The translations under genes were made by a program, and so were the position numbers. A stretch of 64,000 bases of DNA. Source: Dehalogenimonas alkenigignens (GTDB lineage: Bacteria; Chloroflexota; Dehalococcoidia; Dehalococcoidales; Dehalococcoidaceae). A model generated the notes under the pieces. That model did not search any database. It was not told where the DNA came from and saw only the letters and a list, made by a program, of their open reading frames with translations. Positions 1 through 64,000 of the stretch are shown here, one piece after another (positions within the stretch are counted from its first letter, which is position 1; the number at the start of each line of letters is the position of its first letter). The stretch spans positions 555,684-619,683 of the forward strand of contig NZ_KQ758903.1 in the NCBI RefSeq assembly GCF_001466665.1. Reading direction: 5' to 3'.

Positions 1-2267
1 GTAATCTCGATGGCGATGCCCTTTTCCTTGAGCTGTTTGGTTACCGAGACGAGCTGCAGGTCGACGATCTTCCGGATCTCGTCGCGGGTCAGGGAGTGGA
101 AGACCACTGTCGAGTCAATGCGGTTCAAGAACTCCGGCCGGAAACTCTTCTTGACCTCAGCCAGCAGCTTGTCCTTCATCCGTTCGTAGCCGATATCTAC
201 GGCTTTGGCGGCGTCCGAAGTGGTGGTAAAGCCGATGGCCCCAGTGCCTTTCCTGATGAGATCGGCGCCGATGTTACTGGTCATGATGATGATAGTGTTC
301 CTGAAGTCCACGCGGCGGCCTTTGGCGTCGGTCAGGTGGCCGTCGTCGAAAATCTGCAGCAGGATATTGAACACGTCGGGATGTGCCTTCTCGATTTCAT
401 CGAGCAGCACCAGAGAGTAGCCCTTGCGTCGTACTGCTTCGGTCAGCTGACCGCCTTCCTCGAAACCGACATAGCCGGGCGGGGCGCCGACCAGGCGGGA
501 CACGGCGAATTTTTCCATGAATTCCGACATGTCGATGCGGATCAAATTGTCCTCAGAGCCAAACATGAACTGGGCGAGGGCTCTGGCCAGCTCGGTTTTA
601 CCGACGCCGGTAGGGCCGAGGAACACGAAATTGCCGATGGGGCGCCGCGGATCCTTGAGTCCGGCCCGGGCGCGCCTGACGGCTTTTGCGATGGTGACAA
701 TAGCCTCGTCCTGGCCGACGATGCGCTGATGGAGGGCTTCTTCCATATGGAGCAGCCGCTCGGTCTCGTCGCCGGTGAGCTGCAGCAGAGGCACGCCGGT
801 CCACATCGAGACAACGTCTGCGATGTCCTCTTTGCTGACCTTGGGCTTGGTGGCGCCCTGCTCCTGCTGCCACTCCTCTTCCATCTTGCGGCGCTTTTCG
901 GCGATCTGGTATTCGCGTTCGCGCAGTTCGGCGGCGTAGTCGTACTGCTGGGTGGCCAGCGCCGCCTCTTTATCGCGGCGGTAGGAGTCTTCGGCCTTCT
1001 TGAGGTCCTTAAGAGGCATGGGCTTGGTGCGGTGGCGGATCCGGACGCGCGAGGCGGCCTCGTCAATGATGTCGATGGCCTTGTCCGGCATGAAGCGGTC
1101 GGAAATATAGCGCGCCGAGAGGTTGGCCGCCGCCTGCAAGGCGTCGTCGGTAATCTCCAAGCGGTGGTGCTCCTCGTAGCGGCTTCTGATGCCGCGCAGG
1201 ATTTCTATGGTGTCCTCGAGCGACGGTTCTTCGACGAGCACCGGCTGGAAGCGGCGTTCCAGGGCGGCGTCGCGTTCGACATGCTTGCGGTAATCATCTA
1301 GGGTGGTAGCGCCGATGACCTGGATCTCGCCGCGGGCCAGCGACGGCTTCAGGATATTGGCCGCGTCCACCGCGCCCTCGGCGGCGCCGGCGCCGACCAT
1401 GGTGTGGAACTCATCAATGAAAATTATGATATTGCCGACGGAGCGGAGCTCCTCGATGATCTTTTTCAGCCTCTCTTCGAATTCACCCCTGTATTTGGTG
1501 CCGGCGACCAGCGAAGCGATGTCCAGCGACACCAGCCGTTTGCCTTCCAGCGTCTCAGGCACGTCCGAGGCGACGATGCGGTGCGCCAGCCCTTCGACGA
1601 TAGCCGTCTTGCCGACGCCCGGTTCTCCGATTAGGGCGGGATTATTCTTGGTGCGGCGGGATAAAATCTGGATGACCCGCTCAATCTCTTTGACGCGGCC
1701 TACCACCGGGTCCAGCTTGCCAGCCCGGGCGGCGGCGGTCAGGTCCACCGAGACCGAGTCCAGGTTGGGGGTTTTCCCCGGGGCTTTGCCGGCCTTGACC
1801 GGCGCCGGGCCGCGGGAGGTGGCGCCCTGAGCCAGGACCTTGGCGATTTCGGCACGGACGCGTTCGACGTTGATGCCGAAGCTGTCCAGGACGCCGGCGG
1901 CGACGCCTTCGCCCTCGCGCAGCAGACCGAGCAGCAGGTGTTCGGTGCCGATGTAGTTGTGCCCCAGGCTGCGGGCTTCGTCAATCGCCAGCTCAATGAC
2001 CTTTTTGGCGCGGGAGGTCAGGCCGGTTTCGCCGGCGGAGGGTTTCTCGCCGCGGCCGATGACGAACTCCACGGCGCTCCTGAGTTTGGCCAGGTTGACG
2101 TCCAGGTTGATCAGGACGCGGGCGGCGACGCCGTCTTCCTCGCGGACCATACCCAGGAGGATGTGCTCGGTGCCAATATAATTATGGTTGAGCTGCTGGG
2201 CCTCTTCCTGCGCGTAAGTTAAAACGCGGCGGGCCCGCTCGGAGAATTTGTCGAAACGGCTAGCCAT
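1..2267 (-). CDS. clpC: ClpC-type AAA+ unfoldase, 3' end outside window
   Basis: Hsp100 unfoldase that feeds proteins to ClpP. Read on the minus strand, it starts [16 protein letters not shown] and has two N-terminal Clp repeats (both with HNYIGTEH), a first AAA module with Walker A GEPGVGKT and Walker B IIFIDE, a UVR-like coiled middle region, and a second AAA module with GPTGVGKTE and [11 protein letters not shown]. This layout is ClpC rather than ClpA or ClpB. The start ATG has an AAGAGGT Shine-Dalgarno site upstream. The frame is open to the window edge, so only the C-terminus is missing. Long ORFs on the opposite strand here are shadows. Confidence 0.9.
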
Positions 2268-2299
2268 GACAGACCTCTTATGATGGGGATACCGTTTCC

Positions 2300-2328
2300 A
2301 TTATAGGTCAAAAGGCAGGCGGCGTAAA
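2300..2328 (-). promoter_or_regulatory. Probable sigma-70 promoter of clpC
   Basis: Read on the minus strand there is TTTACG (2323-2328), a 17-base spacer and a perfect TATAAT (2300-2305), about 35 bases ahead of the clpC start. No clear CtsR or CIRCE-like repeat was seen. Confidence 0.5.
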
Positions 2329-2411
2329 GCATTCCAGCTTCAGATACGATTAGAGCCGATGTAACTCGCGATGGACTCACTATTTGCCGGTGGCGATATG
2401 GGCGCCTGACA

Positions 2412-2594
2412 TCAGTCTTTCTCCGTAGCGGCCTTCTTCGCCTGATCCAGCCAGCGGGTCAAGGCTTCTTCAGCGGCGGCGTTCACTTCCTGGAAGGTAG
2501 GATTTCGCCTGGGCTCGGACTGACTGATTAGATAGGCGAAAAACCGGTTGAACAAATCCTCGGGGATCTCCACAGTGAGCTTTTTATTTGTCAT
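2412..2594 (-). CDS. Small hypothetical protein (60 aa)
   Basis: A charged 60-residue protein beginning MTNKKLTVEIPEDLFNRFF. The opening beta-like segment followed by helices resembles small ribbon-helix-helix or antitoxin-like proteins, but no family was recognised. It lies 9 bases after the membrane protein gene at 2604-2951 and is probably the last gene of the radA transcript. A Shine-Dalgarno-like AGGAG precedes the ATG. No function can be assigned. Confidence 0.6.
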   Translation of the reverse strand: MTNKKLTVEIPEDLFNRFFAYLISQSEPRRNPTFQEVNAAAEEALTRWLDQAKKAATEKD

Positions 2595-2603
2595 GAAATT
2601 CTC

Positions 2604-2951
2604 CTAGCGGTTGATGAAGCTTATCGCGAGCCACAAAGTCTCGACCACGAATAGAGCCATGCCTACCTGGAAGAGATGATCGGCCAGCCACCTGGGCAGG
2701 AAGATATCCGAAACCTGGCCGTTCTCCGCCCCGGCCTTTTCGGCCATGATTCGCAGCGGGCAGGTCCAGCGGTTGAAGATGAGCACCACGCCTTCGATCA
2801 GGTGGGTGCCGTAGGTTACCGCCAGCAGCCAGGTAAAAACCCCCGCGGCCGCGGCGTAGATGTTGTAAAAGAAACAGACAAGCATGAACCAGAAGACTAC
2901 GGAGTGAGCCGTTTTAATCCAGAAAATCTGCCGGTCGCGGTTAGCAGCCAT
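2604..2951 (-). CDS. Small integral membrane protein, unknown function
   Basis: 115 residues with about three hydrophobic segments (roughly residues 12-40, 41-58 and 92-112) and a conserved-looking RWTCPLR motif between the second and third, somewhat like DUF2784-type proteins. The ATG lies two bases after the radA stop, so the two are very likely co-transcribed and translationally coupled. No catalytic residues are evident. Confidence 0.65.
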   Translation of the reverse strand: MAANRDRQIFWIKTAHSVVFWFMLVCFFYNIYAAAAGVFTWLLAVTYGTHLIEGVVLIFNRWTCPLRIMAEKAGAENGQVSDIFLPRWLADHLFQVGMALFVVETLWLAISFINR

Positions 2952-2953
2952 CG

Positions 2954-4360
2954 TCAGAAGAGACCCTGCCCGGTCTCGACTTCAGGTTCTTCCTGGTCGG
3001 CTGCGGTCAAGCCCTCCCGCAACGCCTGCCTGATGTCGCGGACGGGGATGAGCTTGAAATCCGTTGACGGCGGTTTGACCCTGGCATTGGCCGGGACGAG
3101 CGCTTTCCTGAAACCCAGCCGGTCAGCCTCGGCCAGCCGGCGTTCGATCTGCGGCACGTTCCTGATCTCCCCGGAGAGACCCACCTCGCCGATGGCGACA
3201 AGCTGCGGGTCGACCGGCGCGTTCTTGTAGCTGGATGCGATTGCCAGGGCGGCGGCCAGATCGGCGGCAGGCTCCGCCACGTGTAGACCGCCGGTGGCCG
3301 AGGCGATGACATCCTGCGTCCCCAGTTTCAAGTAAGCCCGCCGCGACAGCACGGCGGTGATGATAAGCAGCCGCCCGAAGTCGAGGCCGTTGGCCGTCCG
3401 CCGCGGCTGGCCGAAGCTGGTCATGTTGGTCAGGGCTTGTATCTCGACGAGGAGAGGGCGGGAGCCCTCCAGCACCGGCACCACGGCCGAACCGACGGTG
3501 TTCTGGCGGTCGCGCGATAAGAAGACCTCGGAGGGGTTGTCCACCTGCCGCAGGCCGTCTTCTTTCATCTCGAAGATGCCGACCTCGTTGACCGAGCCGT
3601 AGCGATTCTTGACCGACCGCAGGATGCGGTAGCTGGAGAACGGTTCGCCCTCCAGATAGAGGACGGTGTCCACGATGTGCTCCAGGAGCCGCGGCCCGGC
3701 AATAGCGCCGTCCTTGGTGACGTGCCCGGCGATAAGTACCGGCGTCTGGGACGCCTTGGCCCAGGTCACCAGTCGCGCCGCGCACTCCCTCACCTGGGAC
3801 ACGCCGCCGGGGGCCATCTCGATATCGTTGGTGTAGATCGTCTGGATGGAGTCGATGACCACCAGAGCGGGGGACAGTTTGTCCATCTCGGCCATGATCT
3901 GGTCAAGGTCGGTTTCATTCAGGAGGTAAAGTCCTTCTCCCCTCAATCCTATTCTTTTAGCCCTTATCTTAATCTGCGGCCGCGTTTCCTCACCAGAAAC
4001 GTAGAGCACGGGCGATTTTAACGACTCGGCGGTCTGCGCAGCTACCTGAAGCAGCAGCGTCGACTTGCCGATGCCCGGTTCGCCGCCGAAAAGGGTCAAA
4101 GATCCCGGTACCAGGCCGCCGCCCAGTACCCGGCTGACCTCGCCCATTGAAAGGGGGATGCGCTCGTGGCCGGTCGAGGCGACTTCGGACAGCGCCTGCG
4201 GCGCGTTGGTGGAGGCGCGGCGGAGGGACGTCGCTTTCACGGCAGCGATGGTCTGCTCGAAGAGGCTATTCCACTCGCCGCAGCCGGGGCACTTGCCCTG
4301 CCATTTTGGGGACTCCTGGCCGCAGCCGGAGCAGACGAAAACGACGCGGGACTTAGGCAT
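2954..4360 (-). CDS. radA: DNA repair protein RadA (Sms)
   Basis: RecA-like ATPase that promotes branch migration during recombinational repair. 468 residues, normal for RadA. Visible parts, in order: an N-terminal C4 zinc finger (CSGCGQ ... CPGCGEW), Walker A GGEPGIGKST, Walker B LVVIDS, the RadA signature KNRYG followed by NEVGIFEM, and a Lon-protease-like C-terminal domain ending in a degenerate tail. The start fits the usual MPKSRVVFVCSGCG N-terminus. It heads a three-gene minus-strand unit with the two small genes downstream. Confidence 0.95.
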   Translation of the reverse strand: MPKSRVVFVCSGCGQESPKWQGKCPGCGEWNSLFEQTIAAVKATSLRRASTNAPQALSEVASTGHERIPLSMGEVSRVLGGGLVPGSLTLFGGEPGIGKSTLLLQVAAQTAESLKSPVLYVSGEETRPQIKIRAKRIGLRGEGLYLLNETDLDQIMAEMDKLSPALVVIDSIQTIYTNDIEMAPGGVSQVRECAARLVTWAKASQTPVLIAGHVTKDGAIAGPRLLEHIVDTVLYLEGEPFSSYRILRSVKNRYGSVNEVGIFEMKEDGLRQVDNPSEVFLSRDRQNTVGSAVVPVLEGSRPLLVEIQALTNMTSFGQPRRTANGLDFGRLLIITAVLSRRAYLKLGTQDVIASATGGLHVAEPAADLAAALAIASSYKNAPVDPQLVAIGEVGLSGEIRNVPQIERRLAEADRLGFRKALVPANARVKPPSTDFKLIPVRDIRQALREGLTAADQEEPEVETGQGLF

Positions 4361-4542
4361 GGGCAGACTTTAGCGCAACGGGGCGGCCGGCGCAAGCAAG
4401 GCATCGGCCGCAAGGACTAGTCCATACCTGACCTTAAGGGGAGTTTTTAACAACCGGCGCCGCGAGAGGCTATCCGCCGCGGGCCGATCTCGTTGTATCT
4501 GATGTAAAACGAATGGCCGACCCAAAACAAAAGGAGAAAGAT

Positions 4543-5055
4543 ATGGAAAAATCACTCAAAAACAAGAGCCTGCTCTGGGGTTTGATGCCGCTATTGATCC
4601 TGACTATGGTCCTGGGAGGATGCGCCGCGCCCAACGCCGAGGCGGCCAACGAACCTGAAATCACCGACAACAACCCGCCTGCCGTGCCGCCTCTCGACGA
4701 CCGCACCACCTCGGTTCAGATTGAGCTGACCTACGACGAATTATTAAGCCAGAAGCATATCGTCAGGAACGTCACCGTCGCCAGGCCGGGGTCGGTCATC
4801 GTCACCTTGGGCTCCAATCCTTCCACCGGCTTTAGCTGGGAAGAGGCGGTCATCGGTGATGGGGCTTTGCTTTCGCAGTATTCCCGCCAGTTCGTTGAGC
4901 CTTCGTTGATGATGCCCGGCGCCGCCGGTAAGGATGTCTGGACATTCAAGACCCTGGCGGCCGGCGTGACTACGATCAAATTTGAATACTCCCAGCCGTG
5001 GCAGGGCGGCCAGCAAGATGCCTGGACGCTGACGCTCAACATCACCGTTAATTAG
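4543..5055 (+). CDS. Chagasin-like (MEROPS I42) cysteine protease inhibitor lipoprotein
   Basis: A secreted lipoprotein that probably inhibits papain-like cysteine proteases at the cell surface. From the ATG at 4543 (AAGGAG site at 4531-4536) it has a signal peptide with lipobox LGGC, a proline-rich linker, then a chagasin-like beta domain with the loop motif NPSTGFSW, a GAAGKD segment and a QPW motif. These match the NPTTGY, GxGG and RPW loops of the family, with some divergence. The upstream ATG at 4513 lacks a ribosome site and would hide the signal peptide. The gene stands alone and ends in a strong terminator. Confidence 0.75.
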   Translation: MEKSLKNKSLLWGLMPLLILTMVLGGCAAPNAEAANEPEITDNNPPAVPPLDDRTTSVQIELTYDELLSQKHIVRNVTVARPGSVIVTLGSNPSTGFSWEEAVIGDGALLSQYSRQFVEPSLMMPGAAGKDVWTFKTLAAGVTTIKFEYSQPWQGGQQDAWTLTLNITVN

Positions 5056-5070
5056 TTGTCGGCTGTCTGA

Positions 5071-5104
5071 ATAGAAGGGGAGGATGAGAGTCCTCCCCTT
5101 CTAT
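5071..5104 (+). terminator. Rho-independent terminator after the chagasin-like gene
   Basis: A perfect 14-bp stem (5071-5084 with 5091-5104) around a 6-base loop, followed by TTGT. Confidence 0.85.
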
Positions 5105-5184
5105 TTGTCCGAAAACCACTAGTTGACGGGCTAACTTACAGGTGTTATGCTTGGCTAACCGACTTTCTTTTCCAGGAGACTCTT

Positions 5185-5586
5185 ATGAAGATAGCCATCG
5201 CCTCAGATGATGGCAAGAATATCTCGCAGCACTTCGGCCGGGCGCCGTACTACATCGTTTACACGATAGATAACGACAAGGTCACCGCCCGCGAGGTGCG
5301 AGATAAGGTCGGCCATCATACTTTTCTCAATGAGCACGGCAACGAGCCGCACTCCTGCCACGGCGGGCACGGCGCCGACGCGGCGTCGCAGAATAAGCAT
5401 AAATCCATGCTTTCCGCCGCCGGGGACTGCCAGGTTATCGTCGCCGGGCACATGGGCGGCGGCGCCTACCGCAGCATGGTGGATAAGGATATTGAACCGG
5501 TGCTTACGGATATCAAAGACCCGGACGAGGTCGTCAAAGCCATGATCGAAGGGCGGCTGGAGAACCTTATGGACCGACTGCATTAA
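5185..5586 (+). CDS. NifX/NifB-type dinitrogenase cofactor-domain protein
   Basis: 133 residues of the small Fe-Mo cofactor-binding fold (NifX, NafY, NifB C-terminus). It starts MKIAIASDDGKNISQHFGRA, the typical conserved opening, and has a His/Cys-rich insert (EPHSCHGGHG) and the VIVAGHMGGGAYR core. No nif genes are nearby, so it more likely binds or carries a metal cluster in another pathway. An AGGAG site precedes the start. The FmdB-type gene follows 15 bases later and is probably co-transcribed. Confidence 0.8.
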   Translation: MKIAIASDDGKNISQHFGRAPYYIVYTIDNDKVTAREVRDKVGHHTFLNEHGNEPHSCHGGHGADAASQNKHKSMLSAAGDCQVIVAGHMGGGAYRSMVDKDIEPVLTDIKDPDEVVKAMIEGRLENLMDRLH

Positions 5587-5601
5587 GGAATCGAGGAAAA
5601 A

Positions 5602-5847
5602 ATGCCCATCTATGACTTCAAATGCCGCGCCTGCGGCGCCGTGACCGAACTCCTGGTGTCATACACCGGCAAATGCGCCAACTTTGCCTGCGCCGCCTGC
5701 GGCGGCGCCGACCTGGAAAAACAGCGCTCCATCCCGGTCGTCCTCAACCGCTGCAATCCCGGCGGCAAGACCTGCTGCGGCGCCGAAGACCGCAGCCAGG
5801 TGTCATCCTGCGGCGGTGGCGGCGGCGGCAGCTGCTGCGGCCACTAG
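5602..5847 (+). CDS. FmdB-type zinc ribbon protein with Gly/Cys-rich tail
   Basis: 81 residues. It opens MPIYDFKCRACG, the FmdB/putative regulatory zinc ribbon, with CRAC and CAAC cysteine pairs. The tail carries further cysteines and a run of glycines (SSCGGGGGG), which suggests metal binding. A GAGGAAAAA site precedes the start. The gene follows the NifX-like gene and ends in a 4-base convergent overlap with the HEAT-like gene. Function is unknown beyond likely zinc binding. Confidence 0.75.
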   Translation: MPIYDFKCRACGAVTELLVSYTGKCANFACAACGGADLEKQRSIPVVLNRCNPGGKTCCGAEDRSQVSSCGGGGGGSCCGH

Positions 5848-6464
5848 GCCGCCGTTTTTTCGCGCTTTTTGAGAAATGCCTTGGCCATGGTGCGAGCCTT
5901 GGGGCTGGGCGCCTTGACGTAGCCGCGGACGAACTCGAGCACCGCCGCCTTGTCCTCGACATCATCGAAAACTTTATCCAGCGACTCGATGGCGTAGGCA
6001 GCGATTAGGGCCTTCCTCGACGGCGTATGGTGCGTCCGGTCGATGCTCACCAGCAGCTTAACGATATCGTCCCGAAGCTCCGGTTTGGCCTTATAAACCG
6101 CTGCGGCGTTCAGGGCTACATGCATCGGAGCGATGAGGGTGTTGTCATCCAGCAGCGAGAAGTACTTGTAGAAAATGTCGTCGAACCGGTCATCCGTATC
6201 CGCTGCCGCCATACCGGCCAGGAGGTAAATGGCAATGTATTTGGCATCGACGCCGGGGTCGTCGAGCATGGCGGCGATACTGTCCCAGTGATCCTTATAG
6301 AGTCGTTGAGGATTGCTGTCGGCCAGCTTCTGGAGCGAAAGGAAGCTCCGCTGTTTGGTCTCGAGGTTCTTGGACGCGAGCCCTTCGATTAAGCCCGCCA
6401 ACGCTTCCTTATCGGTTAGTGCTTGCTGGACCAGGGCGGCGATCTCAGTTTCAGTGGGTTTCAT
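5844..6464 (-). CDS. HEAT-repeat-like hypothetical protein
   Basis: 206 residues, almost all predicted helix, with repeated units such as SFLSLQKLADSNPQRLYKDHW and AIYLLAGMAAADTDD that look like HEAT or ARM repeats. No signal peptide or membrane segment. Its start ATG overlaps the threonine aldolase stop by 4 bases, so the two are coupled. Probably a protein-binding scaffold; no specific role can be assigned. Confidence 0.65.
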   Translation of the reverse strand: MKPTETEIAALVQQALTDKEALAGLIEGLASKNLETKQRSFLSLQKLADSNPQRLYKDHWDSIAAMLDDPGVDAKYIAIYLLAGMAAADTDDRFDDIFYKYFSLLDDNTLIAPMHVALNAAAVYKAKPELRDDIVKLLVSIDRTHHTPSRKALIAAYAIESLDKVFDDVEDKAAVLEFVRGYVKAPSPKARTMAKAFLKKREKTAA

Positions 6465-7486
6465 ACCGCCATCGCCTTCTTCAGCCGCCGCACCGCCTCG
6501 TCAATATCCTCGGCCGTCACCATGCGGTGAGTCACGGCCCGCACCCGATTGGTTCCTACGGAGATCATCTTGACCCCTGCTTCGCCCGCTTTGTTTACAA
6601 AATCGGCGGCGGGAATTTCGCCGGTGCCGATCATTACGATGTTGGTCTGGGGTTTCTCGACTTCGAGCCCCGGAATCTGCCGCAGCCCTTCAGCCAATGC
6701 TTTCGCGTTCCTGTGGTCGTCGGCCAGGCGCTCGACGCAGGTCTCCAGGCAGACGATGCCCGCCGCGGCGATGACCCCGGCCTGGCGCATGCCGCCGCCG
6801 ACCATCTTGCGCAGCTTCCTGGTCCGGGCGATGAATTCCCCAGAGCCGCACAGTACCGAACCCACCGGCGCGGACAACCCCTTCGACAGGCAGAAACATA
6901 CCGAATCAACCGGCTGGCACAGGTCGGAGGCCGGCACGCCCAGGGCTACCGCAGCGTTGAAAAGACGGGCCCCGTCGAGGTGTACGAATAGATTATGGCG
7001 GCGGGCCGCTTCGGCGGCTTCGGTGGTGTATTCCACGTCCAACACCGCGCCACCGCAGAAGTTGTGGGTATTTTCAAGGCATAAGAGTCTCGACGGCGGC
7101 CAGTGGAGGTTCTTGCCCCGCACCGCCCCCTCGATCCTATCGATGTCGATGGTGCCGTCCGGGTTGTTGGGCAGCGTCCGCAAGCTGACCCCGCCCAGCG
7201 CCGCGGCGCCGCCGGCCTCGTTCAGGAAGATGTGGCTCTTTTCGCCCAGGATGATCTCGTCGCCGTGGCGGGTGTGGCTCATGACGGCGATTAAATTGCT
7301 CATGGTGCCGCTGGGGGTGAAGACGGCGGCCTCTTTGCCGGTCATCTCGGCGGCCATCGCTTCCAGCCGGTTGACCGTCGGGTCTTCGGAGAAAACGTCG
7401 TCGCCGACCTCAGCCCGGAACATGGCGTCGCGCATTTCCGGCGTCGGGTGGGTGATGGTATCGCTGCGCAGGTCGATGATTCGCAT
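6461..7486 (-). CDS. ltaE: Low-specificity L-threonine aldolase
   Basis: A PLP-dependent enzyme that cleaves L-threonine or allo-threonine to glycine and acetaldehyde. Starting at the ATG at 7486 it reads MRIIDLRSDTITHPTPEMRDAM, the standard N-terminus; an upstream in-frame start at 7543 would add an unlikely basic extension. The GDDVFSEDPTVN motif, the GTMSNL loop, the HLDGARLFNA motif and the PLP lysine in CLSKGLSAPVG are all present. Length is 341 residues, normal for the family. It shares an operon with the HEAT-like gene. Confidence 0.9.
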   Translation of the reverse strand: MRIIDLRSDTITHPTPEMRDAMFRAEVGDDVFSEDPTVNRLEAMAAEMTGKEAAVFTPSGTMSNLIAVMSHTRHGDEIILGEKSHIFLNEAGGAAALGGVSLRTLPNNPDGTIDIDRIEGAVRGKNLHWPPSRLLCLENTHNFCGGAVLDVEYTTEAAEAARRHNLFVHLDGARLFNAAVALGVPASDLCQPVDSVCFCLSKGLSAPVGSVLCGSGEFIARTRKLRKMVGGGMRQAGVIAAAGIVCLETCVERLADDHRNAKALAEGLRQIPGLEVEKPQTNIVMIGTGEIPAADFVNKAGEAGVKMISVGTNRVRAVTHRMVTAEDIDEAVRRLKKAMAV

Positions 7487-7608
7487 AAAAAACCTCGGGT
7501 TGAATTTCGCGTTGATTTTACACCGCCGCGCCTGACCTGTCATTTCCGGAGGTTAGGTGACGCTACCCAAGCAAAGAGGGCGTCTCAATAACAGACCGTT
7601 TGAACGAG

Positions 7609-7641
7609 AAAGGGGGATGGCGCGCTGCGCGCCATCCCCCT
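7609..7641. terminator. Strong hairpin, probably a two-way terminator
   Basis: A near-perfect GC-rich stem (AAGGGGGATGGCGCG with its complement) around a 3-base loop, then TTTTTATTATTTT on the + side. It lies between the threonine aldolase start and the end of the minus-strand lipoprotein gene, which it probably terminates. Confidence 0.7.
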
Positions 7642-7676
7642 TTTTATTATTTTCGAGACAGTTTCGATAGATGATC

Positions 7677-8141
7677 TTATTTGAAGAATTCCTCGAGCGC
7701 AGCGCCTATCGCCGGCTGCAGCGGGTCGCGGGCCGGATAGGTTGAAAGGATTTGGAGGGTGTCGTTCTGGGCATCCAGCTTCAGCAGGGAATCGAGGATC
7801 ACCACGCCGTTGACGCTGGCGGAGGACACCATTGACCAGAACTTGCCGTGGCAGATTTCCTTGTCATTGATCTTGATGACGAACTCTCGGTTGTGCAGGG
7901 TTTTCGCCAATTCCGGGATGTCCCTATGGGTCAGGAAGGAATTCCACTTATCGATGCCGCGCTGGTTGAGTTCCAGGGTGCCGTCGCCGAGATACGCCGC
8001 AATGTCACTCTCGGACAACACGGTTTCACCGGTATCGGTCAAGATGATCTGGAACCGCTTTTCAGGGGTTCCGGCACAGCCGGTTGCCACCGTAAGGAGA
8101 AGAAGAAAGCAGACCGCGAGGGTAAACAATCGAGCCTTCAT
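7677..8141 (-). CDS. Small lipoprotein, unknown function
   Basis: 154 residues with a signal peptide and lipobox (VATGC), so it is probably anchored outside the membrane. The mature part contains TDTGETVLSESDIAAYLGDGTLELNQRGIDKW and a later GVVILDSLLKLDAQND segment. No known domain was recognised. It is divergent from the ispD side and followed by the hairpin at 7609-7641. Confidence 0.65.
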   Translation of the reverse strand: MKARLFTLAVCFLLLLTVATGCAGTPEKRFQIILTDTGETVLSESDIAAYLGDGTLELNQRGIDKWNSFLTHRDIPELAKTLHNREFVIKINDKEICHGKFWSMVSSASVNGVVILDSLLKLDAQNDTLQILSTYPARDPLQPAIGAALEEFFK

Positions 8142-8226
8142 AAGTCCTCCGTTATGGCGTTACACTGAATATAACTCTTAATTTTGATGGAAGCTAGCTG
8201 CAAATCAAAAATATTTTGGTCGAAAA

Positions 8227-8286
8227 ACGATAAAAGTCGCTTGACAGCCCTAATGAACATGTGTGCTATAATACCCGCCGTGATTC
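8227..8286 (+). promoter_or_regulatory. Repeated promoter-like element, copy 1
   Basis: TTGACA (8241-8246), a 20-base spacer ending in TGTGC, then TATAAT (8267-8272), giving an extended -10 (TGCTATAAT). It is preceded by AAGTCG and followed by ACCCGCCGTG. A nearly identical gap-free copy is at 34709-34768. It lies about 200 bases ahead of ispD with no ORF between, so a long leader is implied if it is the ispD promoter. Confidence 0.55.
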
Positions 8287-8470
8287 TTGGAGACATCGCA
8301 ACGATTTTCCCAGGGAGCGCGGCCACTCATTTTCGCGCTTGTGCCGTAGTCCAGAGATTTTTACCGAGATAATCGTTTGAATCGTTTTCACCCCCAAAAC
8401 TTCTATCCGGAAAAATCTGCATCCACGGCACTAAGCCTTTGGTACGTAGCGCCTCAACGCCCGGATGCCT

Positions 8471-8476
8471 TATAAT
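8471..8476 (+). promoter_or_regulatory. -10 box placed for leaderless ispD transcript
   Basis: A perfect TATAAT ends 7 bases before the ispD ATG at 8484, and no Shine-Dalgarno site is present. This spacing puts the transcription start at or next to the A of ATG. No good -35 is seen. Confidence 0.4.
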
Positions 8477-8483
8477 TACAGCT

Positions 8484-9176
8484 ATGTTTAACGGACAACG
8501 CGTCGCCGCCATTATCGCCGCCGCCGGCCGGTCGGAGCGGATGCAGGGTGTGGACAAGATCTTCACTCTCCTCGGCAACCGCCCGGTGCTGGCCCGGACT
8601 GTATATCCTTTTGAATGTCACCCGATGATCGACCGCATCGTCATCGTCCTCAACGCCGAGCGGATGGGCGAGGGCAAGCGGCTGGCGGACTATGAGAAAT
8701 GGCGCAAGGTCACTGACATCGTTGCCGGGGGCGAGCGCCGCCAGGACTCGGTCATGAACGCGCTGAAGAAGCTCGAAGGCGATGCCAGGTGGGTCTTCAT
8801 CCATGACGGCGCCCGGCCGCTGATGAGGCTGCACCAGATTGACGACGGCATTGAGGCTGCCGCCGAATCCGGCGCCGCGGTCTCCGCCGTGCCGGTGACT
8901 GATACGATCAAACTCTCCAGGGAAGACGGCATGATCGAAACTACTCTGCCGCGGGAGCGGCTGTGGGCTGTTCAGACGCCTCAGGTTTTCCGCTATGACC
9001 TCATCCGCCGGGCTTACGAGGCCGCCGAAGACGCTTCGGTCACCGATGACGCCTCATTAGTGGAACGCCTGGGCGCGGCGGTTAAGATTTTTCAGGGCTC
9101 TTACGGCAATATCAAGATAACCACACCGGAAAGCCTGGCCACCGCTGAAATGCTGTGGCGCAGAAGCGGGGAATAA
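8484..9176 (+). CDS. ispD: 2-C-methyl-D-erythritol 4-phosphate cytidylyltransferase
   Basis: Third step of the MEP isoprenoid pathway: couples MEP with CTP. Read from the ATG at 8484 it starts MFNGQRVAAIIAAAGRSERMQG, with the glycine-rich CTP loop, then the EGDARWVFIHDGARPL segment, the VPVTDTIK motif and the LWAVQTPQVFRYDLI motif near the end. Length 230 residues is normal. The upstream in-frame start at 8439 would add an unconserved extension. It is followed one base later by ispF, the common ispDF pairing. Confidence 0.93.
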   Translation: MFNGQRVAAIIAAAGRSERMQGVDKIFTLLGNRPVLARTVYPFECHPMIDRIVIVLNAERMGEGKRLADYEKWRKVTDIVAGGERRQDSVMNALKKLEGDARWVFIHDGARPLMRLHQIDDGIEAAAESGAAVSAVPVTDTIKLSREDGMIETTLPRERLWAVQTPQVFRYDLIRRAYEAAEDASVTDDASLVERLGAAVKIFQGSYGNIKITTPESLATAEMLWRRSGE

Positions 9177-9177
9177 G

Positions 9178-9654
9178 ATGAAAATTCGTACCGGTCTGGG
9201 TTATGACGTCCACCGGCTGGCGCCCGGCCAAAGGCTTGTCCTGGGCGGCGTGGAGATTCCCTGGAGCCACGGCCTGATCGGCTGGAGCGACGCGGATGTC
9301 CTGCTCCACGCTGTCATGGACGCGCTCCTGGGCGCCGCCGGCCTGGGCGACATCGGCGCCCATTTCCCCCCCGGCGACCCCCAGTATAAAGGCATCTCCT
9401 CCCTGAAACTGCTGGAGCGAGTCGGCGGTATGCTCACGAATTACGGCTGGAAGGTAGGCAATATCGACGTCACCGTGGTCGCCGAGCAGCCCAAGCTTCG
9501 CGACCATGTACCGGCCATGTGTCACAATATCGCCAAAACCCTGGGTGTCGATCCGACCGATGTGAACATCAAGGCCTCCACCTCCGAGGAGTTGGGCTTC
9601 ATCGGCCGGGAAGAAGGCATGGCCGCCTGGGCATCGGCGCTGATCGAAAAATAG
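9178..9654 (+). CDS. ispF: 2-C-methyl-D-erythritol 2,4-cyclodiphosphate synthase
   Basis: Fifth step of the MEP pathway, a zinc enzyme forming MEcPP. The N-terminus RTGLGYDVHRL carries metal ligands Asp and His (DVH); SHGLIGWSDADVLLHAVMDALLGAAGLGDIG and the C-terminal KASTSEELGFIGREEGMAAWA are family signatures. 158 residues, full length. It starts one base after the ispD stop, so translation is probably coupled. Confidence 0.95.
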   Translation: MKIRTGLGYDVHRLAPGQRLVLGGVEIPWSHGLIGWSDADVLLHAVMDALLGAAGLGDIGAHFPPGDPQYKGISSLKLLERVGGMLTNYGWKVGNIDVTVVAEQPKLRDHVPAMCHNIAKTLGVDPTDVNIKASTSEELGFIGREEGMAAWASALIEK

Positions 9655-9680
9655 GCTTCGCCACAACCCCGTGGCCGTGA

Positions 9681-9686
9681 TATACT
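9681..9686 (+). promoter_or_regulatory. -10 box placed for leaderless cysS transcript
   Basis: TATACT ends 7 bases before the cysS ATG (9694), with no Shine-Dalgarno site between. The spacing is the same as at ispD. Confidence 0.35.
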
Positions 9687-9693
9687 CGCCGCT

Positions 9694-11130
9694 ATGAAAA
9701 TCTCGAACACTCTCACCGGTCGCAAGGAAGAATTCATTCCCGAGGGCGACCCGGTCAAGATGTATGTCTGCGGCATCACGCCGCAGTCCGCGGCCCATAT
9801 CGGGCACGCCATGAGCTACATCAACTTCGACGTCATCCGGCGCTATTTGCTGTACCGCGACTACCGGGTAAAGTACGTTCAGAATTTCACCGATGTCGAT
9901 GACAAAATCATCGCCAGGGCCGCGCCCCTGGGCATCACCCCGCTGGAACTGGCCGACCGCAACATCGCCGATTTCCAGGCCGATATGGCCGCCCTGAATA
10001 TCATGCCCGCTGACGCTTACCCCAGAGTGACGCGTGAGATCCCGTCAATCATCGAACTGGTACAGGGCCTGGTTAACAAAGGATTTGCCTACGAGGCCAA
10101 AGGCTCGGTCTATTTCCGGGTAACCAAACTCGACGATTACGGCAAGCTTTCGCACCGCACCCTGGACCAGATGCAGGCCGGCGCCCGGATCGAGGTCGGG
10201 GAGGATAAAGAACACCCCATGGACTTCGTGCTGTGGAAGGCGGCTAAGCCCGGCGAGCCGTCCTGGGATTCGCCCTGGGGCAAGGGGCGGCCAGGCTGGC
10301 ATATCGAGTGCTCGGCCATGAGCCGCAAGTACCTCGGCGAGACGATAGACATCCACGGCGGCGGCGCCGACCTGATTTTCCCCCACCACGAGAACGAGAT
10401 CGCCCAGTCTGAGAGTGTCACCGGCAAGAAGCCCTTCGTCCGCTACTGGCTGCACAACGGCCTGCTGCAGCTCGGCGGCGAGAAAATGAGCAAGTCCGTC
10501 GGCAACTTGATTACCATCAAAGATTTCCTGTCCAGGAACTCAGCCGATGCCCTGCGCATTTTTGTCTTGAGCTCGCATTACCGCAGCCCGCTGACCTTTT
10601 CGGCGGAGGTTATCGACGGCGCGGAGAAAGGCGCTCAGCGGCTGGCCCAGGCGCTCCAGGCGGCGGGCGGCGGCAAGGTTGCCGCATTTGACGGCGAGGC
10701 TTATCGCCAGCGCTTCGTCGAGGCCATGGACGATGACTTCAACACGCCGCGGGCTCTGGCGGCGCTGTTCGATTTAGCCCGCGACCTGAACCGCATCGAC
10801 GCCGAGGGTGGCGACGCCTCGGCAGCCAAAACGCTGCTCCGGGAACTGGCGGATGTCCTCGGCCTGAGGTTAATGGCGGCCAAAACCGCCGCGGATGGTG
10901 GGAAAATCGCCGAGGCCGGCGCCGAGATTTTCCGGGAACTTGGCCGCGATGTCCCGGACTGGAGCGGCGACGCCGGAAAGGCCATGGCGGATGTCATCAC
11001 CCTGCGGGCTGAGCTGCGCAAAGTCAAAGATTTCGCTAAAGCCGACATCCTCCGTGGTAAACTGGAGAGCATCGGCGTCAGCTTGAAGGACACGCCCTCA
11101 GGAACTACCTGGGAGTACAAGCCAAAATAA
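9694..11130 (+). CDS. cysS: Cysteinyl-tRNA synthetase
   Basis: Charges tRNA-Cys. 478 residues. A zinc-site cysteine lies in [19 protein letters not shown], which also holds the class I HIGH motif. Further zinc ligands are in [15 protein letters not shown] and the [10 protein letters not shown] segment, and the KMSKS loop is KMSKSVGN. The C-terminal DALR-like anticodon domain ends with the usual [10 protein letters not shown] motif. It is downstream of ispDF, an arrangement also seen in other bacteria, but probably has its own promoter. Confidence 0.95.
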
Positions 11131-11137
11131 TCTTGTC

Positions 11138-11157
11138 ATTCCCGCGCAGGCGGGAAT
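11138..11157. repeat. REP-like hairpin ATTCCCGC...GCGGGAAT
   Basis: An 8-bp perfect inverted repeat around GCAG, just after cysS. This CCCGCGCAGGCGGG hairpin type is a common dispersed bacterial repeat; a second copy was not found in the window. Confidence 0.4.
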
Positions 11158-11247
11158 CGACCGGGCGGATTGGTTGGACCCCGCGGGGGCGATCCCCAGG
11201 TTGAAGGACGTCGCCCGCCGATTTTGTCCGGGCAAAAGGCTCTGATC

Positions 11248-11300
11248 TTGACATTTTTCCCTCCCCGTCGTACTATTTCGGTAGTTGGCGAAATACCGAA
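11248..11300 (+). promoter_or_regulatory. Promoter and operator of the SdpR-like/SdpI-like pair
   Basis: TTGACA (11248-11253), a 17-base spacer and TACTAT (11271-11276). Directly after the -10 is the inverted repeat TTCGGTA (11277-11283) and TACCGAA (11294-11300), which would cover the transcription start. This is a typical place for an ArsR-type autorepressor site. Confidence 0.65.
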
Positions 11301-11305
11301 CTGAT

Positions 11306-11602
11306 ATGAGTGAAAGCGTTTATAAAGCCCTGGCCGACGCTACCCGGCGGAGAATTTTAAAACTGCTGGGCGAGCGGCCGATGACCGCCGGCGAGATCGC
11401 CGAGAAATTTAGCCTGGCAAAATCCACCCTTTCCGGGCATTTCATGGTTCTCAAAAATGCTGACCTGATCCAGGAAGAGCGCCGCGGCGCCACAATAGTT
11501 TATTCGCTGAACCTTTCAGTCGTTGACGAGACCATGGCGGCGCTGATGGATCTGTTCAAGGTCGGCAAGTCTTCTTCGATGGAGGAACCCGAGCTGTCAT
11601 GA
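11306..11602 (+). CDS. ArsR-family (SdpR-type) autorepressor
   Basis: 98-residue winged-helix protein starting MSESVYKALADATRRRILKLL, with the recognition helix region FSLAKSTLSGHFMVLKNADLI and a C-terminal dimerisation helix. It lacks the metal-binding CVC motif of ArsR/SmtB, which fits the SdpR subgroup. The ATG at 11306 fits the family start; a TTG at 11285 lies inside the operator. It overlaps the SdpI-like gene by 4 bases, the same pairing as Bacillus sdpRI, so it probably represses its own operon until the membrane partner signals. Confidence 0.8.
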   Translation: MSESVYKALADATRRRILKLLGERPMTAGEIAEKFSLAKSTLSGHFMVLKNADLIQEERRGATIVYSLNLSVVDETMAALMDLFKVGKSSSMEEPELS

Positions 11603-12273
11603 AGATAACCTGGCGCAGCGAAGCGCTTAACCTGATACTGTTGGCCGCCATGTTCATTATTTCGGCGGCGAGCTGGTCATCAGCCCCGGAACGCATTCCG
11701 GTTCACTGGGATATCACCGGCCAGCCGGACCGCTTCGGCGGCAAATTCGAAGGTCTGTTCTTCCTGCCGCTGATGGCCGCCGGAATCTACCTGCTGCTCC
11801 TTTATCTGCCCCGCCTTGATCCCAAACGCGTCAACTACGAGAAGTTCGGCGGCGTTTACCGCATCATTCGGACGCTCCTGGTGGTCTTCATGTTCGGCCT
11901 CCACGGCGTTATCGTAGCTTCGGCGGTACATGAGGTACCGATCGATGTCGGCACAGCGGTCATGGTCATGGTCGGCTTGATGCTGGCGGTGCTCGGCAAT
12001 TACTTCGGCAAGTTGAAGCCAACCTGGTTCGTCGGCATCCGCACCCCGTGGACGCTGACTTCAGAACTGTCCTGGGTTAAAACCCACCGGCTGGGCGGCA
12101 GAGTCTTTGTTGTCTTCGGCTTGCTCATGGCCCTGGCCGGCATCGTCGGCGAGCCGTGGCTGTTTATCGGCGTGATGGGCGCCTTCATGGCTTCCATCGT
12201 CTTTCTGATGATCTATTCTTACACCGTCTGGAAGGCGGATCCGGACCGCGGCAACGGTCCCGGAAAACAATAG
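11599..12273 (+). CDS. SdpI/DUF1648 family membrane protein
   Basis: 224 residues with six or more hydrophobic segments. The opening contains PERIPVHWDITGQPDRFG, the DUF1648 signature, and NYFGKLKPTWFVGIRTPWTL is the SdpI family motif before a second membrane block. In Bacillus, SdpI is both the immunity protein for the SdpC toxin and the sensor that sequesters SdpR. No toxin gene is visible here, so a broader envelope-stress role is possible. Translationally coupled to the regulator. Confidence 0.8.
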   Translation: MKITWRSEALNLILLAAMFIISAASWSSAPERIPVHWDITGQPDRFGGKFEGLFFLPLMAAGIYLLLLYLPRLDPKRVNYEKFGGVYRIIRTLLVVFMFGLHGVIVASAVHEVPIDVGTAVMVMVGLMLAVLGNYFGKLKPTWFVGIRTPWTLTSELSWVKTHRLGGRVFVVFGLLMALAGIVGEPWLFIGVMGAFMASIVFLMIYSYTVWKADPDRGNGPGKQ

Positions 12274-12282
12274 GAGAGGCCT

Positions 12283-12501
12283 GTGAAAACTCTGGGCTTT
12301 GTGCTGTTCGGCGTTGCGCTGGTGGCCATGGTCGGCGTTTTTATCTGGACCCTGGCCGCGGATGCCGGTGAAATCCCCGGGGTGGCCTGGGTCATCGGCG
12401 GTTCGCTGGGCGCCGGCACCATCCTCCTCCTGGCCGCGGCCATCCGCGACCGTCTGAAAGCTAAAAAGGATGAACAATACTTAAAAGGAGTGGACAATTG
12501 A
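12283..12501 (+). CDS. Small two-segment membrane protein
   Basis: 72 residues with two hydrophobic stretches (about residues 5-25 and 34-54) and a charged C-terminus. GTG start preceded by AGGAG. It lies between the SdpI-like gene and the UPF0145 gene and overlaps the latter by 4 bases (TTGA). No family recognised. Confidence 0.6.
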   Translation: MKTLGFVLFGVALVAMVGVFIWTLAADAGEIPGVAWVIGGSLGAGTILLLAAAIRDRLKAKKDEQYLKGVDN

Positions 12502-12812
12502 TCGTCGTAACCTCGCCATCCATCCCCGGTAAAACCATCGTCAAGACCATCGGCCTGGTCAGAGGTTCCACCATCCGCGCCAAGCACATCGGCAAGGACA
12601 TTATGGCCGGTTTCCGCGGCATGGTCGGCGGAGAAATCAACGAATACACTCAGATGATGGCCGAATCCCGCGAAGAAGCGCTGAAGCGCATGATCGCCGA
12701 CGCCGAAAAAAAAGGCGCCAACGCCGTTATCAGCATGAACTTCGGCACTTCGATGGTCATGACTTCGGCCGCCGAATGCATTGCCTACGGCACCGGCGTC
12801 GTCGTCGAGTAA
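12498..12812 (+). CDS. UPF0145/YbjQ family protein
   Basis: 104 residues matching the YbjQ family: VVTSPSIPGKTIVKTIGLVRGST near the start, FRGMVGGEINEYTQMMAESREEAL in the middle and GANAVISMNFGTS near the end. The family forms small pentameric or decameric proteins of unknown function. TTG start overlapping the previous stop, with an AAAAGGAG site upstream. Last gene of the sdpR-like operon. Confidence 0.8.
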   Translation: MIVVTSPSIPGKTIVKTIGLVRGSTIRAKHIGKDIMAGFRGMVGGEINEYTQMMAESREEALKRMIADAEKKGANAVISMNFGTSMVMTSAAECIAYGTGVVVE

Positions 12813-12846
12813 GCTCAACACCTGGATAGGGACAGCTTCCCTGCCC

Positions 12847-12875
12847 TTGCACGGCCGCTTGCGGATTGGTATAAT
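12847..12875 (+). promoter_or_regulatory. Promoter of the rplU-rpmA-rpmE operon
   Basis: TTGCAC (12847-12852), a 17-base spacer and a perfect TATAAT (12870-12875). The predicted transcript begins about 20 bases before the rplU start. Confidence 0.65.
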
Positions 12876-12904
12876 GGCAAGTTGTTTTTATCTGGAGGTG
12901 CGCC

Positions 12905-13222
12905 ATTTACGCTATAGTTGAATCCGGCGGCAAGCAGTATAAGGTAACCGAGGGTCAGACCCTCGATGTTGATCATTTGAACGTGGAAGACGGATCCACC
13001 GTTGAACTGGATCGCGTCCTGTTCTTCTCTGACGGGCAGAATGACGTGATCGGCAAACCGGTAGTTGAAGGCGCCAAGGTTGTCGCCAAAGCTGAAGGCT
13101 CCGGCATGGGCGAAAAAGTCCGCGGCCTGCGCTTCAAGGCCAAGAGCCGCGCCCACACCCGCGTCGGCGGCCGCGCCGTGTTCACCCGCCTGAAGATCGA
13201 AAGCATCGTTGCCCCCAAGTAA
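12905..13222 (+). CDS. rplU: Ribosomal protein L21, apparent AUU start
   Basis: L21 of the 50S subunit, binding 23S rRNA near L20. Read from 12905 it gives (M)YAIVESGGKQYKVTEGQTLDVDHL, the full conserved N-terminus, and ends with the RAHTRVGGRAVFTRLKIESI core; 105 residues, normal length. The codon at the start position is ATT. A GGAGG site (12894-12898) lies 6 bases upstream. Upstream in frame there is a TAA at 12872-12874 with no ATG, GTG or TTG after it, and the GTG at 12898 is out of frame. The next in-frame ATG (12977) would delete the first 24 conserved residues. Confidence 0.9.
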   Translation: MYAIVESGGKQYKVTEGQTLDVDHLNVEDGSTVELDRVLFFSDGQNDVIGKPVVEGAKVVAKAEGSGMGEKVRGLRFKAKSRAHTRVGGRAVFTRLKIESIVAPK

Positions 13223-13239
13223 CATAGGAGATTTGAAAA

Positions 13240-13494
13240 ATGGCTCATAAGAAAGGCGGCGGTTCAAGCCGCAACGGACGAGATTCCAAACCCAAGATGC
13301 TGGGCGTCAAGCGCTACGGCGGCGAGCGGGTGTTGGCCGGCACCATCCTGGTGCGCCAGCGCGGCACGCCCATCAAAGCCGGCGAGAACGTCGGCATCGG
13401 CCGGGACCACACCCTTTTCGCCCTGGCTGACGGCATCGTGGAGTTCGCCCCCACGGCCAACAAACGCAAGATGGCCAGCGTCAAGACTGTCTAG
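13240..13494 (+). CDS. rpmA: Ribosomal protein L27
   Basis: 84 residues. [36 protein letters not shown] is the canonical L27 N-terminus, whose tail reaches the peptidyl transferase centre; there is no N-terminal cleavage extension of the Firmicutes type. A TAGGAG site precedes the start 17 bases after rplU. Co-transcribed with rplU and rpmE. Confidence 0.97.
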
Positions 13495-13502
13495 GAGTGA
13501 CC

Positions 13503-13712
13503 ATGAAAGAGAAACTGCACCCCAAGTTTTTCCCTGAATCCAAGGTGACCTGCTCCTGCGGCAACACCTTCCTGCTGGGCTCGACCAAACCGGAGATCAA
13601 AGTGGAGCTTTGCAACAAGTGCCACCCGTTCTACACCGGCGAGAAGCGCATGGTGGACACCGCCGGCCGCGTCGACCGCTTCAAGCAGCGCTACGGCCTC
13701 AAGGATAAGTAA
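13503..13712 (+). CDS. rpmE: Ribosomal protein L31, zinc-binding type
   Basis: 69 residues starting MKEKLHPKFFPESKVTCSCGNTF, with CSC and CNKC cysteine pairs, so it is the zinc-containing (C+) form. It ends with the RVDRFKQRYG motif. The ATG at 13503 is preferred over a GTG at 13497 because GGAG lies at the right distance. Last gene of the operon, followed by a terminator. Confidence 0.95.
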   Translation: MKEKLHPKFFPESKVTCSCGNTFLLGSTKPEIKVELCNKCHPFYTGEKRMVDTAGRVDRFKQRYGLKDK

Positions 13713-13730
13713 ACTGCTTTTGTCGATTCA

Positions 13731-13760
13731 AAAGGGGCGGCTATAAACCGCCCCTTTTTT
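13731..13760 (+). terminator. Terminator of the rplU-rpmA-rpmE operon
   Basis: A 10-bp perfect stem (AAAGGGGCGG with CCGCCCCTTT) around a 7-base loop, followed by TTT. Confidence 0.85.
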
Positions 13761-13793
13761 GTTAGATCGGGTTTTGTGGAGTAAGATTCCGGC

Positions 13794-14756
13794 ATGAGGC
13801 AAAAATTCTACTACGGCGGCCAGGCGATCATCGAGGGCGTCATGATCCGCGGCCAGAAGTCGCTGGTGACTGCCGTCCGCCGCCCCAAGGGAGAAATCCT
13901 GGTTGAAGCCAGGCCGCTGCCGAAGATTTACACCGGCAGGCTGCGCCAGCTGCCCTTTTTCCGCGGCGTTATCGTCCTTCTGGAGGCGATGCTGCTCGGC
14001 GTCCAGGCGCTGATGCGCTCGGCTGACGTCGCCCTGGAGGAAGAGACCGAGGAGGTTTCGCCCTGGGTGATGTGGGGCATGGTCGGCTTCTCGCTGGCCC
14101 TGTCGGTGGCCATCTTTTTCCTGACGCCGTTATTTTTAGCCAGCCTCCTCGGCGATCTGCTCGGCTCGGGATTCTTGTTCGCGCTGATTGAGGGACTGAT
14201 CCGCCTGGCGCTGTTCATCGCTTACCTGGCCGCCATCGGCCGCATGCCTGATATCCGGCGCGTCTTTGCCTACCACGGCGCCGAGCACCAGACGATCAAC
14301 GCTTATGAGCACGGGGTGAAGCTGGAGCCCCTGGCTGTCCGCGAGTTCTCCACCGCTCACACCCGCTGCGGCACGGCTTTTCTGCTGGCGGTGATGGTAA
14401 TCGCCATCCTGATCTTCAGCCTGCTGGGCAAGCCGGCGCTGTGGCTGATGGTGGCCTCTCGCATCCTGCTGCTGCCGGCTATCGCCGGGCTGTCATATGA
14501 ATTCACCCGCTACGCCGCCGGCCACGGCGGAAACGCCCTGGTCCAGGCACTGGCCAAGCCGGGCTTGTGGCTTCAGGCGATGACCACTCGCCAGCCGGAA
14601 CTGGCCCAGATTGAGGTCGGCATCGCCGCTTTAAAGAAGGCGCTGGTCGACGACCATCCGGAGCTGGAGGCCGAGCTGTACCCTGCGCCGGCGACGGTCC
14701 CCGTCGAAGTCCCGGCCGAACCGGCGCCCGCCGCCGGGCCTGAAGCCCTGACCTAG
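13794..14756 (+). CDS. DUF1385 family membrane protein
   Basis: 320 residues. The opening YYGGQAIIEGVMIRGQKSLVTAVRRP is the DUF1385 signature. Several membrane segments follow (about residues 95-125, 130-150 and 190-235), with the conserved YHGAEHQTINAYEHG motif between them. The tail is rich in Pro, Ala and Glu. The family often sits beside rpmE and prfA, as here. Function is not established. A TAAGAT box ends 6 bases before the ATG and no Shine-Dalgarno site is present. Confidence 0.85.
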   Translation: MRQKFYYGGQAIIEGVMIRGQKSLVTAVRRPKGEILVEARPLPKIYTGRLRQLPFFRGVIVLLEAMLLGVQALMRSADVALEEETEEVSPWVMWGMVGFSLALSVAIFFLTPLFLASLLGDLLGSGFLFALIEGLIRLALFIAYLAAIGRMPDIRRVFAYHGAEHQTINAYEHGVKLEPLAVREFSTAHTRCGTAFLLAVMVIAILIFSLLGKPALWLMVASRILLLPAIAGLSYEFTRYAAGHGGNALVQALAKPGLWLQAMTTRQPELAQIEVGIAALKKALVDDHPELEAELYPAPATVPVEVPAEPAPAAGPEALT

Positions 14757-14841
14757 CCTGCGCCGCCTTACTTCGCCCTCGATGAGGGGCGATTGACCTC
14801 CGTTTTCACACCCGATTCACAGTCGTCGCGCCTCAGAAACG

Positions 14842-14878
14842 AACTCGGCCTTGCCGCCCGTGGCAAGGCCGAGTTTTT
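14842..14878 (+). terminator. Strong terminator between the DUF1385 gene and hisI
   Basis: A 14-bp perfect stem (14842-14855 with 14862-14875) around a 6-base loop, then TTT. It lies between convergent genes and may serve both. Confidence 0.85.
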
Positions 14879-14898
14879 GATTTTCGGGGGATTTCGGT

Positions 14899-15249
14899 TT
14901 AGCCCTGCGTCTGCGACACGCACTCCATGGTCAACGGCTCATAGAAGCAGCTGACCTCGCCGGTGTGGCAGGTCGGGCCCATCGGCTCGGCCTTGACCAG
15001 GATGGCGTCGTTATCGCAGTCCAGCCACACTTCCTTGACCATGAGCTTGTTGCCTGACGTGGCGCCTTTGTTCCAGAGTTCCTGTCGGCTGCGGCTGTAG
15101 AACCAGACGCTGCCCGTCTCCAGGGTCAGCCTGGCGGACTCCTTGTTCATATAACCCAGCATCAGCACCTGGCCGGTTTTGGCGTCCTGCACGATGGCCG
15201 CCACCAGCCCCTTGTCATCCAGTTTAAGACCCTTGCCCTTGATTGCCAT
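14899..15249 (-). CDS. hisI: Phosphoribosyl-AMP cyclohydrolase
   Basis: Third step of histidine synthesis, a Zn/Mg enzyme that opens the adenine ring of PR-AMP. 116 residues. VAAIVQDAKTGQVLMLGYMNKESARLTLETG, the WFYSRSRQELWNKGATSGN motif and the DCDNDAILV metal-site region followed by CHTG are family hallmarks. The ATG at 15249 sits behind AAGGAG at the right distance; the GTG at 15255 is too close to it. Standalone hisI without a fused hisE. It lies downstream of hisA on the same strand. Confidence 0.95.
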   Translation of the reverse strand: MAIKGKGLKLDDKGLVAAIVQDAKTGQVLMLGYMNKESARLTLETGSVWFYSRSRQELWNKGATSGNKLMVKEVWLDCDNDAILVKAEPMGPTCHTGEVSCFYEPLTMECVSQTQG

Positions 15250-15319
15250 GAACACTCCTTCTTTTTTTAGCTATCTTTGGTTCGTTTCGGTAGTTTGTTG
15301 GCCGACCTGGGGCGCCGAT

Positions 15320-16033
15320 TCAGGCGGCGGCGTAGAGGGCTTGCCGCAGGTTGATGGTCCCGGCATAGAGCGACTTGCCCAGGATGGCGCCCGAAGCCCC
15401 GATAAGCTTTAAAATCTTCAGGTGGCTGATTGAGGCGATGCCGCCGGAGGCGATCACCGGTATCCGGAGGGCATCGATTAGGTCATACAGGGCGGTAAAG
15501 TTTGGCTCGGTCAGCATGCCGTCACGGGAGATGTCGGTGAAAACGAAGCGGCGGACCCCCAGGGCTATCATCTGCCGGGCGAACTGCAGTACCGGCAAGC
15601 CGGTGTCTTCCTGCCAGCCCTTGACCGCCATCTTGCCGTCCCGGGCGTCCAGGCTGACGATGACGGACTCGGCGTATTTGGCGCAGGCTTCCTTAACCAG
15701 CGCCGGATTTTCCACCGCCGCGGTGCCGATGATGACCCGGTCGATGCCGGCTGAAAGCAGCTTTTTGATGCGTTCGAGATCCCGGATGCCGCCGCCGAGC
15801 TGTACCGGTACTGACACGGCGGTGACGATCTGGGAAATGACGTCCAGGTTGACCATGTCACCGGAAGCCGCGCCGTCCAGGTCGACGATGTGCAGCCGCG
15901 GTGCGCCCATGGACTGCCACTTCAATGCCATTTCAACAGGGTTGTCGGAATAGACGGTTTCGCGACTGTAGTCGCCCTGGACCAGCCGCACGCAGCGGCC
16001 GCCGCGGATATCTATGGCGGGGATAATATCGAT
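15320..16033 (-). CDS. hisA: HisA isomerase, apparent AUC start
   Basis: ProFAR isomerase, fourth step of histidine synthesis, a TIM barrel. Read from 16033 it gives (M)DIIPAIDIRGGRCVRLVQGD, placing the catalytic Asp at residue 8 as in the family; the second catalytic Asp lies in VFTDISRDG, and phosphate loops LGGGIRD and ASGGIAS are present. 237 residues, normal length. The start codon is ATC, with GGAG 7 bases upstream. A TGA lies six codons further up with no ATG, GTG or TTG after it. A GTG at 15991 would remove Asp8. TATAAT at 16071-16076 gives a short leader. Confidence 0.9.
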   Translation of the reverse strand: MDIIPAIDIRGGRCVRLVQGDYSRETVYSDNPVEMALKWQSMGAPRLHIVDLDGAASGDMVNLDVISQIVTAVSVPVQLGGGIRDLERIKKLLSAGIDRVIIGTAAVENPALVKEACAKYAESVIVSLDARDGKMAVKGWQEDTGLPVLQFARQMIALGVRRFVFTDISRDGMLTEPNFTALYDLIDALRIPVIASGGIASISHLKILKLIGASGAILGKSLYAGTINLRQALYAAA

Positions 16034-16070
16034 GGTATTTCTCCGTTTAAGTCAGCAGAAGATGCGCAGC

Positions 16071-16076
16071 ATTATA
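16071..16076 (-). promoter_or_regulatory. -10 box of hisA
   Basis: TATAAT read on the minus strand, about 38 bases ahead of the hisA start and just past the MarR gene stop. No convincing -35. Confidence 0.4.
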
Positions 16077-16079
16077 TCA

Positions 16080-16544
16080 TTATGAATGGGATTTCAGCAC
16101 TTGTTGCGCTGAATCGGACAACTTATCGATGATCAAGCTTAATTGAAACAGGTCGTCCGGTGATAACACCTTAAACGCTTGGCTCACTGCTGCTGTTTTG
16201 GCTCTCCCAAGTTCCCAGATCGCGATCCCTTCGTCAGTTATTTCCACGCGTATCATGTTGCGTTTCTCCAGGTCTTTAACCAGTTTAACCAAACCCCGCC
16301 CCTCCAGCCGTTTCAAGTTGACCGACACCGTATGCGGTTCACGTCTATAAACCCTGGAAATCATCGCCGGCGTAACGGGTCCTTCTATTTTCTTCAAAAT
16401 ATTCAAAATGCCGAGCTGCTCGGGCTTGATTCCCAGTTCCCTTAAATCACGTGCGAACACCTTATATAGAAGATTCCGCGTCCTCATGAAACGCGCCCAG
16501 ATATCCAGCGTCGGGTCGGTGTAAGAAATGACTTTTTGCGGCAT
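16080..16544 (-). CDS. MarR-family regulator, probably of rdhA1
   Basis: 154 residues of the MarR winged-helix type: an N-terminal dimerisation helix, the LGILNILKKIEGPVTPAMISRVYRREPHTVSVNLKRLEGRGLVKLV DNA-binding region in which the recognition helix is RREPHTVSVNLKRLE, a basic wing (DLEKRNMIRVEITDEG) and a C-terminal dimer helix. MarR proteins of this kind are known regulators beside rdh genes in Dehalococcoides. It is divergent from the rdhA1 operon, with the palindromes at 16714-16745 between them, which fits a role as its regulator. Confidence 0.8.
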   Translation of the reverse strand: MPQKVISYTDPTLDIWARFMRTRNLLYKVFARDLRELGIKPEQLGILNILKKIEGPVTPAMISRVYRREPHTVSVNLKRLEGRGLVKLVKDLEKRNMIRVEITDEGIAIWELGRAKTAAVSQAFKVLSPDDLFQLSLIIDKLSDSAQQVLKSHS

Positions 16545-16713
16545 TATTTTTTCCAGAATTTCCGAATTGCCGAACAGATTCTAATAGACCAGAAGAGATA
16601 TCACAAATGATAAGGACAGATAAACGACGAGCAAACTTGTCAACCGGAGCTATTAAACCACTTTAATTGTCTTGTAATGAAAGTATCACTAAAAATACGT
16701 CATTTGGCGGATG

Positions 16714-16745
16714 TTCTATGTAGAATATTGGGTTATCATATGATA
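16714..16745 (+). promoter_or_regulatory. Two palindromes in the rdhA1-marR intergenic region
   Basis: TTCTA-TG-TAGAA (16714-16725) and the perfect 12-mer TATCATATGATA (16734-16745), about one helical turn apart and 40-70 bases ahead of the small ORF before rdhA1. Symmetric sites of this size suit a MarR dimer. No promoter boxes could be assigned with confidence; TATGAT inside the second palindrome could be a -10. The rest of the 240-base gap is AT-rich without other recognisable signals. Confidence 0.45.
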
Positions 16746-16785
16746 CTGAAAAGTGAAGAATAGGTTATGACACAGGAGATACAGG

Positions 16786-16848
16786 ATGGAAAATGACATC
16801 CGGGAGAGACTGGATGACAGCGGCAAAGACTGCAAGTTTTGCATTTGA
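16786..16848 (+). CDS. 20-codon ORF ahead of rdhA1, candidate precursor or leader peptide
   Basis: An ATG with GGAG (16775-16778) 7 bases upstream opens 20 codons encoding a charged peptide (MENDIRERLDD...) that ends DCKFCI, a CxxC at the very C-terminus. The TGA merges into the rdhA1 ribosome site, 14 bases before the rdhA1 ATG, so the two would be co-transcribed and possibly coupled. The spacing of the start signal and the two C-terminal cysteines suggest a real peptide. It could be a substrate of the radical SAM/PqqD-like protein downstream, a regulatory leader, or chance. Confidence 0.45.
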   Translation: MENDIRERLDDSGKDCKFCI

Positions 16849-16862
16849 AAAGGAGAAAAGCA

Positions 16863-18284
16863 ATGACTCAGTTTCACAGCACTGTCAGTCGCCGTGAGTT
16901 CATGAAAGCACTTGGGCTTACCGCCACGGGCGCTGCCGCTCTGGTCGCTCCAAGTTTCAACGACCTCGATGAATTGATTGGGTCTCAGTCCGCACAGTTC
17001 AAGCGCGCTTGGTGGATCAAGAACCGCGAAATTGATGAACCTACCGTCGAATTGGACTGGAGCCAAATGTACCGTTCCGACGGTAAGTGGACCGGTCAGG
17101 ACGGCTCATGCCAGACGTATTTTATAGGTGATGAAGAACGTCAAAAGCGGTCTGCTCAGGCATCAGCATTTTCCACTGAGACACTCAAAAACGGCACACC
17201 GGGGATGAACCTTCGTGATAGAGCCCTCTCCGGCGGCCTTTATCAGGCTTCCATCAGTTTCATGGGTTTGCAGTCAGCCAAAACACCGGAACAAATGGGC
17301 GTGCCCAAGTGGCAAGGCTCTCCGGAAGAAAACAGCAAGATGCTGCGCGCCGCCGCCCGTTTTTACGGCATGGGCACTGTAGGTTTTGCCGAGATTGATC
17401 AGCGGGTCAAGGACAAGCTCGTTCGCGAATATGATAAGGCAGCCGCCCACCAGAAGTATGTCTTCGAAGATGTTCCGTTAGGGTACGAAGCAAAAGACAA
17501 ACTGGTCTTTCCATCCGCGGTACCTCTGTACGATATGGCCTTTCTTCATCCGCTATCCAAGGAGATGTTCCGCACCACCCCCAGTTCCGATATCGCCAGT
17601 GCCGGCAACTCCATCCGTTATAGTCAGTGGTCGATAGTTCAACCCCGTTTGCAGCAATTCGCTCGGATGCTGGGCTACCAGATATACGGTTATACCACCC
17701 CGGTCTGCGGGGCTATTCCGACTATTGCTACCAATACTCTCACTGGCTTGGTTGAAGGAGGCCGTAACAATGGTGTCTGCATCAGTCCGGAGTACGGCAC
17801 GGTGACTGGAGCTTTTAGCGTAGTTATGGATATTCCTGTTGAGCCGACGCCCCCCGTCGACGCCGGAATCTGGCGTTTCTGCCATACCTGCCACAAATGT
17901 GCCGATGCCTGCCCGACAAATTCGATCTCTCAGGACAACGAGCCTTCGTGGGAAATCCCGCAGATTTACGGCAAGGAAGACAACACACACGTTCCCGGCA
18001 AGAAGCAGTTCTGGACTAACGGTGTGGATTGCTGGAGCCTGAAAGCCACCTTTGGCGGCTGTCATACCTGCATGGCCACCTGCACCTTCAACACCGGCGC
18101 GGCAGCCGTCCACAGCTATGTCAAAGCCGCACTGGCGACCACGCCTGCACTCAACAGCTTCCTGTGGAAGGCTGACAGCTGGTGGGGCTACGGTTTGCGC
18201 GAGGATAAGGAAAGCTGGTGGGATCTGGCTCAACCCACTCTTGGTTTCGATACATCGGTCACAGCCCACCACAAAACATACTAG
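16863..18284 (+). CDS. rdhA: Reductive dehalogenase catalytic subunit, RdhA1
   Basis: A corrinoid- and FeS-dependent enzyme that removes halide from organohalides as the terminal step of respiration, outside the membrane. 473 residues. The Tat motif SRREFMKALGL is at residues 9-19. Two FeS motifs follow: CHTCHKCADACP (Cys340, 343, 346, 350) and Cys390, then CHTCMATC (Cys400, 403, 407). It starts at 16863 behind AAGGAG rather than at 16839. No rdhB membrane anchor gene is adjacent. It is preceded by the 20-codon ORF and followed by a terminator and a B12-radical SAM gene. The substrate cannot be predicted. Confidence 0.93.
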   Translation: MTQFHSTVSRREFMKALGLTATGAAALVAPSFNDLDELIGSQSAQFKRAWWIKNREIDEPTVELDWSQMYRSDGKWTGQDGSCQTYFIGDEERQKRSAQASAFSTETLKNGTPGMNLRDRALSGGLYQASISFMGLQSAKTPEQMGVPKWQGSPEENSKMLRAAARFYGMGTVGFAEIDQRVKDKLVREYDKAAAHQKYVFEDVPLGYEAKDKLVFPSAVPLYDMAFLHPLSKEMFRTTPSSDIASAGNSIRYSQWSIVQPRLQQFARMLGYQIYGYTTPVCGAIPTIATNTLTGLVEGGRNNGVCISPEYGTVTGAFSVVMDIPVEPTPPVDAGIWRFCHTCHKCADACPTNSISQDNEPSWEIPQIYGKEDNTHVPGKKQFWTNGVDCWSLKATFGGCHTCMATCTFNTGAAAVHSYVKAALATTPALNSFLWKADSWWGYGLREDKESWWDLAQPTLGFDTSVTAHHKTY

Positions 18285-18304
18285 GATACCCTTAACTGCT
18301 AAAC

Positions 18305-18342
18305 AAAACTTGTGGGGGTGTGAGAACCCCCACAAGTTTTTT
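18305..18342 (+). terminator. Terminator of rdhA1
   Basis: A 15-bp perfect stem (18305-18319 with 18326-18340) around a 6-base loop, ending in TTTTTT. Confidence 0.9.
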
Positions 18343-18361
18343 CATGTTAAAATAACCTTCA

Positions 18362-20503
18362 ATGAAAGTCGTATTGCTCTTTCCCCCGCAATGGCTGCCA
18401 AATCAGCCTCCTCTTGGAATACCTTCGCTGTCTGCTTTCCTGAAAGGTCACGGCATCGATGTCGTTCAAAAAGACCTTAGCATCGAATCATATGAACATT
18501 TCCTTTCCCAACGCTATTTACAATCATTGAAGGGTCGCATCGAAGACCGATTCAATGTCCTCGATACTAAAGCCAGTCTCGAGCCTGGAATAGAGCAGCA
18601 GCGGTATGCCGATCTTTTTCTGGCAAAATCATCCATTGACTCCATTTCCACCAACGTCGAAGAAGCTAAAGCGGTTTTCCATGATCGCCAGTATTTCGAT
18701 GCCAACACCCTATCCCAAGCCCGCCGAACACTGCAAGACGCGCTGGCTGTGGTCTCGGCAGCCCACTTCCCTTCCCGTCTCCAGCTGACGTCGTTTTCCA
18801 TACCGTCATTTGACGGCCGTTTCGATAGCGCTGAAATCTTGACCGCGGACGGTAATCAGAATCCTTATTTGAGGTATTTTGAAGAACAAACTGTTCCGTG
18901 GCTGAAAAATCAGGGTCCTGACCTGGTAGGTATTTCAATTACCGCCGAGTCCCAGTTGATACCTGGGCTTACTTTAGCTCGCCTGGTAAAAAAAGCTTTT
19001 CCTGGATGCCACATTGTCCTCGGCGGTTATCTGGCAACCTTGCTGGCATCTGTATTTAGCAATCACCCGGGCTTTTTCACCCGGTATTTCGATTCGCTTG
19101 TCATTCTCGAAGGCGAACGTCCATTGCTTGAGTTGGTCAAGAGGGTAGAGCGTCGCGAAACCCTGGCGGACGTCCCGAATCTGATTTGGTATGATGGTAA
19201 AACGGTCCGGAAGAATTCCCCTGTGCCGCCAGCTTCGATGGCTGAATTGCCGCCTCCGGACTTTGACGGCCTGGTTCTCAGCAAGTATTTATCGCCTGAA
19301 CCGGTCCTGCCGGTTCTGGCCTCACGCGGCTGCTATTGGGGCAAGTGCGCTTTTTGCTCCCACAACGTTTCCTATGAGAACAGATACCGTCCCTCAATAC
19401 CCGAAAAGGTTGCCGCCGATATCGATCACCTGTCCCGCCGTTACCACGTCAGACATTTCTCCTTTTGTGATGAGGCCATCGCTCCGTCTCTGATGTCGGG
19501 CTTAACCCGAACGTTTCTCGAGAGTAAGGCTGACTGTCGGTTTTCGACGAATATCCGCCTGGAAGCTCAATTCGATGGCAGCCTTTGCCAAGAGATGTAC
19601 CAGGCTGGTTTTCGTGTGGTTTACATCGGTCTCGAATCCGGCTGCGACCGGGTGCTGGGCTTAATGCGGAAAGGGACTACCCGGGAACTGGCGCTGGCAG
19701 CATGCCGCAACCTGGTAGCCGCCGGCATTTGGGATCACCTCTACATCTTCCTCGGTTTTCCGGGAGAAACGCTGGCAGAAGCGGAAGAAACAATCAGGTT
19801 TATTGAACAAAACAGCGAAGTGATTCGTTCATTCAATATCGGCCAATTTTCCCTCACGCGCGGCTCTGCTGTCTTAGCCGCACCGGAGGAATTCGGTATA
19901 GATTTGCCTCAAGGAGATGCTGCCAGCTATCTTGCTGTCGGGTTCGATTTTTCACCCAGAACCGGCTTGAACCGAAGCCAGGCTGAATCTTTAAGCCGGA
20001 AAACCTGGGATCGCCTCGCCTTATCGTATCCCACCCATGACATCATGCGATTGCTTTCGAAAGAGGATCTACTGGTCTACCTCTCTCATAATGAGAGTGC
20101 CGACCCAGGCTTGTCCAACTTAAGCGCCGCTGTTCCGGCATCCGGGGACAGGTATCATAGGTTGGTCAATGAGTCTTTGGAAATGACCTCAGACTATACG
20201 CCCCTCATGATAGACGGTGTGACCCGATCAGTCGTACACTTTGACCTTCCCGCCTTTGTGCGCGGGCAATCATCTGCGCCGAACGTTCGTCAACGGCGGC
20301 TGGTGGTTTTTAATCCTGCTACCCGTCGTTTACGTCAGATTGACGCCATAACATGGGATATCTTGGGATCGTCAAACGGACGGAATACCATTCGCCAGAT
20401 CTCTCGCTCATTGACGCGTAAGTACGGGCTTTCAAGTTGGCAGCTCGAGGCGGACTGTCTTCGCGTCCTGGCGGCGCTTAAAGCCGACAGTTTTGTCGTT
20501 TGA
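18362..20503 (+). CDS. B12-binding radical SAM protein with PqqD-like C-terminus (1)
   Basis: 713 residues, no signal peptide, so cytoplasmic. The N-terminal B12-binding-like Rossmann region (MKVVLLFPPQW...) is interrupted by a helical insert and resumes near residues 188-225 (IVLGGYLA). The radical SAM core carries Cys324, 329 and 332 (GCYWGKCAFC), a CX4CX2C spacing instead of the usual CX3CX2C, followed by the GLESGCDRVL and IFLGFPGET segments. Residues about 645-713 (VVFNPATRRLRQID...) look like PqqD, the RiPP leader-binding fold. The ATG at 18362 has no ribosome site; TAAAAT ends 8 bases upstream. It follows the rdhA1 terminator. Confidence 0.8.
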   Translation: MKVVLLFPPQWLPNQPPLGIPSLSAFLKGHGIDVVQKDLSIESYEHFLSQRYLQSLKGRIEDRFNVLDTKASLEPGIEQQRYADLFLAKSSIDSISTNVEEAKAVFHDRQYFDANTLSQARRTLQDALAVVSAAHFPSRLQLTSFSIPSFDGRFDSAEILTADGNQNPYLRYFEEQTVPWLKNQGPDLVGISITAESQLIPGLTLARLVKKAFPGCHIVLGGYLATLLASVFSNHPGFFTRYFDSLVILEGERPLLELVKRVERRETLADVPNLIWYDGKTVRKNSPVPPASMAELPPPDFDGLVLSKYLSPEPVLPVLASRGCYWGKCAFCSHNVSYENRYRPSIPEKVAADIDHLSRRYHVRHFSFCDEAIAPSLMSGLTRTFLESKADCRFSTNIRLEAQFDGSLCQEMYQAGFRVVYIGLESGCDRVLGLMRKGTTRELALAACRNLVAAGIWDHLYIFLGFPGETLAEAEETIRFIEQNSEVIRSFNIGQFSLTRGSAVLAAPEEFGIDLPQGDAASYLAVGFDFSPRTGLNRSQAESLSRKTWDRLALSYPTHDIMRLLSKEDLLVYLSHNESADPGLSNLSAAVPASGDRYHRLVNESLEMTSDYTPLMIDGVTRSVVHFDLPAFVRGQSSAPNVRQRRLVVFNPATRRLRQIDAITWDILGSSNGRNTIRQISRSLTRKYGLSSWQLEADCLRVLAALKADSFVV

Positions 20504-20614
20504 ACAGCGCCCGCCGATCCTCAGTTTTTCAAGTATGGTAGAATACTAAGTCCGCTTTGATGCGTTATATAGTCTGTAGTCTGCCCCGGCCGGGGCTTGG
20601 AAGAGGTTTTTCAG

Positions 20615-23600
20615 ATGTTCAAATGGCTTGGCAAAATGGTTGATTCCAACGATAAAGAGATCAAAAAGTTGCAGCCGCTGGTTTCGGCGGTCAACGCCCT
20701 GGAGCCTGAGTTCATAGCCCTCTCCGATGAGGAACTCAAAGCCAAAACCGCCGAATTTAAAACCAAAGTCACCGCCGAATACGAATCCCTGAAAAGCGAT
20801 ATCGAAAACCTGCGGGCTCAGCTAGCCGTCACCGTCAGCCCTGAAGACCGCAATAAGCTTAAAGACAAGATCATCACCCTGGAAAACTCCTGTTTCGAGG
20901 AGATCATGCCCGCCGCCTTCGCCACGGTGCGCGAGGCCGCCCGACGCACCCTGGGCTTGCGCCATTATGACGTGCAGCTTATGGGCGCCGCTGTCCTTCA
21001 CGACGGCCGTATCGCCGAGATGAAGACCGGCGAAGGCAAGACCCTGGTCGCCACCCTGTCTTTGTACCTGAATTCTCTTCTCGGCCGCGGCGCCCACCTG
21101 ATCACTCAGAACGATTACCTGGCCCGGCGCGATGCCTACTGGATGGGGCCGGTCTATCACGCCCTGGGGGTCTCGGTGGCTTCCATTTACCCTATGCAGA
21201 CGCCCGACGAGCACCAGCCGTCGCGCCTCTTCGACCCGTCGTATAACTCCGGCAAGGACAACGACCCGTGGCAGCACTACCGGCCGGTGCCCCGCAAAGA
21301 AGCCTACGCCGCCGATATCACCTACGGCACTTCGGCCGAGTTCGGCTTCGACTACCTGCGGGATAATATGGTCATCGATCTGTCGCAGTGCGTGCAGCGG
21401 CCCGACGGCCCCTACTTTGCCATCGTCGACGAGGTGGACAACCTGCTCATTGACGAGGCGCGGACGCCTTTAATCATCTCCGCCCCGGACTTCGAGGCCG
21501 GCAAGCTGTACCAGTCCTTCGCCAAGCTGGTGCTGCGGCTGAAACCGGCGGAAGACTACGAGGTCAAGATCAAGGAGCGCCTGGCCGAACTTACCGAGGA
21601 CGGCTGGACCAAGGTCGAGGGCCTGTTGAAGCGCGAAGGGCTGCTCAAGTCGGAGAACCTCTACGACCCCCAGAATTCCTCGTTGATGCGCCACCTCCGC
21701 AACGCCCTGTCGGCCAAGGAGTTTTACCTCCGCGACCGGCAGTATGTGGTTGACCGCGACCCGGATGGCCAGGCCGGTATTGTAATCGTGGATGAATTCA
21801 CCGGCCGCAAGATGGTCGGCCGGCGCTATTCTGAAGGGCTGCACCAGGCCATCGAGGCCAAAGAAGGCCTCAAGGTCCGCGAGGAGACCAAGACCTACGC
21901 CTCAATCACCATCCAGAACTACTTCCGGATGTATGACAAGCTCTCCGGCATGACCGGCACCGCCCTGACCGAGGCCGAGGAGTTCTCCCGCATCTACAAG
22001 CTGGAGGTGGTGGCCATTCCCACCCACCGCCCCATGGTGAGGCAGGACAACACCGACCAGATCTACAAAGACGTGCCCTCCAAGTTCAAGGCCGTCGTCC
22101 GCGAGGTCGAGGAGATGCGCGCCGCCGGCCGCCCGATACTCCTGGGCACCGTTTCCATCGAAAACTCGGATCTTATCTCGGAGATACTCAAGAAGAAGGG
22201 CATCCCCCACGAAGTCCTGAACGCTAAAAAGCACGAACGGGAGGCGGCCATCGTCGCCGAGGCCGGCAAGCCCGGCGCCGTCACCGTGGCCACCAACATG
22301 GCCGGCCGCGGCGTGGACATCATTCTTGGCGGCAAACTCGAGGGTTACGACCCGATGGCCGATCTGAAAGCTCATCTCGCCGAAGAACTGTCGAAAACGC
22401 CGCTGGATAAGGATAAACTGACCGAATTCGAACGTGATATTGCCCGGGCGGAGACTGAGATCGCCCGCCTTCAGGGTCAGATTAATACGGCGCGCCTGGA
22501 ATATATCCAGGAAATCAAGACCGATGCCTCCACAGCCGGAAAAAGCGGCAAGCTGGCTGAAATCGAGTCGTTTGAAAAGAAGCTCAAAACTACCGCCGAG
22601 GGTTACCTTGCCGCCTACGGCGGCTGGGTCGCCGATATGTCCCGCGAGCTGCCGGAAAGTCCTAAAAAGACGGTCTGCAATATCGACACCGGCCGCTGCC
22701 AGACGGTGATCGACAAAGAACGCAAGCGTTTCAACGAGTGGCTGGAGCGCTATGTGGCAGTGGTCAAGGCCGGCGGCCTGCACGTCATCGGCACCGAGCG
22801 CCACGAAGCCCGCCGCATTGACAACCAGCTCCGCGGCCGGGCCGGGCGCCAGGGCGACCCCGGCTCGTCGCGCTTCTTCGTCTCGCTGGATGACGACATC
22901 ATGAGGCGCTTCGGCGGCGAGATGGTGCGCGGCCTGATGGATCGCTTCGGCTTCGATGAGAACACTCCCATCGAGAACTCTCTAATTTCCCGTTCCCTGG
23001 AAAACGCTCAGAAGCGGGTCGAAGGCTACAACTTCGACGTCCGCAAGAATCTGGTCGAATACGATGACGTGGTCAACAAACACCGCGAGATCATCTACGG
23101 CGAACGCAAGAAGATCCTGTCCGGCGCCGATCTGAAGTCCAACATCCTGAACATGGTCAAGGAGACCATTGACGGCATTGTCGCCGAGCGTCTGACAGGC
23201 CTGGACTATCAGGACTGGGATATCGCCGGGCTGCTTGCCGACCTGTCCGCCTTCATGCCGCAGCCGGAGGGTTTCACCGCCGAGGAGATATCCCGCCTGT
23301 CATCCGATGAGGTGGCCGAACGCCTGAAGTGCGCCGCTGAAGCCATCTACGAAAAGAAGGAGCAGGACATCGGCGCGCCCATCCTGCGCCAGATCGAACG
23401 CCACCTGATGCTCCGGGTGATGGACACGCTGTGGATAGAGCACCTGACTTTCGTCGAGCACCTGCGGCTGGAGGCCGGCTGGCAGACGCTGCGCCAGGTC
23501 AAGGCGGTTGACGCTTATAAGAACGAAGGCTTCCGCGCCTTCGAAGACCTGCTGGACGGCATCAAGCATGATGTTGTCCACGCCATTTTCAAGGTCCAGG

Positions 23601-23839
23601 TGGTCAAGCAGCCGCCCGGCGCCGCCGCGCCGCCGCGGGTTCAGGCTCATCACGCGCCCCTTGCGGTCGGGGCGGCGCCCGCCTCGCCCAAAGCCGAGGT
23701 CTCATCGCCCATGGCCGCGATCGCCGCCCCCAGGACGGCGGCGCCAACCGCCAAAGACGCCGAAGGTCACAAGGTCGGCCGCAACGATCCCTGCCCCTGC
23801 GGCAGCGGAAAAAAATTCAAGAAATGCTGCGGAGCCTAG
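20615..23839 (+). CDS. secA: Protein translocase ATPase SecA
   Basis: Motor of the Sec export pathway. From the ATG at 20615 (GAGG site upstream) 1074 residues: NBD1 with MKTGEGKTLVATL (Walker A) and a DEVDNLL Walker B, preprotein crosslinking domain, NBD2 with ATNMAGRGVDIILGG and GGLHVIGTERHEARRIDNQLRGRAGRQGDPG, helical scaffold and wing domains, and a C-terminal zinc motif DPCPCGSGKKFKKCC. It is longer than the roughly 900-residue norm, mainly through about 150 residues between the two NBD2 motifs, containing coiled-coil-like stretches. A 12-base palindrome (CCCCGGCCGGGG) precedes the start region. Confidence 0.96.
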   Translation: MFKWLGKMVDSNDKEIKKLQPLVSAVNALEPEFIALSDEELKAKTAEFKTKVTAEYESLKSDIENLRAQLAVTVSPEDRNKLKDKIITLENSCFEEIMPAAFATVREAARRTLGLRHYDVQLMGAAVLHDGRIAEMKTGEGKTLVATLSLYLNSLLGRGAHLITQNDYLARRDAYWMGPVYHALGVSVASIYPMQTPDEHQPSRLFDPSYNSGKDNDPWQHYRPVPRKEAYAADITYGTSAEFGFDYLRDNMVIDLSQCVQRPDGPYFAIVDEVDNLLIDEARTPLIISAPDFEAGKLYQSFAKLVLRLKPAEDYEVKIKERLAELTEDGWTKVEGLLKREGLLKSENLYDPQNSSLMRHLRNALSAKEFYLRDRQYVVDRDPDGQAGIVIVDEFTGRKMVGRRYSEGLHQAIEAKEGLKVREETKTYASITIQNYFRMYDKLSGMTGTALTEAEEFSRIYKLEVVAIPTHRPMVRQDNTDQIYKDVPSKFKAVVREVEEMRAAGRPILLGTVSIENSDLISEILKKKGIPHEVLNAKKHEREAAIVAEAGKPGAVTVATNMAGRGVDIILGGKLEGYDPMADLKAHLAEELSKTPLDKDKLTEFERDIARAETEIARLQGQINTARLEYIQEIKTDASTAGKSGKLAEIESFEKKLKTTAEGYLAAYGGWVADMSRELPESPKKTVCNIDTGRCQTVIDKERKRFNEWLERYVAVVKAGGLHVIGTERHEARRIDNQLRGRAGRQGDPGSSRFFVSLDDDIMRRFGGEMVRGLMDRFGFDENTPIENSLISRSLENAQKRVEGYNFDVRKNLVEYDDVVNKHREIIYGERKKILSGADLKSNILNMVKETIDGIVAERLTGLDYQDWDIAGLLADLSAFMPQPEGFTAEEISRLSSDEVAERLKCAAEAIYEKKEQDIGAPILRQIERHLMLRVMDTLWIEHLTFVEHLRLEAGWQTLRQVKAVDAYKNEGFRAFEDLLDGIKHDVVHAIFKVQVVKQPPGAAAPPRVQAHHAPLAVGAAPASPKAEVSSPMAAIAAPRTAAPTAKDAEGHKVGRNDPCPCGSGKKFKKCCGA

Positions 23840-23842
23840 CCT

Positions 23843-24556
23843 ATGGTTGAAGAAGCCTGCCAGCCCGCCGGCCTCGTTGAATCGGATGCCGGAGCCGTCC
23901 GCCGCCTGCGCGCCGCCATCGGGCAGGGGCGGCACTGGTATCTGGCGCTGCTGGAAGCTGTCGGCGCCTGGCAGACGGATGAGGAGTGCCTCGAGGGGCG
24001 GCTGTACCGCTATCTGATCGACGGCGAGGCCTTTGACTTCCTGCTGCTGGCCGAGCGCCTGACCGAGACCGTCCGCGACCTGGTGCCGGAGGCTGAGCGC
24101 GTTGCCCTGCTTTTCAATTCCAAGGCTCCGGTAGAGGTCTCCGACGATGAAATGAAGGGCTTGCTGGGCGAGGCGCGCTACCGCCAGATGCTCAATTATT
24201 TCTACGGCATCACCGCGGAGGAAGCCCTGATCCTGGCCGTCCAGGAAGAAGCCCGTAAGGACGAACGTTCAATCGTCATCAAATCGTTCGATACCGCCGA
24301 TGAAAGCTTCAAGCGCATTTACGACCAGCCCCGCGCTGAACTGCTGAAAATGTTCCGGCGCGAGCGCGGCGAGCGGACTTCGCGCTCGCTTAAACTCGCT
24401 GAGATGCGGGAGTTCACTTACTGGCTGTTCAAATACCGCCTCAGGCACGCTGAAAAAGCCCGCGTCGCCTCGGATATGAAAAAATCCCTCGCCCGTCTTA
24501 AAAAGTTCCCCGGTAAATCCGGCAGCCCGGGCCTGGACCAGTTGCTGGGGGTGTAG
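23843..24556 (+). CDS. Hypothetical protein downstream of secA
   Basis: 237 residues, largely helical and charged, without signal peptide or membrane segment. It opens MVEEACQPAGLVESDAGAVRRLRAAIGQGRHWYLALLEAVGAW, a conserved-looking segment. The ATG lies 3 bases after the secA stop, so it is very likely in the same operon and may be tied to export or to a core process. No family was recognised. Confidence 0.7.
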   Translation: MVEEACQPAGLVESDAGAVRRLRAAIGQGRHWYLALLEAVGAWQTDEECLEGRLYRYLIDGEAFDFLLLAERLTETVRDLVPEAERVALLFNSKAPVEVSDDEMKGLLGEARYRQMLNYFYGITAEEALILAVQEEARKDERSIVIKSFDTADESFKRIYDQPRAELLKMFRRERGERTSRSLKLAEMREFTYWLFKYRLRHAEKARVASDMKKSLARLKKFPGKSGSPGLDQLLGV

Positions 24557-24624
24557 CCAGTTTTCGGCTTGAAGGGCGAGTTACGACGTCTTGTTCGGCA
24601 TTGGGATGGTCCCTGGCCGCGGCG

Positions 24625-26784
24625 TTAAGGAAGGGCGAGGGCGTAGCCTTCATCGATAAGGGACTGCGCCATGTCTAAACACTCCCGTTCGACTTCACGC
24701 AGCGGCAGCCGGTATTTTCTGGCCAGATCACGGGCGATCGCCGAGATCGGCCGTTTGCCGTTCCAGCCGGAGAGCATCTCCGCGCCGCTGTCTGAAATTC
24801 GTTTGAACCGGTTGCGCTCGATGTCGAACAGGGACCAGCTTTCGTCCGGATAAACCGGCTCGGCGCGTTTGTTTTGAATGTTTTCCCAGACTGCCCGAAG
24901 ATTAAAATGCAGCCGCTCCATCACCACGCCGGGCTTGAGGGCCGGCATTGAAGCGGCGGAAAGTTTCTTGGGCGTCTTTTTTCTGGCCGGTTTTTTCATT
25001 TTAACAATCGACGCTAACAGTGGGTCTGTTTTCTCATAATGCGAGAGGTACTGGGGCAATATGCAGGCTTTATCGTAATGATGGCCTATCTTTTCGAGGA
25101 AGGCGTCACCGGCCAGTTGAGTGGCCACCGTAGCCAGGCATTCCGCGGTCAGTTCCCAGCCCTGTATATCGGTCAGTCCACCTGAGACCAGATACGGCAG
25201 ATATAATTTGAAGTCGGTATCTTCGGTGGACCGGGGCAAGGTCACGCCATAGTCACCAGGATTCTTCATCACCCGGGAGTTCCGTCCAACCGAGAAATTG
25301 CTTATTCCCAGCGACCTGATGATGTCTTTGTTCTGCGCTATGAAACTGAACGTCCGGCGGGCTTCCGCCATGGTTTCGCCCGGAAAGCCGAACATGATAT
25401 AAACGTGGTCCCAGATGCCGGCCTGGCACATGTTGCGCAGCACCTCTTCATTCACCGCCGTCGTGGTGCCCTTGTTTATCAGGCCGAGGACTCGGTCGCA
25501 GCTTGATTCAATGCCTATGTATACTTCCCGGAAGCCGGCGGCGGCCATTTTCCGGCACAGCTCCGGGGTAAACTGCCTCTCCGGCCTGATGCTGGTGGAG
25601 CAACGCACATCGAGGCCGCGTCTCAAGATTTCATCGGCAATCCTATTGACTGAATTCGGCGAAGTCCCCTCATCCGAAAGGGCGATGTGCTTGACCCCGT
25701 GTTTTTTCACTAAAAACTCTATGTCATCGACGAATTTGACCGGGTCCCGCACCTGGTACGTCATACCGTAAGCCAGACTGTGGGTACAGAAAGCGCACCG
25801 GCTCCAGTAGCAGCCCCGGGACGACAATACCGGCAGCACCGGCTCCGGGCTGAGGTATTTTTCCAGCGCCAGGCCGTCGAAGTTCGGAGGCGGCAGGGCA
25901 TTGATGTCTTCCGGCGGCTTTTTATCGGTGACATGGATGCCCGCGGCGTCGCGGAAAATCAAATTCGGAACGTTGAATAAAGATCCACCCTTCTCGACGC
26001 TTCGGATGAGCTCCAGCAGCGGCAGTTCTCCATCGTTGACAACCGCGCTGTCGAAGAAGATATCAAAAAGTTCCGGGTATTTGACGATCACATCGGCCAG
26101 CATGGTCACGACGTAGCCGCCGATAACGATATGCGCTTTCTTGTTTCCGGCCTTGAGGAGCCGCGCCATGGTGAGCGCCGGAATGAGCTGGCTCTCGCCG
26201 GATATGGTGATGCCGATGACGCCTGGAGCTTCATCCCGCACCAACGGCAGCAGGTACTCCTCACCCAGTTGGATGTAAGGATTCTCCAGCCGGTTTTGCG
26301 TCGCTTGTTTCAAATCTTGAAACGATCCCTTAAATGACGGCATTTCGAACGACGAAAGGCCGATGTTGGTCGGGAAATACGCCAGTGATACCGCCTGCAG
26401 CGCCTGGGTGATGGTGTTCCGGGCGTCGGCCAGGATCTCGGGATCGTAGAATTTTTGAGGGTCCCGGTAGACGTTTTTAGCGCTCTCGATTTTTCCCGCC
26501 AGCAGCGGCGCCAGCGTTTTTGCCATGAACAGGTCGTTGTACTGTTTTTGCTCCGTGCCCGGCGCCAGCCGGTCCTTTAATTCCCAGACTGAGAATTGAT
26601 TTCTCAGCTGCTGGCTGATCCCGGAGAGGTAACCTTCCGAAAGTATCAAGTCATAGGCTTCAAGATTGAAGTCCTTTTGAATGACGTCAACGCCCTTGTC
26701 CTTCAGGTATGCATAAAGGGACGGCAGGCTGAGGTAAGGCCGGAACGGCGTCCACTGAGGCGGGAATACCAGCAGGACCTTCAC
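24625..26784 (-). CDS. B12-binding radical SAM protein with PqqD-like C-terminus (2)
   Basis: 719 residues, a clear paralogue of the protein at 18362-20503 along its whole length, including MKVLLVFPPQW at the start, IVIGGYVV in the B12 region, and Cys325, 330 and 333 (GCYWSRCAFC, again CX4CX2C). A basic linker (MKKPARKKTPKK) precedes a C-terminal segment of about 70 residues (SLFDIERNRFKRISD...) resembling PqqD. It starts at a GTG that overlaps the stop of a 31-codon ORF by GTGA, suggesting coupling. It lies downstream of rdhA2 on the same strand, beyond a terminator, copying the rdhA1 arrangement. Confidence 0.8.
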   Translation of the reverse strand: MKVLLVFPPQWTPFRPYLSLPSLYAYLKDKGVDVIQKDFNLEAYDLILSEGYLSGISQQLRNQFSVWELKDRLAPGTEQKQYNDLFMAKTLAPLLAGKIESAKNVYRDPQKFYDPEILADARNTITQALQAVSLAYFPTNIGLSSFEMPSFKGSFQDLKQATQNRLENPYIQLGEEYLLPLVRDEAPGVIGITISGESQLIPALTMARLLKAGNKKAHIVIGGYVVTMLADVIVKYPELFDIFFDSAVVNDGELPLLELIRSVEKGGSLFNVPNLIFRDAAGIHVTDKKPPEDINALPPPNFDGLALEKYLSPEPVLPVLSSRGCYWSRCAFCTHSLAYGMTYQVRDPVKFVDDIEFLVKKHGVKHIALSDEGTSPNSVNRIADEILRRGLDVRCSTSIRPERQFTPELCRKMAAAGFREVYIGIESSCDRVLGLINKGTTTAVNEEVLRNMCQAGIWDHVYIMFGFPGETMAEARRTFSFIAQNKDIIRSLGISNFSVGRNSRVMKNPGDYGVTLPRSTEDTDFKLYLPYLVSGGLTDIQGWELTAECLATVATQLAGDAFLEKIGHHYDKACILPQYLSHYEKTDPLLASIVKMKKPARKKTPKKLSAASMPALKPGVVMERLHFNLRAVWENIQNKRAEPVYPDESWSLFDIERNRFKRISDSGAEMLSGWNGKRPISAIARDLARKYRLPLREVERECLDMAQSLIDEGYALALP

Positions 26785-26876
26785 GCGCCGGATCCCACCG
26801 AGGCTGTTTTGGCTAAGACATTGATAGAGGGCGTTCGTAACAGTAGGGATTGCCCTCGGTTAACTGCCGGCTTCAT
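26781..26876 (-). CDS. 31-codon ORF coupled to radical SAM gene 2
   Basis: On the minus strand an ATG with GGAG 6 bases upstream opens 31 codons (MKPAVNRGQSLLLRTPSINV...) ending in ASVGSGA; its TGA overlaps the GTG start of the radical SAM gene by four bases. The radical SAM gene itself has only a weak ribosome site, so translation may depend on this ORF. It may be a leader that sets expression or a small peptide acted on by the enzyme. No similarity to the 20-codon ORF before rdhA1 was seen. Confidence 0.35.
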   Translation of the reverse strand: MKPAVNRGQSLLLRTPSINVLAKTASVGSGA

Positions 26877-26936
26877 TCTCGTCTCCCAGCGCCGAAACAT
26901 CATGACACTATAGAATACCCTAACAGGCAGGCCGAA

Positions 26937-26975
26937 TTAAAACACGAGGCGGGCTCAGAGAGCCCGCCTCGTGTT
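26937..26975 (-). terminator. Terminator of rdhA2
   Basis: A 15-bp perfect stem (26941-26955 with 26961-26975) around a 5-base loop; on the minus strand it is followed by TTTTAATT. Confidence 0.9.
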
Positions 26976-26993
26976 TATCACACAAACTAAATA

Positions 26994-28520
26994 CTAGTAG
27001 CCCATGTGTTTGGCATAGACGGTGGAATCAAAGCCGTAAGCCGGCAGAGACATATGCCACCACTCCTCGATCTCCTCTCCGGTCCTCATGCCGTAGCCCA
27101 TCGCGGGATGCATGGAAGAGAAGAAGCTGTTGAAGATCGGTGTGATGGAAGCCGTCGCCTTCACCACCTGATGGATCATGGCGCCGTTGGCCCCGTTGAA
27201 GACGCAGTTGCCCCAGCAGACATTGCATCTTTCCCCATTCATATTCCGTCTGACCCAGAGCTGGCACTGGGGCATATCGGTCCAGTAGGTCTTGCGGCCG
27301 AGTTTATGGAACTCGCCCGCTGTCCGTATGCCTTCCCAGGGCAGAATATGCGCTTTTGGCTCATTGCTCGTCCGGACTTCCCAGCTTGGTTCACCTTCGC
27401 CTTTCTTTACTATCGAACTGGACGGGCAGAGATCGGCGCATAAGCCGCAGCTCTGGCAGAACCGCCAGATACCGGCGTCTATCGGTTTGGTGTGCTCCAG
27501 CGGCAGGGTTGTCAGCAGGTCGAAGTAGCCGCCGAAAGCGCCGAATTCCGGGCTGATTGACATGATGGAATGGCGGCCGTTCTCGCTCAAACCGCCCAAT
27601 ACGGCGCCGGCGTTGGAAGGAATGGCGCGATACGGTTCATCAAGCATGCTCTGGTAGCCCAGGCCCTGGATGAAACCCTGGGTGCAGGCGCGCGGCACTT
27701 CGCGCAGGCGATAGCGGGTTTGGGCGACACCTCCCAGCGTCCCGGGGCGCATCCGGTTCAACTCGCTGTCCTGCGGAATCAGATAGGTTACGCTGTATAG
27801 AGGCACATTGGGCAGATATGTGATTCTCGTCTTATCGTCAAACCTGAAACTCGAATCTGTCTGGGAGAACACAATCGGCTTGGTGACCGTGGTCGGGGGT
27901 TGCTTGTCGTAGTATGAAATGCTTGGATTCTCGCCGGTCAAACCGATCAGTTTTTGATGATGGTCGTCAATGGCCGCGGTGCCGATTTCCGCTGAACCGA
28001 AGAACACCATAGCCGCTCTCAGCATTAAAGTCGCCTCTTCAGCCGAACCCGTCCACTTCGGCACTCCGCGCTCTTCCGGTGTCTGGACTGGTTTCTGGCC
28101 GAATTTAAGATTGGAGTTGGTATCCCCGAGGGCGCCGTTGCCGATGCCATTGGCAGTTGCCAGAGCCTGATCCCGTAATCGGTAGCCGGGCTGGTTCTGC
28201 TTCATCCTGTCCGCCGGGCTCGGTCCGGTCGCCACCTCAGCGTTGTACCTTTCCAGGCCGGGATACGCCGCCACAACCGCGGCCGACTGGGTGCTGTAGT
28301 TGTAATGGCGCTGCATCAGTGACCAGTCGATCTCGACCGTCGGCTCATCGACTTCCTTGACCCACCAGGCGCGCTTCCGGGATGACACGCTGGACTGAAT
28401 CAGTTCGTCCAGGTCGTGGAACGCCGGGGCTGCGGCCATCGCGCCGCCGACGCCGGCGCTGACCAGGCCGAGGCCTTTCATAAATTCCCTGCGGCTGACT
28501 GTACTGTGAAAGATAGACAC
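26994..28520 (-). CDS. rdhA: Reductive dehalogenase catalytic subunit, RdhA2
   Basis: 508 residues with Tat motif SRREFMKGLGL at residues 9-19, a DEPTVEIDW region shared with RdhA1, a first FeS motif CQSCGLCADLCP (Cys355, 358, 361, 365) and a second one (Cys419, then CNVCWGNC with Cys432, 435, 439). GTG start behind AAGGAGG. No rdhB or regulator gene is adjacent; the next gene downstream is a B12-radical SAM protein. It is clearly related to RdhA1 but diverged in the middle, so a different substrate is possible. Confidence 0.93.
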   Translation of the reverse strand: MSIFHSTVSRREFMKGLGLVSAGVGGAMAAAPAFHDLDELIQSSVSSRKRAWWVKEVDEPTVEIDWSLMQRHYNYSTQSAAVVAAYPGLERYNAEVATGPSPADRMKQNQPGYRLRDQALATANGIGNGALGDTNSNLKFGQKPVQTPEERGVPKWTGSAEEATLMLRAAMVFFGSAEIGTAAIDDHHQKLIGLTGENPSISYYDKQPPTTVTKPIVFSQTDSSFRFDDKTRITYLPNVPLYSVTYLIPQDSELNRMRPGTLGGVAQTRYRLREVPRACTQGFIQGLGYQSMLDEPYRAIPSNAGAVLGGLSENGRHSIMSISPEFGAFGGYFDLLTTLPLEHTKPIDAGIWRFCQSCGLCADLCPSSSIVKKGEGEPSWEVRTSNEPKAHILPWEGIRTAGEFHKLGRKTYWTDMPQCQLWVRRNMNGERCNVCWGNCVFNGANGAMIHQVVKATASITPIFNSFFSSMHPAMGYGMRTGEEIEEWWHMSLPAYGFDSTVYAKHMGY

Positions 28521-28602
28521 GCCTTTTCCTCCTTCTTGTTATGATTTGTTAGCCTACCTTCACCCCTTATAACCCTATCCCGATAACATTTCATCGTCCT
28601 GA

Positions 28603-28672
28603 AGTACTAGTACTATGCTGATTTATTTTCATTAATCAGGGTATTGAATATGAAGATTAATACTAATTAATC
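28603..28672 (-). promoter_or_regulatory. Inverted repeats ahead of rdhA2
   Basis: Two symmetric sites in the AT-rich gap between rdhA2 and the divergent Tat lipoprotein gene: the perfect palindrome AGTACTAGTACT (28603-28614) and GATTAAT-acta-ATTAATC (28655-28672), with an extra ATTAATC at 28631-28637. They are probable operators. Promoter boxes could not be fixed. The rest of the 320-base gap shows no coding signal. Confidence 0.45.
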
Positions 28673-28839
28673 CAAGAAATCCGCTCATTTTCTAAAACTG
28701 CATCGACTTCTCCAGAAAATACCCCGGCTTCGCGCCGGTATCGGAGCGGGATGAAAATAAGCTTTGATTTGTCCGTATCGCCTCTGGAATTTCGAGTGCG
28801 GCAAGAGTAGGATGATTGCGTTGCATGTGAAGGTGGCTT

Positions 28840-31707
28840 ATGGGGCGTTTTGACGGCGGTATTTCCCGGCGGCGGTTCATTAAAAGCGCTGCGCTTACCG
28901 GCGCCGGCGTGGCTGTTTTCGGCCTGGAGTCCTGCACCCAGAACCTGGGGGTAGACCAGCCTGAGGATGGCTTATTCCATTTCTTCGGTTACGGCACAAC
29001 TTCGGCCGGAGAGTGGGACGCTGAAGTGGCGGTGGATGCGCTGTCCTGGCAGCCGGGAGCCCAAATCTGCCTGGATGTTTCGCTCTACCTGTCGAACTCG
29101 ATCGTCCAAAAACTGGCCCCCAAGATTATCGTCGAACAAGTTTGCTTGTTGGTCACCGCGGAGCGCGCTTTCGATGCCGACGGGATTCACCGCTTCCCGT
29201 CTCACGAACGAATGTCCAGCTATATTACGCCCACCGGTCTCGCCGTCGAAGGGGGAATTCAAGGGGCGGTCACCCGCCGTTTCGGCGGCCGGTACCAGAC
29301 GCCGCTGGACGAGTTTCTGACCGCACCCCTTGAAGCGCCGCCGACAGCCTCGGACGAACGGCGCATTGTTTTCAAGCTGCTTCCGACCGTTCCGGCTGAG
29401 GTGCCGCCGGGCATCTACCGGCTGCGTCTCGATTTCGGCGTTGTCGCCAAAGGCAAGAATTACTCGCTGGCCGGCCTGGCTTTCGCCCAGCGGCCGGCGG
29501 CTTCCGCCATGCCCGCCGAATCCCATTTTTATTCCTGTCCCTTCAAAGTCAGCGGCCGCCGGCCGGACGGCAGATTCATCGATGCTTCAGCCATTAAACC
29601 CCGCCTGCCCTGGGTCATTCTTTCGGGGTACGGATCCAACGGTTACTCGGGAGTGGTCGCCGAGGAGGACAAGGACTCATTCGCCCTGTCGCCCCGCAAT
29701 ATCATCCCTGACGACGTCATCCTGCCGTTATACTCCGATGATAACAAGACTAAAGCGGTGTATTCGCTGGAGCCGCGTTTTCTCACCCAGACCATCGAAG
29801 CCAGGAACGCAATACCGCTGGACCACACCCGTGGTGAGCTCTCGGTCAAGGTTATCGGGCCTGACGGCCATACTGATGACCTCGGCCGGTTTCCTTTTAC
29901 AGCTTTAAGCGGCGGCTGGCCTACCACTTCGAACCCGGCTGTTACCGCCTGGAAGCCTCCGGCTTACGGGGAGTACACGGTCAACGTCGCCGGCTACGTG
30001 GAAGATATCTGGGGCAACCGCTACGAAGGCGGGGGCAGCTACCGTTTCGCCATCGCCAAAAGGATGACTCTGGCTACTGCCACTTTCCAGGGAGCGGCGT
30101 TTCAGGTCGGGGGCAAATATGGCCGGGACCTGGGGTTCGCTCCGGCGGTGCCGGCGGACGTTTTTGTGGCGGCCGACCTGTATCCTGATTCGGATCCGGG
30201 CAAGAAAAAAACGCTTACCTTCTCCGGGCGCGCCTCGCCGTCAGGCGTCTTCGGCGCGGCGCAGGGCGCCATGCAGCTGGCGCTTGATTCACCCGGCGAA
30301 TACTTTGCCCACATTAAGGCCAGGTATATAGACCAGGATGGGCATTTATGGCTGTGTTCGGTGCGCCATGCCGGCGTCGTCTACCCGCCGGATTCTTCCA
30401 TTGTCGCCCACGGGAAAAAGCTGACCATCGGCGGCAAATACGTAGACCGCGGCGAGACCAAATTTGAGGGTTATGTCGATGCTTCGGGCGAAAATCACCT
30501 GGCGCATCTCAACTACCCCTATAACAACGGCGACGTGCTGCTTATCGGGTCCGAACAGCAGGGGGCTAACAAGATTGAGCCGGTTTTGACCTATGATTTC
30601 AAGGCGGCGCCGCTTGCTTATGAAGCCCGCTGGCAAAACATCGGGGTCACCAATGTTAGCTTCAAAACATCGAACAACTATTCACCCCAGCTGTTCCCTG
30701 AATTCATCACCGACCGGGCATATTTTTACGCCGGGGCGCCGCGGCCGGGTTTTATGTCCCGTTTTATCGTCGGCTCGGACGGCCTCAAGGCGCCGTACTG
30801 GCCGGTAAGCCCCAACTCCTTCGGCGGGCAGATCAACGCATCAAGCAACGGCGACCTGCCCGGCACTATCTACCGGCTGATTGGCGGCGTGGCTTTATTT
30901 CAGAAAGACCAGGCTCCCGCCTATGCCGGGTATCTGGCGTCGAGCTTTGTCATGTCCGGGAAAACCAACAACAACCGGGTCATCGCCCCTGGCGCCGAGG
31001 AACTGCTTGGCGCCGACGGGACTAAAGCCCGGCTTTTCCTGGTGAGCATCCGGCCCGGCATGACCTACGAGACCGGCGCTGCCTTCGTACCGGTTGCTCA
31101 AATTGATCCGGTGCTGCCGGCGGTGGTCACCTTCAAGCTGACTTATCCTGACGGCCGCGTATTCACCGCCCAGGGCACCGGCGATTCGGGCGGTTCCTTT
31201 GCCGGTAAAGACCGCTGGACGCTGGATGTCCCCGGCGTCTACCTGTATACCATTGAAGCTGATTGGCAGGGCAATAAAGGTCATATGCCGGGGATGCCGC
31301 CTGAGGGCGGCAAGATCTTCGTCATTGAAAGGTCGCGTTTGCCGCAAAGCCCGGAGCTTTCACTGGTCATCAAAGAGCAGACGACTTTTTCCCAGAGCGG
31401 CACTTTAACCATCAACGGTCAAAGTACCGGGGATGAAGTTCACTACGCGGCGGTCACGCCCGGCGCCATCACCTCTCAGGGGGTGATCCCGGTGAAAAAC
31501 GGCAAGTTCAGCTTTGTCTTCGACCCCGCGGCCGTCGCCCGATCTTCTGCGTTCTATGAAGTTAAAAACCTCCGTACCAACCAGCCTGAGGTTAAACGGG
31601 TGATTCATTTAACATTGTTCAGCAGGGAGAGGGCGGAAAGCGGCCAGGTGTACCATTCCTTCGTTCGCTTGATCATCCGCGGCACCACGGTGCTTTATAC
31701 CTACTAG
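28840..31707 (+). CDS. Large Tat-exported lipoprotein, unknown function
   Basis: 955 residues. The N-terminus has a twin-arginine motif SRRRFIKSA and a hydrophobic stretch ending LESC, so it is probably exported folded by Tat and lipid-anchored. The rest is rich in Gly, Pro and aromatic residues, with repeated beta-like stretches such as GEYTVNVAGYVEDIWGNRYEGG, GEYFAHIKARYIDQDG and GVYLYTIEADWQGNKG, suggesting several immunoglobulin-like or beta-sandwich domains. No haem or FeS motif is seen. It is divergent from rdhA2 and shares its regulatory gap, so it may be co-regulated with it. Confidence 0.75.
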   Translation: MGRFDGGISRRRFIKSAALTGAGVAVFGLESCTQNLGVDQPEDGLFHFFGYGTTSAGEWDAEVAVDALSWQPGAQICLDVSLYLSNSIVQKLAPKIIVEQVCLLVTAERAFDADGIHRFPSHERMSSYITPTGLAVEGGIQGAVTRRFGGRYQTPLDEFLTAPLEAPPTASDERRIVFKLLPTVPAEVPPGIYRLRLDFGVVAKGKNYSLAGLAFAQRPAASAMPAESHFYSCPFKVSGRRPDGRFIDASAIKPRLPWVILSGYGSNGYSGVVAEEDKDSFALSPRNIIPDDVILPLYSDDNKTKAVYSLEPRFLTQTIEARNAIPLDHTRGELSVKVIGPDGHTDDLGRFPFTALSGGWPTTSNPAVTAWKPPAYGEYTVNVAGYVEDIWGNRYEGGGSYRFAIAKRMTLATATFQGAAFQVGGKYGRDLGFAPAVPADVFVAADLYPDSDPGKKKTLTFSGRASPSGVFGAAQGAMQLALDSPGEYFAHIKARYIDQDGHLWLCSVRHAGVVYPPDSSIVAHGKKLTIGGKYVDRGETKFEGYVDASGENHLAHLNYPYNNGDVLLIGSEQQGANKIEPVLTYDFKAAPLAYEARWQNIGVTNVSFKTSNNYSPQLFPEFITDRAYFYAGAPRPGFMSRFIVGSDGLKAPYWPVSPNSFGGQINASSNGDLPGTIYRLIGGVALFQKDQAPAYAGYLASSFVMSGKTNNNRVIAPGAEELLGADGTKARLFLVSIRPGMTYETGAAFVPVAQIDPVLPAVVTFKLTYPDGRVFTAQGTGDSGGSFAGKDRWTLDVPGVYLYTIEADWQGNKGHMPGMPPEGGKIFVIERSRLPQSPELSLVIKEQTTFSQSGTLTINGQSTGDEVHYAAVTPGAITSQGVIPVKNGKFSFVFDPAAVARSSAFYEVKNLRTNQPEVKRVIHLTLFSRERAESGQVYHSFVRLIIRGTTVLYTY

Positions 31708-31965
31708 CTGCCTTCGGGCTGGCATATATTCGTGCGATAAAACAACAGGCCCGGCCTGGACGATTTGACCAGGGTGTAACCATTCCGGTCGGCGCAATGT
31801 TCCCTCAAGCCGGGTGCCGCCTCTTTGCCCTTCCTTTGGCCAGGATTAACTCAAGTTACCCGCAGCCATTATAATGGGTGACGAAAATCCGCTGTCCGAG
31901 AATGGAACGATTTCGCCCGTCCCTGCATCCTATTGTTAGAGAATCATTCAAAAGGAGCGCTCCTG

Positions 31966-32514
31966 TTGGATGAGCCGGAAGAAGCGGCCTTAGTACGCCG
32001 CTGCCAAGCTGGAGACGCGGAGGCATTCCGTATTCTTGTCGAGGCGTACAGAAACACCCTCTTCGGCGTCGCCTTTCTGATGACTCATGACCGGCCTGCC
32101 GCCGAAGATGCCGTCCAGGGAGGTCTCGTTCAGGTCTGGAGATGCCTGCCGTCCCTCCGCGGCCCTTCAAAGGTCAAACCCTGGCTGATACGCATCGTGG
32201 TCAATGAAGTGAAGCAGCAATTCAGGATGAAACATGTGCCTGTCGCCCCGCTCGAAGCCGCCGCCGACATCCCGGACGAGACGGATTTGCCGGAACAAAA
32301 GGTCATCTCCGCGGAAAGGCGGCAGACCATCCGGCGGGCGCTTTCGAAACTGCCGCCGGAGCAGCGCGAGGCTGTGGTACTGCGCTATTATTCCGGCCTG
32401 ACTGTACCGGAGATCGGGGGAACCACGGGTCAGCCTCAGGGTACGGTCAAGTCCCGCCTGCACCGCGATCTGGCGCATCTTGGTAAAGAGTTGGGTTATG
32501 AGGGTTTGAGGTGA
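31966..32514 (+). CDS. ECF-type RNA polymerase sigma factor
   Basis: About 182 residues. Region 2 runs from ALVRRCQAGDAEAFRILVEAYRNTLFGVAFLMTHDRPAAEDAVQ to VWRCLPSLRG, and region 4 is LSKLPPEQREAVVLRYYSGLTVPEIGGTTGQPQGTVKSRLHRDL, both typical of sigma-70 region 2/4 proteins. A TTG at 31966 with AAAGGAG 8 bases upstream is preferred; the frame also allows a TTG at 31933. It heads a tightly packed operon of membrane proteins; the next gene is the likely anti-sigma factor. A TATAAT around 31872 may be its promoter. Confidence 0.85.
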   Translation: MDEPEEAALVRRCQAGDAEAFRILVEAYRNTLFGVAFLMTHDRPAAEDAVQGGLVQVWRCLPSLRGPSKVKPWLIRIVVNEVKQQFRMKHVPVAPLEAAADIPDETDLPEQKVISAERRQTIRRALSKLPPEQREAVVLRYYSGLTVPEIGGTTGQPQGTVKSRLHRDLAHLGKELGYEGLR

Positions 32515-32520
32515 TGTTGG

Positions 32521-33000
32521 ATGGCTAAGCTCGAACACGAACTCGAGGTTTTTTTCAAATCTGAAGCCGCCGCCGCCTTGCCGCCGCCGGACTTCTGGCG
32601 GACCGCAGTATCAAAAGCGACGGTCGTCTCGCAACGGCCTGTGAAGAAATCCCGGTTGGCGACCTGGTTTTCAGACCTGCTGGAGGCTCTGCATATTGAC
32701 GCTAGGAGGCTGGTTTTAGGCATCGCCACATACCTGGTCCTGCTTTTGGTGATTGCTGGTTTGAGCGCCGGTGTCAGCATCTATGTTTCCGGTCTGGGTA
32801 TCGGCGACGCTCCGCCAACGATCACAAGTGGGACGATCCCACCACACGTTACCCCGACGGTGACGGTGGTGATTCCGCAAAATACCTCAAACGCATTGTT
32901 TGCTGCACTGCTTGGTGTTTCATTCGCTCTTTTCGCTGCCGCTGCCTTTGTAATATGGCGGTTCCGCTGCAATAGAGCTTCCGAAAGACGCCGGCAATGA
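32521..33000 (+). CDS. Membrane protein, likely anti-sigma factor
   Basis: 159 residues with a charged cytoplasmic N-terminus (about 1-62) and two membrane segments (about 63-90 and 122-148) joined by a Thr/Pro-rich outer loop. Position straight after the ECF sigma gene and this topology suggest an anti-sigma factor, but no zinc HxxxCxxC motif is present. Its TGA overlaps the next ATG. Confidence 0.6.
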   Translation: MAKLEHELEVFFKSEAAAALPPPDFWRTAVSKATVVSQRPVKKSRLATWFSDLLEALHIDARRLVLGIATYLVLLLVIAGLSAGVSIYVSGLGIGDAPPTITSGTIPPHVTPTVTVVIPQNTSNALFAALLGVSFALFAAAAFVIWRFRCNRASERRRQ

Positions 33001-33242
33001 AAGCCGTATCTTCCATACAATGCGTTCTTTTAGTGTTCATCATCGCTACAGGCTTGCTTTTGGCGTTTCCTGAACCAGGGTTCGCTGGCGCCCCTGAAGC
33101 TACCAAGAGTGTTCTGCCTCGGATCACCCTCGGTGGAATACCAGAGGAAAAGAGTTTATTGGGGCTAGTTATTGTTTCGGTGGTGATTGTGGCCGCCTTG
33201 CTTTTAGCGCTATGGTTCTTGATGCGCAGAGGCAGCCGATGA
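32997..33242 (+). CDS. Small membrane protein with signal peptide
   Basis: 81 residues: a signal-like segment (about 7-30) ending in FAGA, a short external part and a second membrane segment (about 54-76) with a basic C-terminus. It overlaps both neighbours by ATGA junctions, so it is a coupled member of the ECF operon. No family recognised. Confidence 0.6.
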   Translation: MKAVSSIQCVLLVFIIATGLLLAFPEPGFAGAPEATKSVLPRITLGGIPEEKSLLGLVIVSVVIVAALLLALWFLMRRGSR

Positions 33243-33763
33243 AGCTCTGTAAATTATTTCACCTTGCGCTCATCCTTAGCTTCTCTTTTCTACCAGCTTG
33301 CCTTCAACAGACGCCTGTTTTGCCGGTATCATATTTCCCTGTCCGTCATGAACCGGGGCCCAGCATGTTGTTGCTCAACTATGGCAAACTCGTCCTCGAA
33401 GACGGTTTGTTGCGTTTCGAGGAGACAGGTTCCGGCCTGTCGTATCTGGTGATCTGGCCGTATGGCTATTCCTGCCAAAGCGTTGGAAGTCGGGTTGAAA
33501 TTCTTGACGCCGAAGGTGCCGTCGTCGCTAAAAGCGGGCAATACCTGCGTATCGGTGGCGGGCCGGCTTTTTCAGTTAGCTACTATACCGGTGAAGAGCC
33601 GCCGTGGTCGCTACCCGGCCCGTATTGGGCTTTAGGCAGCATCGAGCAATGGTGGCCGTGGGATTTCGTCGCTTTGATGGAATTATTTGCCGTAATCTGC
33701 ATGATGGTTATCTTGACACTAATAGCCCTGGATTTGATACGGCTGAGGCGCCCGAAAATATGA
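33239..33763 (+). CDS. Membrane-anchored lipoprotein of the ECF operon
   Basis: From the ATG at 33239 (ATGA overlap) 174 residues: a signal peptide with lipobox LPAC, an external domain with GLLRFEETGSGLSYLVIWPYGYS and RVEILDAEGAVVAKSGQYLRIGGG, and one C-terminal membrane segment (about 142-165). The external part looks like a small beta domain. It overlaps the next gene by ATGA. Confidence 0.6.
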   Translation: MKLCKLFHLALILSFSFLPACLQQTPVLPVSYFPVRHEPGPSMLLLNYGKLVLEDGLLRFEETGSGLSYLVIWPYGYSCQSVGSRVEILDAEGAVVAKSGQYLRIGGGPAFSVSYYTGEEPPWSLPGPYWALGSIEQWWPWDFVALMELFAVICMMVILTLIALDLIRLRRPKI

Positions 33764-34329
33764 AGATTCGGACCGCCGCCAAAGCCTTGTTTCAACTGAT
33801 TGCCGGTATTCTTATCGCCGTACTTAGCGTTTATGTCCACCAGCACCGATTCCCCTCGGACATAACCGTAGCCGCCGCCGACGGAACAGTGTTGCACGTT
33901 TCTTGGCTTTGGGACACCACCGTCACCTATGCTCTATTATTCATTCTTCTCATAAGCTTGCTCGGCGTCATTGTCTCCGTCTTTGGTCTTGTTAATCTGT
34001 TCGCCTCCGTTACCGCTCGGCAGTCCCCTGCGACTGAAATCAGGCCAAAAGCATGGGCCAGCATAACCGACGCCGTGCAGCTTGTCGTCGGGTCGGTCGT
34101 TGGCGGGCTCTGCTTATATATCGCCGTGCTTCCTTATCCGGCGGATGTCGTCAAGCCTCAACTGGATGGGACACTTGAAGTTTTGTATCTTTTCCCAGAT
34201 TCAGCGATCAACTCGGCAATAAATGTGACCTATGTGATTGCCGCACTGGGTATTGCTGTGGCTGCCAGTGGTCTGTGTAACCTATTATGGCAAGCGCCCC
34301 TAATTCAACAAAAAAAGCGTGAGTGTTAG
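33760..34329 (+). CDS. Four-segment membrane protein of the ECF operon
   Basis: 189 residues starting at the ATGA overlap. Two similar halves, each with two membrane segments around an external loop: FPSDITVAAADGTVLHVSWLW in the first, YPADVVKPQLDGTLEVLYLF in the second. The repeat suggests an internal duplication. No known family. Confidence 0.6.
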   Translation: MKIRTAAKALFQLIAGILIAVLSVYVHQHRFPSDITVAAADGTVLHVSWLWDTTVTYALLFILLISLLGVIVSVFGLVNLFASVTARQSPATEIRPKAWASITDAVQLVVGSVVGGLCLYIAVLPYPADVVKPQLDGTLEVLYLFPDSAINSAINVTYVIAALGIAVAASGLCNLLWQAPLIQQKKREC

Positions 34330-34361
34330 TCCATTTACTTCGGCGCGAACGGAGATAGGGC

Positions 34362-34601
34362 ATGAAAAAACTCGCAGTTTTGCAGATAATTCTGGGGGTT
34401 GTCATTTTGGCGTTTGGCGGAATCGCCGTCGGCGGGACGTTCTCAATACATTTTAGCTATCCTGGTGGCTTACATGGAGAACCGGATCTCGCCGTTTTCC
34501 AACCCGAAGCCCTGAAGGTTGCTCGGTGGGCCGGGGCCGCCGTTCTCCCTTTAGCTTTAAGCGTCATTGGTTGCGGCATCGCCCAGTTACGAAGGAGTTG
34601 A
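34362..34601 (+). CDS. Small membrane protein resembling half of the preceding one
   Basis: 79 residues with two hydrophobic segments around an external loop with YPGGLHGEPDL. Its layout matches one half of the preceding duplicated protein, so it may be a related single unit. Last gene of the ECF operon, 32 bases after the previous stop. Confidence 0.55.
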   Translation: MKKLAVLQIILGVVILAFGGIAVGGTFSIHFSYPGGLHGEPDLAVFQPEALKVARWAGAAVLPLALSVIGCGIAQLRRS

Positions 34602-34708
34602 TTGGGGACGCGGGTTTGCGGATTTCACACCGATAAGTTACACGCCCTGCCGTTGTTCAGCTTGTGGCTTTTTTACTAAACTTGACATAATAAAATAACG
34701 CGCCAAAT

Positions 34709-34768
34709 ACGACAGAAGTCGGTTGACACCTATTGTGAACTGGTGTGCTATAATACCTGCCGTGTTAT
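34709..34768 (+). promoter_or_regulatory. Repeated promoter-like element, copy 2
   Basis: TTGACA (34723-34728), a 20-base spacer ending GTGTGC, TATAAT (34749-34754), then ACCTGCCGTG. It aligns without gaps to the element at 8227-8286. It lies about 280 bases ahead of the GIDE/LemA gene. The leader between them holds a hairpin (CCGGCTTC 34824-34831 with GAAGCCGG 34839-34846) and no ORF of note. Confidence 0.55.
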
Positions 34769-35033
34769 TGACGGACAACCTGACTCCCGCTTTGACGCCG
34801 GCCGGCGGCCATGAATTGTTTTCCCGGCTTCCATGCTTGAAGCCGGCTTTCCGGAACCCGCTGGCTGCCGGCCGCAGCGCGCGCAAGGATTCGATTCTTT
34901 TTTCTGCCGATCCGGGCATTGATCGCCGGCTCCGGCCGGATCGAACGTGGCAGGCAGGAATCGTTTCCGTCGATTTATATTATTCTGCGGAAAACAAAAA
35001 CCAAACCGCTGAACGTCTTGAGGCTTCCCCCCG

Positions 35034-36311
35034 ATGCCGGTAACTGCCTCGCCCTTCATCCTCCTGGCCGCCGCAGCGCTGGCCCTTGGCTGCCTGCTGG
35101 GCGCCTTCCATTTCTACCGGCGCCGCCGCCTGATTGATGAAACCCCCACATCGAAGACCCGCGGCGTCTTTATCGGCCTGGCGGAGGTCAAAGGCACCGC
35201 GGAGTCGGAAACGCCGCTGGAAAGTTACCTGGCCGCCGCCCGCTGCGTCTGGTACTCCTATAAAGTGGAGGAGCACTGGCAGCGGACCACGGTGAACGCC
35301 AAAGGCCACGTCCAGACCCAGAGCGGCTGGAAGACCGTGGCCTCGGAGACCAGATATGTGCCTATTTTCCTGAAAGATGATACCGGCGTCCTCCGCGTCA
35401 TGCCGGAAGGCGCCGAGGTCCACGCCGATAAAGTCTTCGATAAAACCTGCCGCCGCGACGATCCGCTCTACTACGGCAAGGGGCCGGCGAAGGCGGTCGG
35501 CGGCTCCACCCACCGGCGCCGCTTCACCGAACTGGCGCTGCCCCTGCACGATGTCATCTATGTCATCGGTCAGGCCAAGGAGCGGCAGGATGCGGTAGCC
35601 GCGGAAATCGCGGCGCGCAAGGGCTCCATGTTCATCATCTCCACCCATGAGGAGAAACACCACTCTGACCGGTTCCGGCTTTTCTTCTGGCTCTGGCTGG
35701 GGCTTGGAATAATCGTCTCCGGCGGCGGCGCGGCGTTATACCTCCAGCAGGGCTGGCTGACTTCCTACGCCCCGGCGATTCTCTCCTCGGTCGGCATCTA
35801 CCTTGGCGCAGCGGCGATAGCCTGGGTGTGGACGGCTTACAACAGCCTGGTAAACCTGCGCCAGCGGGTACGGCAGGGATTCTCCCAGATTGACGTGGAA
35901 CTCAAGCGCCGGGCTGACCTGATTCCTAACCTGGTTGCCGTCGTAGAGGGCTTCCGCCGCCACGAAAGCTCGCTTCAGCAACTGGCCGCCGAACTTCGCA
36001 GCCAGGCGGCGGCCGCTGGCAGAGTTGACGAATCACACGGCTTGTCAGGCGCGCTCCTGGCTGTTGCCGAAAAATACCCGGAACTCAAAGCCGACCGCCA
36101 GTTCCTGGCGCTCCAGCTGGCGCTAACGGACACAGAAGAGCGCCTGGCGTTGGCCCGGGATTACTACAACTCCATCGCAACCTTTTTCCGGACGCGGCTG
36201 GAGGTTTTTCCGGATGCGCTTCTGGGCCGGCTGCTGGGTTTTCAACCCCTGCCGCTGCTTGAGGCCGAATCTTTCGAGCGGGCAGCGGTCGCGGTCAGTC
36301 TGGCCGCCTAG
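35034..36311 (+). CDS. GIDE-like plus LemA-like membrane protein
   Basis: 425 residues. An N-terminal membrane anchor is followed by a region with GLAEVKGTAESETPLESYLAAARCVWYSYKVEE, like the GIDE domain of mitochondrial E3 ligases and their bacterial homologues. Two membrane segments follow (about 218-240 and 250-270). The rest is a LemA-type helical domain (NSLVNLRQRVRQGFSQIDVELKRRADLIPNLV ... ALARDYYNSIATFFRTRLEVFPDALLG). No RING finger is present. Role unknown; probably envelope-associated. Confidence 0.8.
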   Translation: MPVTASPFILLAAAALALGCLLGAFHFYRRRRLIDETPTSKTRGVFIGLAEVKGTAESETPLESYLAAARCVWYSYKVEEHWQRTTVNAKGHVQTQSGWKTVASETRYVPIFLKDDTGVLRVMPEGAEVHADKVFDKTCRRDDPLYYGKGPAKAVGGSTHRRRFTELALPLHDVIYVIGQAKERQDAVAAEIAARKGSMFIISTHEEKHHSDRFRLFFWLWLGLGIIVSGGGAALYLQQGWLTSYAPAILSSVGIYLGAAAIAWVWTAYNSLVNLRQRVRQGFSQIDVELKRRADLIPNLVAVVEGFRRHESSLQQLAAELRSQAAAAGRVDESHGLSGALLAVAEKYPELKADRQFLALQLALTDTEERLALARDYYNSIATFFRTRLEVFPDALLGRLLGFQPLPLLEAESFERAAVAVSLAA

Positions 36312-37156
36312 ACGATGCCAGCGAGCAGCATCAGGCCGTAACCCAGGCCGGCGGCGGCGGTGATAGGCGGCATGGCTGGCGTTGGGCCGCCCTTGAAGAA
36401 TGCCCGCTGCACCCAAAAAACCGAAAGCAGTCCCAGCATCAAAGCGCCAGCGGTCAGGAAAGCCGGGACAATCCCCGCCGCTGCCAGCACCGAAACCAGG
36501 AGTATGAGCGCGAAACCGACATCGCCGCCGCCAAGCAGGGATACGATACGCTCGTCAGCCTCGTTTTCCAGCCGGAGGTCAGATAACTCGATGCTCCAAT
36601 CGGCGCCCCGGCGCGGGAACACGAAAGCCGGCACGATGGCAACGCCGGAGAGTTTCTTGACCATCCACATCATATGCCCGGATTTAACCGAGACCAGGTC
36701 GTAAATTGAGATAACCGCCATGATGACCAGCACCGAGCCTGGTGACAGGATGAAACCAAAGACCGAGCCGTAGCCAGCCAGGGCAACCCCCAGAAGGAGG
36801 TTATGCAGCCACAGCCGTGGCCACTTGAGCCAGGCCAGCGCCCCGGTCAAGGCGATAACCCCTGCGGCCGCCGCCGGCAGGGTGAGCCCAAGCACCACGA
36901 AGACGCCCCAGGCGTAGAGCAGCAGGAACATGCCCTTGATGAGGTACTTAAGGAACCGCAGGGGTAGTAAAGCCAGCGTCAACCCCAAAACAGCCACTGT
37001 GAGGGAAAAATATACCAGAGGCGGCCCGGCGGTGATTTCCGGCAGGATGATGCCCTCTTCCTCGATAAAGACCTGTTGGCGTAATGAAACGGCAATGGCT
37101 AGCGCTTGGCAGGCTGCCAGAGTGATCAGGCTATAATGCGTTGAATTCAGTTTCAC
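36308..37156 (-). CDS. Presenilin/signal-peptide-peptidase-type intramembrane protease homologue
   Basis: 282 residues with about nine hydrophobic segments. It carries the three hallmarks of A22 aspartyl proteases: YD (Tyr152-Asp153, in ISIYDLVSV), GxGD (GGGD, Asp212, in LLGGGDVGFAL) and a C-terminal PAL-like motif (TPAMPP, about 259-264). These are the catalytic aspartates and substrate-gate motif of presenilin and archaeal homologues. Such genes are uncommon in bacteria. It overlaps the GIDE/LemA gene by 4 bases, convergently. Confidence 0.8.
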   Translation of the reverse strand: MKLNSTHYSLITLAACQALAIAVSLRQQVFIEEEGIILPEITAGPPLVYFSLTVAVLGLTLALLPLRFLKYLIKGMFLLLYAWGVFVVLGLTLPAAAAGVIALTGALAWLKWPRLWLHNLLLGVALAGYGSVFGFILSPGSVLVIMAVISIYDLVSVKSGHMMWMVKKLSGVAIVPAFVFPRRGADWSIELSDLRLENEADERIVSLLGGGDVGFALILLVSVLAAAGIVPAFLTAGALMLGLLSVFWVQRAFFKGGPTPAMPPITAAAGLGYGLMLLAGIV

Positions 37157-37415
37157 AACAGCAGCCGCGGCGGATGAACGTCCAAAATACGGGTAGGTTC
37201 TGTCATGAACATCGAAAAGGTGTTAGAAGGGGCGTCGGCAGTCGGCGCCGGGGGCAGGCATAAAGATGGCAGTGAAATCTGCGGAAAAAAGTTTTGGTGG
37301 AGCCGGAGTATCAATAGGTAGAACCGGCCAGGACTTCGAAGTGAGTTTTGGCCTGAGCCTTTAAGCCTAAAGTTCGAGTCCCCACAAATGGAGAAGTGGA
37401 GCGTAATTAAAACGT

Positions 37416-38093
37416 TTAACGAGGCCAAACTATCCAGCCCTTTTTGCCTACGGCATCCTTCAGTCCTTGGCTGCTACACTCAGGGGCAATCAAGTAGGTC
37501 CGCACACCTTTCTGTCTGAGGTCATTTATCAATTCGGCAAAATCCCCATCCTGCGTAATCAAGACAAAAATCGTATTCTCTGCATTCTGGTTGCAGTCAC
37601 TCCATACCTGAGAATCGAGTTCTTCGTCAACGTCATGATCGAACTCTTGTAAGCGCCACCCTAATTTTGCCATCTCGGTGGTCGTTGTCGCGTGGATTGG
37701 ACTCGCGAAGACCTTAAAAAGGCTATATGTGATGGTAGGGAATCGTTGGTTTAGGTAGGTTCGTATGAACGAATCCCGTTTTCCAAATTCCTGGGGTGAA
37801 ACGGCTAAGTTCTGAAAATCCCAGGCGACAATTAGCCTGGAACGACCCTGCTCGACCTTTACTTGAGTTTTCACGAAGAATTCTGGCTGAACCCTGTTCT
37901 CCACAGCGATTGAGTATATTCCTGCCAGTGAATCTGCATCCGGTTTGACGGTGCCTTTTTCCCATCGAGATATCGCCGCTTTGGTAACTCCGAGTTTGTC
38001 AGCGAATTGCTGTTGGGTTAACCTTAGTTGGTTACGGACGCCCAAGATGCCCTCTGGATTGAAGACGTACAGACTCGATTTTAATGGAGCCAT
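37416..38093 (-). CDS. XRE helix-turn-helix plus NYN-domain protein
   Basis: 225 residues from the ATG at 38093 (GGAGG 10 bases upstream). An N-terminal XRE helix-turn-helix (LRLTQQQFADKLGVTKAAISRWEKG) is joined to an NYN/PIN-like nuclease fold: LIVAWDFQNLA, an Asp in SQVWSDC, and LITQDGDFAELINDLRQKG, with acidic residues where a metal-dependent RNase would have them. It could regulate itself and act as a nuclease or toxin-type component. It stands at the left edge of the defence island, divergent from the operon. Confidence 0.75.
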   Translation of the reverse strand: MAPLKSSLYVFNPEGILGVRNQLRLTQQQFADKLGVTKAAISRWEKGTVKPDADSLAGIYSIAVENRVQPEFFVKTQVKVEQGRSRLIVAWDFQNLAVSPQEFGKRDSFIRTYLNQRFPTITYSLFKVFASPIHATTTTEMAKLGWRLQEFDHDVDEELDSQVWSDCNQNAENTIFVLITQDGDFAELINDLRQKGVRTYLIAPECSSQGLKDAVGKKGWIVWPR

Positions 38094-38124
38094 CGCTTTT
38101 TGCCCTCCTACCCGCGTTAGGATT

Positions 38125-38190
38125 ATCTTACCATCCTGGTCCGAGCTAGTCAATACCTATATGATAACAGATGTTGCTATATATGATAAC
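38125..38190 (-). promoter_or_regulatory. Promoter and direct-repeat operator of the XRE-NYN gene
   Basis: On the minus strand TTGACT (38148-38153), 17 bases and TAAGAT (38125-38130). Just upstream of the -35 the 11-mer GTTATCATATA occurs twice (38158-38168 and 38180-38190), 22 bases apart, two helical turns, as expected for a repressor such as the XRE protein. The rest of the gap to 38758 shows no convincing gene; a 65-codon ORF at 38477-38674 has no recognisable features. Confidence 0.6.
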
Positions 38191-38758
38191 TAATTATGAG
38201 CCTACGGCGGTAAAGCATGACCTGCGAAAACAACGAGGAAACTGGACATCAACTCTAATTGACCTTAGATAAAGCTCTGGAAAGGCCGTTCAAAACGACA
38301 TAGAACCTAACCGGACGATTCGGATTATTAATGTGTGAAAGAGGTATCAGTATCAGGCTCAGAGTGTAGCTCCACCAAAGAGGACGATACCTAGAACTCT
38401 TCGGATAGGAAGAGTCTTTTCAATAGCCTTCACTTGGCCTACTCCGCAAAGCTGCCGCTAATGCCAGAATCCTTTCTTGCCTAAATCGTTGGAGCGGGGG
38501 TATCAATGGATAACAGTTGGGGGATTTCGACTTAACCTTCAGCTTGGTCCCGTAAAATATGGCCGACTCCTACCTTCTCGTGCGCAAATCGATACTTTCG
38601 CTAAGTTCGTTCAGGCATGCTTTATGCACGGGATGGGAGCCAACAGTCTCGGATCCATTCTCTCCCAAGGATAAGAACATATTTTAGTTGCTCATTGTAT
38701 CCACTTTTTGTCAAGAGTATAATGCAATCACTAGCGTTAATGCGAGGATAATAAGTTA

Positions 38759-38992
38759 ATGATTACCAATGGTAATGACAAAACGGACTTTACGCCCAAG
38801 CTAAAAGAAATTCTGTCCAAGGAACCAGGTTTAAGCGTAAAGGAAATCGCTGAAAAGTTGGGCACCAATCGTCAGTTTATGGCTGGCGTACTCAAAGTAT
38901 TAGAGGAGCGAGGCGAAGTCACGTACCGCCAAGTCGGACCAGCTCGAATTTACTATGCAGCTAGTTTTACCAAGGGAAAAAACCATTGGTAA
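38759..38992 (+). CDS. Small winged-helix protein
   Basis: 77 residues with a winged-helix fold: LKEILSKEPGLSVKEIAEKLGTNRQFMAGVLKVLEERGEVTYRQVGPARIYY. It is like the DNA-binding half of MarR or ArsR proteins without a separate dimer domain. It precedes the GNAT-ABC gene by 89 bases on the same strand and may regulate the DISARM operon. Confidence 0.65.
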   Translation: MITNGNDKTDFTPKLKEILSKEPGLSVKEIAEKLGTNRQFMAGVLKVLEERGEVTYRQVGPARIYYAASFTKGKNHW

Positions 38993-39081
38993 GCAGGTTC
39001 GAGACTTGCAATATACTGAGGATGGCTTTATTCGTCATCACTAACCGGCAGCTAATCCAGCCAAGAGTAAAGGAATTCTGA

Positions 39082-41244
39082 ATGGAAAATGAGCCTAATG
39101 TCTTCTCTGTCAAAAGTGTTTCCTGGAAAGGTCACTTAAAGCGTATTCGATTAGAGCCAGGGGGAAAGCTGTTTGATCTTCCCCTATCTAGTTGTGTCAG
39201 CGAGGGTGACAAAATCACTTCCAACTCATCAGGTTCGTGGGTGATTTGCAAGAATGGCTTGGCACAAATACTAAATCCTTACATAGCTCGCGAGACGTTA
39301 CATTTGGGCGCCATCCGGTTAGAAGTAGTCGTGAAAGAAATTACTGAGGCAGACGAGTTCAAGGCATACTCTTCTCTATCAGAATTTCATTATCGCAGCC
39401 ATGTTGTGCATGGCCGAACGTCCCGTCTAGTTATCCGAACGTTCGATCCAGTTTATCCTAAAGTCGTAGGCTTCATCGAGTTGGCGACTCCTTTCTACAT
39501 GAACAAGGCACGCTCAACAATCCTCGATGCGCCATTGAACATCGACTCTATCGAATGGCAGCGTTGGGATATGCCTACGCTCCGTAAATACATTCACCTG
39601 ATAGCACGAATTGCCAGAGTAGTTGTGTACCCAGAGTTCAGAGGTTTCGGGACCGGCCAGATGCTTGTCAAACATGCAGCCGAATTTGCAAAAACACGAT
39701 GGCAAGTTTCAGGCTTAAAACCTTACTTCCTGGAAATCTCTGCCGACATGATCAAATACATTCCATTTGCTGAACGTGCGGGCATGATTTACGTTGGTGA
39801 TACCCAAGGCAATCTGCAACGCGTGGCAAAAGATATGAATTATCTCATCTCACGCTTCGGGACAAATCATGAAGGGCAAGCAGATTTTGAGAAAACCTGC
39901 GGGATCTGCGATCAGCAAGTCTCCCGAATGACGACGGCGTTACAGATCATGGAGCAAGAAAAGCTGACACGTGAAGACCTTATTAAGAGGTTAGGCAGCC
40001 TATCAAAAGAGAAGGTGTTGAAGGATTTTGCCTTATTCCATAAGGTAGTTACTCTCCCGAAACCGCATTACATGCTGGGATTGCATCCAGTAGCCCAGGA
40101 ATTTCTAATAAAGCGGGTAGCAGAGACCTCAATGCACAATGGCAAAACACCGCCAGCCGTTAGCGTTCAGCCGATCGCAGATTCGATCCGCCTTAACAGA
40201 CTGGGAGTAACATATGTCTCCCACGTTCGTCGCACCCAAAAGACCCATGCCGTGCAGCAAGCATTTGGCATCTCCCCCGATGATTTGAGAACCGCGGTGA
40301 TCCGTAACCTATCCGTCGAACTACCGCCAGGAACAATAACCCTAGTCGTTGGACCCTCTGGGTCAGGGAAAACGACGTTATTGGACGCGCTGCTCGGCAG
40401 TTTTACGAAGCGGCATGATGCGCAAATTGATGGGCAAGTGATAATGCCTCGAAATAGCAAGATTGGAAGCTTTGCATCAACACGGTCTGAAAAGGCGCTG
40501 GTTGAAGTTCTCGGCACCAAAGATGTCGAGCTTAGCCTTTACTTACTCGGTCTGGCCGGGCTATCCGAAGCGTTTTTGTATCTCAAGAGGTTTAGCGAAC
40601 TGAGCGCAGGTCAGAAATATAGGGCAATGCTCGCGCGACTGCTCGCCTCTGATCGCAATGTTTGGGTTGCAGATGAATTCTGCGCAAATCTTGATCCAAT
40701 TACTGCCAATTTAGTCGGCCACAATGTTCAACGCATTGCAAGGAAAGTCGATGCTACAGTGATACTGGGGGCTTCTCACTCTGATCATTTCGTCCAATCT
40801 CTCAAGCCTGACATAGTCATACAACTGACAAGTGCCTGGGAGCACGCGATTATGCCAGGCAATGAATATTGTCGCATGATGGTCAGCCATGCGAGAAACG
40901 GACATATACCTTCTGTTAAAATTCCATCTAGCTTCATGGGAGCAATCCGCGAGGGAAGGGGAACAGCAGCCATATGCGCTGGTAAGAGAGAATTTGCGTG
41001 CGAACTTCTGTTGGTTGAAAGCGGTGCTGAAAGCATTTGGGTCAGAATCGCTAGTGTCGAGCATAAAGAGATAAGCCAAATTACCGATAGGGATGCACAA
41101 AAAGTTGGCGCGTTATCGGTTGATGAGCTGACGATGACGTTGAACGAAAGAAGCTCGGGATCTCAAAGCAGAGCGTTATTCACGATAGTACACTTCGATT
41201 CCCTGCTCGGTGGGACTCCCGGAGGGAACAAGGCAGGGATCTAA
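39082..41244 (+). CDS. GNAT acetyltransferase-ABC ATPase fusion (COG2401-like)
   Basis: 720 residues, no membrane segments. An N-terminal part (about 80-250) holds a GNAT-like acetyl-CoA loop (VVVYPEFRGFGTG, about 181-193). A C2-type cysteine pair (CGIC, about 273-276) follows. The C-terminal ABC ATPase has Walker A GPSGSGKTT (about 424-432), signature LSAGQ (507-511) and Walker B WVADEFCANLD (about 528-538). This matches the ABC-ATPase/acetyltransferase fusion of COG2401, known mostly from archaea. It lies 40 bases before the drmE-like gene, so it appears to be part of this DISARM operon. Confidence 0.75.
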   Translation: MENEPNVFSVKSVSWKGHLKRIRLEPGGKLFDLPLSSCVSEGDKITSNSSGSWVICKNGLAQILNPYIARETLHLGAIRLEVVVKEITEADEFKAYSSLSEFHYRSHVVHGRTSRLVIRTFDPVYPKVVGFIELATPFYMNKARSTILDAPLNIDSIEWQRWDMPTLRKYIHLIARIARVVVYPEFRGFGTGQMLVKHAAEFAKTRWQVSGLKPYFLEISADMIKYIPFAERAGMIYVGDTQGNLQRVAKDMNYLISRFGTNHEGQADFEKTCGICDQQVSRMTTALQIMEQEKLTREDLIKRLGSLSKEKVLKDFALFHKVVTLPKPHYMLGLHPVAQEFLIKRVAETSMHNGKTPPAVSVQPIADSIRLNRLGVTYVSHVRRTQKTHAVQQAFGISPDDLRTAVIRNLSVELPPGTITLVVGPSGSGKTTLLDALLGSFTKRHDAQIDGQVIMPRNSKIGSFASTRSEKALVEVLGTKDVELSLYLLGLAGLSEAFLYLKRFSELSAGQKYRAMLARLLASDRNVWVADEFCANLDPITANLVGHNVQRIARKVDATVILGASHSDHFVQSLKPDIVIQLTSAWEHAIMPGNEYCRMMVSHARNGHIPSVKIPSSFMGAIREGRGTAAICAGKREFACELLLVESGAESIWVRIASVEHKEISQITDRDAQKVGALSVDELTMTLNERSSGSQSRALFTIVHFDSLLGGTPGGNKAGI

Positions 41245-41284
41245 AACAAGTCCAATAAATTAGAACATGCGGCAGGAATATACT

Positions 41285-43807
41285 ATGGAAGTCCAGGAAT
41301 TTGCCAAGTGGATACGCATTAGTTTTGAATCCCTGCCAAGATCGAAAGACCCATTTTTTTATAAGTTATGGCATGACGGGAAGATTCGTTATAAGTCCAA
41401 CCTGGTCAAACAGGATTTGCTCGGAGAACTATGTGCTAGGCTAGTGTGCGCGACTATAGCTGAAAAACAACAGACTTTATTACTTATGCCCGATTCAAAC
41501 CGAAGCCTGGTGGCGGAGCTTCTGGCTACAGGGTTGATTATGAGTTCAATTGATGCAATACAAACAAAACAACGAGGGAGAAGAGTCTTATATTTTGGCG
41601 TGACAACAGGCATAAAGTCCGACCTCTCAAATGTATCAATAGGGAATCTTCCAATGGGCGAGGTCTTTAGACAGACCTACCAACGAGGGGGCCCTGATAA
41701 GCCCCAAAGAGTTATCGGGACGCTACCAACTGTCGTTTGCATTTATTCTCCTTCCGACCCGGCATCTTCAGTATCCAAATATTCTCCTCTTTGGGTAGCA
41801 ATAGATTGTGGAGACACTTCCTCAGTTTGGTGGCTGCCTTCATTACTTCCACTCCTTCATGAAAAGGGAATTCCCACAATAGCGTGGTCATCTAATCCTC
41901 TGACTTCTATCAGGCACGACTTCCAATCGATTGATGCCCATGTATTCAGGATCCCTGATAACAGAGGAGCAATTAGTTCCGACATTTTCCGTTTGTTTGT
42001 AGAATCACCTTCGGCAACGAAGGTTGTTCCGCTAGTCATAAGTGGTGACTTCGCAGATAACCTGTCGGGTAATCTTCGCAAGGCGTATCACGCGCTGGCC
42101 GCGGTTATGGCGGAAAAACCGGGACGACTGGGGCAAGATGCCCTAGCAGTAAGTTGGAGATACTTGAGATCGTTGGAAAGGTTAGCCATTCCCCTCGGGC
42201 TTTTTGAATCAGAGTCTGTTCAATATTGGGGGGTTAAACCAATAGGTCGTCTGCGCAGCGCATGCGAAAAATTCCTCTCTGCCATTCATCTCGGATCTTC
42301 AGTTAATACCAGGAATCAATTGGAATTGGCAAAAACCCATTTGGATATTGTTTATAATACGCTCCAACAAAATGACCCTCCTCTTTGGAATTCACTTATT
42401 GATCTTTGCTTAGTGGACGTACCAGCGGGACATGCAAGGGTCATCATTTTCCCAAGCACAGCCTCGAAGTCGATGTTCTCATTTGCTCTCTTGGCACGGA
42501 CTAAGACCTCAGAAAAAGATTTGGCCAAGATGCGCGTCTGGCTTATGCCATTAAAGGATGCGGCCTCAAGATTACAGAGTACTTCCAGAGACGAAAAAGA
42601 GGAATTTGGCTCTAGTTCAGCTGAGAACATGACCAGTGAACGTTTGCCTGAGGATGTCGTTTGGGATGTGATTCTCGTTGGACTACCTAATCAAAAACAA
42701 TCGGAGAAGATGGCTCCGTTCCTTTGGCATGGCAAATGCAATTTCCTTCTGTACCAGCACCAGGTGCCAGCTTTAAGTCGCTTGGCTCGCGCATGGGGAG
42801 ATGCCCTAAAGAGTGATACTGTGGCCCTTGCACAAAGCCTTTCGGGGCTAACTGGATTGGCGTTACCGAAGGATATCCCCGACTCGCCACCCATCTGCGA
42901 TGTTGATGATGCTCAGACTATCCTTGGTGGAGAACTCACCAAGCTTGCGCCTCAAGCATCAAAATCGATATGGGAGCCCAAATCGGAGGTCGACGAAGTC
43001 GCTTTCTTATTCAAAGACGACGATTCAGACTCTTCGGAGACTGATTACGAGGGGATTGTTTTTGAAGAAGAACCTGACTCTGATAACGGTCAAATAGTTG
43101 TGGTCGACAAAGCTCTTGAGGTCAAGTTCACCGGAGGTTGGTCGGGGCTATTTGCCCAAAACATGCTGCTAAATGTGGTCACAAACGCGTCAGCCGGATC
43201 CAAAGTGGACAGACGTTATGCTAAATCTCTTCGTCCCGGCGATACAATTATCTATATTTCAGGTCAGAGACGCCAGAGCCTGTACGAATTGGTTCTCTCA
43301 CGAGTACACAGGCATCCTTCAATTGAAATTCATTTAGCACTGATTCGGCAATGGCAAACTGAAATCAGGCAAGGGTACCTTGATTGGACCAAACAAGGCC
43401 ATTCTCTAAATAAACTTTTCAACGAAATGATTAAGCGTGGTACTCAATTGGAAACTGATATGGCACTTCGCTTCTGGGTGTCGGGCTACACATTGCGTCC
43501 ACGCGATCGGGAGGATATGCGTCGCATCGCAGAGATACTAAATCTACCGTTCACTCGCGAACACTATGTAAGAATTCACCTTGCAGCCGACCGTATTCAT
43601 GGTTTACATATATCCCTCTCTTTAAGACTGAGCGGCTGGATAAAGTCAGGGGCAGCCGAAGCTACCGACGACCTAATAGATGAGGCTACTGGCTTAACCT
43701 TCAGCGATGTTCGAGACTCTCTATTACTTTTGCACGTCGAGTCAGTAACCGAGATATCCGGGCCTTTTTACGAATCTACCCTCGGACGGATTGAAAGGAG
43801 CAACTAG
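41285..43807 (+). CDS. drmE: DISARM protein DrmE-like
   Basis: About 840 residues, cytoplasmic, with no motif recognised with certainty. It has an acidic stretch (KDDDSDSSETDYEGIVFEEEPDSDNG, around residue 577-605) and a GDTIIYISGQRR segment after it. Its size and its place directly ahead of drmA, drmB and drmC match drmE of class 2 DISARM; the name rests mainly on this context. The ATG at 41285 has AGGA upstream; an ATG at 41267 is also possible. It ends just before the drmA start. Confidence 0.55.
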   Translation: MEVQEFAKWIRISFESLPRSKDPFFYKLWHDGKIRYKSNLVKQDLLGELCARLVCATIAEKQQTLLLMPDSNRSLVAELLATGLIMSSIDAIQTKQRGRRVLYFGVTTGIKSDLSNVSIGNLPMGEVFRQTYQRGGPDKPQRVIGTLPTVVCIYSPSDPASSVSKYSPLWVAIDCGDTSSVWWLPSLLPLLHEKGIPTIAWSSNPLTSIRHDFQSIDAHVFRIPDNRGAISSDIFRLFVESPSATKVVPLVISGDFADNLSGNLRKAYHALAAVMAEKPGRLGQDALAVSWRYLRSLERLAIPLGLFESESVQYWGVKPIGRLRSACEKFLSAIHLGSSVNTRNQLELAKTHLDIVYNTLQQNDPPLWNSLIDLCLVDVPAGHARVIIFPSTASKSMFSFALLARTKTSEKDLAKMRVWLMPLKDAASRLQSTSRDEKEEFGSSSAENMTSERLPEDVVWDVILVGLPNQKQSEKMAPFLWHGKCNFLLYQHQVPALSRLARAWGDALKSDTVALAQSLSGLTGLALPKDIPDSPPICDVDDAQTILGGELTKLAPQASKSIWEPKSEVDEVAFLFKDDDSDSSETDYEGIVFEEEPDSDNGQIVVVDKALEVKFTGGWSGLFAQNMLLNVVTNASAGSKVDRRYAKSLRPGDTIIYISGQRRQSLYELVLSRVHRHPSIEIHLALIRQWQTEIRQGYLDWTKQGHSLNKLFNEMIKRGTQLETDMALRFWVSGYTLRPRDREDMRRIAEILNLPFTREHYVRIHLAADRIHGLHISLSLRLSGWIKSGAAEATDDLIDEATGLTFSDVRDSLLLLHVESVTEISGPFYESTLGRIERSN

Positions 43808-43808
43808 A

Positions 43809-46800
43809 GTGGCTAGCATGTCTTGGACTTCGGAAGAAGAAATCAAACTCACACAACATCTCGTTGACCAAATCTGTTTCAAGGCGTTCGGAAGAAGTGA
43901 AGACGAATGCGTAGGAAACTTTCCTAGAGATGTTTATTTCATAGGCAACCTAAGACCTAAAAGTGACGTCTCCGAGGACAACCAGCCTACGTCGCTACGG
44001 GAATTACTCAGCAAGATGTCTCCCATGGCGTTCGGTGCCGAGTTCCGATTAAAGCCAGAGGAACCTGAACTAATCGTTAATGTTGGCGTTAACTGGTCCT
44101 GCTACTACAGAATTTTCCCAACGTTGAACCAACAGCTCTCGTTCTACCAGCAAGCAACGTCAGCAACTGAGAGCCTGACTGCAGAAAAGCCATCGACTAA
44201 CCCACAGCATGGACCTCAATCCAATCCGGTCAATGAAGAAGCTGAGAATGAGTTGGAGAACGATTCAGAAGAGGCCGCCGCGGAGCGGATTGAAAAAGAT
44301 TCACCAGAGGTAGCACTGTCCACGTCTGATCGTAAGCGGCCAAAAGCACAAAAAGACGAACTCCTGAAACGCTTTCGTAAAATAACCTGCCTAGCAAAAG
44401 GAAGGATTTATCTTCGACATATTGGAGATGAATGGGTCATAGACACACATGAATTACGTGACGCTCTTCGGGCAGAAACAATACGTGCACAACAAATTGC
44501 GATGAACGATCCAGACCGAATCAGAACCTCAGGGGCTCAAACGGAACGTGTGCGGGTTACTGAAACCTCCTTAACCTCAGCAGCCAGCTACGCTAGCTTT
44601 ATTCGTTCACTTACCAGTGACGTGATCCCGGAATGGAGATGGGAATTGCATGCCACCGTCCGACAATACAATGACCCTTCAGAGTGTACCCTGCTGTTGG
44701 AATTTGTCAACGCTTCTCCTATGCCAGATGAAGCCCCAAATACAGAAGCCTTTTTGTTCGATACCAGGGCTGATTTCAGTTTCCTTGGTGGCCTCGTGCT
44801 TCCCTTTGAATTGAATTTAGCTCCGCGTAGCTTCCGTAATGACCGAAGATTATGGGGGCGAGGGTTCAATTGCTCGGTTGAGCCTGAATATGATAGTTCC
44901 GGCTCGGTAAAGGTTTTGGCGACGACTCATACACCAACTCACAGACAGATGCGCTTTGTCACCCGGATTTCCCCTTCTGCTCGCTTCGCTGACCTCACAC
45001 AAGATCCTTTTCCTACGCTCGAAGCAATACTGAACGCAATGACTGAATATAAACAAGTGTGGGAAAGCGCAGAGAATCAATATGCAAATAACGACCCAGG
45101 ATGGCAGACTGAATTTGGACCAGAGTTTCGTAAAGACCTTCAACAATTTGAGGCAGAAATAGACCTTTTCCGGCGCGGTTACAAATTGATCCGAAGCAAC
45201 AATGATATAAGATTAGCTTTTCAACTCACGAATGAAACTTTCCTTCGAGGCGACCCTAACAAAACGGCATGGCGACTTTTTCAAATTGTCTTTATTGTTA
45301 GTCAGATACCCGGGATCATGGCGCTTGCCATGGCCAATGGTCCTTACGAATCCGAACGAGAAATGGTTGACATCATATACTTCCCCACAGGCGGTGGCAA
45401 AACCGAAGCATACCTAGGAACCACCGTCTTTCATTGTTTCTTCGATCGTTTAAGAGGAAAGACGGCAGGCGTGACAGCATGGACGCGGTTCCCGTTGCGT
45501 CTACTAACATTACAACAAACACAACGCGTCGCAGATATTATTGGACTAGCCGATTTGGTTCGGCGAAGTCACAATGACCCTCGGCTCTCAGGTCCAAATG
45601 TTGATGGATTTGCTGTTGGCTACTTCGTTGGGAAGGAAGCAACGCCTAATGACATAACTCCTCCGTTTTCTAACGAGCCACCAGACCCGCCTTGGAGTCA
45701 AGCGAACGATCCGGTAGCTCGCCAACACTGGAAGAGAGTGGTTCGTTGTCCCTCTTGTCGTACTTCGACTATTAGGGTTGATTTTGATGCGTCAAGTGTT
45801 CGAATCATTCATCGATGTACAAACCATGATTGTAGTTTTCAAGATGGCGTGATTCCGGTTTACGTTGTTGACAATGAGATTTACCGCTATTTGCCAAGCG
45901 TGATCGTCGGTACCATCGATAAGCTCGCAGGCATAGGCAATCAACGCAAGTTATCACAGATATTTGGCCAAGTAGACGGGCGTTGTGTTGCGCATGGCTA
46001 TTACAAGGGGAAATGCTGCCAGAAGGAATGTACAGATCGAAGCCGACTTCGTCCCGGAGCCCCTTCGGGAGTGTCAGGACCAACTCTGTTCGTTCAAGAT
46101 GAACTACATCTTCTAAAAGAGGGGCTAGGCACCTTTGATTCGCATTATGAAACCTTCGTTCAGCGTTTGAGGCGAGAATTCGGTGAAAATAATTCCATCA
46201 AAATCATCGCGTCTTCAGCGACGATTGAATCGTTCGCAAGACAAACGGAGCACCTATATGGTCGCGCCCAAAATCAAGCCCGCGTGTTTCCAGGACTTGG
46301 GCCGACTCTAGGGGAATCATTTTATGCGCAAACTCTGACCTACCCACAACGCCTGTTTATCGGATTAATCCCTCACAACAAAACGATTTTCAATACAATG
46401 CTCGAAATCATAGAGTATTATCACCGCGAGATCCAAAACATGCAACAGGTATCCGTGAACCAGCCAAATCCCTATGGAGGACATCTATCGCCAGGCACCA
46501 AAGAATACAGAGAATTACTTGACTCGTACATAACATCCCTGTCCTATTTCTCAGCTAACCGTGAGTTAAATTCCATACGTACCGACCTGGAAGGAGATGT
46601 GAACCCTAATCTAGAGCGTGATGGGCTATCAGGGTTAGAAATTGCTGAGCTTACCGGCAGCACCAGCACTGACGATGTCACGCTTATACTCGAGAAATCT
46701 GAAAAGATGTCGCTAGCAAATCCACAACCGGTTTCCATTCTTGCGACGAGCATGATTAGCCACGGTGTTGATGTGGACCGCTTCAATACCATGATTTTCT

Positions 46801-47396
46801 ATGGAATGCCTCGACAAAACGCAGAATATATCCAAGCTTCGAGCCGCATTGGACGCACGCACATAGGGGTTGTATTGTGCTGTCTTCATCCAGTCCGTGA
46901 AAGAGACCAAAGCCATTATTCATATTTCAACAAATTTCATGAGTTTCTCGGACAACTAGTCGAACCTGTGGCTATTAACCGATGGTCGAAATTTAGCATT
47001 AACCGGACGTTACCCGGATTGTTTATGGGGATATTGTTGCAACTCGTCGCAAACAATTCCACTGAATCCAACCCCGATAGATACTACAAGCTTGACTTCG
47101 TTAAAAAGAAGATAAGCGATGGAACCATCAAAGCTGATATGTTCACACCTTTCCTGGAGGAAGCCTACCTAGTACAGGCGGCCGCCAGCAAAGGGGAAAA
47201 CACATTTCGGGATGAGATTCATGTACGAGTTCAAGAATTTTTGGACCAAATTGTCGGCTCGAGTTCAGGAATGATTTTCGTCTCGGATGTGCTGATACCC
47301 CGGCCTATGCGCAGCTTAAGAGACGTTGACGATCCTATCGAGATAGATCTCGACGACGTTGGTACCCAATGGACTAATAAAATGCGCAAGTGGTAA
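43809..47396 (+). CDS. drmA: DISARM helicase-type protein DrmA
   Basis: About 1195 residues. Superfamily 2 helicase parts: Walker A PTGGGKTEAYLG (about residue 525), Walker B-type QDELHLL (about 763), and a C-terminal RecA-like part with SMISHGVDVDRFNTMIFYGMPRQNAEYIQASSRIGR (about 980-1015). A C4 zinc cluster (CPSC ... CTNHDC) lies between. In DISARM, DrmA and DrmB form the core complex that senses and handles invading DNA. GTG start at 43809 with AAAGGAG upstream; an ATG at 43818 is close behind. Confidence 0.88.
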   Translation: MASMSWTSEEEIKLTQHLVDQICFKAFGRSEDECVGNFPRDVYFIGNLRPKSDVSEDNQPTSLRELLSKMSPMAFGAEFRLKPEEPELIVNVGVNWSCYYRIFPTLNQQLSFYQQATSATESLTAEKPSTNPQHGPQSNPVNEEAENELENDSEEAAAERIEKDSPEVALSTSDRKRPKAQKDELLKRFRKITCLAKGRIYLRHIGDEWVIDTHELRDALRAETIRAQQIAMNDPDRIRTSGAQTERVRVTETSLTSAASYASFIRSLTSDVIPEWRWELHATVRQYNDPSECTLLLEFVNASPMPDEAPNTEAFLFDTRADFSFLGGLVLPFELNLAPRSFRNDRRLWGRGFNCSVEPEYDSSGSVKVLATTHTPTHRQMRFVTRISPSARFADLTQDPFPTLEAILNAMTEYKQVWESAENQYANNDPGWQTEFGPEFRKDLQQFEAEIDLFRRGYKLIRSNNDIRLAFQLTNETFLRGDPNKTAWRLFQIVFIVSQIPGIMALAMANGPYESEREMVDIIYFPTGGGKTEAYLGTTVFHCFFDRLRGKTAGVTAWTRFPLRLLTLQQTQRVADIIGLADLVRRSHNDPRLSGPNVDGFAVGYFVGKEATPNDITPPFSNEPPDPPWSQANDPVARQHWKRVVRCPSCRTSTIRVDFDASSVRIIHRCTNHDCSFQDGVIPVYVVDNEIYRYLPSVIVGTIDKLAGIGNQRKLSQIFGQVDGRCVAHGYYKGKCCQKECTDRSRLRPGAPSGVSGPTLFVQDELHLLKEGLGTFDSHYETFVQRLRREFGENNSIKIIASSATIESFARQTEHLYGRAQNQARVFPGLGPTLGESFYAQTLTYPQRLFIGLIPHNKTIFNTMLEIIEYYHREIQNMQQVSVNQPNPYGGHLSPGTKEYRELLDSYITSLSYFSANRELNSIRTDLEGDVNPNLERDGLSGLEIAELTGSTSTDDVTLILEKSEKMSLANPQPVSILATSMISHGVDVDRFNTMIFYGMPRQNAEYIQASSRIGRTHIGVVLCCLHPVRERDQSHYSYFNKFHEFLGQLVEPVAINRWSKFSINRTLPGLFMGILLQLVANNSTESNPDRYYKLDFVKKKISDGTIKADMFTPFLEEAYLVQAAASKGENTFRDEIHVRVQEFLDQIVGSSSGMIFVSDVLIPRPMRSLRDVDDPIEIDLDDVGTQWTNKMRKW

Positions 47397-47417
47397 ATCT
47401 CAGAAAGGAACAGAGTT

Positions 47418-49280
47418 ATGGGACGTAAGATGCAACGCGGCAAACAGCAGATAATGTTCAATTACCTTCCGGGAAAAACCTTTGATTTTGAGCGAGTTGC
47501 AACAATCGCGAAAGTGGCTAACATTCGAGGGGTGCAGCGGACCGATCTCAACGCAGTAGTTCTTCTTCGTAATGTTGCTGACGAAGCGAGGGCTTGGCGT
47601 CAGGATTTCAGGCCCTTGCTCAGAGATGACGTGCTGCGCGACACATCCAGATTTGTTTTACTTGATCCGCAGAGCGTACAGTCAGAGATTTTCCCGAAAG
47701 TGCTCTGGTGTCAAAATCGTGTTTGCGGTCGAGTGTTCGATTTTACTGGGAAAGATTCGTTGCCAAAGTTATGTCCAACTTGCAAGCGTGGAGAACTGAT
47801 GCAATTACGCTGGGTAAAAATTCATCGTTGCGGCGCCGTGCAGGCACTTCGGCCACCTCCCTGCACTCAGTGCCATTCTTCAAATAACATGGCTCTTGAC
47901 ACGCGAGGAAGCGAACGAATATCAAGTTTTCGATGGATATGCAGACAATGCGGAAGCGCAGTGCCGGTTTTTGGTGGATGGTGTCCAGAATGTCAGTGGC
48001 CCGACACTGACCCAAATCTAAAGCGAATGGACGTTTTAGTTCACCGCGCTGGGCCGACGTTCTACGCACACACCGTTGTTCTCCTCAATATCCCTCATCG
48101 GCAGCTTGATCCTTTCTTTAATTTGCCTGAATGGCCTGCCATTGTGGCGGGAAAATTTATTGGTCTCCCGGAAGTTGGGCACAAACCGCTTAATGAATTT
48201 TCCTCTGTCTCGCCACACAGTCACGAAAACACAGGTGTTGGATTATCGGGAGCTGATTTGGACGGCCTATTAAGGCGGCAAGCGAGCGGTGAACTTACTC
48301 CGGAACAATTCGTAAAAGAGATGGAAGCTCTACGCCGGCAGCGTGAACAAGAAGGTTTAGCCTCTTCCCCAAGTGGCATAATAATGGCTCTTGAACAACG
48401 TACGGGTGTGCAGAGGCAGGTATGGGAGCGCGCGGGTCAAGGTATGTTGGACGCAATAATGCCAAAGGAAACTGGGCGTTCCCAGGAATTGTTTGATAAT
48501 GCCTCCGCCGTTTCAACTGTCGAAACCGCACGAGGATTGGGATTATCTCGTCTGACATTAGTTATGGATTTCCCTATCATTAACGCCTCTTACGGATACA
48601 GTCGAGCTGAGTACTCGCCTAAGCAATGCCGCCTCAACCCCTTCCCGCAAGACCGTGAGCATGGCGGTAAGTTCCCCATTTTCGTAGACCAAGTACAAGC
48701 CGATGCTCTCATGTTAAGTCTGGACCATAACCGTGTTCTAAAGTGGCTGGAAAGAAACGGATTCAACCCCAAATTACCAAACGGAGGTGACAAAGACCTT
48801 TCGAGCAAGGCGTATTTCGTTAGATTATTCGACAATATCCCTTTACGTGAAACTTTGGGTGCCGATAATCCAGAGGCCCGAATGGTGTTTGGCTTGCTTC
48901 ATACGCTGAGCCATATTTCAATCCGCCAAGCAGCCCTTCTATGTGGCTTAGATCGGACGAGTCTGTCTGAATACGTTTTACCATCAGCGCTCATGTTTGC
49001 CTTCTATAGTAATCATCGGTTTGGAGCTACTATCGGAGCTTTGACTGCTCTCTTTGAACAATCCATTGACGAATGGCTCAATGCGATTCATGACGCTGGC
49101 CGTTGCGTGTACGACCCGGTTTGCTTCGAACGCGAGAGCAGCTGCCACGCGTGCACACACTTGCCCGAGACGAGCTGCAGATTCTTTAATCTTAATCTGA
49201 GTCGTTCGCTACTTTTTGGTGGCCCGGACCCAAAACTTGGAAATATTAGCGTCGGATACCTCGATTCTACACTGAGATGA
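47418..49280 (+). CDS. drmB: DISARM DUF1998 protein DrmB
   Basis: 620 residues with several zinc-type cysteine pairs (CPTC, CTQC, CRQC, CPEC between about residues 118 and 200) and a C-terminal DUF1998 region with CVYDPVCFERESSCHACTHLPETSC. DUF1998 proteins pair with DrmA helicases in all DISARM types. It lies 21 bases after drmA and just ahead of drmC. Confidence 0.88.
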   Translation: MGRKMQRGKQQIMFNYLPGKTFDFERVATIAKVANIRGVQRTDLNAVVLLRNVADEARAWRQDFRPLLRDDVLRDTSRFVLLDPQSVQSEIFPKVLWCQNRVCGRVFDFTGKDSLPKLCPTCKRGELMQLRWVKIHRCGAVQALRPPPCTQCHSSNNMALDTRGSERISSFRWICRQCGSAVPVFGGWCPECQWPDTDPNLKRMDVLVHRAGPTFYAHTVVLLNIPHRQLDPFFNLPEWPAIVAGKFIGLPEVGHKPLNEFSSVSPHSHENTGVGLSGADLDGLLRRQASGELTPEQFVKEMEALRRQREQEGLASSPSGIIMALEQRTGVQRQVWERAGQGMLDAIMPKETGRSQELFDNASAVSTVETARGLGLSRLTLVMDFPIINASYGYSRAEYSPKQCRLNPFPQDREHGGKFPIFVDQVQADALMLSLDHNRVLKWLERNGFNPKLPNGGDKDLSSKAYFVRLFDNIPLRETLGADNPEARMVFGLLHTLSHISIRQAALLCGLDRTSLSEYVLPSALMFAFYSNHRFGATIGALTALFEQSIDEWLNAIHDAGRCVYDPVCFERESSCHACTHLPETSCRFFNLNLSRSLLFGGPDPKLGNISVGYLDSTLR

Positions 49281-49281
49281 G

Positions 49282-49827
49282 ATGATTAGCACCGAAAACA
49301 ATTACGATCAATTAGAGTTGGTCATCACCCCTCCAGAACCTTACGGAGCACAGCTAGCGCATCAGTTTCGTGCGCGTACGACGATTGGGGTTTTGACACA
49401 GCTGGTTGCCCAAGCAAAGATGCATATACTAATAGCTTCTCCCTTCGTGCAGGCTAGTGATAATCAAACGGGCAGTCCTTTAGCGGACGCATTAAGGCAC
49501 GCTTTGAACAGGAACGTTCGGCTTGATGTCATCTCCACTTTGCCTGGGATTAACATCTTTAAAACGGGGTGGGTTTCCTCTGTGGGAAATACCCGGGTCA
49601 ATCTATACCGACCAATGCCAAACGTTAAGGATGAAAAACTTTTAGGATCACATGCCAAAGTATTTGTCGTTGACTCCACCCATGCATATATTGGTAGTGC
49701 AAACCTTACTAGTCCTGGACTAACGGGCAACCTCGAAATGGGGGTCCTGGTGCATGGCAAGGTGGCAGCAAACGTCGCTTCATTCTGGGAATACCTAATC
49801 ACGAATGGATTTTTGCTTAAGGTATAA
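49282..49827 (+). CDS. drmC: DISARM phospholipase D-like protein DrmC
   Basis: 181 residues with one HKD motif HAKVFVVDSTHAYIGSANLTSPGL (about residues 114-137), the catalytic signature of PLD-type nucleases. With one motif it probably works as a dimer. It follows drmB by one base and closes the operon. Confidence 0.85.
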   Translation: MISTENNYDQLELVITPPEPYGAQLAHQFRARTTIGVLTQLVAQAKMHILIASPFVQASDNQTGSPLADALRHALNRNVRLDVISTLPGINIFKTGWVSSVGNTRVNLYRPMPNVKDEKLLGSHAKVFVVDSTHAYIGSANLTSPGLTGNLEMGVLVHGKVAANVASFWEYLITNGFLLKV

Positions 49828-49904
49828 TTCATCGATTCGTAAGCCGCGATCCACCACTATTTCCAAAAGATTGAAATTCGTTTTGGTGTAGTCTTGCGTT
49901 TCTC

Positions 49905-52691
49905 CTACACTTGGTCGCGTTCCAAGTTTAAAGTTAGTAAACGCGATAAAATATCGTTCGGCGTTAAGTCAACAGCCCAACCGTAAGCCTGAAAAACGGC
50001 TTGATCTAATTCATAATGAGCTAGGTCAAGCCAGGTAGGTCGAGAGTTGTATAGGTTTGTGAGGGTTCTGTTTCTTAGCTCACTTGAACTGTATTCACCG
50101 TCCGAAGGATTCAACCACCGCTCGCGAAATTCGTTTAGGCGTTTGGCGGTGATAGAGATGGCTTCCGTCTGCTCGGGAGTGGGACTGGGGAAAGGAAATG
50201 TTTCAAACGTCGTCGTCGGAGTGTACCTAAATCCGCTTATTACATCCCTAAGCTGGGTCCCCATTGCGCGAGCCCAAAGTTCGTGAACTTTAGATTGGAG
50301 TATCCCAAACGTGTAATCGTCATCCCTTGCAAAAACAAGTGTGCCTTGATTGCAAAGGACTGCATGCGGCACCCAGACAAATATCCTGTGTTTAGAAACG
50401 CCAGGAGTAGCTAAATAACGCTCCTTGCCATGCAAAGCTGCGCGCATTCCAGGCCGAGATTCGGCATATTGCCACCATTTGGCAGCATAGCTTGAACGGC
50501 GATTCTTAGAACGAATCGGATAGACTGTCTTTTTAACATATTCAAACGGCAATTCGTAATACGCAGCTTCCTTTTCGGACATCAAGCCAAAATCTATTGT
50601 CCATTTATTCCTAGTTCTTTGAACGAGGTCAACTGCGCTTGCAACAGGACGTACAACGTCCGAGTTAGGACGTCCATTGATGTTGATGGGGGCTTTAAGA
50701 AATGTCCTCGCCAAAGGTGTGTTGATATCGAAGGGTGCCTTCGCCGAAGGACCCATGTAACAAATATTTAAATTTTCTTTTAGGCGCCTTGCCTTCGTCA
50801 GATCGACGCCGGCAGTCAAATCAGCATTGATTGAAGTGACAGGATTACCATCTAATGTCTTGTTATGCTCAGAACCTTCATCAAATCCGATAATGGATAT
50901 GTGGACGTTAGCTCCATCTAGTATCCATGGACGATCAGCGTAGGCAAAGAAGATGTCCCCGGTCTGCTTAATTCGTTCTAACACTCTTCTACTAGTTATA
51001 CCCCGGATTCCTTGGGTGGCAAGAAGACCGGCTCTATTAAGATGCCGATATTCAATCATCGCACGTGCTTTTTCAAGCCAATAGCAACAAAGATCACTAG
51101 AATTGGGTATACGGTCACCGTACAAACTAAATAGAGCGTCTACATACTCGTTCCCAAGACGAGAGCGTAAAAGGCCACTTCCCAAAAAGGGGGGATTACC
51201 CACGATCACATCGGCATCAGGCCACTCCGGTTCTCTTGGGTTAGCTGGATCGGTTCTATCTAGTATGGCGTCCATATGATGGATATTTTCGAGTGATTGA
51301 AGTATTGGGTTTTCATTCTCGAGGTCAATGGCATTTCGGTATTTCCATTGAATGTAGCCAATCCAAACAACCGCCGAACTCAGCTGGTGTGCGTATTCGT
51401 TGATTTCGATCCCAAACAATTGTCTGGGGTGAACTTTGGGCGCCAAACCTTGAATACCATGCATAGCGGCAAACGCTAATACTTCTTTTTCCAGTGCTTT
51501 CAACATTGAAAGGCTTGTGTACAAGAAATTCCCAGAGCCACAGGCAGGATCAAGAACTCGTATGCTGCTTAATCGCTTTTGGAATTTGGAGAGTGATGTG
51601 TAGAGTTCCTTTTGCTGGCTTATATTCGCCGATTCACGCCAAGACAATAACGGCTCAGCTTTCGACTTTATTTCTGCCCATTGTGCCCGGAGCGGAGACA
51701 TCAACACTGGTTCAACAACAGTTTGAATGTCTTCTTTTGAGGTATAGTGCGCGCCTAATTCTGCCCGCGTGTCAGGGTCTAAAATCCGTTCAAACAAAGT
51801 TCCAAATACTGATGGTTCGATGTCCGACCAATCTAGCCGATCAAGACGTTCCAAAACATCAATCTGGTCGGCTAATACTTCGGGAACAATTGAATCGTCA
51901 AACAGCCCGCCATTAAAATGGGGCACTCGGTGCATTAAGAATTCACCGCCATCTCTCATCGCTGTAAACAATTCGCCTAGATATTTACGAAAAAAAGCGG
52001 GTTTACCTTTGTTAAGGCGAATTATGTTGGTAAGCGACTCCTTGGATAATAGGCCGACATCGCTGGCAAAAAAGCAGAAAATCATTCGCATGATGAAGCG
52101 AGCGATTTCGTGGTCGGTGATATCGGTCAGCTTGCGATACTGCCGCATATTCTCAGCCAATTCACCTAAAAGCCTGGCCGCTTCTTCGGTCAATTTTTCT
52201 GGCGTTTTGCCTGGATTTAGCTTCTCTGGGTCTTCGAATAAAGCCCGTAAAATATCAATTGCCGAGAAACGTGACCCGCTAACCGGGGATTCGACTGCAA
52301 TATCATCGTTAGTAAATTTGTAGATGCGCTTGACGGTATTGTTGAAGTTTGTATGTATTTCAAAATTCTCGAAATCGCACACAACAAGAAGTGGAGGATT
52401 GCCCAAAGCATCGCGATATAGCTGAAGTTGGCTGTAAGCGACGACTAAGTCTTTGTGCCGACCTTTATATTCCCATGCAAAATGATCTTTACGCCAGACG
52501 TCGGCGAAACCGTCACCTCCGGCTTCTTTCTTTAAGCCCTGGTCGAACGTGAAAAATAGCCCCAACGGATCAGCTTCAGCAGGAGTAGCGACTTTAAGCA
52601 AACGGCATAAGTCTAAAAAGTGCTCTTGAGAGGATTGCCGCTCCCTCAACCTCGTACGCCCCCACTTGGCGACAAATTCGAGTGGTATCAC
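49905..52691 (-). CDS. Type IIL (MmeI-like) restriction-modification enzyme
   Basis: 928 residues combining cleavage and adenine methylation. The N-terminus has a nuclease motif D-X9-E-X-K (Asp64, Glu74, Lys76 in DVWRKDHFAWEYK), matching MmeI. A helical linker follows, then a gamma-class N6-adenine methylase with motif I DPACGSGNFL (about 383) and motif IV NPPF (about 498), and a C-terminal target recognition region. GTG start with AGGAG upstream. Convergent with drmC. It could be the modification arm of the DISARM locus or a separate system. Confidence 0.85.
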   Translation of the reverse strand: MIPLEFVAKWGRTRLRERQSSQEHFLDLCRLLKVATPAEADPLGLFFTFDQGLKKEAGGDGFADVWRKDHFAWEYKGRHKDLVVAYSQLQLYRDALGNPPLLVVCDFENFEIHTNFNNTVKRIYKFTNDDIAVESPVSGSRFSAIDILRALFEDPEKLNPGKTPEKLTEEAARLLGELAENMRQYRKLTDITDHEIARFIMRMIFCFFASDVGLLSKESLTNIIRLNKGKPAFFRKYLGELFTAMRDGGEFLMHRVPHFNGGLFDDSIVPEVLADQIDVLERLDRLDWSDIEPSVFGTLFERILDPDTRAELGAHYTSKEDIQTVVEPVLMSPLRAQWAEIKSKAEPLLSWRESANISQQKELYTSLSKFQKRLSSIRVLDPACGSGNFLYTSLSMLKALEKEVLAFAAMHGIQGLAPKVHPRQLFGIEINEYAHQLSSAVVWIGYIQWKYRNAIDLENENPILQSLENIHHMDAILDRTDPANPREPEWPDADVIVGNPPFLGSGLLRSRLGNEYVDALFSLYGDRIPNSSDLCCYWLEKARAMIEYRHLNRAGLLATQGIRGITSRRVLERIKQTGDIFFAYADRPWILDGANVHISIIGFDEGSEHNKTLDGNPVTSINADLTAGVDLTKARRLKENLNICYMGPSAKAPFDINTPLARTFLKAPININGRPNSDVVRPVASAVDLVQRTRNKWTIDFGLMSEKEAAYYELPFEYVKKTVYPIRSKNRRSSYAAKWWQYAESRPGMRAALHGKERYLATPGVSKHRIFVWVPHAVLCNQGTLVFARDDDYTFGILQSKVHELWARAMGTQLRDVISGFRYTPTTTFETFPFPSPTPEQTEAISITAKRLNEFRERWLNPSDGEYSSSELRNRTLTNLYNSRPTWLDLAHYELDQAVFQAYGWAVDLTPNDILSRLLTLNLERDQV

Positions 52692-52832
52692 GTCTTAGGC
52701 TCCTAACTGTTTACCGTGCTCGGTTCAGGCTATGATAAGACCGGGTGATATTTTCTGCAAGGGTCACCATATTTCAACGTGTTGTGGGCATGTTATATGA
52801 TTGGCGATACTCACTAGGAAGGGGAACGAACT

Positions 52833-54557
52833 ATGGAAACCCAGAAGGCTGAGCCCAAAACGAAAGAGCCTGAAGACTTGATAGCCGATTTGGACGAAGG
52901 CCCGTGGCCAGGCCCCATAGAATACGCTGTTCCCTCCAAAGAACTAAGTATAGGGACTGGTGTTTTACGTGACTGCGAAAAACTAACCGTGTGCAAACAC
53001 AAAAAGCGCAGCCATTGGTGGTTAACTGCGTCAGCCCAAGTCAATCCGGAAAAATGCAAACAAATCCGTTGGGATTACCGTGCGAGTGTGACGACGACAG
53101 ATCAAAGTGAGCGGAAGTTCGGGGGCACATGTGTGGCAGCACACTATTTGCCAGGAAAACCGTTGGAGCTGTCATTCCATGACCATTCCCTTGAACTTAC
53201 TAGAACACCTATCACGCTGTATTCTTTCGGCCTATCAAACAAGGAATTAATGTATTGGATACCACTACTGGCCGGACTCCCAGGATCAAATGTCCCTGAT
53301 TTGATTCATGACCAACAATTAAGGCCGTTCATTTATGCGGTTCCCATTCAAGGCCTTGAGATGAAAGACCAAAAAAGAATGCTCTGGATCACTGACATGG
53401 GTATCTCCGGCGGTGAAATGGATGATGTGGTGTACCCGATCGTTAATAAGTTAAAAATCGACGAAAGACATCCCGAATGGAGGAAGGGTACTCCACACGT
53501 GTTCGGAGTTGTTATGGCGAAAACACTCCTTGAGGCAGAGGAGTTTGGATTGGAACGAGCGAGGTTAACCATCGACGTAATCAATTTCGCACTTAAGACC
53601 GGAGTGAGTCACCTAGAAACCCGACGACAAAGCGAATTACTTGGATGGAATTGTGAATATCTCGAATCTAATATTAAACTAACTGATTGGATTTTCATCA
53701 GAGAAGTCCAAAGCATTAAGGGTTGGATAAGAATTCCCAAAATCCAACCGGATAAACAACAGCTTGATTTAGAATCAATTTCACAACGACTGTTGATATT
53801 TATACGTCGATTCCAGAAAATATTTACTGAAGGGGGCGTGGCTTGTCAAACGGGAAAGCACGTCCTATCCAAAACAGAGAATAAACTGATTTCAGGACTG
53901 CAAAGAGCAATCCATTGGTATGCGATTGGCTCCAGTGAAGTTAGCATCCTCGATAAATTCTTGGGCTGTTGGATTGCACTAGAGTCGGTTCTAGATACGA
54001 TAAGCTACCCCGCAGTGTTTAGCGGAACCGGAAAGCCTGTCAAGCACACTTTGGAAAAAGCGATCACCAGTATTCAATATCCCAAAAATGCTGAAGAGTT
54101 ACTAACCATTTCACCGGAAATGTTACAGAGAAGGTTACTTGCGAGCGATTGGCCTCTTTCTCGCAAGTTAGAGTTATTCGCTAAGAGTATAGGGGTACAA
54201 TTACAAAACGGTGACGTCGCGCTAATCCAGCGATTAGGGAAATTGCGTGGACAGGCTCTTCATTGCGGCAACCGTGATTCAGGCATTTCGGCGCTAATGA
54301 TGAGGGAACTTGAATACCTTACGGAGCGTTTGATTATTGGAGCTTCCATCTGCGCATACAAGAAAATTGAGGATGGAAGAATCCACGAAATTAAAATTCT
54401 TCCTCTTGGACCAGAAGGTGGCGCTGCACCACTCCTTTTGGATGGAAAGGATGTTGGATATGAGTTTTATCTCCAGACCAATGATAAGGGCGAACAAACC
54501 GAAGAATGGGTAATCGAAGGCATTATTTATAATGAAACCAATTCAAAGATTGTGTGA
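52833..54557 (+). CDS. HEPN-domain protein, putative defence RNase
   Basis: 574 residues. The first part is not recognised. The last third is helical and contains WIALESVLD and then LRGQALHCGN, with Arg472 and His477 forming the RX4H signature of HEPN nucleases, as in the ApeA-like group. A GGAAGGGG site precedes the ATG. It is divergent from the type IIL enzyme, sharing a 140-base gap, at the right end of the defence island. Confidence 0.65.
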   Translation: METQKAEPKTKEPEDLIADLDEGPWPGPIEYAVPSKELSIGTGVLRDCEKLTVCKHKKRSHWWLTASAQVNPEKCKQIRWDYRASVTTTDQSERKFGGTCVAAHYLPGKPLELSFHDHSLELTRTPITLYSFGLSNKELMYWIPLLAGLPGSNVPDLIHDQQLRPFIYAVPIQGLEMKDQKRMLWITDMGISGGEMDDVVYPIVNKLKIDERHPEWRKGTPHVFGVVMAKTLLEAEEFGLERARLTIDVINFALKTGVSHLETRRQSELLGWNCEYLESNIKLTDWIFIREVQSIKGWIRIPKIQPDKQQLDLESISQRLLIFIRRFQKIFTEGGVACQTGKHVLSKTENKLISGLQRAIHWYAIGSSEVSILDKFLGCWIALESVLDTISYPAVFSGTGKPVKHTLEKAITSIQYPKNAEELLTISPEMLQRRLLASDWPLSRKLELFAKSIGVQLQNGDVALIQRLGKLRGQALHCGNRDSGISALMMRELEYLTERLIIGASICAYKKIEDGRIHEIKILPLGPEGGAAPLLLDGKDVGYEFYLQTNDKGEQTEEWVIEGIIYNETNSKIV

Positions 54558-54660
54558 TTAGCGCAAACTGCGTATGTCGGACTAAGCCCCACAGTGCTTG
54601 CCAGAGCCGCTTGAAATATGAATATTCTGGTGTGGGGATTATCGGAAGAAACAGCCGCCG

Positions 54661-54727
54661 TCTCGGACCAGTGTGGCCACCTCACCGAAGTAATCTGGCC
54701 ACCGTTTCGGACCAAATCGGGCCACCC
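54661..54727. mobile_element. Remnant of an IS21-like element end
   Basis: Direct repeats of about 22 bases, GGACCA-n-TGGCCACC (54665-54681), TGGCCACC (54696-54703) and GGACCA-n-GGGCCACC (54710-54726). Multiple terminal repeats of this style mark IS21-family ends. No istA or istB gene is present. Confidence 0.45.
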
Positions 54728-54749
54728 AAGTCCAGTAGTAAAAACGAAA

Positions 54750-54781
54750 AAAGGGAGCTGAGATATCCCCAGGCTCCCTTT
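54750..54781 (-). terminator. Terminator of the plasmid-like gene block
   Basis: A 9-bp stem (AAAGGGAGC with GCTCCCTTT) around a 14-base loop; on the minus strand it is followed by TTTCGTTTTT. Confidence 0.6.
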
Positions 54782-54803
54782 CGATTGAGCTTTCTTCTAT
54801 TGG

Positions 54804-55277
54804 TTAGTTCTTGAATCTGGTGATGGCCAGACAGGCGTAGTGCGATCGATAGCTATAGATCGGGCTTTGGCCGAAGCCATTCCAGAAATCCAGGAGATAG
54901 TGGTAGTAATCTTGGTACTCCTGCTCTCGAACGGCCAATAAACAGTCGGCGAATATCCTGATGCAAGCCCCTTTGTTGCCCCACAAAACGATGACCGGTG
55001 GCGGGACGGATTCGTCACGCTCTGTCCTGAACGATTCCACTCTCAGCTTGGAAAGCTTCAAGTTATCGATCCAGAAGTGGCCGCCACCAGTACTGTATGA
55101 GCCGATGAAAATGTCGTTACCCTCCAATTCTTTCAATATTTCCATCAGACGTTTTGCGGCTTCCTGTTGTTTCTTTCGCAACGGTATCTGGGCCGCCCTC
55201 CGGCCGAGCTTCACCGTCGTTTTCGGTTCCGGCTGGGCCAGTTCAACGCCCTGAAACAGATTGAGCTGACCTGTCAT
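54804..55277 (-). CDS. Hypothetical protein of the plasmid-like block
   Basis: 157 residues starting MTGQLNLFQGVELAQPEPKT, followed by a basic helical region and a C-terminal part rich in Tyr (YQDYYHYLLDFWNGFGQSPIYSYRSHYACL). The opening QLNLFQ resembles a sliding-clamp-binding peptide (QxxLxxF-like), notable because a clamp gene lies upstream in the same block. The ribosome site is weak (GGAGG 15 bases away). No known function. Confidence 0.55.
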   Translation of the reverse strand: MTGQLNLFQGVELAQPEPKTTVKLGRRAAQIPLRKKQQEAAKRLMEILKELEGNDIFIGSYSTGGGHFWIDNLKLSKLRVESFRTERDESVPPPVIVLWGNKGACIRIFADCLLAVREQEYQDYYHYLLDFWNGFGQSPIYSYRSHYACLAITRFKN

Positions 55278-55342
55278 GCTTGTTACTACTTTCCTCCAGT
55301 TTCTGGGCACAGGTATCCCTGTGGATACTGGGATGACTTGGT

Positions 55343-55639
55343 CTAGGCCACCAGGACGAGCTGGTTGCCGCTTTCGATTCTTTTTCGCTCTTCAACCGCG
55401 GCACCGACTGGCAAAGACTCACGGACTGCCTTGATTGAACCCTTAATGTGGTCGATTCGTCCGATGCTGGCAGTAAGATGAGCCAATCGCTCGTCGATGT
55501 ATTGCGGTATATCGGCAATACCTCTGGCTGCGATTGCCACAAGTCTGGCCTGTTCTAACGGTTCGGCGGACTGGTCGATGAATTCTTCGACCATGTCCAT
55601 CGCCTCGCTCACTTTGAGAGCACTCCATTTGATTGGCAA
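55343..55639 (-). CDS. Small hypothetical protein (98 aa)
   Basis: A helical, charged protein (MPIKWSALKVSEAMDMVEEFIDQ...) with no recognised domain. It sits in the minus-strand plasmid-like block between two other small genes. Confidence 0.5.
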   Translation of the reverse strand: MPIKWSALKVSEAMDMVEEFIDQSAEPLEQARLVAIAARGIADIPQYIDERLAHLTASIGRIDHIKGSIKAVRESLPVGAAVEERKRIESGNQLVLVA

Positions 55640-55723
55640 AGTTCTCCCTCCAATTTGGGCGTAGTAGCCCCTCTAATCTGCTGGCACTGATAACCCTGTG
55701 CCGGTGGACAGGGACCATCTGGG

Positions 55724-56026
55724 TTAGTACTCATCCGGGAACAGAATCGTTGTCGCCGACCGGTCGGCCTCCGTGATGATCCAGATTTTGGGTAGATCCT
55801 CTGCCTCATATGCGGACAGTAGTCTGAAGCCCTGTTTCAGGCTGAGCTCATTCTCCCGCTTATCAGCCTCATCGAGCTCGCCCCAGTCACCTTTAGCATG
55901 GCGGTTCAAGGAACGGCGCATGAATTCGGCAAACTCGGGCTTCTCACCAGCCAGAGCGAAAACTCCCCGTGTGGCCGCCACCTGGCCTAATGGGACGGTG
56001 GGATTGATTACCAATAGTGCGTCCAA
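55724..56026 (-). CDS. Plasmid-related small protein
   Basis: About 100 residues. GDWGELDEADKRENELSLKQGFRLLSAYEAEDLPKIWIITEADRSATTILFPDEY is typical of small proteins annotated as plasmid-related in many bacteria and their elements. A TTG at 56026 with AAGGGG 8 bases upstream is chosen because the longer reading (GTG at 56164) would start inside the terminator hairpin of the gene ahead. Function unknown. Confidence 0.6.
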   Translation of the reverse strand: MDALLVINPTVPLGQVAATRGVFALAGEKPEFAEFMRRSLNRHAKGDWGELDEADKRENELSLKQGFRLLSAYEAEDLPKIWIITEADRSATTILFPDEY

Positions 56027-56142
56027 ATTGTCATCCCCTTCGTTACCTATTTTCTCTTTTCGTGATTGGATTGCCCGTTCAGTCAAAACGAAAGGGGATG
56101 TTCCCGCCGCATGGGGCAGGAATATCCCCTTACAAAAAGAAA

Positions 56143-56176
56143 GCACAAAAAGAGGCTTTGACACCTCTTTCTGTGC
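56143..56176 (-). terminator. Terminator after the clamp gene
   Basis: Stem GCACAGAAAGAGG with CCTCTTTTTGTGC (one mismatch) around an 8-base loop; on the minus strand it is followed by TTTCTTTTTG. Confidence 0.65.
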
Positions 56177-56215
56177 GGCTGTTTTGCGAGTTCAAGCGTT
56201 CAAGTTTCAGGTTTT

Positions 56216-57421
56216 TCAGGCTACGGCGACTGGTTCTTTCGCCTTCGTGTGCTTCTTGGCCTTCGCCCCCGATCCAGTCGGGGGTTTCGTGATGGCCTCG
56301 GCCTCGGCGACGGCTTGGGCGACTTCCTCGGCGGGTGCTGGCTCGGCTGTCGGCTCCGGCGTAACGGCCTCGACTGTCTCGACCTTCGGCTCGGCGGGTT
56401 CGGCGGGCGGCGGTGTTTCGGCCTTCGCGGGTTCAGCGGTCTTGGACGTGTCCGCCGGCTTCTTGGCTTCCGGCAGGAGCATCGGCATGACCACCAGCTC
56501 ATAGTCCGGCGCGGTGAAGAGCATCGGCGACCTTGCGTCCTTGACCCTTAGCTCGACCATCCCGCCAGAAGCTCTTAGAGCTTCGGCGAGGTATCCGCCG
56601 TCAAGCCTTACCTTGATCGGCTCGCCCGTGGTGTCGGCAGGTATCTCCGCCGTCCCCTTGTCATCGGTGTTTGAGACGACCAGTTTGCCGTCCCCGATGG
56701 TAAGGTCTAAGGCGTAGGCTTTGACGTTGGCGACGACCTTGAGCGAGCTAACCGCCTTTATCGCTTCGTTGGTGTCGAAGCTGGCGCGGATGTTGGTTTC
56801 GGCGGGAATGAGCTTCTCATAGTCCGGGAAACTCCCGCCGCATCCCCGCCACGTGTAGCGGATTAGCTCCGTGTCAAGGACTAAGCTCATCGGGTCTTTG
56901 TCGCCGTTCTTGTCAAGCGACAGCCTGACCCGTCTCGCCCGTTTCAACGCTCCGGTGACGCCCTTAAGCTCATCGCGGCTAACAAGCACCTGTCCCTCAT
57001 CCCCGTCGAAGGGGAGTCGAAGGACGGCGAGGCGATAGCCGTCGGCGGCCACTAAGGACAGCTTGCCGTCTTTCACCCGAAAGAGAACGCACTGGAGAAT
57101 GGGGCGTGTCGTCTCATCCGAGGTGAAGGGCAGTACCCTTGACAGGGCATCCGATAGCTCCGTCGCGCCGAGGTTGGGGCTGACCGAGTTCGAGGGGCTT
57201 ACCCTGATGTCGCATAGGGTAAGGGGTGTCTTTTCGCCGACCCAGGCCATGTGTTCGAGGTAGCTGGTGCTACTTCCGCAGACCACCTTGAGGCATTTTT
57301 CGGCGACCCGCGATACGCTGGCATCGCCGTTAGACGGGACAATCTTGACGATGTTACTCCCGCCTAAAGACTTAAGGTAGGTGAGAAAGCCTTTCCGCCC
57401 GATAGTGAGGTCAAGAAGCAT
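56216..57421 (-). CDS. DNA polymerase III beta clamp homologue with long acidic tail
   Basis: 401 residues. Clamp-type segments: TRPILQCVLFRVKDGKLSLVAADGYRLAV, GSFPDYEKLIPAE, and near residue 320 the carboxy-terminal-like YELVVMPML. An additional tail of about 75 residues rich in Ala, Pro and Glu follows and ends in a basic patch (AKAKKHTKAKEP). This differs from a chromosomal DnaN and suggests an element-encoded clamp. It is followed by a terminator. Confidence 0.75.
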   Translation of the reverse strand: MLLDLTIGRKGFLTYLKSLGGSNIVKIVPSNGDASVSRVAEKCLKVVCGSSTSYLEHMAWVGEKTPLTLCDIRVSPSNSVSPNLGATELSDALSRVLPFTSDETTRPILQCVLFRVKDGKLSLVAADGYRLAVLRLPFDGDEGQVLVSRDELKGVTGALKRARRVRLSLDKNGDKDPMSLVLDTELIRYTWRGCGGSFPDYEKLIPAETNIRASFDTNEAIKAVSSLKVVANVKAYALDLTIGDGKLVVSNTDDKGTAEIPADTTGEPIKVRLDGGYLAEALRASGGMVELRVKDARSPMLFTAPDYELVVMPMLLPEAKKPADTSKTAEPAKAETPPPAEPAEPKVETVEAVTPEPTAEPAPAEEVAQAVAEAEAITKPPTGSGAKAKKHTKAKEPVAVA

Positions 57422-57592
57422 CGCCCTTTCGGCGAGTGCTCTTGATAAGGCGTTGACCAGTACCGCCTTGTGCGCTAAAAAGCCCTGACCTGAACGCTTG
57501 CCCTCGATATTCAGTTGTTCGATTGTCCGACCCCCTTAATGCTATCCGATGACGGGCAAGTCCATCGGCTTCGCCTAGTAGTAAGCTACCGG

Positions 57593-58432
57593 CTACCCGC
57601 AAACCGCTGGCATAGCCGAAGCTCCCACTGTATTAGTTGCGAAATGGGGCTGAAACCTTTCACCGGAAAACAGGCTTTTTTGTTCCCGTTTCCGAAAGCG
57701 GCAAAGGTAAATCATCTCGGCATTGTCGAGGGCTAACCCGTCCCGCCGCTTTTCGGCGATAGTGATTAGCCTGTCGGGGCATTGAAGCAAGAAGGTATTG
57801 GCATCCAGCCAGGCATCGAGGTCCAACGCCCTGTCGTCGGCAATTAGATCGCCGAGTTCGGTGATGTTGCCTTCGTCGTCTGTGACCGGCTTATTCAGGC
57901 TTTCGAGCTTAACCGCTTTGGGACACGCCGAAAACAGCCAGTCCTCTTTACACGTCCGCCGCTGTGCCTTGCTACAGTCCCCGCAGGTAAGGCCGTTGTC
58001 CATCCGGTAACGCTTCCGCCAGTACAGGGCTTGGGCGCGGCTGGCGATGCGGTACATGGCCGCTTCGGTAAACGGATGGTGGCCGTTGTTGCGCTCCACG
58101 TCGGCAAGGGTAATGATGATGTCGTGTAAAAGGTCATCCTGTTCATCCGGCTTGGCCTTGTGGCTGAACTTCGAGGCTATGGTATAGAAGGTAAGCCAGT
58201 TGCCGGATAGGTGGTCATAGCCGTTGCCGGATGTATCGGCTTGCTTTGGTCTTGAGCTTCGATTAGACTTGAAGCTACGCAAGGCGCTTGTCTTAGTGGT
58301 CTGACAGGTGGCGACCTTTCCGCACCATCGGCAAACGCCTTGCCTTTCTTTTAGCATCCAGACCTTGTGACACCGACTACAAAAGCCCCCAGGCCGGTTG
58401 TATTCCCCCAGTGCTGTTACGCTTGAACTCAC
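57593..58432 (-). CDS. Zinc-ribbon protein with sigma-factor-like region
   Basis: 279 residues. The N-terminus has two CxxC pairs (CSRCHK, CRWCGK), and a third pair (CGDC) lies in the middle. LTFYTIASKFSHKAKPDEQDDLLHDIIITLADVERNNGHHPFTEAAMYRIASRAQALYWRKRYR resembles region 2 of sigma-70-like proteins, as often found on phages and integrative elements. Possibly the block's own transcription factor. It is the first gene of the minus-strand block. Confidence 0.6.
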   Translation of the reverse strand: MSSSVTALGEYNRPGGFCSRCHKVWMLKERQGVCRWCGKVATCQTTKTSALRSFKSNRSSRPKQADTSGNGYDHLSGNWLTFYTIASKFSHKAKPDEQDDLLHDIIITLADVERNNGHHPFTEAAMYRIASRAQALYWRKRYRMDNGLTCGDCSKAQRRTCKEDWLFSACPKAVKLESLNKPVTDDEGNITELGDLIADDRALDLDAWLDANTFLLQCPDRLITIAEKRRDGLALDNAEMIYLCRFRKREQKSLFSGERFQPHFATNTVGASAMPAVCG

Positions 58433-58635
58433 GCTTTCCCCCTTTCGGGCAAGCGTTCAGGTCAAGGCTTTTCGTGCTCAGTTGTTAAGGTGCGTTTGCG
58501 TGTTTTTCCAGCTTCATTGTCAAACAAAAAGTCACATTGTTCATCCTTAAGAACTAGCACGATTTTCACCCTTCCCCCCGGGGCGAATTAATTGTCAGAA
58601 AATGAAAAATGGGAGCCTGGAGTTCTTTTCGGCTA

Positions 58636-58665
58636 TTGACAGTACTAGTACCAAGGAACTAGAAT
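58636..58665 (+). promoter_or_regulatory. Promoter of the SDR gene with ACTAGT palindrome in its spacer
   Basis: TTGACA (58636-58641), an 18-base spacer and TAGAAT (58660-58665). The spacer holds AGTACTAGTACC (58641-58652), which matches 11 of 12 bases of the palindrome ahead of rdhA2. Confidence 0.5.
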
Positions 58666-58723
58666 TAAGCCCTCCAAAAATCCTAAAAGACCTCATTCCT
58701 TTTATCCCCGTCCTAAAATTATA

Positions 58724-58770
58724 TTCGGGTGATTTGACCGAACCACCCGGATTGAGGATATGCCCGAATA
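58724..58770 (+). promoter_or_regulatory. Alternative hairpins in the SDR leader
   Basis: ATTCGGGTG can pair with CACCCGGAT (58744-58752) or, through ATTCGGG, with CCCGAAT (58763-58769). The two pairings exclude each other and lie just ahead of the GGAGGGG ribosome site. The rest of the 356-base gap upstream shows no gene. Confidence 0.3.
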
Positions 58771-58788
58771 AAATTATGGAGGGGATCT

Positions 58789-59547
58789 ATGGCTAGGTTA
58801 ATTGGCAAGGTAGCCCTAATAACTGGTGCTGGATCGGGAATTGGTCGTGCAACTGCCCAGCTGTTCGCCAAAGAAGGAGCCAGGGTGATGGTGGCTGATA
58901 TTTCCGGGACAGGCGGACAGGAAACGGTTGACATGATAAGAACCTCAGGCGGTGAAGCCGCGTTCGTCAAAGTGGATGTGTCGAAAGCGGTTGACGTCGA
59001 AAAGGCGGTCAAAAGTGTGGTCGACAAATACGGGCGGCTTGACATTCTATACAACAATGCCGGTATTGAAGGTGCCTTGGCTCCGACCCACGATTCGACT
59101 GAAGAAAACTGGGATAGGGTGATCGACATCAATCTGAAAGGTGTCTACCTGGGTATGAAATATGGTATAACCCAGATGCTCAAACAAGGAGGCGGTATCA
59201 TAGTCAGCACGGCATCGGTCGCTGGTCTCGTCGGTTTTACTAACATGCCCGCTTACTGTGCCAGCAAGGGAGGTGTCGTTCAGCTGACTAAGACAGCGGC
59301 CCTGGAATACGCCAAGCAAAACATCAGAGTAAACTGCGTCTGCCCCGGTGTTATTGCTACCCCGATGATCGACCGATTTACCGGCGGCAGCGCAGAGGCT
59401 AGGCAGTCATTTGTGGCTCTTGAACCGTGTGGCCGCTTGGGGAATCCCGAGGAGATTGCTCAGGCGGTGCTATTTTTAGCATCGGACGAGGCCTGCTTTA
59501 TCACCGGCGTCGCTTTCCCCGTGGATGGTGGCTTTATCGCCCAATAA
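58789..59547 (+). CDS. Short-chain dehydrogenase/reductase (FabG-like)
   Basis: An NAD(P)-dependent oxidoreductase, 252 residues. Cofactor motif TGAGSGIG (about 12-19), an Asp (VMVADI) favouring NAD, NNAG (about 88-91), catalytic Ser in VSTASVAG, and YCASKGG (YxxxK). It could be a 3-oxoacyl-ACP reductase or a sugar or alcohol dehydrogenase; the sequence does not decide. A strong GGAGGGG site precedes the ATG. It stands alone after the plasmid-like block. Confidence 0.85.
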   Translation: MARLIGKVALITGAGSGIGRATAQLFAKEGARVMVADISGTGGQETVDMIRTSGGEAAFVKVDVSKAVDVEKAVKSVVDKYGRLDILYNNAGIEGALAPTHDSTEENWDRVIDINLKGVYLGMKYGITQMLKQGGGIIVSTASVAGLVGFTNMPAYCASKGGVVQLTKTAALEYAKQNIRVNCVCPGVIATPMIDRFTGGSAEARQSFVALEPCGRLGNPEEIAQAVLFLASDEACFITGVAFPVDGGFIAQ

Positions 59548-59556
59548 TCAAGTTAA

Positions 59557-59594
59557 AATTCAGGGTGGACTCATCCGAGAGTCCCCCCTGAATT
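59557..59594 (+). terminator. Hairpin after the SDR gene
   Basis: A 16-base stem with one mismatch around ATCCGA. No T-run follows, so termination may be partial. Confidence 0.55.
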
Positions 59595-59640
59595 ATCTAA
59601 AACGCGGATTGCACCTCTACCATCATCGGACAGCTAAATT

Positions 59641-59690
59641 TCAAGCCACCGGGACGGATCAAAACCGGCCACTTTGAGCAGACGATAATA
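59641..59690. mobile_element. Remnant of an IS21-like element end
   Basis: GCCACC-gggacggatcaaaacc-GGCCACTTTGAGC, with GCCAC units about 22 bases apart, as in IS21-type ends and like the relic at 54661-54727. No transposase gene. The rest of the gap to 60042 is AT-rich, with a TGAT-gt-ATCA repeat just before the AbrB gene. Confidence 0.4.
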
Positions 59691-60042
59691 CAAAATGCTC
59701 TCATTGGTCGCGTCTTTGAGTTCGGGTCGCCTTTTTTTGTTTCTTCCGATCGTTCATTCGGTAGCTCCGTCTATTCAATTTCATGATCGTAGTGTGATAG
59801 AAGGAATCAATCCAGAGTAGCAACCGGCGGCTGCAATCAATAGGCCTATATAACATAAGGGGAATCCTTGAATGCCCCCGCTATTTGCAAACGTTTATGC
59901 TTATCTAGCCATCCATTACTTGAAATCGTTAACGCCAAAGCACCTTACAAGCCACCATAAGTCTTGAATGGACATATGGCTCCTTTTACAATTAGATAAG
60001 TATGATGTATCATGTATATCATATCCTTGTGTGGGGGTTTTT

Positions 60043-60321
60043 ATGGCTAAGACGAATTTTGATGACGTTTGGAAGCCCAAATTTTATGGCTCAACCACCA
60101 TTGGCGAGCGGGGGCAAATGGTCATTCCAGCGGAAGCGCGAAAAGATTTTACTCTTATCCCTTCTTCGAAGCTGCTTGTTTTCGGTAGCCCCGGTGGACT
60201 GATGATCGTAAAAGCCGAGCATATCACTGGATTTTTGACTCGAGCGGCTGAGATGTTGAGGGCTATGGACCTGGGGCATTTACAGCCTTCAACTCAATCT
60301 GATACTACCAGCGAGGATTAA
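60043..60321 (+). CDS. AbrB/SpoVT-type regulator
   Basis: 92 residues from the ATG at 60043. TTIGERGQMVIPAEARKDFTLIPSSKLLVFG is an AbrB swapped-hairpin DNA-binding fold. The exporter gene begins directly after its stop with no gap, so it probably regulates that gene. AT-rich TATCAT repeats lie just upstream (around 60002-60026) and may be its operator. Confidence 0.8.
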   Translation: MAKTNFDDVWKPKFYGSTTIGERGQMVIPAEARKDFTLIPSSKLLVFGSPGGLMIVKAEHITGFLTRAAEMLRAMDLGHLQPSTQSDTTSED

Positions 60322-62616
60322 GTGAACACTCTTTTTAGACATCTTGGCCGGTTTATTGAAAATAGACGTATTCTGATAATAGGCATCGGGGTCCTGTTTC
60401 TTGTCGGTTCGCTGTATGGCGCAACCCGTTTAACATTTGCAACCGGTATAGAAACCATGGTCAGCACCGATTCTCAGGTATATCAGGATTACCTGGAATT
60501 TAACGAACATTTCGGCGCGGAAACGATAATAGTACTCGCCCGGGCTGAGCGTCTGTCTGACTTGACATCCCTGCAAAATATCACAGCGCTAGATACCATT
60601 GAACAGCAACTGAGCAGCGAATCCGGCGTCCTTTCTGTTATCGGACCAGGATTTGCTTTAAGACAAGCTATGGCTCAAATAACGGGTGCAGCCATTTTGC
60701 CTCCGGATCAGATGACTTTAGATTCAATCCTGTTTGATAACGGCGTATTACGGCCGGATTTGAAGAACCTCTTCCCAAGTGATGGGCTTAGTATCGTGAT
60801 AATCACTTTGAAGGGCGATGTTGCTGCCGAACAAATCGATGCCGTGGTAGCCTCGGTACAGTCGGCGATAGAGCGGGCCTCATTTGTTGGGGTTGAAGGG
60901 TCGGTCACCGGCACTTCGGTGATATTTTCCGAGATGGAGACTTTGCTTAGTAAAAGCATGGGCATTATGGTCGGGATATCGATACTGTTGATGCTTCTAA
61001 TTCTGGCTGTAGTCTTTTCGGTTCGTGGTTTTTTTGCCTGGCGCTGGCTGCCGCTCGGTGCCGTGATAATCGGAAGCATCTACGTCTTTGGCATGATGGG
61101 CTGGCTGTCGGTGCCGGTCACGATGGTCAGTATGGCTATTTTGCCAATACTAATAGGTTTAGGTGTCGACTACGCGGTACAATTCCATAACCGCTACGAT
61201 GAAGAGGCGAGACGGGGAGAAACTGTCGCAGAGGCCATCATCGATTCTGTTACCCATATCGGGCCGGCAATCGCCATAGCGATAGTAGCCGCCGCCTTAG
61301 GCTTTATTGCTCTGTTTATTTCACCCGTACCCATGATCCAGCAGTTCGGCTTGATGCTCGTGCTAGGAATTATAGCTTGTTATCTTGTTTCATTATTTAT
61401 TTTATTGCCGGTTCTTTACATGCATGACCGGCGCAAAAACTCCAAAACGACTGCGAAACTAGGCAAAAACACAACCCAGACCGGCCTAGTTGAGCGCGGC
61501 CTGGAGAAACTTGCGCCGTGGGTCATCCGTAATCCGCTGCTTATTATTATCGTTGCTGGGGTTTTTGCGGTAGTCGGTGTAATTCTAGATAACCGCATAC
61601 CAACCGAAACTGACGAGTTCAAATACATCTCGCAAGACCTGCCGATAATGAAGGATTTCAATGAACTGTCCCAAATATCCGGCGGATCAGCAGCATTTAA
61701 CATATTGGTCAAAGGGAGCAATGTCATAAGCCCGGAAACACTCAAGTGGATGTTGGAAATTGAGGGTCAAATTTTAGACCAGTCAACCGTCCCGGTAGTC
61801 AGCGCCAGTGGTATTGCTGATACCGTCGCTCAGATAGGACAAGGTCAGATCCCGCCTACTCAGGCTGCCGTAGATCAGGCCCTGGACTACATACCCTCTT
61901 TACTAAAGGCGAACCTACTAACTCCGGACAACGCATTGGCAAATATCACCGTGCGCACCGGACCTGAGGTTAGCATCGCAAAACTACAGGAATTGAAAAC
62001 TCTTATTGAGGGGTATGTTGCTTCACCGCCCGTTGGAGTAACTGCCGTAGTTACTGGTCAAGGGATTCTAGGTATTGAGATCTTGAATTCACTCACGACC
62101 GGGCGTACCGAAATGACCTTATTGGGAGTGGGGCTGGTGTTTATTGGCCTCTTCCTGCTTTTCAGATTCAACCTTCCGCGCGCCCTCATCGCCACTTTGC
62201 CAATCGCCATGATTATCGGTTGGTCAAACATTGTGATGTTCCTCGGAAGCATTAAATACACCGCCCTCACCGCCACGCTAGGCTCCCTAATCATCGGTAT
62301 TGGTGTTGAATTCACCATCTTAATGATGATGCGCTACAACGAGGAAAGGAACAAGGGTGAAGATCCAAAAACTGCGATGACTACTGCCATGACCAAGATT
62401 GGTAGAGCGGTTATTACGTCCGGTCTCACGGTCATCGGCGGGTTTGGCGCTTTGCTCTTCGCACGTGATTTCCCCATTGTGACCGACTTCGGAGCGGTGA
62501 CGATGATCAACGTGGGTTTTGCCCTGGTGTCCAGCCTTGTTGTACTGCCGACCGTGATCGTTGCCGTAGACACAAGAAAAGAACGGAAACTTTCCAAATT
62601 GGGAGGATCTGGTTGA
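60322..62616 (+). CDS. RND/MMPL-family exporter
   Basis: 764 residues with about twelve membrane segments in two similar halves, each with a large outer domain. ILPILIGLGVDYAVQFHNRYDEE and LIIGIGVEFTILMMMRYNEERNKG are the paired MMPL/patched motifs with acidic residues in the fourth and tenth segments. Such proteins move lipids or hydrophobic compounds. GTG start directly after the AbrB stop. Confidence 0.88.
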   Translation: MNTLFRHLGRFIENRRILIIGIGVLFLVGSLYGATRLTFATGIETMVSTDSQVYQDYLEFNEHFGAETIIVLARAERLSDLTSLQNITALDTIEQQLSSESGVLSVIGPGFALRQAMAQITGAAILPPDQMTLDSILFDNGVLRPDLKNLFPSDGLSIVIITLKGDVAAEQIDAVVASVQSAIERASFVGVEGSVTGTSVIFSEMETLLSKSMGIMVGISILLMLLILAVVFSVRGFFAWRWLPLGAVIIGSIYVFGMMGWLSVPVTMVSMAILPILIGLGVDYAVQFHNRYDEEARRGETVAEAIIDSVTHIGPAIAIAIVAAALGFIALFISPVPMIQQFGLMLVLGIIACYLVSLFILLPVLYMHDRRKNSKTTAKLGKNTTQTGLVERGLEKLAPWVIRNPLLIIIVAGVFAVVGVILDNRIPTETDEFKYISQDLPIMKDFNELSQISGGSAAFNILVKGSNVISPETLKWMLEIEGQILDQSTVPVVSASGIADTVAQIGQGQIPPTQAAVDQALDYIPSLLKANLLTPDNALANITVRTGPEVSIAKLQELKTLIEGYVASPPVGVTAVVTGQGILGIEILNSLTTGRTEMTLLGVGLVFIGLFLLFRFNLPRALIATLPIAMIIGWSNIVMFLGSIKYTALTATLGSLIIGIGVEFTILMMMRYNEERNKGEDPKTAMTTAMTKIGRAVITSGLTVIGGFGALLFARDFPIVTDFGAVTMINVGFALVSSLVVLPTVIVAVDTRKERKLSKLGGSG

Positions 62617-62661
62617 TCGACCGACCATAAGCAGGTCGTTTTCTATTAAAGGTTCCACGGA

Positions 62662-63099
62662 TTAAACTGCTTTAATAACGAGCACCGGTATCTCAGCGTG
62701 GCTGATTACCCGGTCTGTGACACTCCCTAAGGCTAGTCTTGCAATTCCACTTCGCCCGTGGCTTGCCATCGCAATTAAATCAGCTTTCATTTCTCTAGCT
62801 GTCTGGAGGATCATTACCGCGGGTTCTCCCTCTTCGACTATCGTGCGTACATTTTTATCCGGTAAGATTCTCGCGGCGATATCCCTGAGGTAATCGCTTG
62901 CCTCTCCATGTGTTAGCGTCATTATTTCGCCTACCGTTGACAAGGCAAGGGTGCCGGTAACACTTGAACTAAGGGGTTGGATCACCTGTAAAAGAATAAA
63001 TTTGGCATCAGAAAAACATTTAGCCAACTCTACAACCTTTGGTAACACTTGTTCAGAAACCGGTGATCCGTCCAGAGGAACGATAACCGTCTTAAACAT
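62662..63099 (-). CDS. Universal stress protein (UspA family)
   Basis: 145 residues. It opens MFKTVIVPLDGSPVSEQVLPKVVELAK and ends with MASHGRSGIARLALGSVTDRVISHAEIPVLVI, the ATP-binding motif of UspA-type proteins. Convergent with the exporter gene. Probably a stress or energy-state protein. Confidence 0.92.
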   Translation of the reverse strand: MFKTVIVPLDGSPVSEQVLPKVVELAKCFSDAKFILLQVIQPLSSSVTGTLALSTVGEIMTLTHGEASDYLRDIAARILPDKNVRTIVEEGEPAVMILQTAREMKADLIAMASHGRSGIARLALGSVTDRVISHAEIPVLVIKAV

Positions 63100-63589
63100 G
63101 ATTCACCTCGCAATAAAAAGTCGTCTTTGGTTCCCCATGCATAAAAACAACATCAACAGACCAAGGCAAATATTTAACATTACGGGTCTCTCGATACTTA
63201 ATAGGACTTCCTTGCCTTACGAGTGGCCCCGTCCTAGGATCGAATCCCATATCAATTTTAGCATATTCTTTGGGAGGCAAACCTTTTCAATATCTTCGGT
63301 TTCACTTCGTTCCCGTCAAAACTCTCTGCAAGACATTTCCAACCGGTTTCCGAGCCGGATGAAAATCAGCTTCACGCCAAAGCGATAAGCCAATCATCCA
63401 GTGCTCGGTGACCCAGCATCGGCCTCGTTTCCTTTTAGAACGGCGATAACCTCTCCCCCCTTGGTGTACTGCTTGGCTTTCAAGGTAAATCCTTGTTGCG
63501 CATCTTATCACGCTGGAGGACTCCAAGTCAGGGTTCATCTGTTTTCGTGGGGAAGGTCAATCACAGGTCACCCGAACGAGCAGGCTGGG
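63100..63589. other. Intergenic stretch without supported genes
   Basis: About 490 bases between the UspA gene and the next promoter. ORFs here are short, lack family features, and one overlaps the UspA start. No tRNA or repeat was seen. Confidence 0.6.
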
Positions 63590-63619
63590 TTGACACCTTA
63601 AAGAGAGGGGTGGTAGTAT
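63590..63619 (+). promoter_or_regulatory. Promoter of the winged-helix regulator
   Basis: TTGACA (63590-63595), an 18-base spacer and TAGTAT (63614-63619), about 45 bases ahead of the ATG at 63664. Confidence 0.6.
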
Positions 63620-63663
63620 ATTTTTGTTTCTTTGGATAATACGCTTCCTAGTGAGACATCATA

Positions 63664-64000
63664 ATGCAGCTTACTTTTCGGCAACAAACCTTTATTAAAA
63701 AGTTACTCGATGTTTATCGAGAGATGCAAGAACCTATACACTATAGTGTGATTGCTAAAAGGTTGGGAATAAGCGCCTCAACTGCTTACGACATGTTAAG
63801 ACTTCTGGAGAAGAAGGGGCTGGTAACCTCGAGATATGATACACCAAAAGAAAGCGGTGGCCCTGGGCGCTCAAACATACGCTTCGTTCCTACCGCCGAT
63901 GCCGCTGAGTTGTTCTCATATTTAACAGGCGATCTCCATGAAGGGGATAACTGGAATGACGTGAAAGTACATATTTTAGACAATTTGAGCCGCGGCAAGG
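63664..64000 (+). CDS. Winged-helix regulator, 3' end outside window
   Basis: At least 112 residues: MQLTFRQQTFIKKLLDVYREMQEPIHYSVIAKRLGISASTAYDMLRLLEKKGLV is a clear winged-helix DNA-binding domain of the LexA-N/MarR-like type, followed by an unknown region. The C-terminus is cut by the window edge, so a ligand or catalytic domain may follow. Confidence 0.75.
   Translation, partial: MQLTFRQQTFIKKLLDVYREMQEPIHYSVIAKRLGISASTAYDMLRLLEKKGLVTSRYDTPKESGGPGRSNIRFVPTADAAELFSYLTGDLHEGDNWNDVKVHILDNLSRGK

Follow-up and report, generated by a model that had tools for sequence, protein, structure and literature searches.

The locus lies in a 64-kb stretch of the closed 1.85-Mb genome of Dehalogenimonas alkenigignens (G000; C1:555684-619683), which is referred to here as the window. 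It comprises a set of genes on one strand (+) followed by a convergent gene (Table 1). The core genes drmE-drmA-drmB-drmC span 41267-49827 (+) and are preceded by a gene that codes for a fusion of a GNAT acyltransferase and an ABC ATPase (GNAT-ABC). All reading frames of the core are open and intact, and the spacings from GNAT-ABC through drmE, drmA and drmB to drmC are 22, -17, 21 and 1 bp. The drmA gene starts with TTG and has an alternative in-frame ATG at about 43818. The original prediction placed the fusion gene at the head of the operon; it is indeed found upstream of drmE, but since a gene for a 77-aa MarR-like winged-HTH (wHTH) protein lies 90 bp further upstream, GNAT-ABC is probably the second gene of the operon. 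Promoter and terminator scans of the locus gave no excess over shuffled sequences.

Table 1. Features of the locus and its surroundings, in window coordinates.
Feature	Position	Strand	Basis or remark
HTH-NYN domain protein	37416-38153	-	Island edge, just past 37308 (end of G178 similarity); GC 48%
Winged-HTH (MarR-like) putative operon regulator, 77 aa	38759..38992	+	Pfam MarR_2 7.4e-07, MarR 2.2e-05
GNAT-ABC, 720 aa (P0001)	39082..41244	+	Pfam ABC_tran 5.9e-16, Acetyltransf_1 8.1e-05; motifs
drmE, 846 aa	41267..43807	+	Pfam DrmE_C 9.1e-69; PADLOC DrmE 2.6e-12; NCBIfam DrmE_fam 76.4 bits
drmA, YprA-type SF2 helicase, 1201 aa	43791..47396	+	PADLOC DrmA 8.6e-154; DrmA 7S9V 1.1e-55
drmB, DUF1998/MZB protein, 620 aa	47418..49280	+	PADLOC DrmB 5.8e-58; DrmB 7S9V chain B 1.3e-08
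drmC, PLD-family nuclease, 181 aa	49282..49827	+	PADLOC DrmC 5.8e-20; HKD and GSxN motifs
MmeI-like type IIL restriction-methylation enzyme, 928 aa	49905..52691	-	PADLOC REase_MTase_IIG 1e-256; four MmeI Pfam domains; MmeI 5hr4 1.8e-45
574-aa protein of unknown family	52833..54557	+	Same low-GC island; HEPN-like R-x4-H motif RGQALH at residue 472
DnaN-like (sliding-clamp) gene, 401 aa	56216-57421	-	
Two reductive-dehalogenase genes and two B12-binding radical SAM/PqqD-like genes	16839-28520		

Profile matches confirmed all four core genes, in the class 2 DISARM order that had been read from the sequence at the outset. The protein put forward there as a DrmE of 840 residues scored 231 bits against Pfam DrmE_C (cut-off 27) and is thus the drmE product expected of class 2, while its NCBIfam DrmE_fam score falls slightly short of the cut-off of 80. 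DrmA carries the motifs GGGKT at 534 and DELH at 770 and is accompanied by a separate DUF1998 protein, DrmB, a pairing typical of DISARM that was recognized both by PADLOC and by comparison with chains A and B of the Serratia complex (7S9V). The DISARM PLD nuclease DrmC has its HKD motif HAKVFVVD at 124. Because its match covers only profile positions 93-266 of 269, the N-terminal part of a typical DrmC is absent here; most DISARM nucleases have been described with a four-helix bundle (PMC12458937), and the absent part may be this bundle. All four proteins score below the NCBI curated equivalog cut-offs (DrmA 424.6 against 950, DrmB 66 against 240, DrmC 84 against 133 and DrmE 60 against 250), and the locus therefore represents a divergent DISARM-like lineage. 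The closest DrmA among the compared loci is 38% identical and comes from G059, whose locus (L012:767-14283) contains drmMII, an HhH-GPD gene resembling type II nicking endonucleases and a convergent gene for a 1227-aa caspase/NACHT-like protein. Matches to mad3 and mad8 were mostly P-loop matches and were not taken as evidence of a MADS system.

The GNAT-ABC protein consists of an N-terminal region, the GNAT domain, the ABC ATPase and a C-terminus that probably is a degenerate ASCH-like domain. Its motifs are intact (acyl-CoA RGFGTG at 187, Walker A GPSGSGKT at 424, signature LSAGQ at 507 and Walker B VADE at 529), and a GNAT with an acyl-CoA motif fused to a single complete ABC ATPase places it in the GNAT-ABC family. 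A profile of the GNAT part built from eight family members and run against the PDB matched generic GNATs around the RGFGTG motif, and gave no match to Mom of phage Mu. The last ~100 residues resemble ASCH weakly (E 0.065; 14.4 bits, below the cut-off of 21.2), whereas the homologue L035 has a clear ASCH domain (2e-6) at the same position. A separate ASCH gene, convergent with the GNAT-ABC gene, is present in L038 and in Thermomicrobium (L045). The ASCH domain has been described as a binder of modified DNA (PMC10853773). A single-sequence structure model of the fusion protein had a mean pLDDT of 34 and was set aside.

The genome has a GC content of roughly 57%, and most flanks of the locus have 56-60%. 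Between ~38 and 55 kb of the window the GC content drops to 45-50%; the parts of this island all have 44-49% GC, with the GNAT-ABC and DISARM genes at 47-49%, and we therefore regard it as acquired. In the nearest relative examined, G178 (40 kb compared), DNA similarity is 89% over 34946-37308 and stops at 37308, which also places the locus in a variable, probably acquired region. Taken together, the base composition and the break in similarity indicate that the DISARM-like operon was probably acquired horizontally. Direct repeats were looked for at the island ends and none were found. The same island includes the 574-aa protein, which has no Pfam, PADLOC or PHROG match; its HEPN-like motif was called by pattern only and does not imply membership in the DISARM-like system. 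Beyond the island, the DnaN-like gene has four close copies in the genome (53-100% identity) as well as one distant clamp, and with several copies in relatives too it looks mobile. The dehalogenase genes lie in the first half of the window and, together with the small genome and the GC content of the flanks, fit Dehalogenimonas (Chloroflexota).

A C5 methylase (drmMII), which belongs to class 2 DISARM, is lacking here as originally predicted: PF00145 gave no match in the whole closed genome, while 10 of 14 control genomes were positive. The further claim that there is no methylase besides the convergent MmeI-like enzyme is true of the locus but not of the genome, which encodes others, each far from the DISARM-like locus: a type I hsdM at ~37-46 kb of the genome, accompanied by hsdS-like and hsdR-like genes (the latter 1166 aa), an enzyme of type ISP at ~198-201 kb and, at 1731 kb, an N6_N4 methylase. 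An N6_Mtase match at 1596425 lies after an RF-1-like gene; it resembles PrmC and was discarded as a DNA methylase. A separate DISARM methylase elsewhere in the genome was named at the outset as speaking against a new variant; there is none of the C5 type, while one of the distant adenine or N4/N6 methylases could act for DISARM in trans.

Where other DISARM-like loci carry their methylase was compared in a small sample of drmE or DISARM-like loci that was not randomly drawn. A C5 methylase lies upstream in Allocoleopsis and, together with the HhH-GPD gene, upstream of the core in G059; Rubrobacter has an N4/N6-type methylase immediately upstream of drmE, Streptomyces a divergent N6_N4 methylase upstream, and G158 has DrmMI upstream of the core genes. 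The C5 methylase is downstream of the core in G034, G300, G165 and Halorhabdus. Different methylase families thus substitute for one another beside the core genes, and at the window locus GNAT-ABC fills such a place. In two haloarchaeal loci, Halomicrobium and Haladaptatus (L048 and L049), the annotation shows no methylase immediately next to drmA, and a DISARM-like locus can therefore lack a modification gene.

These observations point to a divergent class-2-like DISARM operon in which GNAT-ABC would replace the DNA methylase as the modification enzyme, a reading to which we give slightly less than an even chance. That immunity would tell self by an acyl mark placed by GNAT-ABC on DNA bases instead of by methylation is a more tentative proposal, possible but somewhat less than probable. 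In such a system GNAT-ABC, as an ATP-driven dimer bound to DNA, would transfer an acyl group from acyl-CoA onto a base of host DNA. DrmAB, with DrmE, would load onto unmodified foreign DNA and be restrained by the modification, and the invader would be stopped by DrmC or by the translocation of DrmAB itself. The ASCH-like C-terminus, if real, may read or edit the acyl mark, and the small wHTH protein would control expression of the operon. Unmodified DNA with 5' overhangs is known to activate DrmAB, whose ATPase is reduced, but still supported, by methylated DNA (PMC9142583). A GNAT coupled with an ABC ATPase is predicted by Iyer et al. (PMC7824862) to carry out an uncharacterized acyl modification of a DNA base; this prediction concerns GNAT-ABC proteins broadly. 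It has also been proposed that a GNAT marks self in the BREX-related BRC systems (PMC12839542).

To see how GNAT-ABC is distributed, searches with P0001 or alignment A1 covered overlapping sets of 400, 294, 41, 47 and 399 Chloroflexota genomes, an estimated ~700 different ones. They yielded one other full-length close GNAT-ABC, in G157, with 46-47% identity. More distant homologues in Chloroflexota (33-37% over the ABC part) are solitary among housekeeping-looking genes (L035-L040, and also L045); RNA or protein may be their substrate. Of 400 Chloroflexota genomes, 6 contain DrmE_C, our own among them (G000, G034, G059, G158, G165 and G300), and none of the other five has a GNAT-ABC nearby. 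For phyla beyond Chloroflexota, the sampling consisted of plasmids, phages and viral contigs plus one weak genome-contig scan; the sequences aligned for DrmE diverged too strongly to be used as a scan query. In plasmids and phages the tblastn matches covered the ABC part only and lay beside ParB genes (SSU5-like phage-plasmids), Thermomicrobium excepted; those of the small adjoining phage genes that were tested are not GNATs, and neither A1 nor the GNAT segment had a match in the viral contigs. The genome-contig scan with P0001 returned a lone partial P-loop match (L021), a secretion/pilus-type ATPase that we rejected as spurious. Three of the loci collected (L044, L046 and L047), from SSU5-like phage-plasmids and Rhizobium phages, carry a GNAT-ABC-related ABC ATPase beside ParB-like genes, and in RHph_X66 it is followed by a Tad2-like gene (Thoeris anti-defence).

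A recurrent association of GNAT-ABC with DISARM, suggested at the outset as a check, was thus not borne out: in the Chloroflexota sets, phages and plasmids there was no second case, and with no other drmE genome having GNAT-ABC nearby the linkage is not recurrent in the searched data. This single occurrence is in accordance with an alternative in which GNAT-ABC, as a defence or housekeeping gene in its own right, lies by chance upstream of a DISARM operon whose methylase was lost or was never there, and self-discrimination is achieved by DNA structure (5' overhangs and the trigger loop) alone. The recognition of DNA structure by DrmAB, the reduced ATPase that it retains on methylated DNA (PMC9142583) and the two haloarchaeal loci fit this alternative as well. 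On the other hand, GNAT-ABC is only 22 bp from drmE on the same strand and matches it in base composition, and its homologue in G157 heads another multi-gene defence-like operon, so that we consider an independent gene unlikely. The latter operon (L034:9452-16033 in G157:C18) has five genes; after GNAT-ABC come, at short distance, those for a HerA-like ATPase (DUF87), a wHTH protein of 393 aa, a nuclease of the PLD family and an ORC/CDC6-like ATPase. It is in its own right a candidate defence system, and PADLOC matches no whole system there. GNAT-ABC is the only close homologue that the two operons have in common, their PLD nucleases being alike only around the active site. Its presence in two unrelated defence-like operons suggests that GNAT-ABC moves as a module between them.

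The original prediction offered the fusion protein as a sensor or regulator, and in a broader form of this alternative it could be a protein-modifying effector, for example one in which infection triggers the ABC switch and the GNAT then acetylates DrmA or a target in the host. Defence systems often use ABC ATPases as switches. In DndF, GNATs are found among the variable effector domains at the N-terminus, and it has been proposed that they act on proteins (PMC10853773). We nevertheless find a sensor or effector role quite unlikely, as the operon already has its wHTH regulator and GNAT-ABC sits where several relatives carry methylases. A role in DNA modification suits the protein better because of this methylase-like position, the second, unrelated operon and the published prediction.

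The convergent MmeI-like protein aligns with MmeI (5hr4) from residues 58 to 912 and unites in one chain the parts of a type IIL enzyme, namely the DX9EXK nuclease motif (at 64), DPACGSG (at 381) and NPPF (at 499), a helical spacer and a TRD, so that the nuclease motif noted from the outset is confirmed as intact. That this enzyme supplies the DISARM methyl mark, also put forward in the original prediction, appears highly improbable: its gene directly adjoins the operon in the same low-GC island, its methylase motifs are intact and its C-terminal half partially matches DrmMI profiles (1.2e-73, residues 494-906), but the type IIG restriction-modification match is far better (1e-256), the nuclease motif makes it a complete restriction-modification enzyme, it is encoded on the opposite strand, and the convergent neighbour in G059, the closest relative, is the caspase/NACHT-like gene instead. 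Since it is convergent and has its own nuclease, and since none of the other DISARM loci compared was seen to have such a neighbour, it is more simply explained as an independent system, and is probably a self-sufficient restriction-modification neighbour that would work separately from the DISARM operon.

If GNAT-ABC is indeed the modification enzyme, the locus would provide a naturally occurring case of a DISARM operon with another DNA mark in place of methylation, and DrmAB could pair with different base modifications. The long-standing prediction of DNA acylation by GNAT-ABC would then become directly testable. We found no literature linking Dehalogenimonas or GNAT-ABC with DISARM, though a mention in Iyer et al. 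2013 or Krishnan et al. 2020 is possible.

With respect to known systems, the convergent protein resembles MmeI-type (type IIL) enzymes over its whole length and in its motifs, with no notable difference. HerA/FtsK capture systems combine HerA, an ORC/CDC6-like ATPase, a wHTH protein and a nuclease (PMC10853773), which the G157 operon resembles, and BRC systems add a GNAT or a TGT as proposed self-marking enzymes (PMC12839542). The window locus lacks HerA, PglZ and TGT. With class 2 DISARM the locus shares the drmE-drmA-drmB-drmC order and its helicase, DUF1998 and PLD parts; it differs in that the genome has no C5 methylase, the proteins fall under the NCBI curated cut-offs, DrmC is N-terminally short and GNAT-ABC is added, and the genes, their order and their spacing support the earlier notion of a DISARM variant with an acetyltransferase-ABC fusion in the operon. 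Finally, GNAT-ABC has the same fusion of a GNAT and a single ABC ATPase, with intact motifs, as the family that Iyer, Aravind and colleagues (PMC7824862) predict to acylate DNA bases, and the window member is distinguished from that family by its place in a DISARM-like operon.
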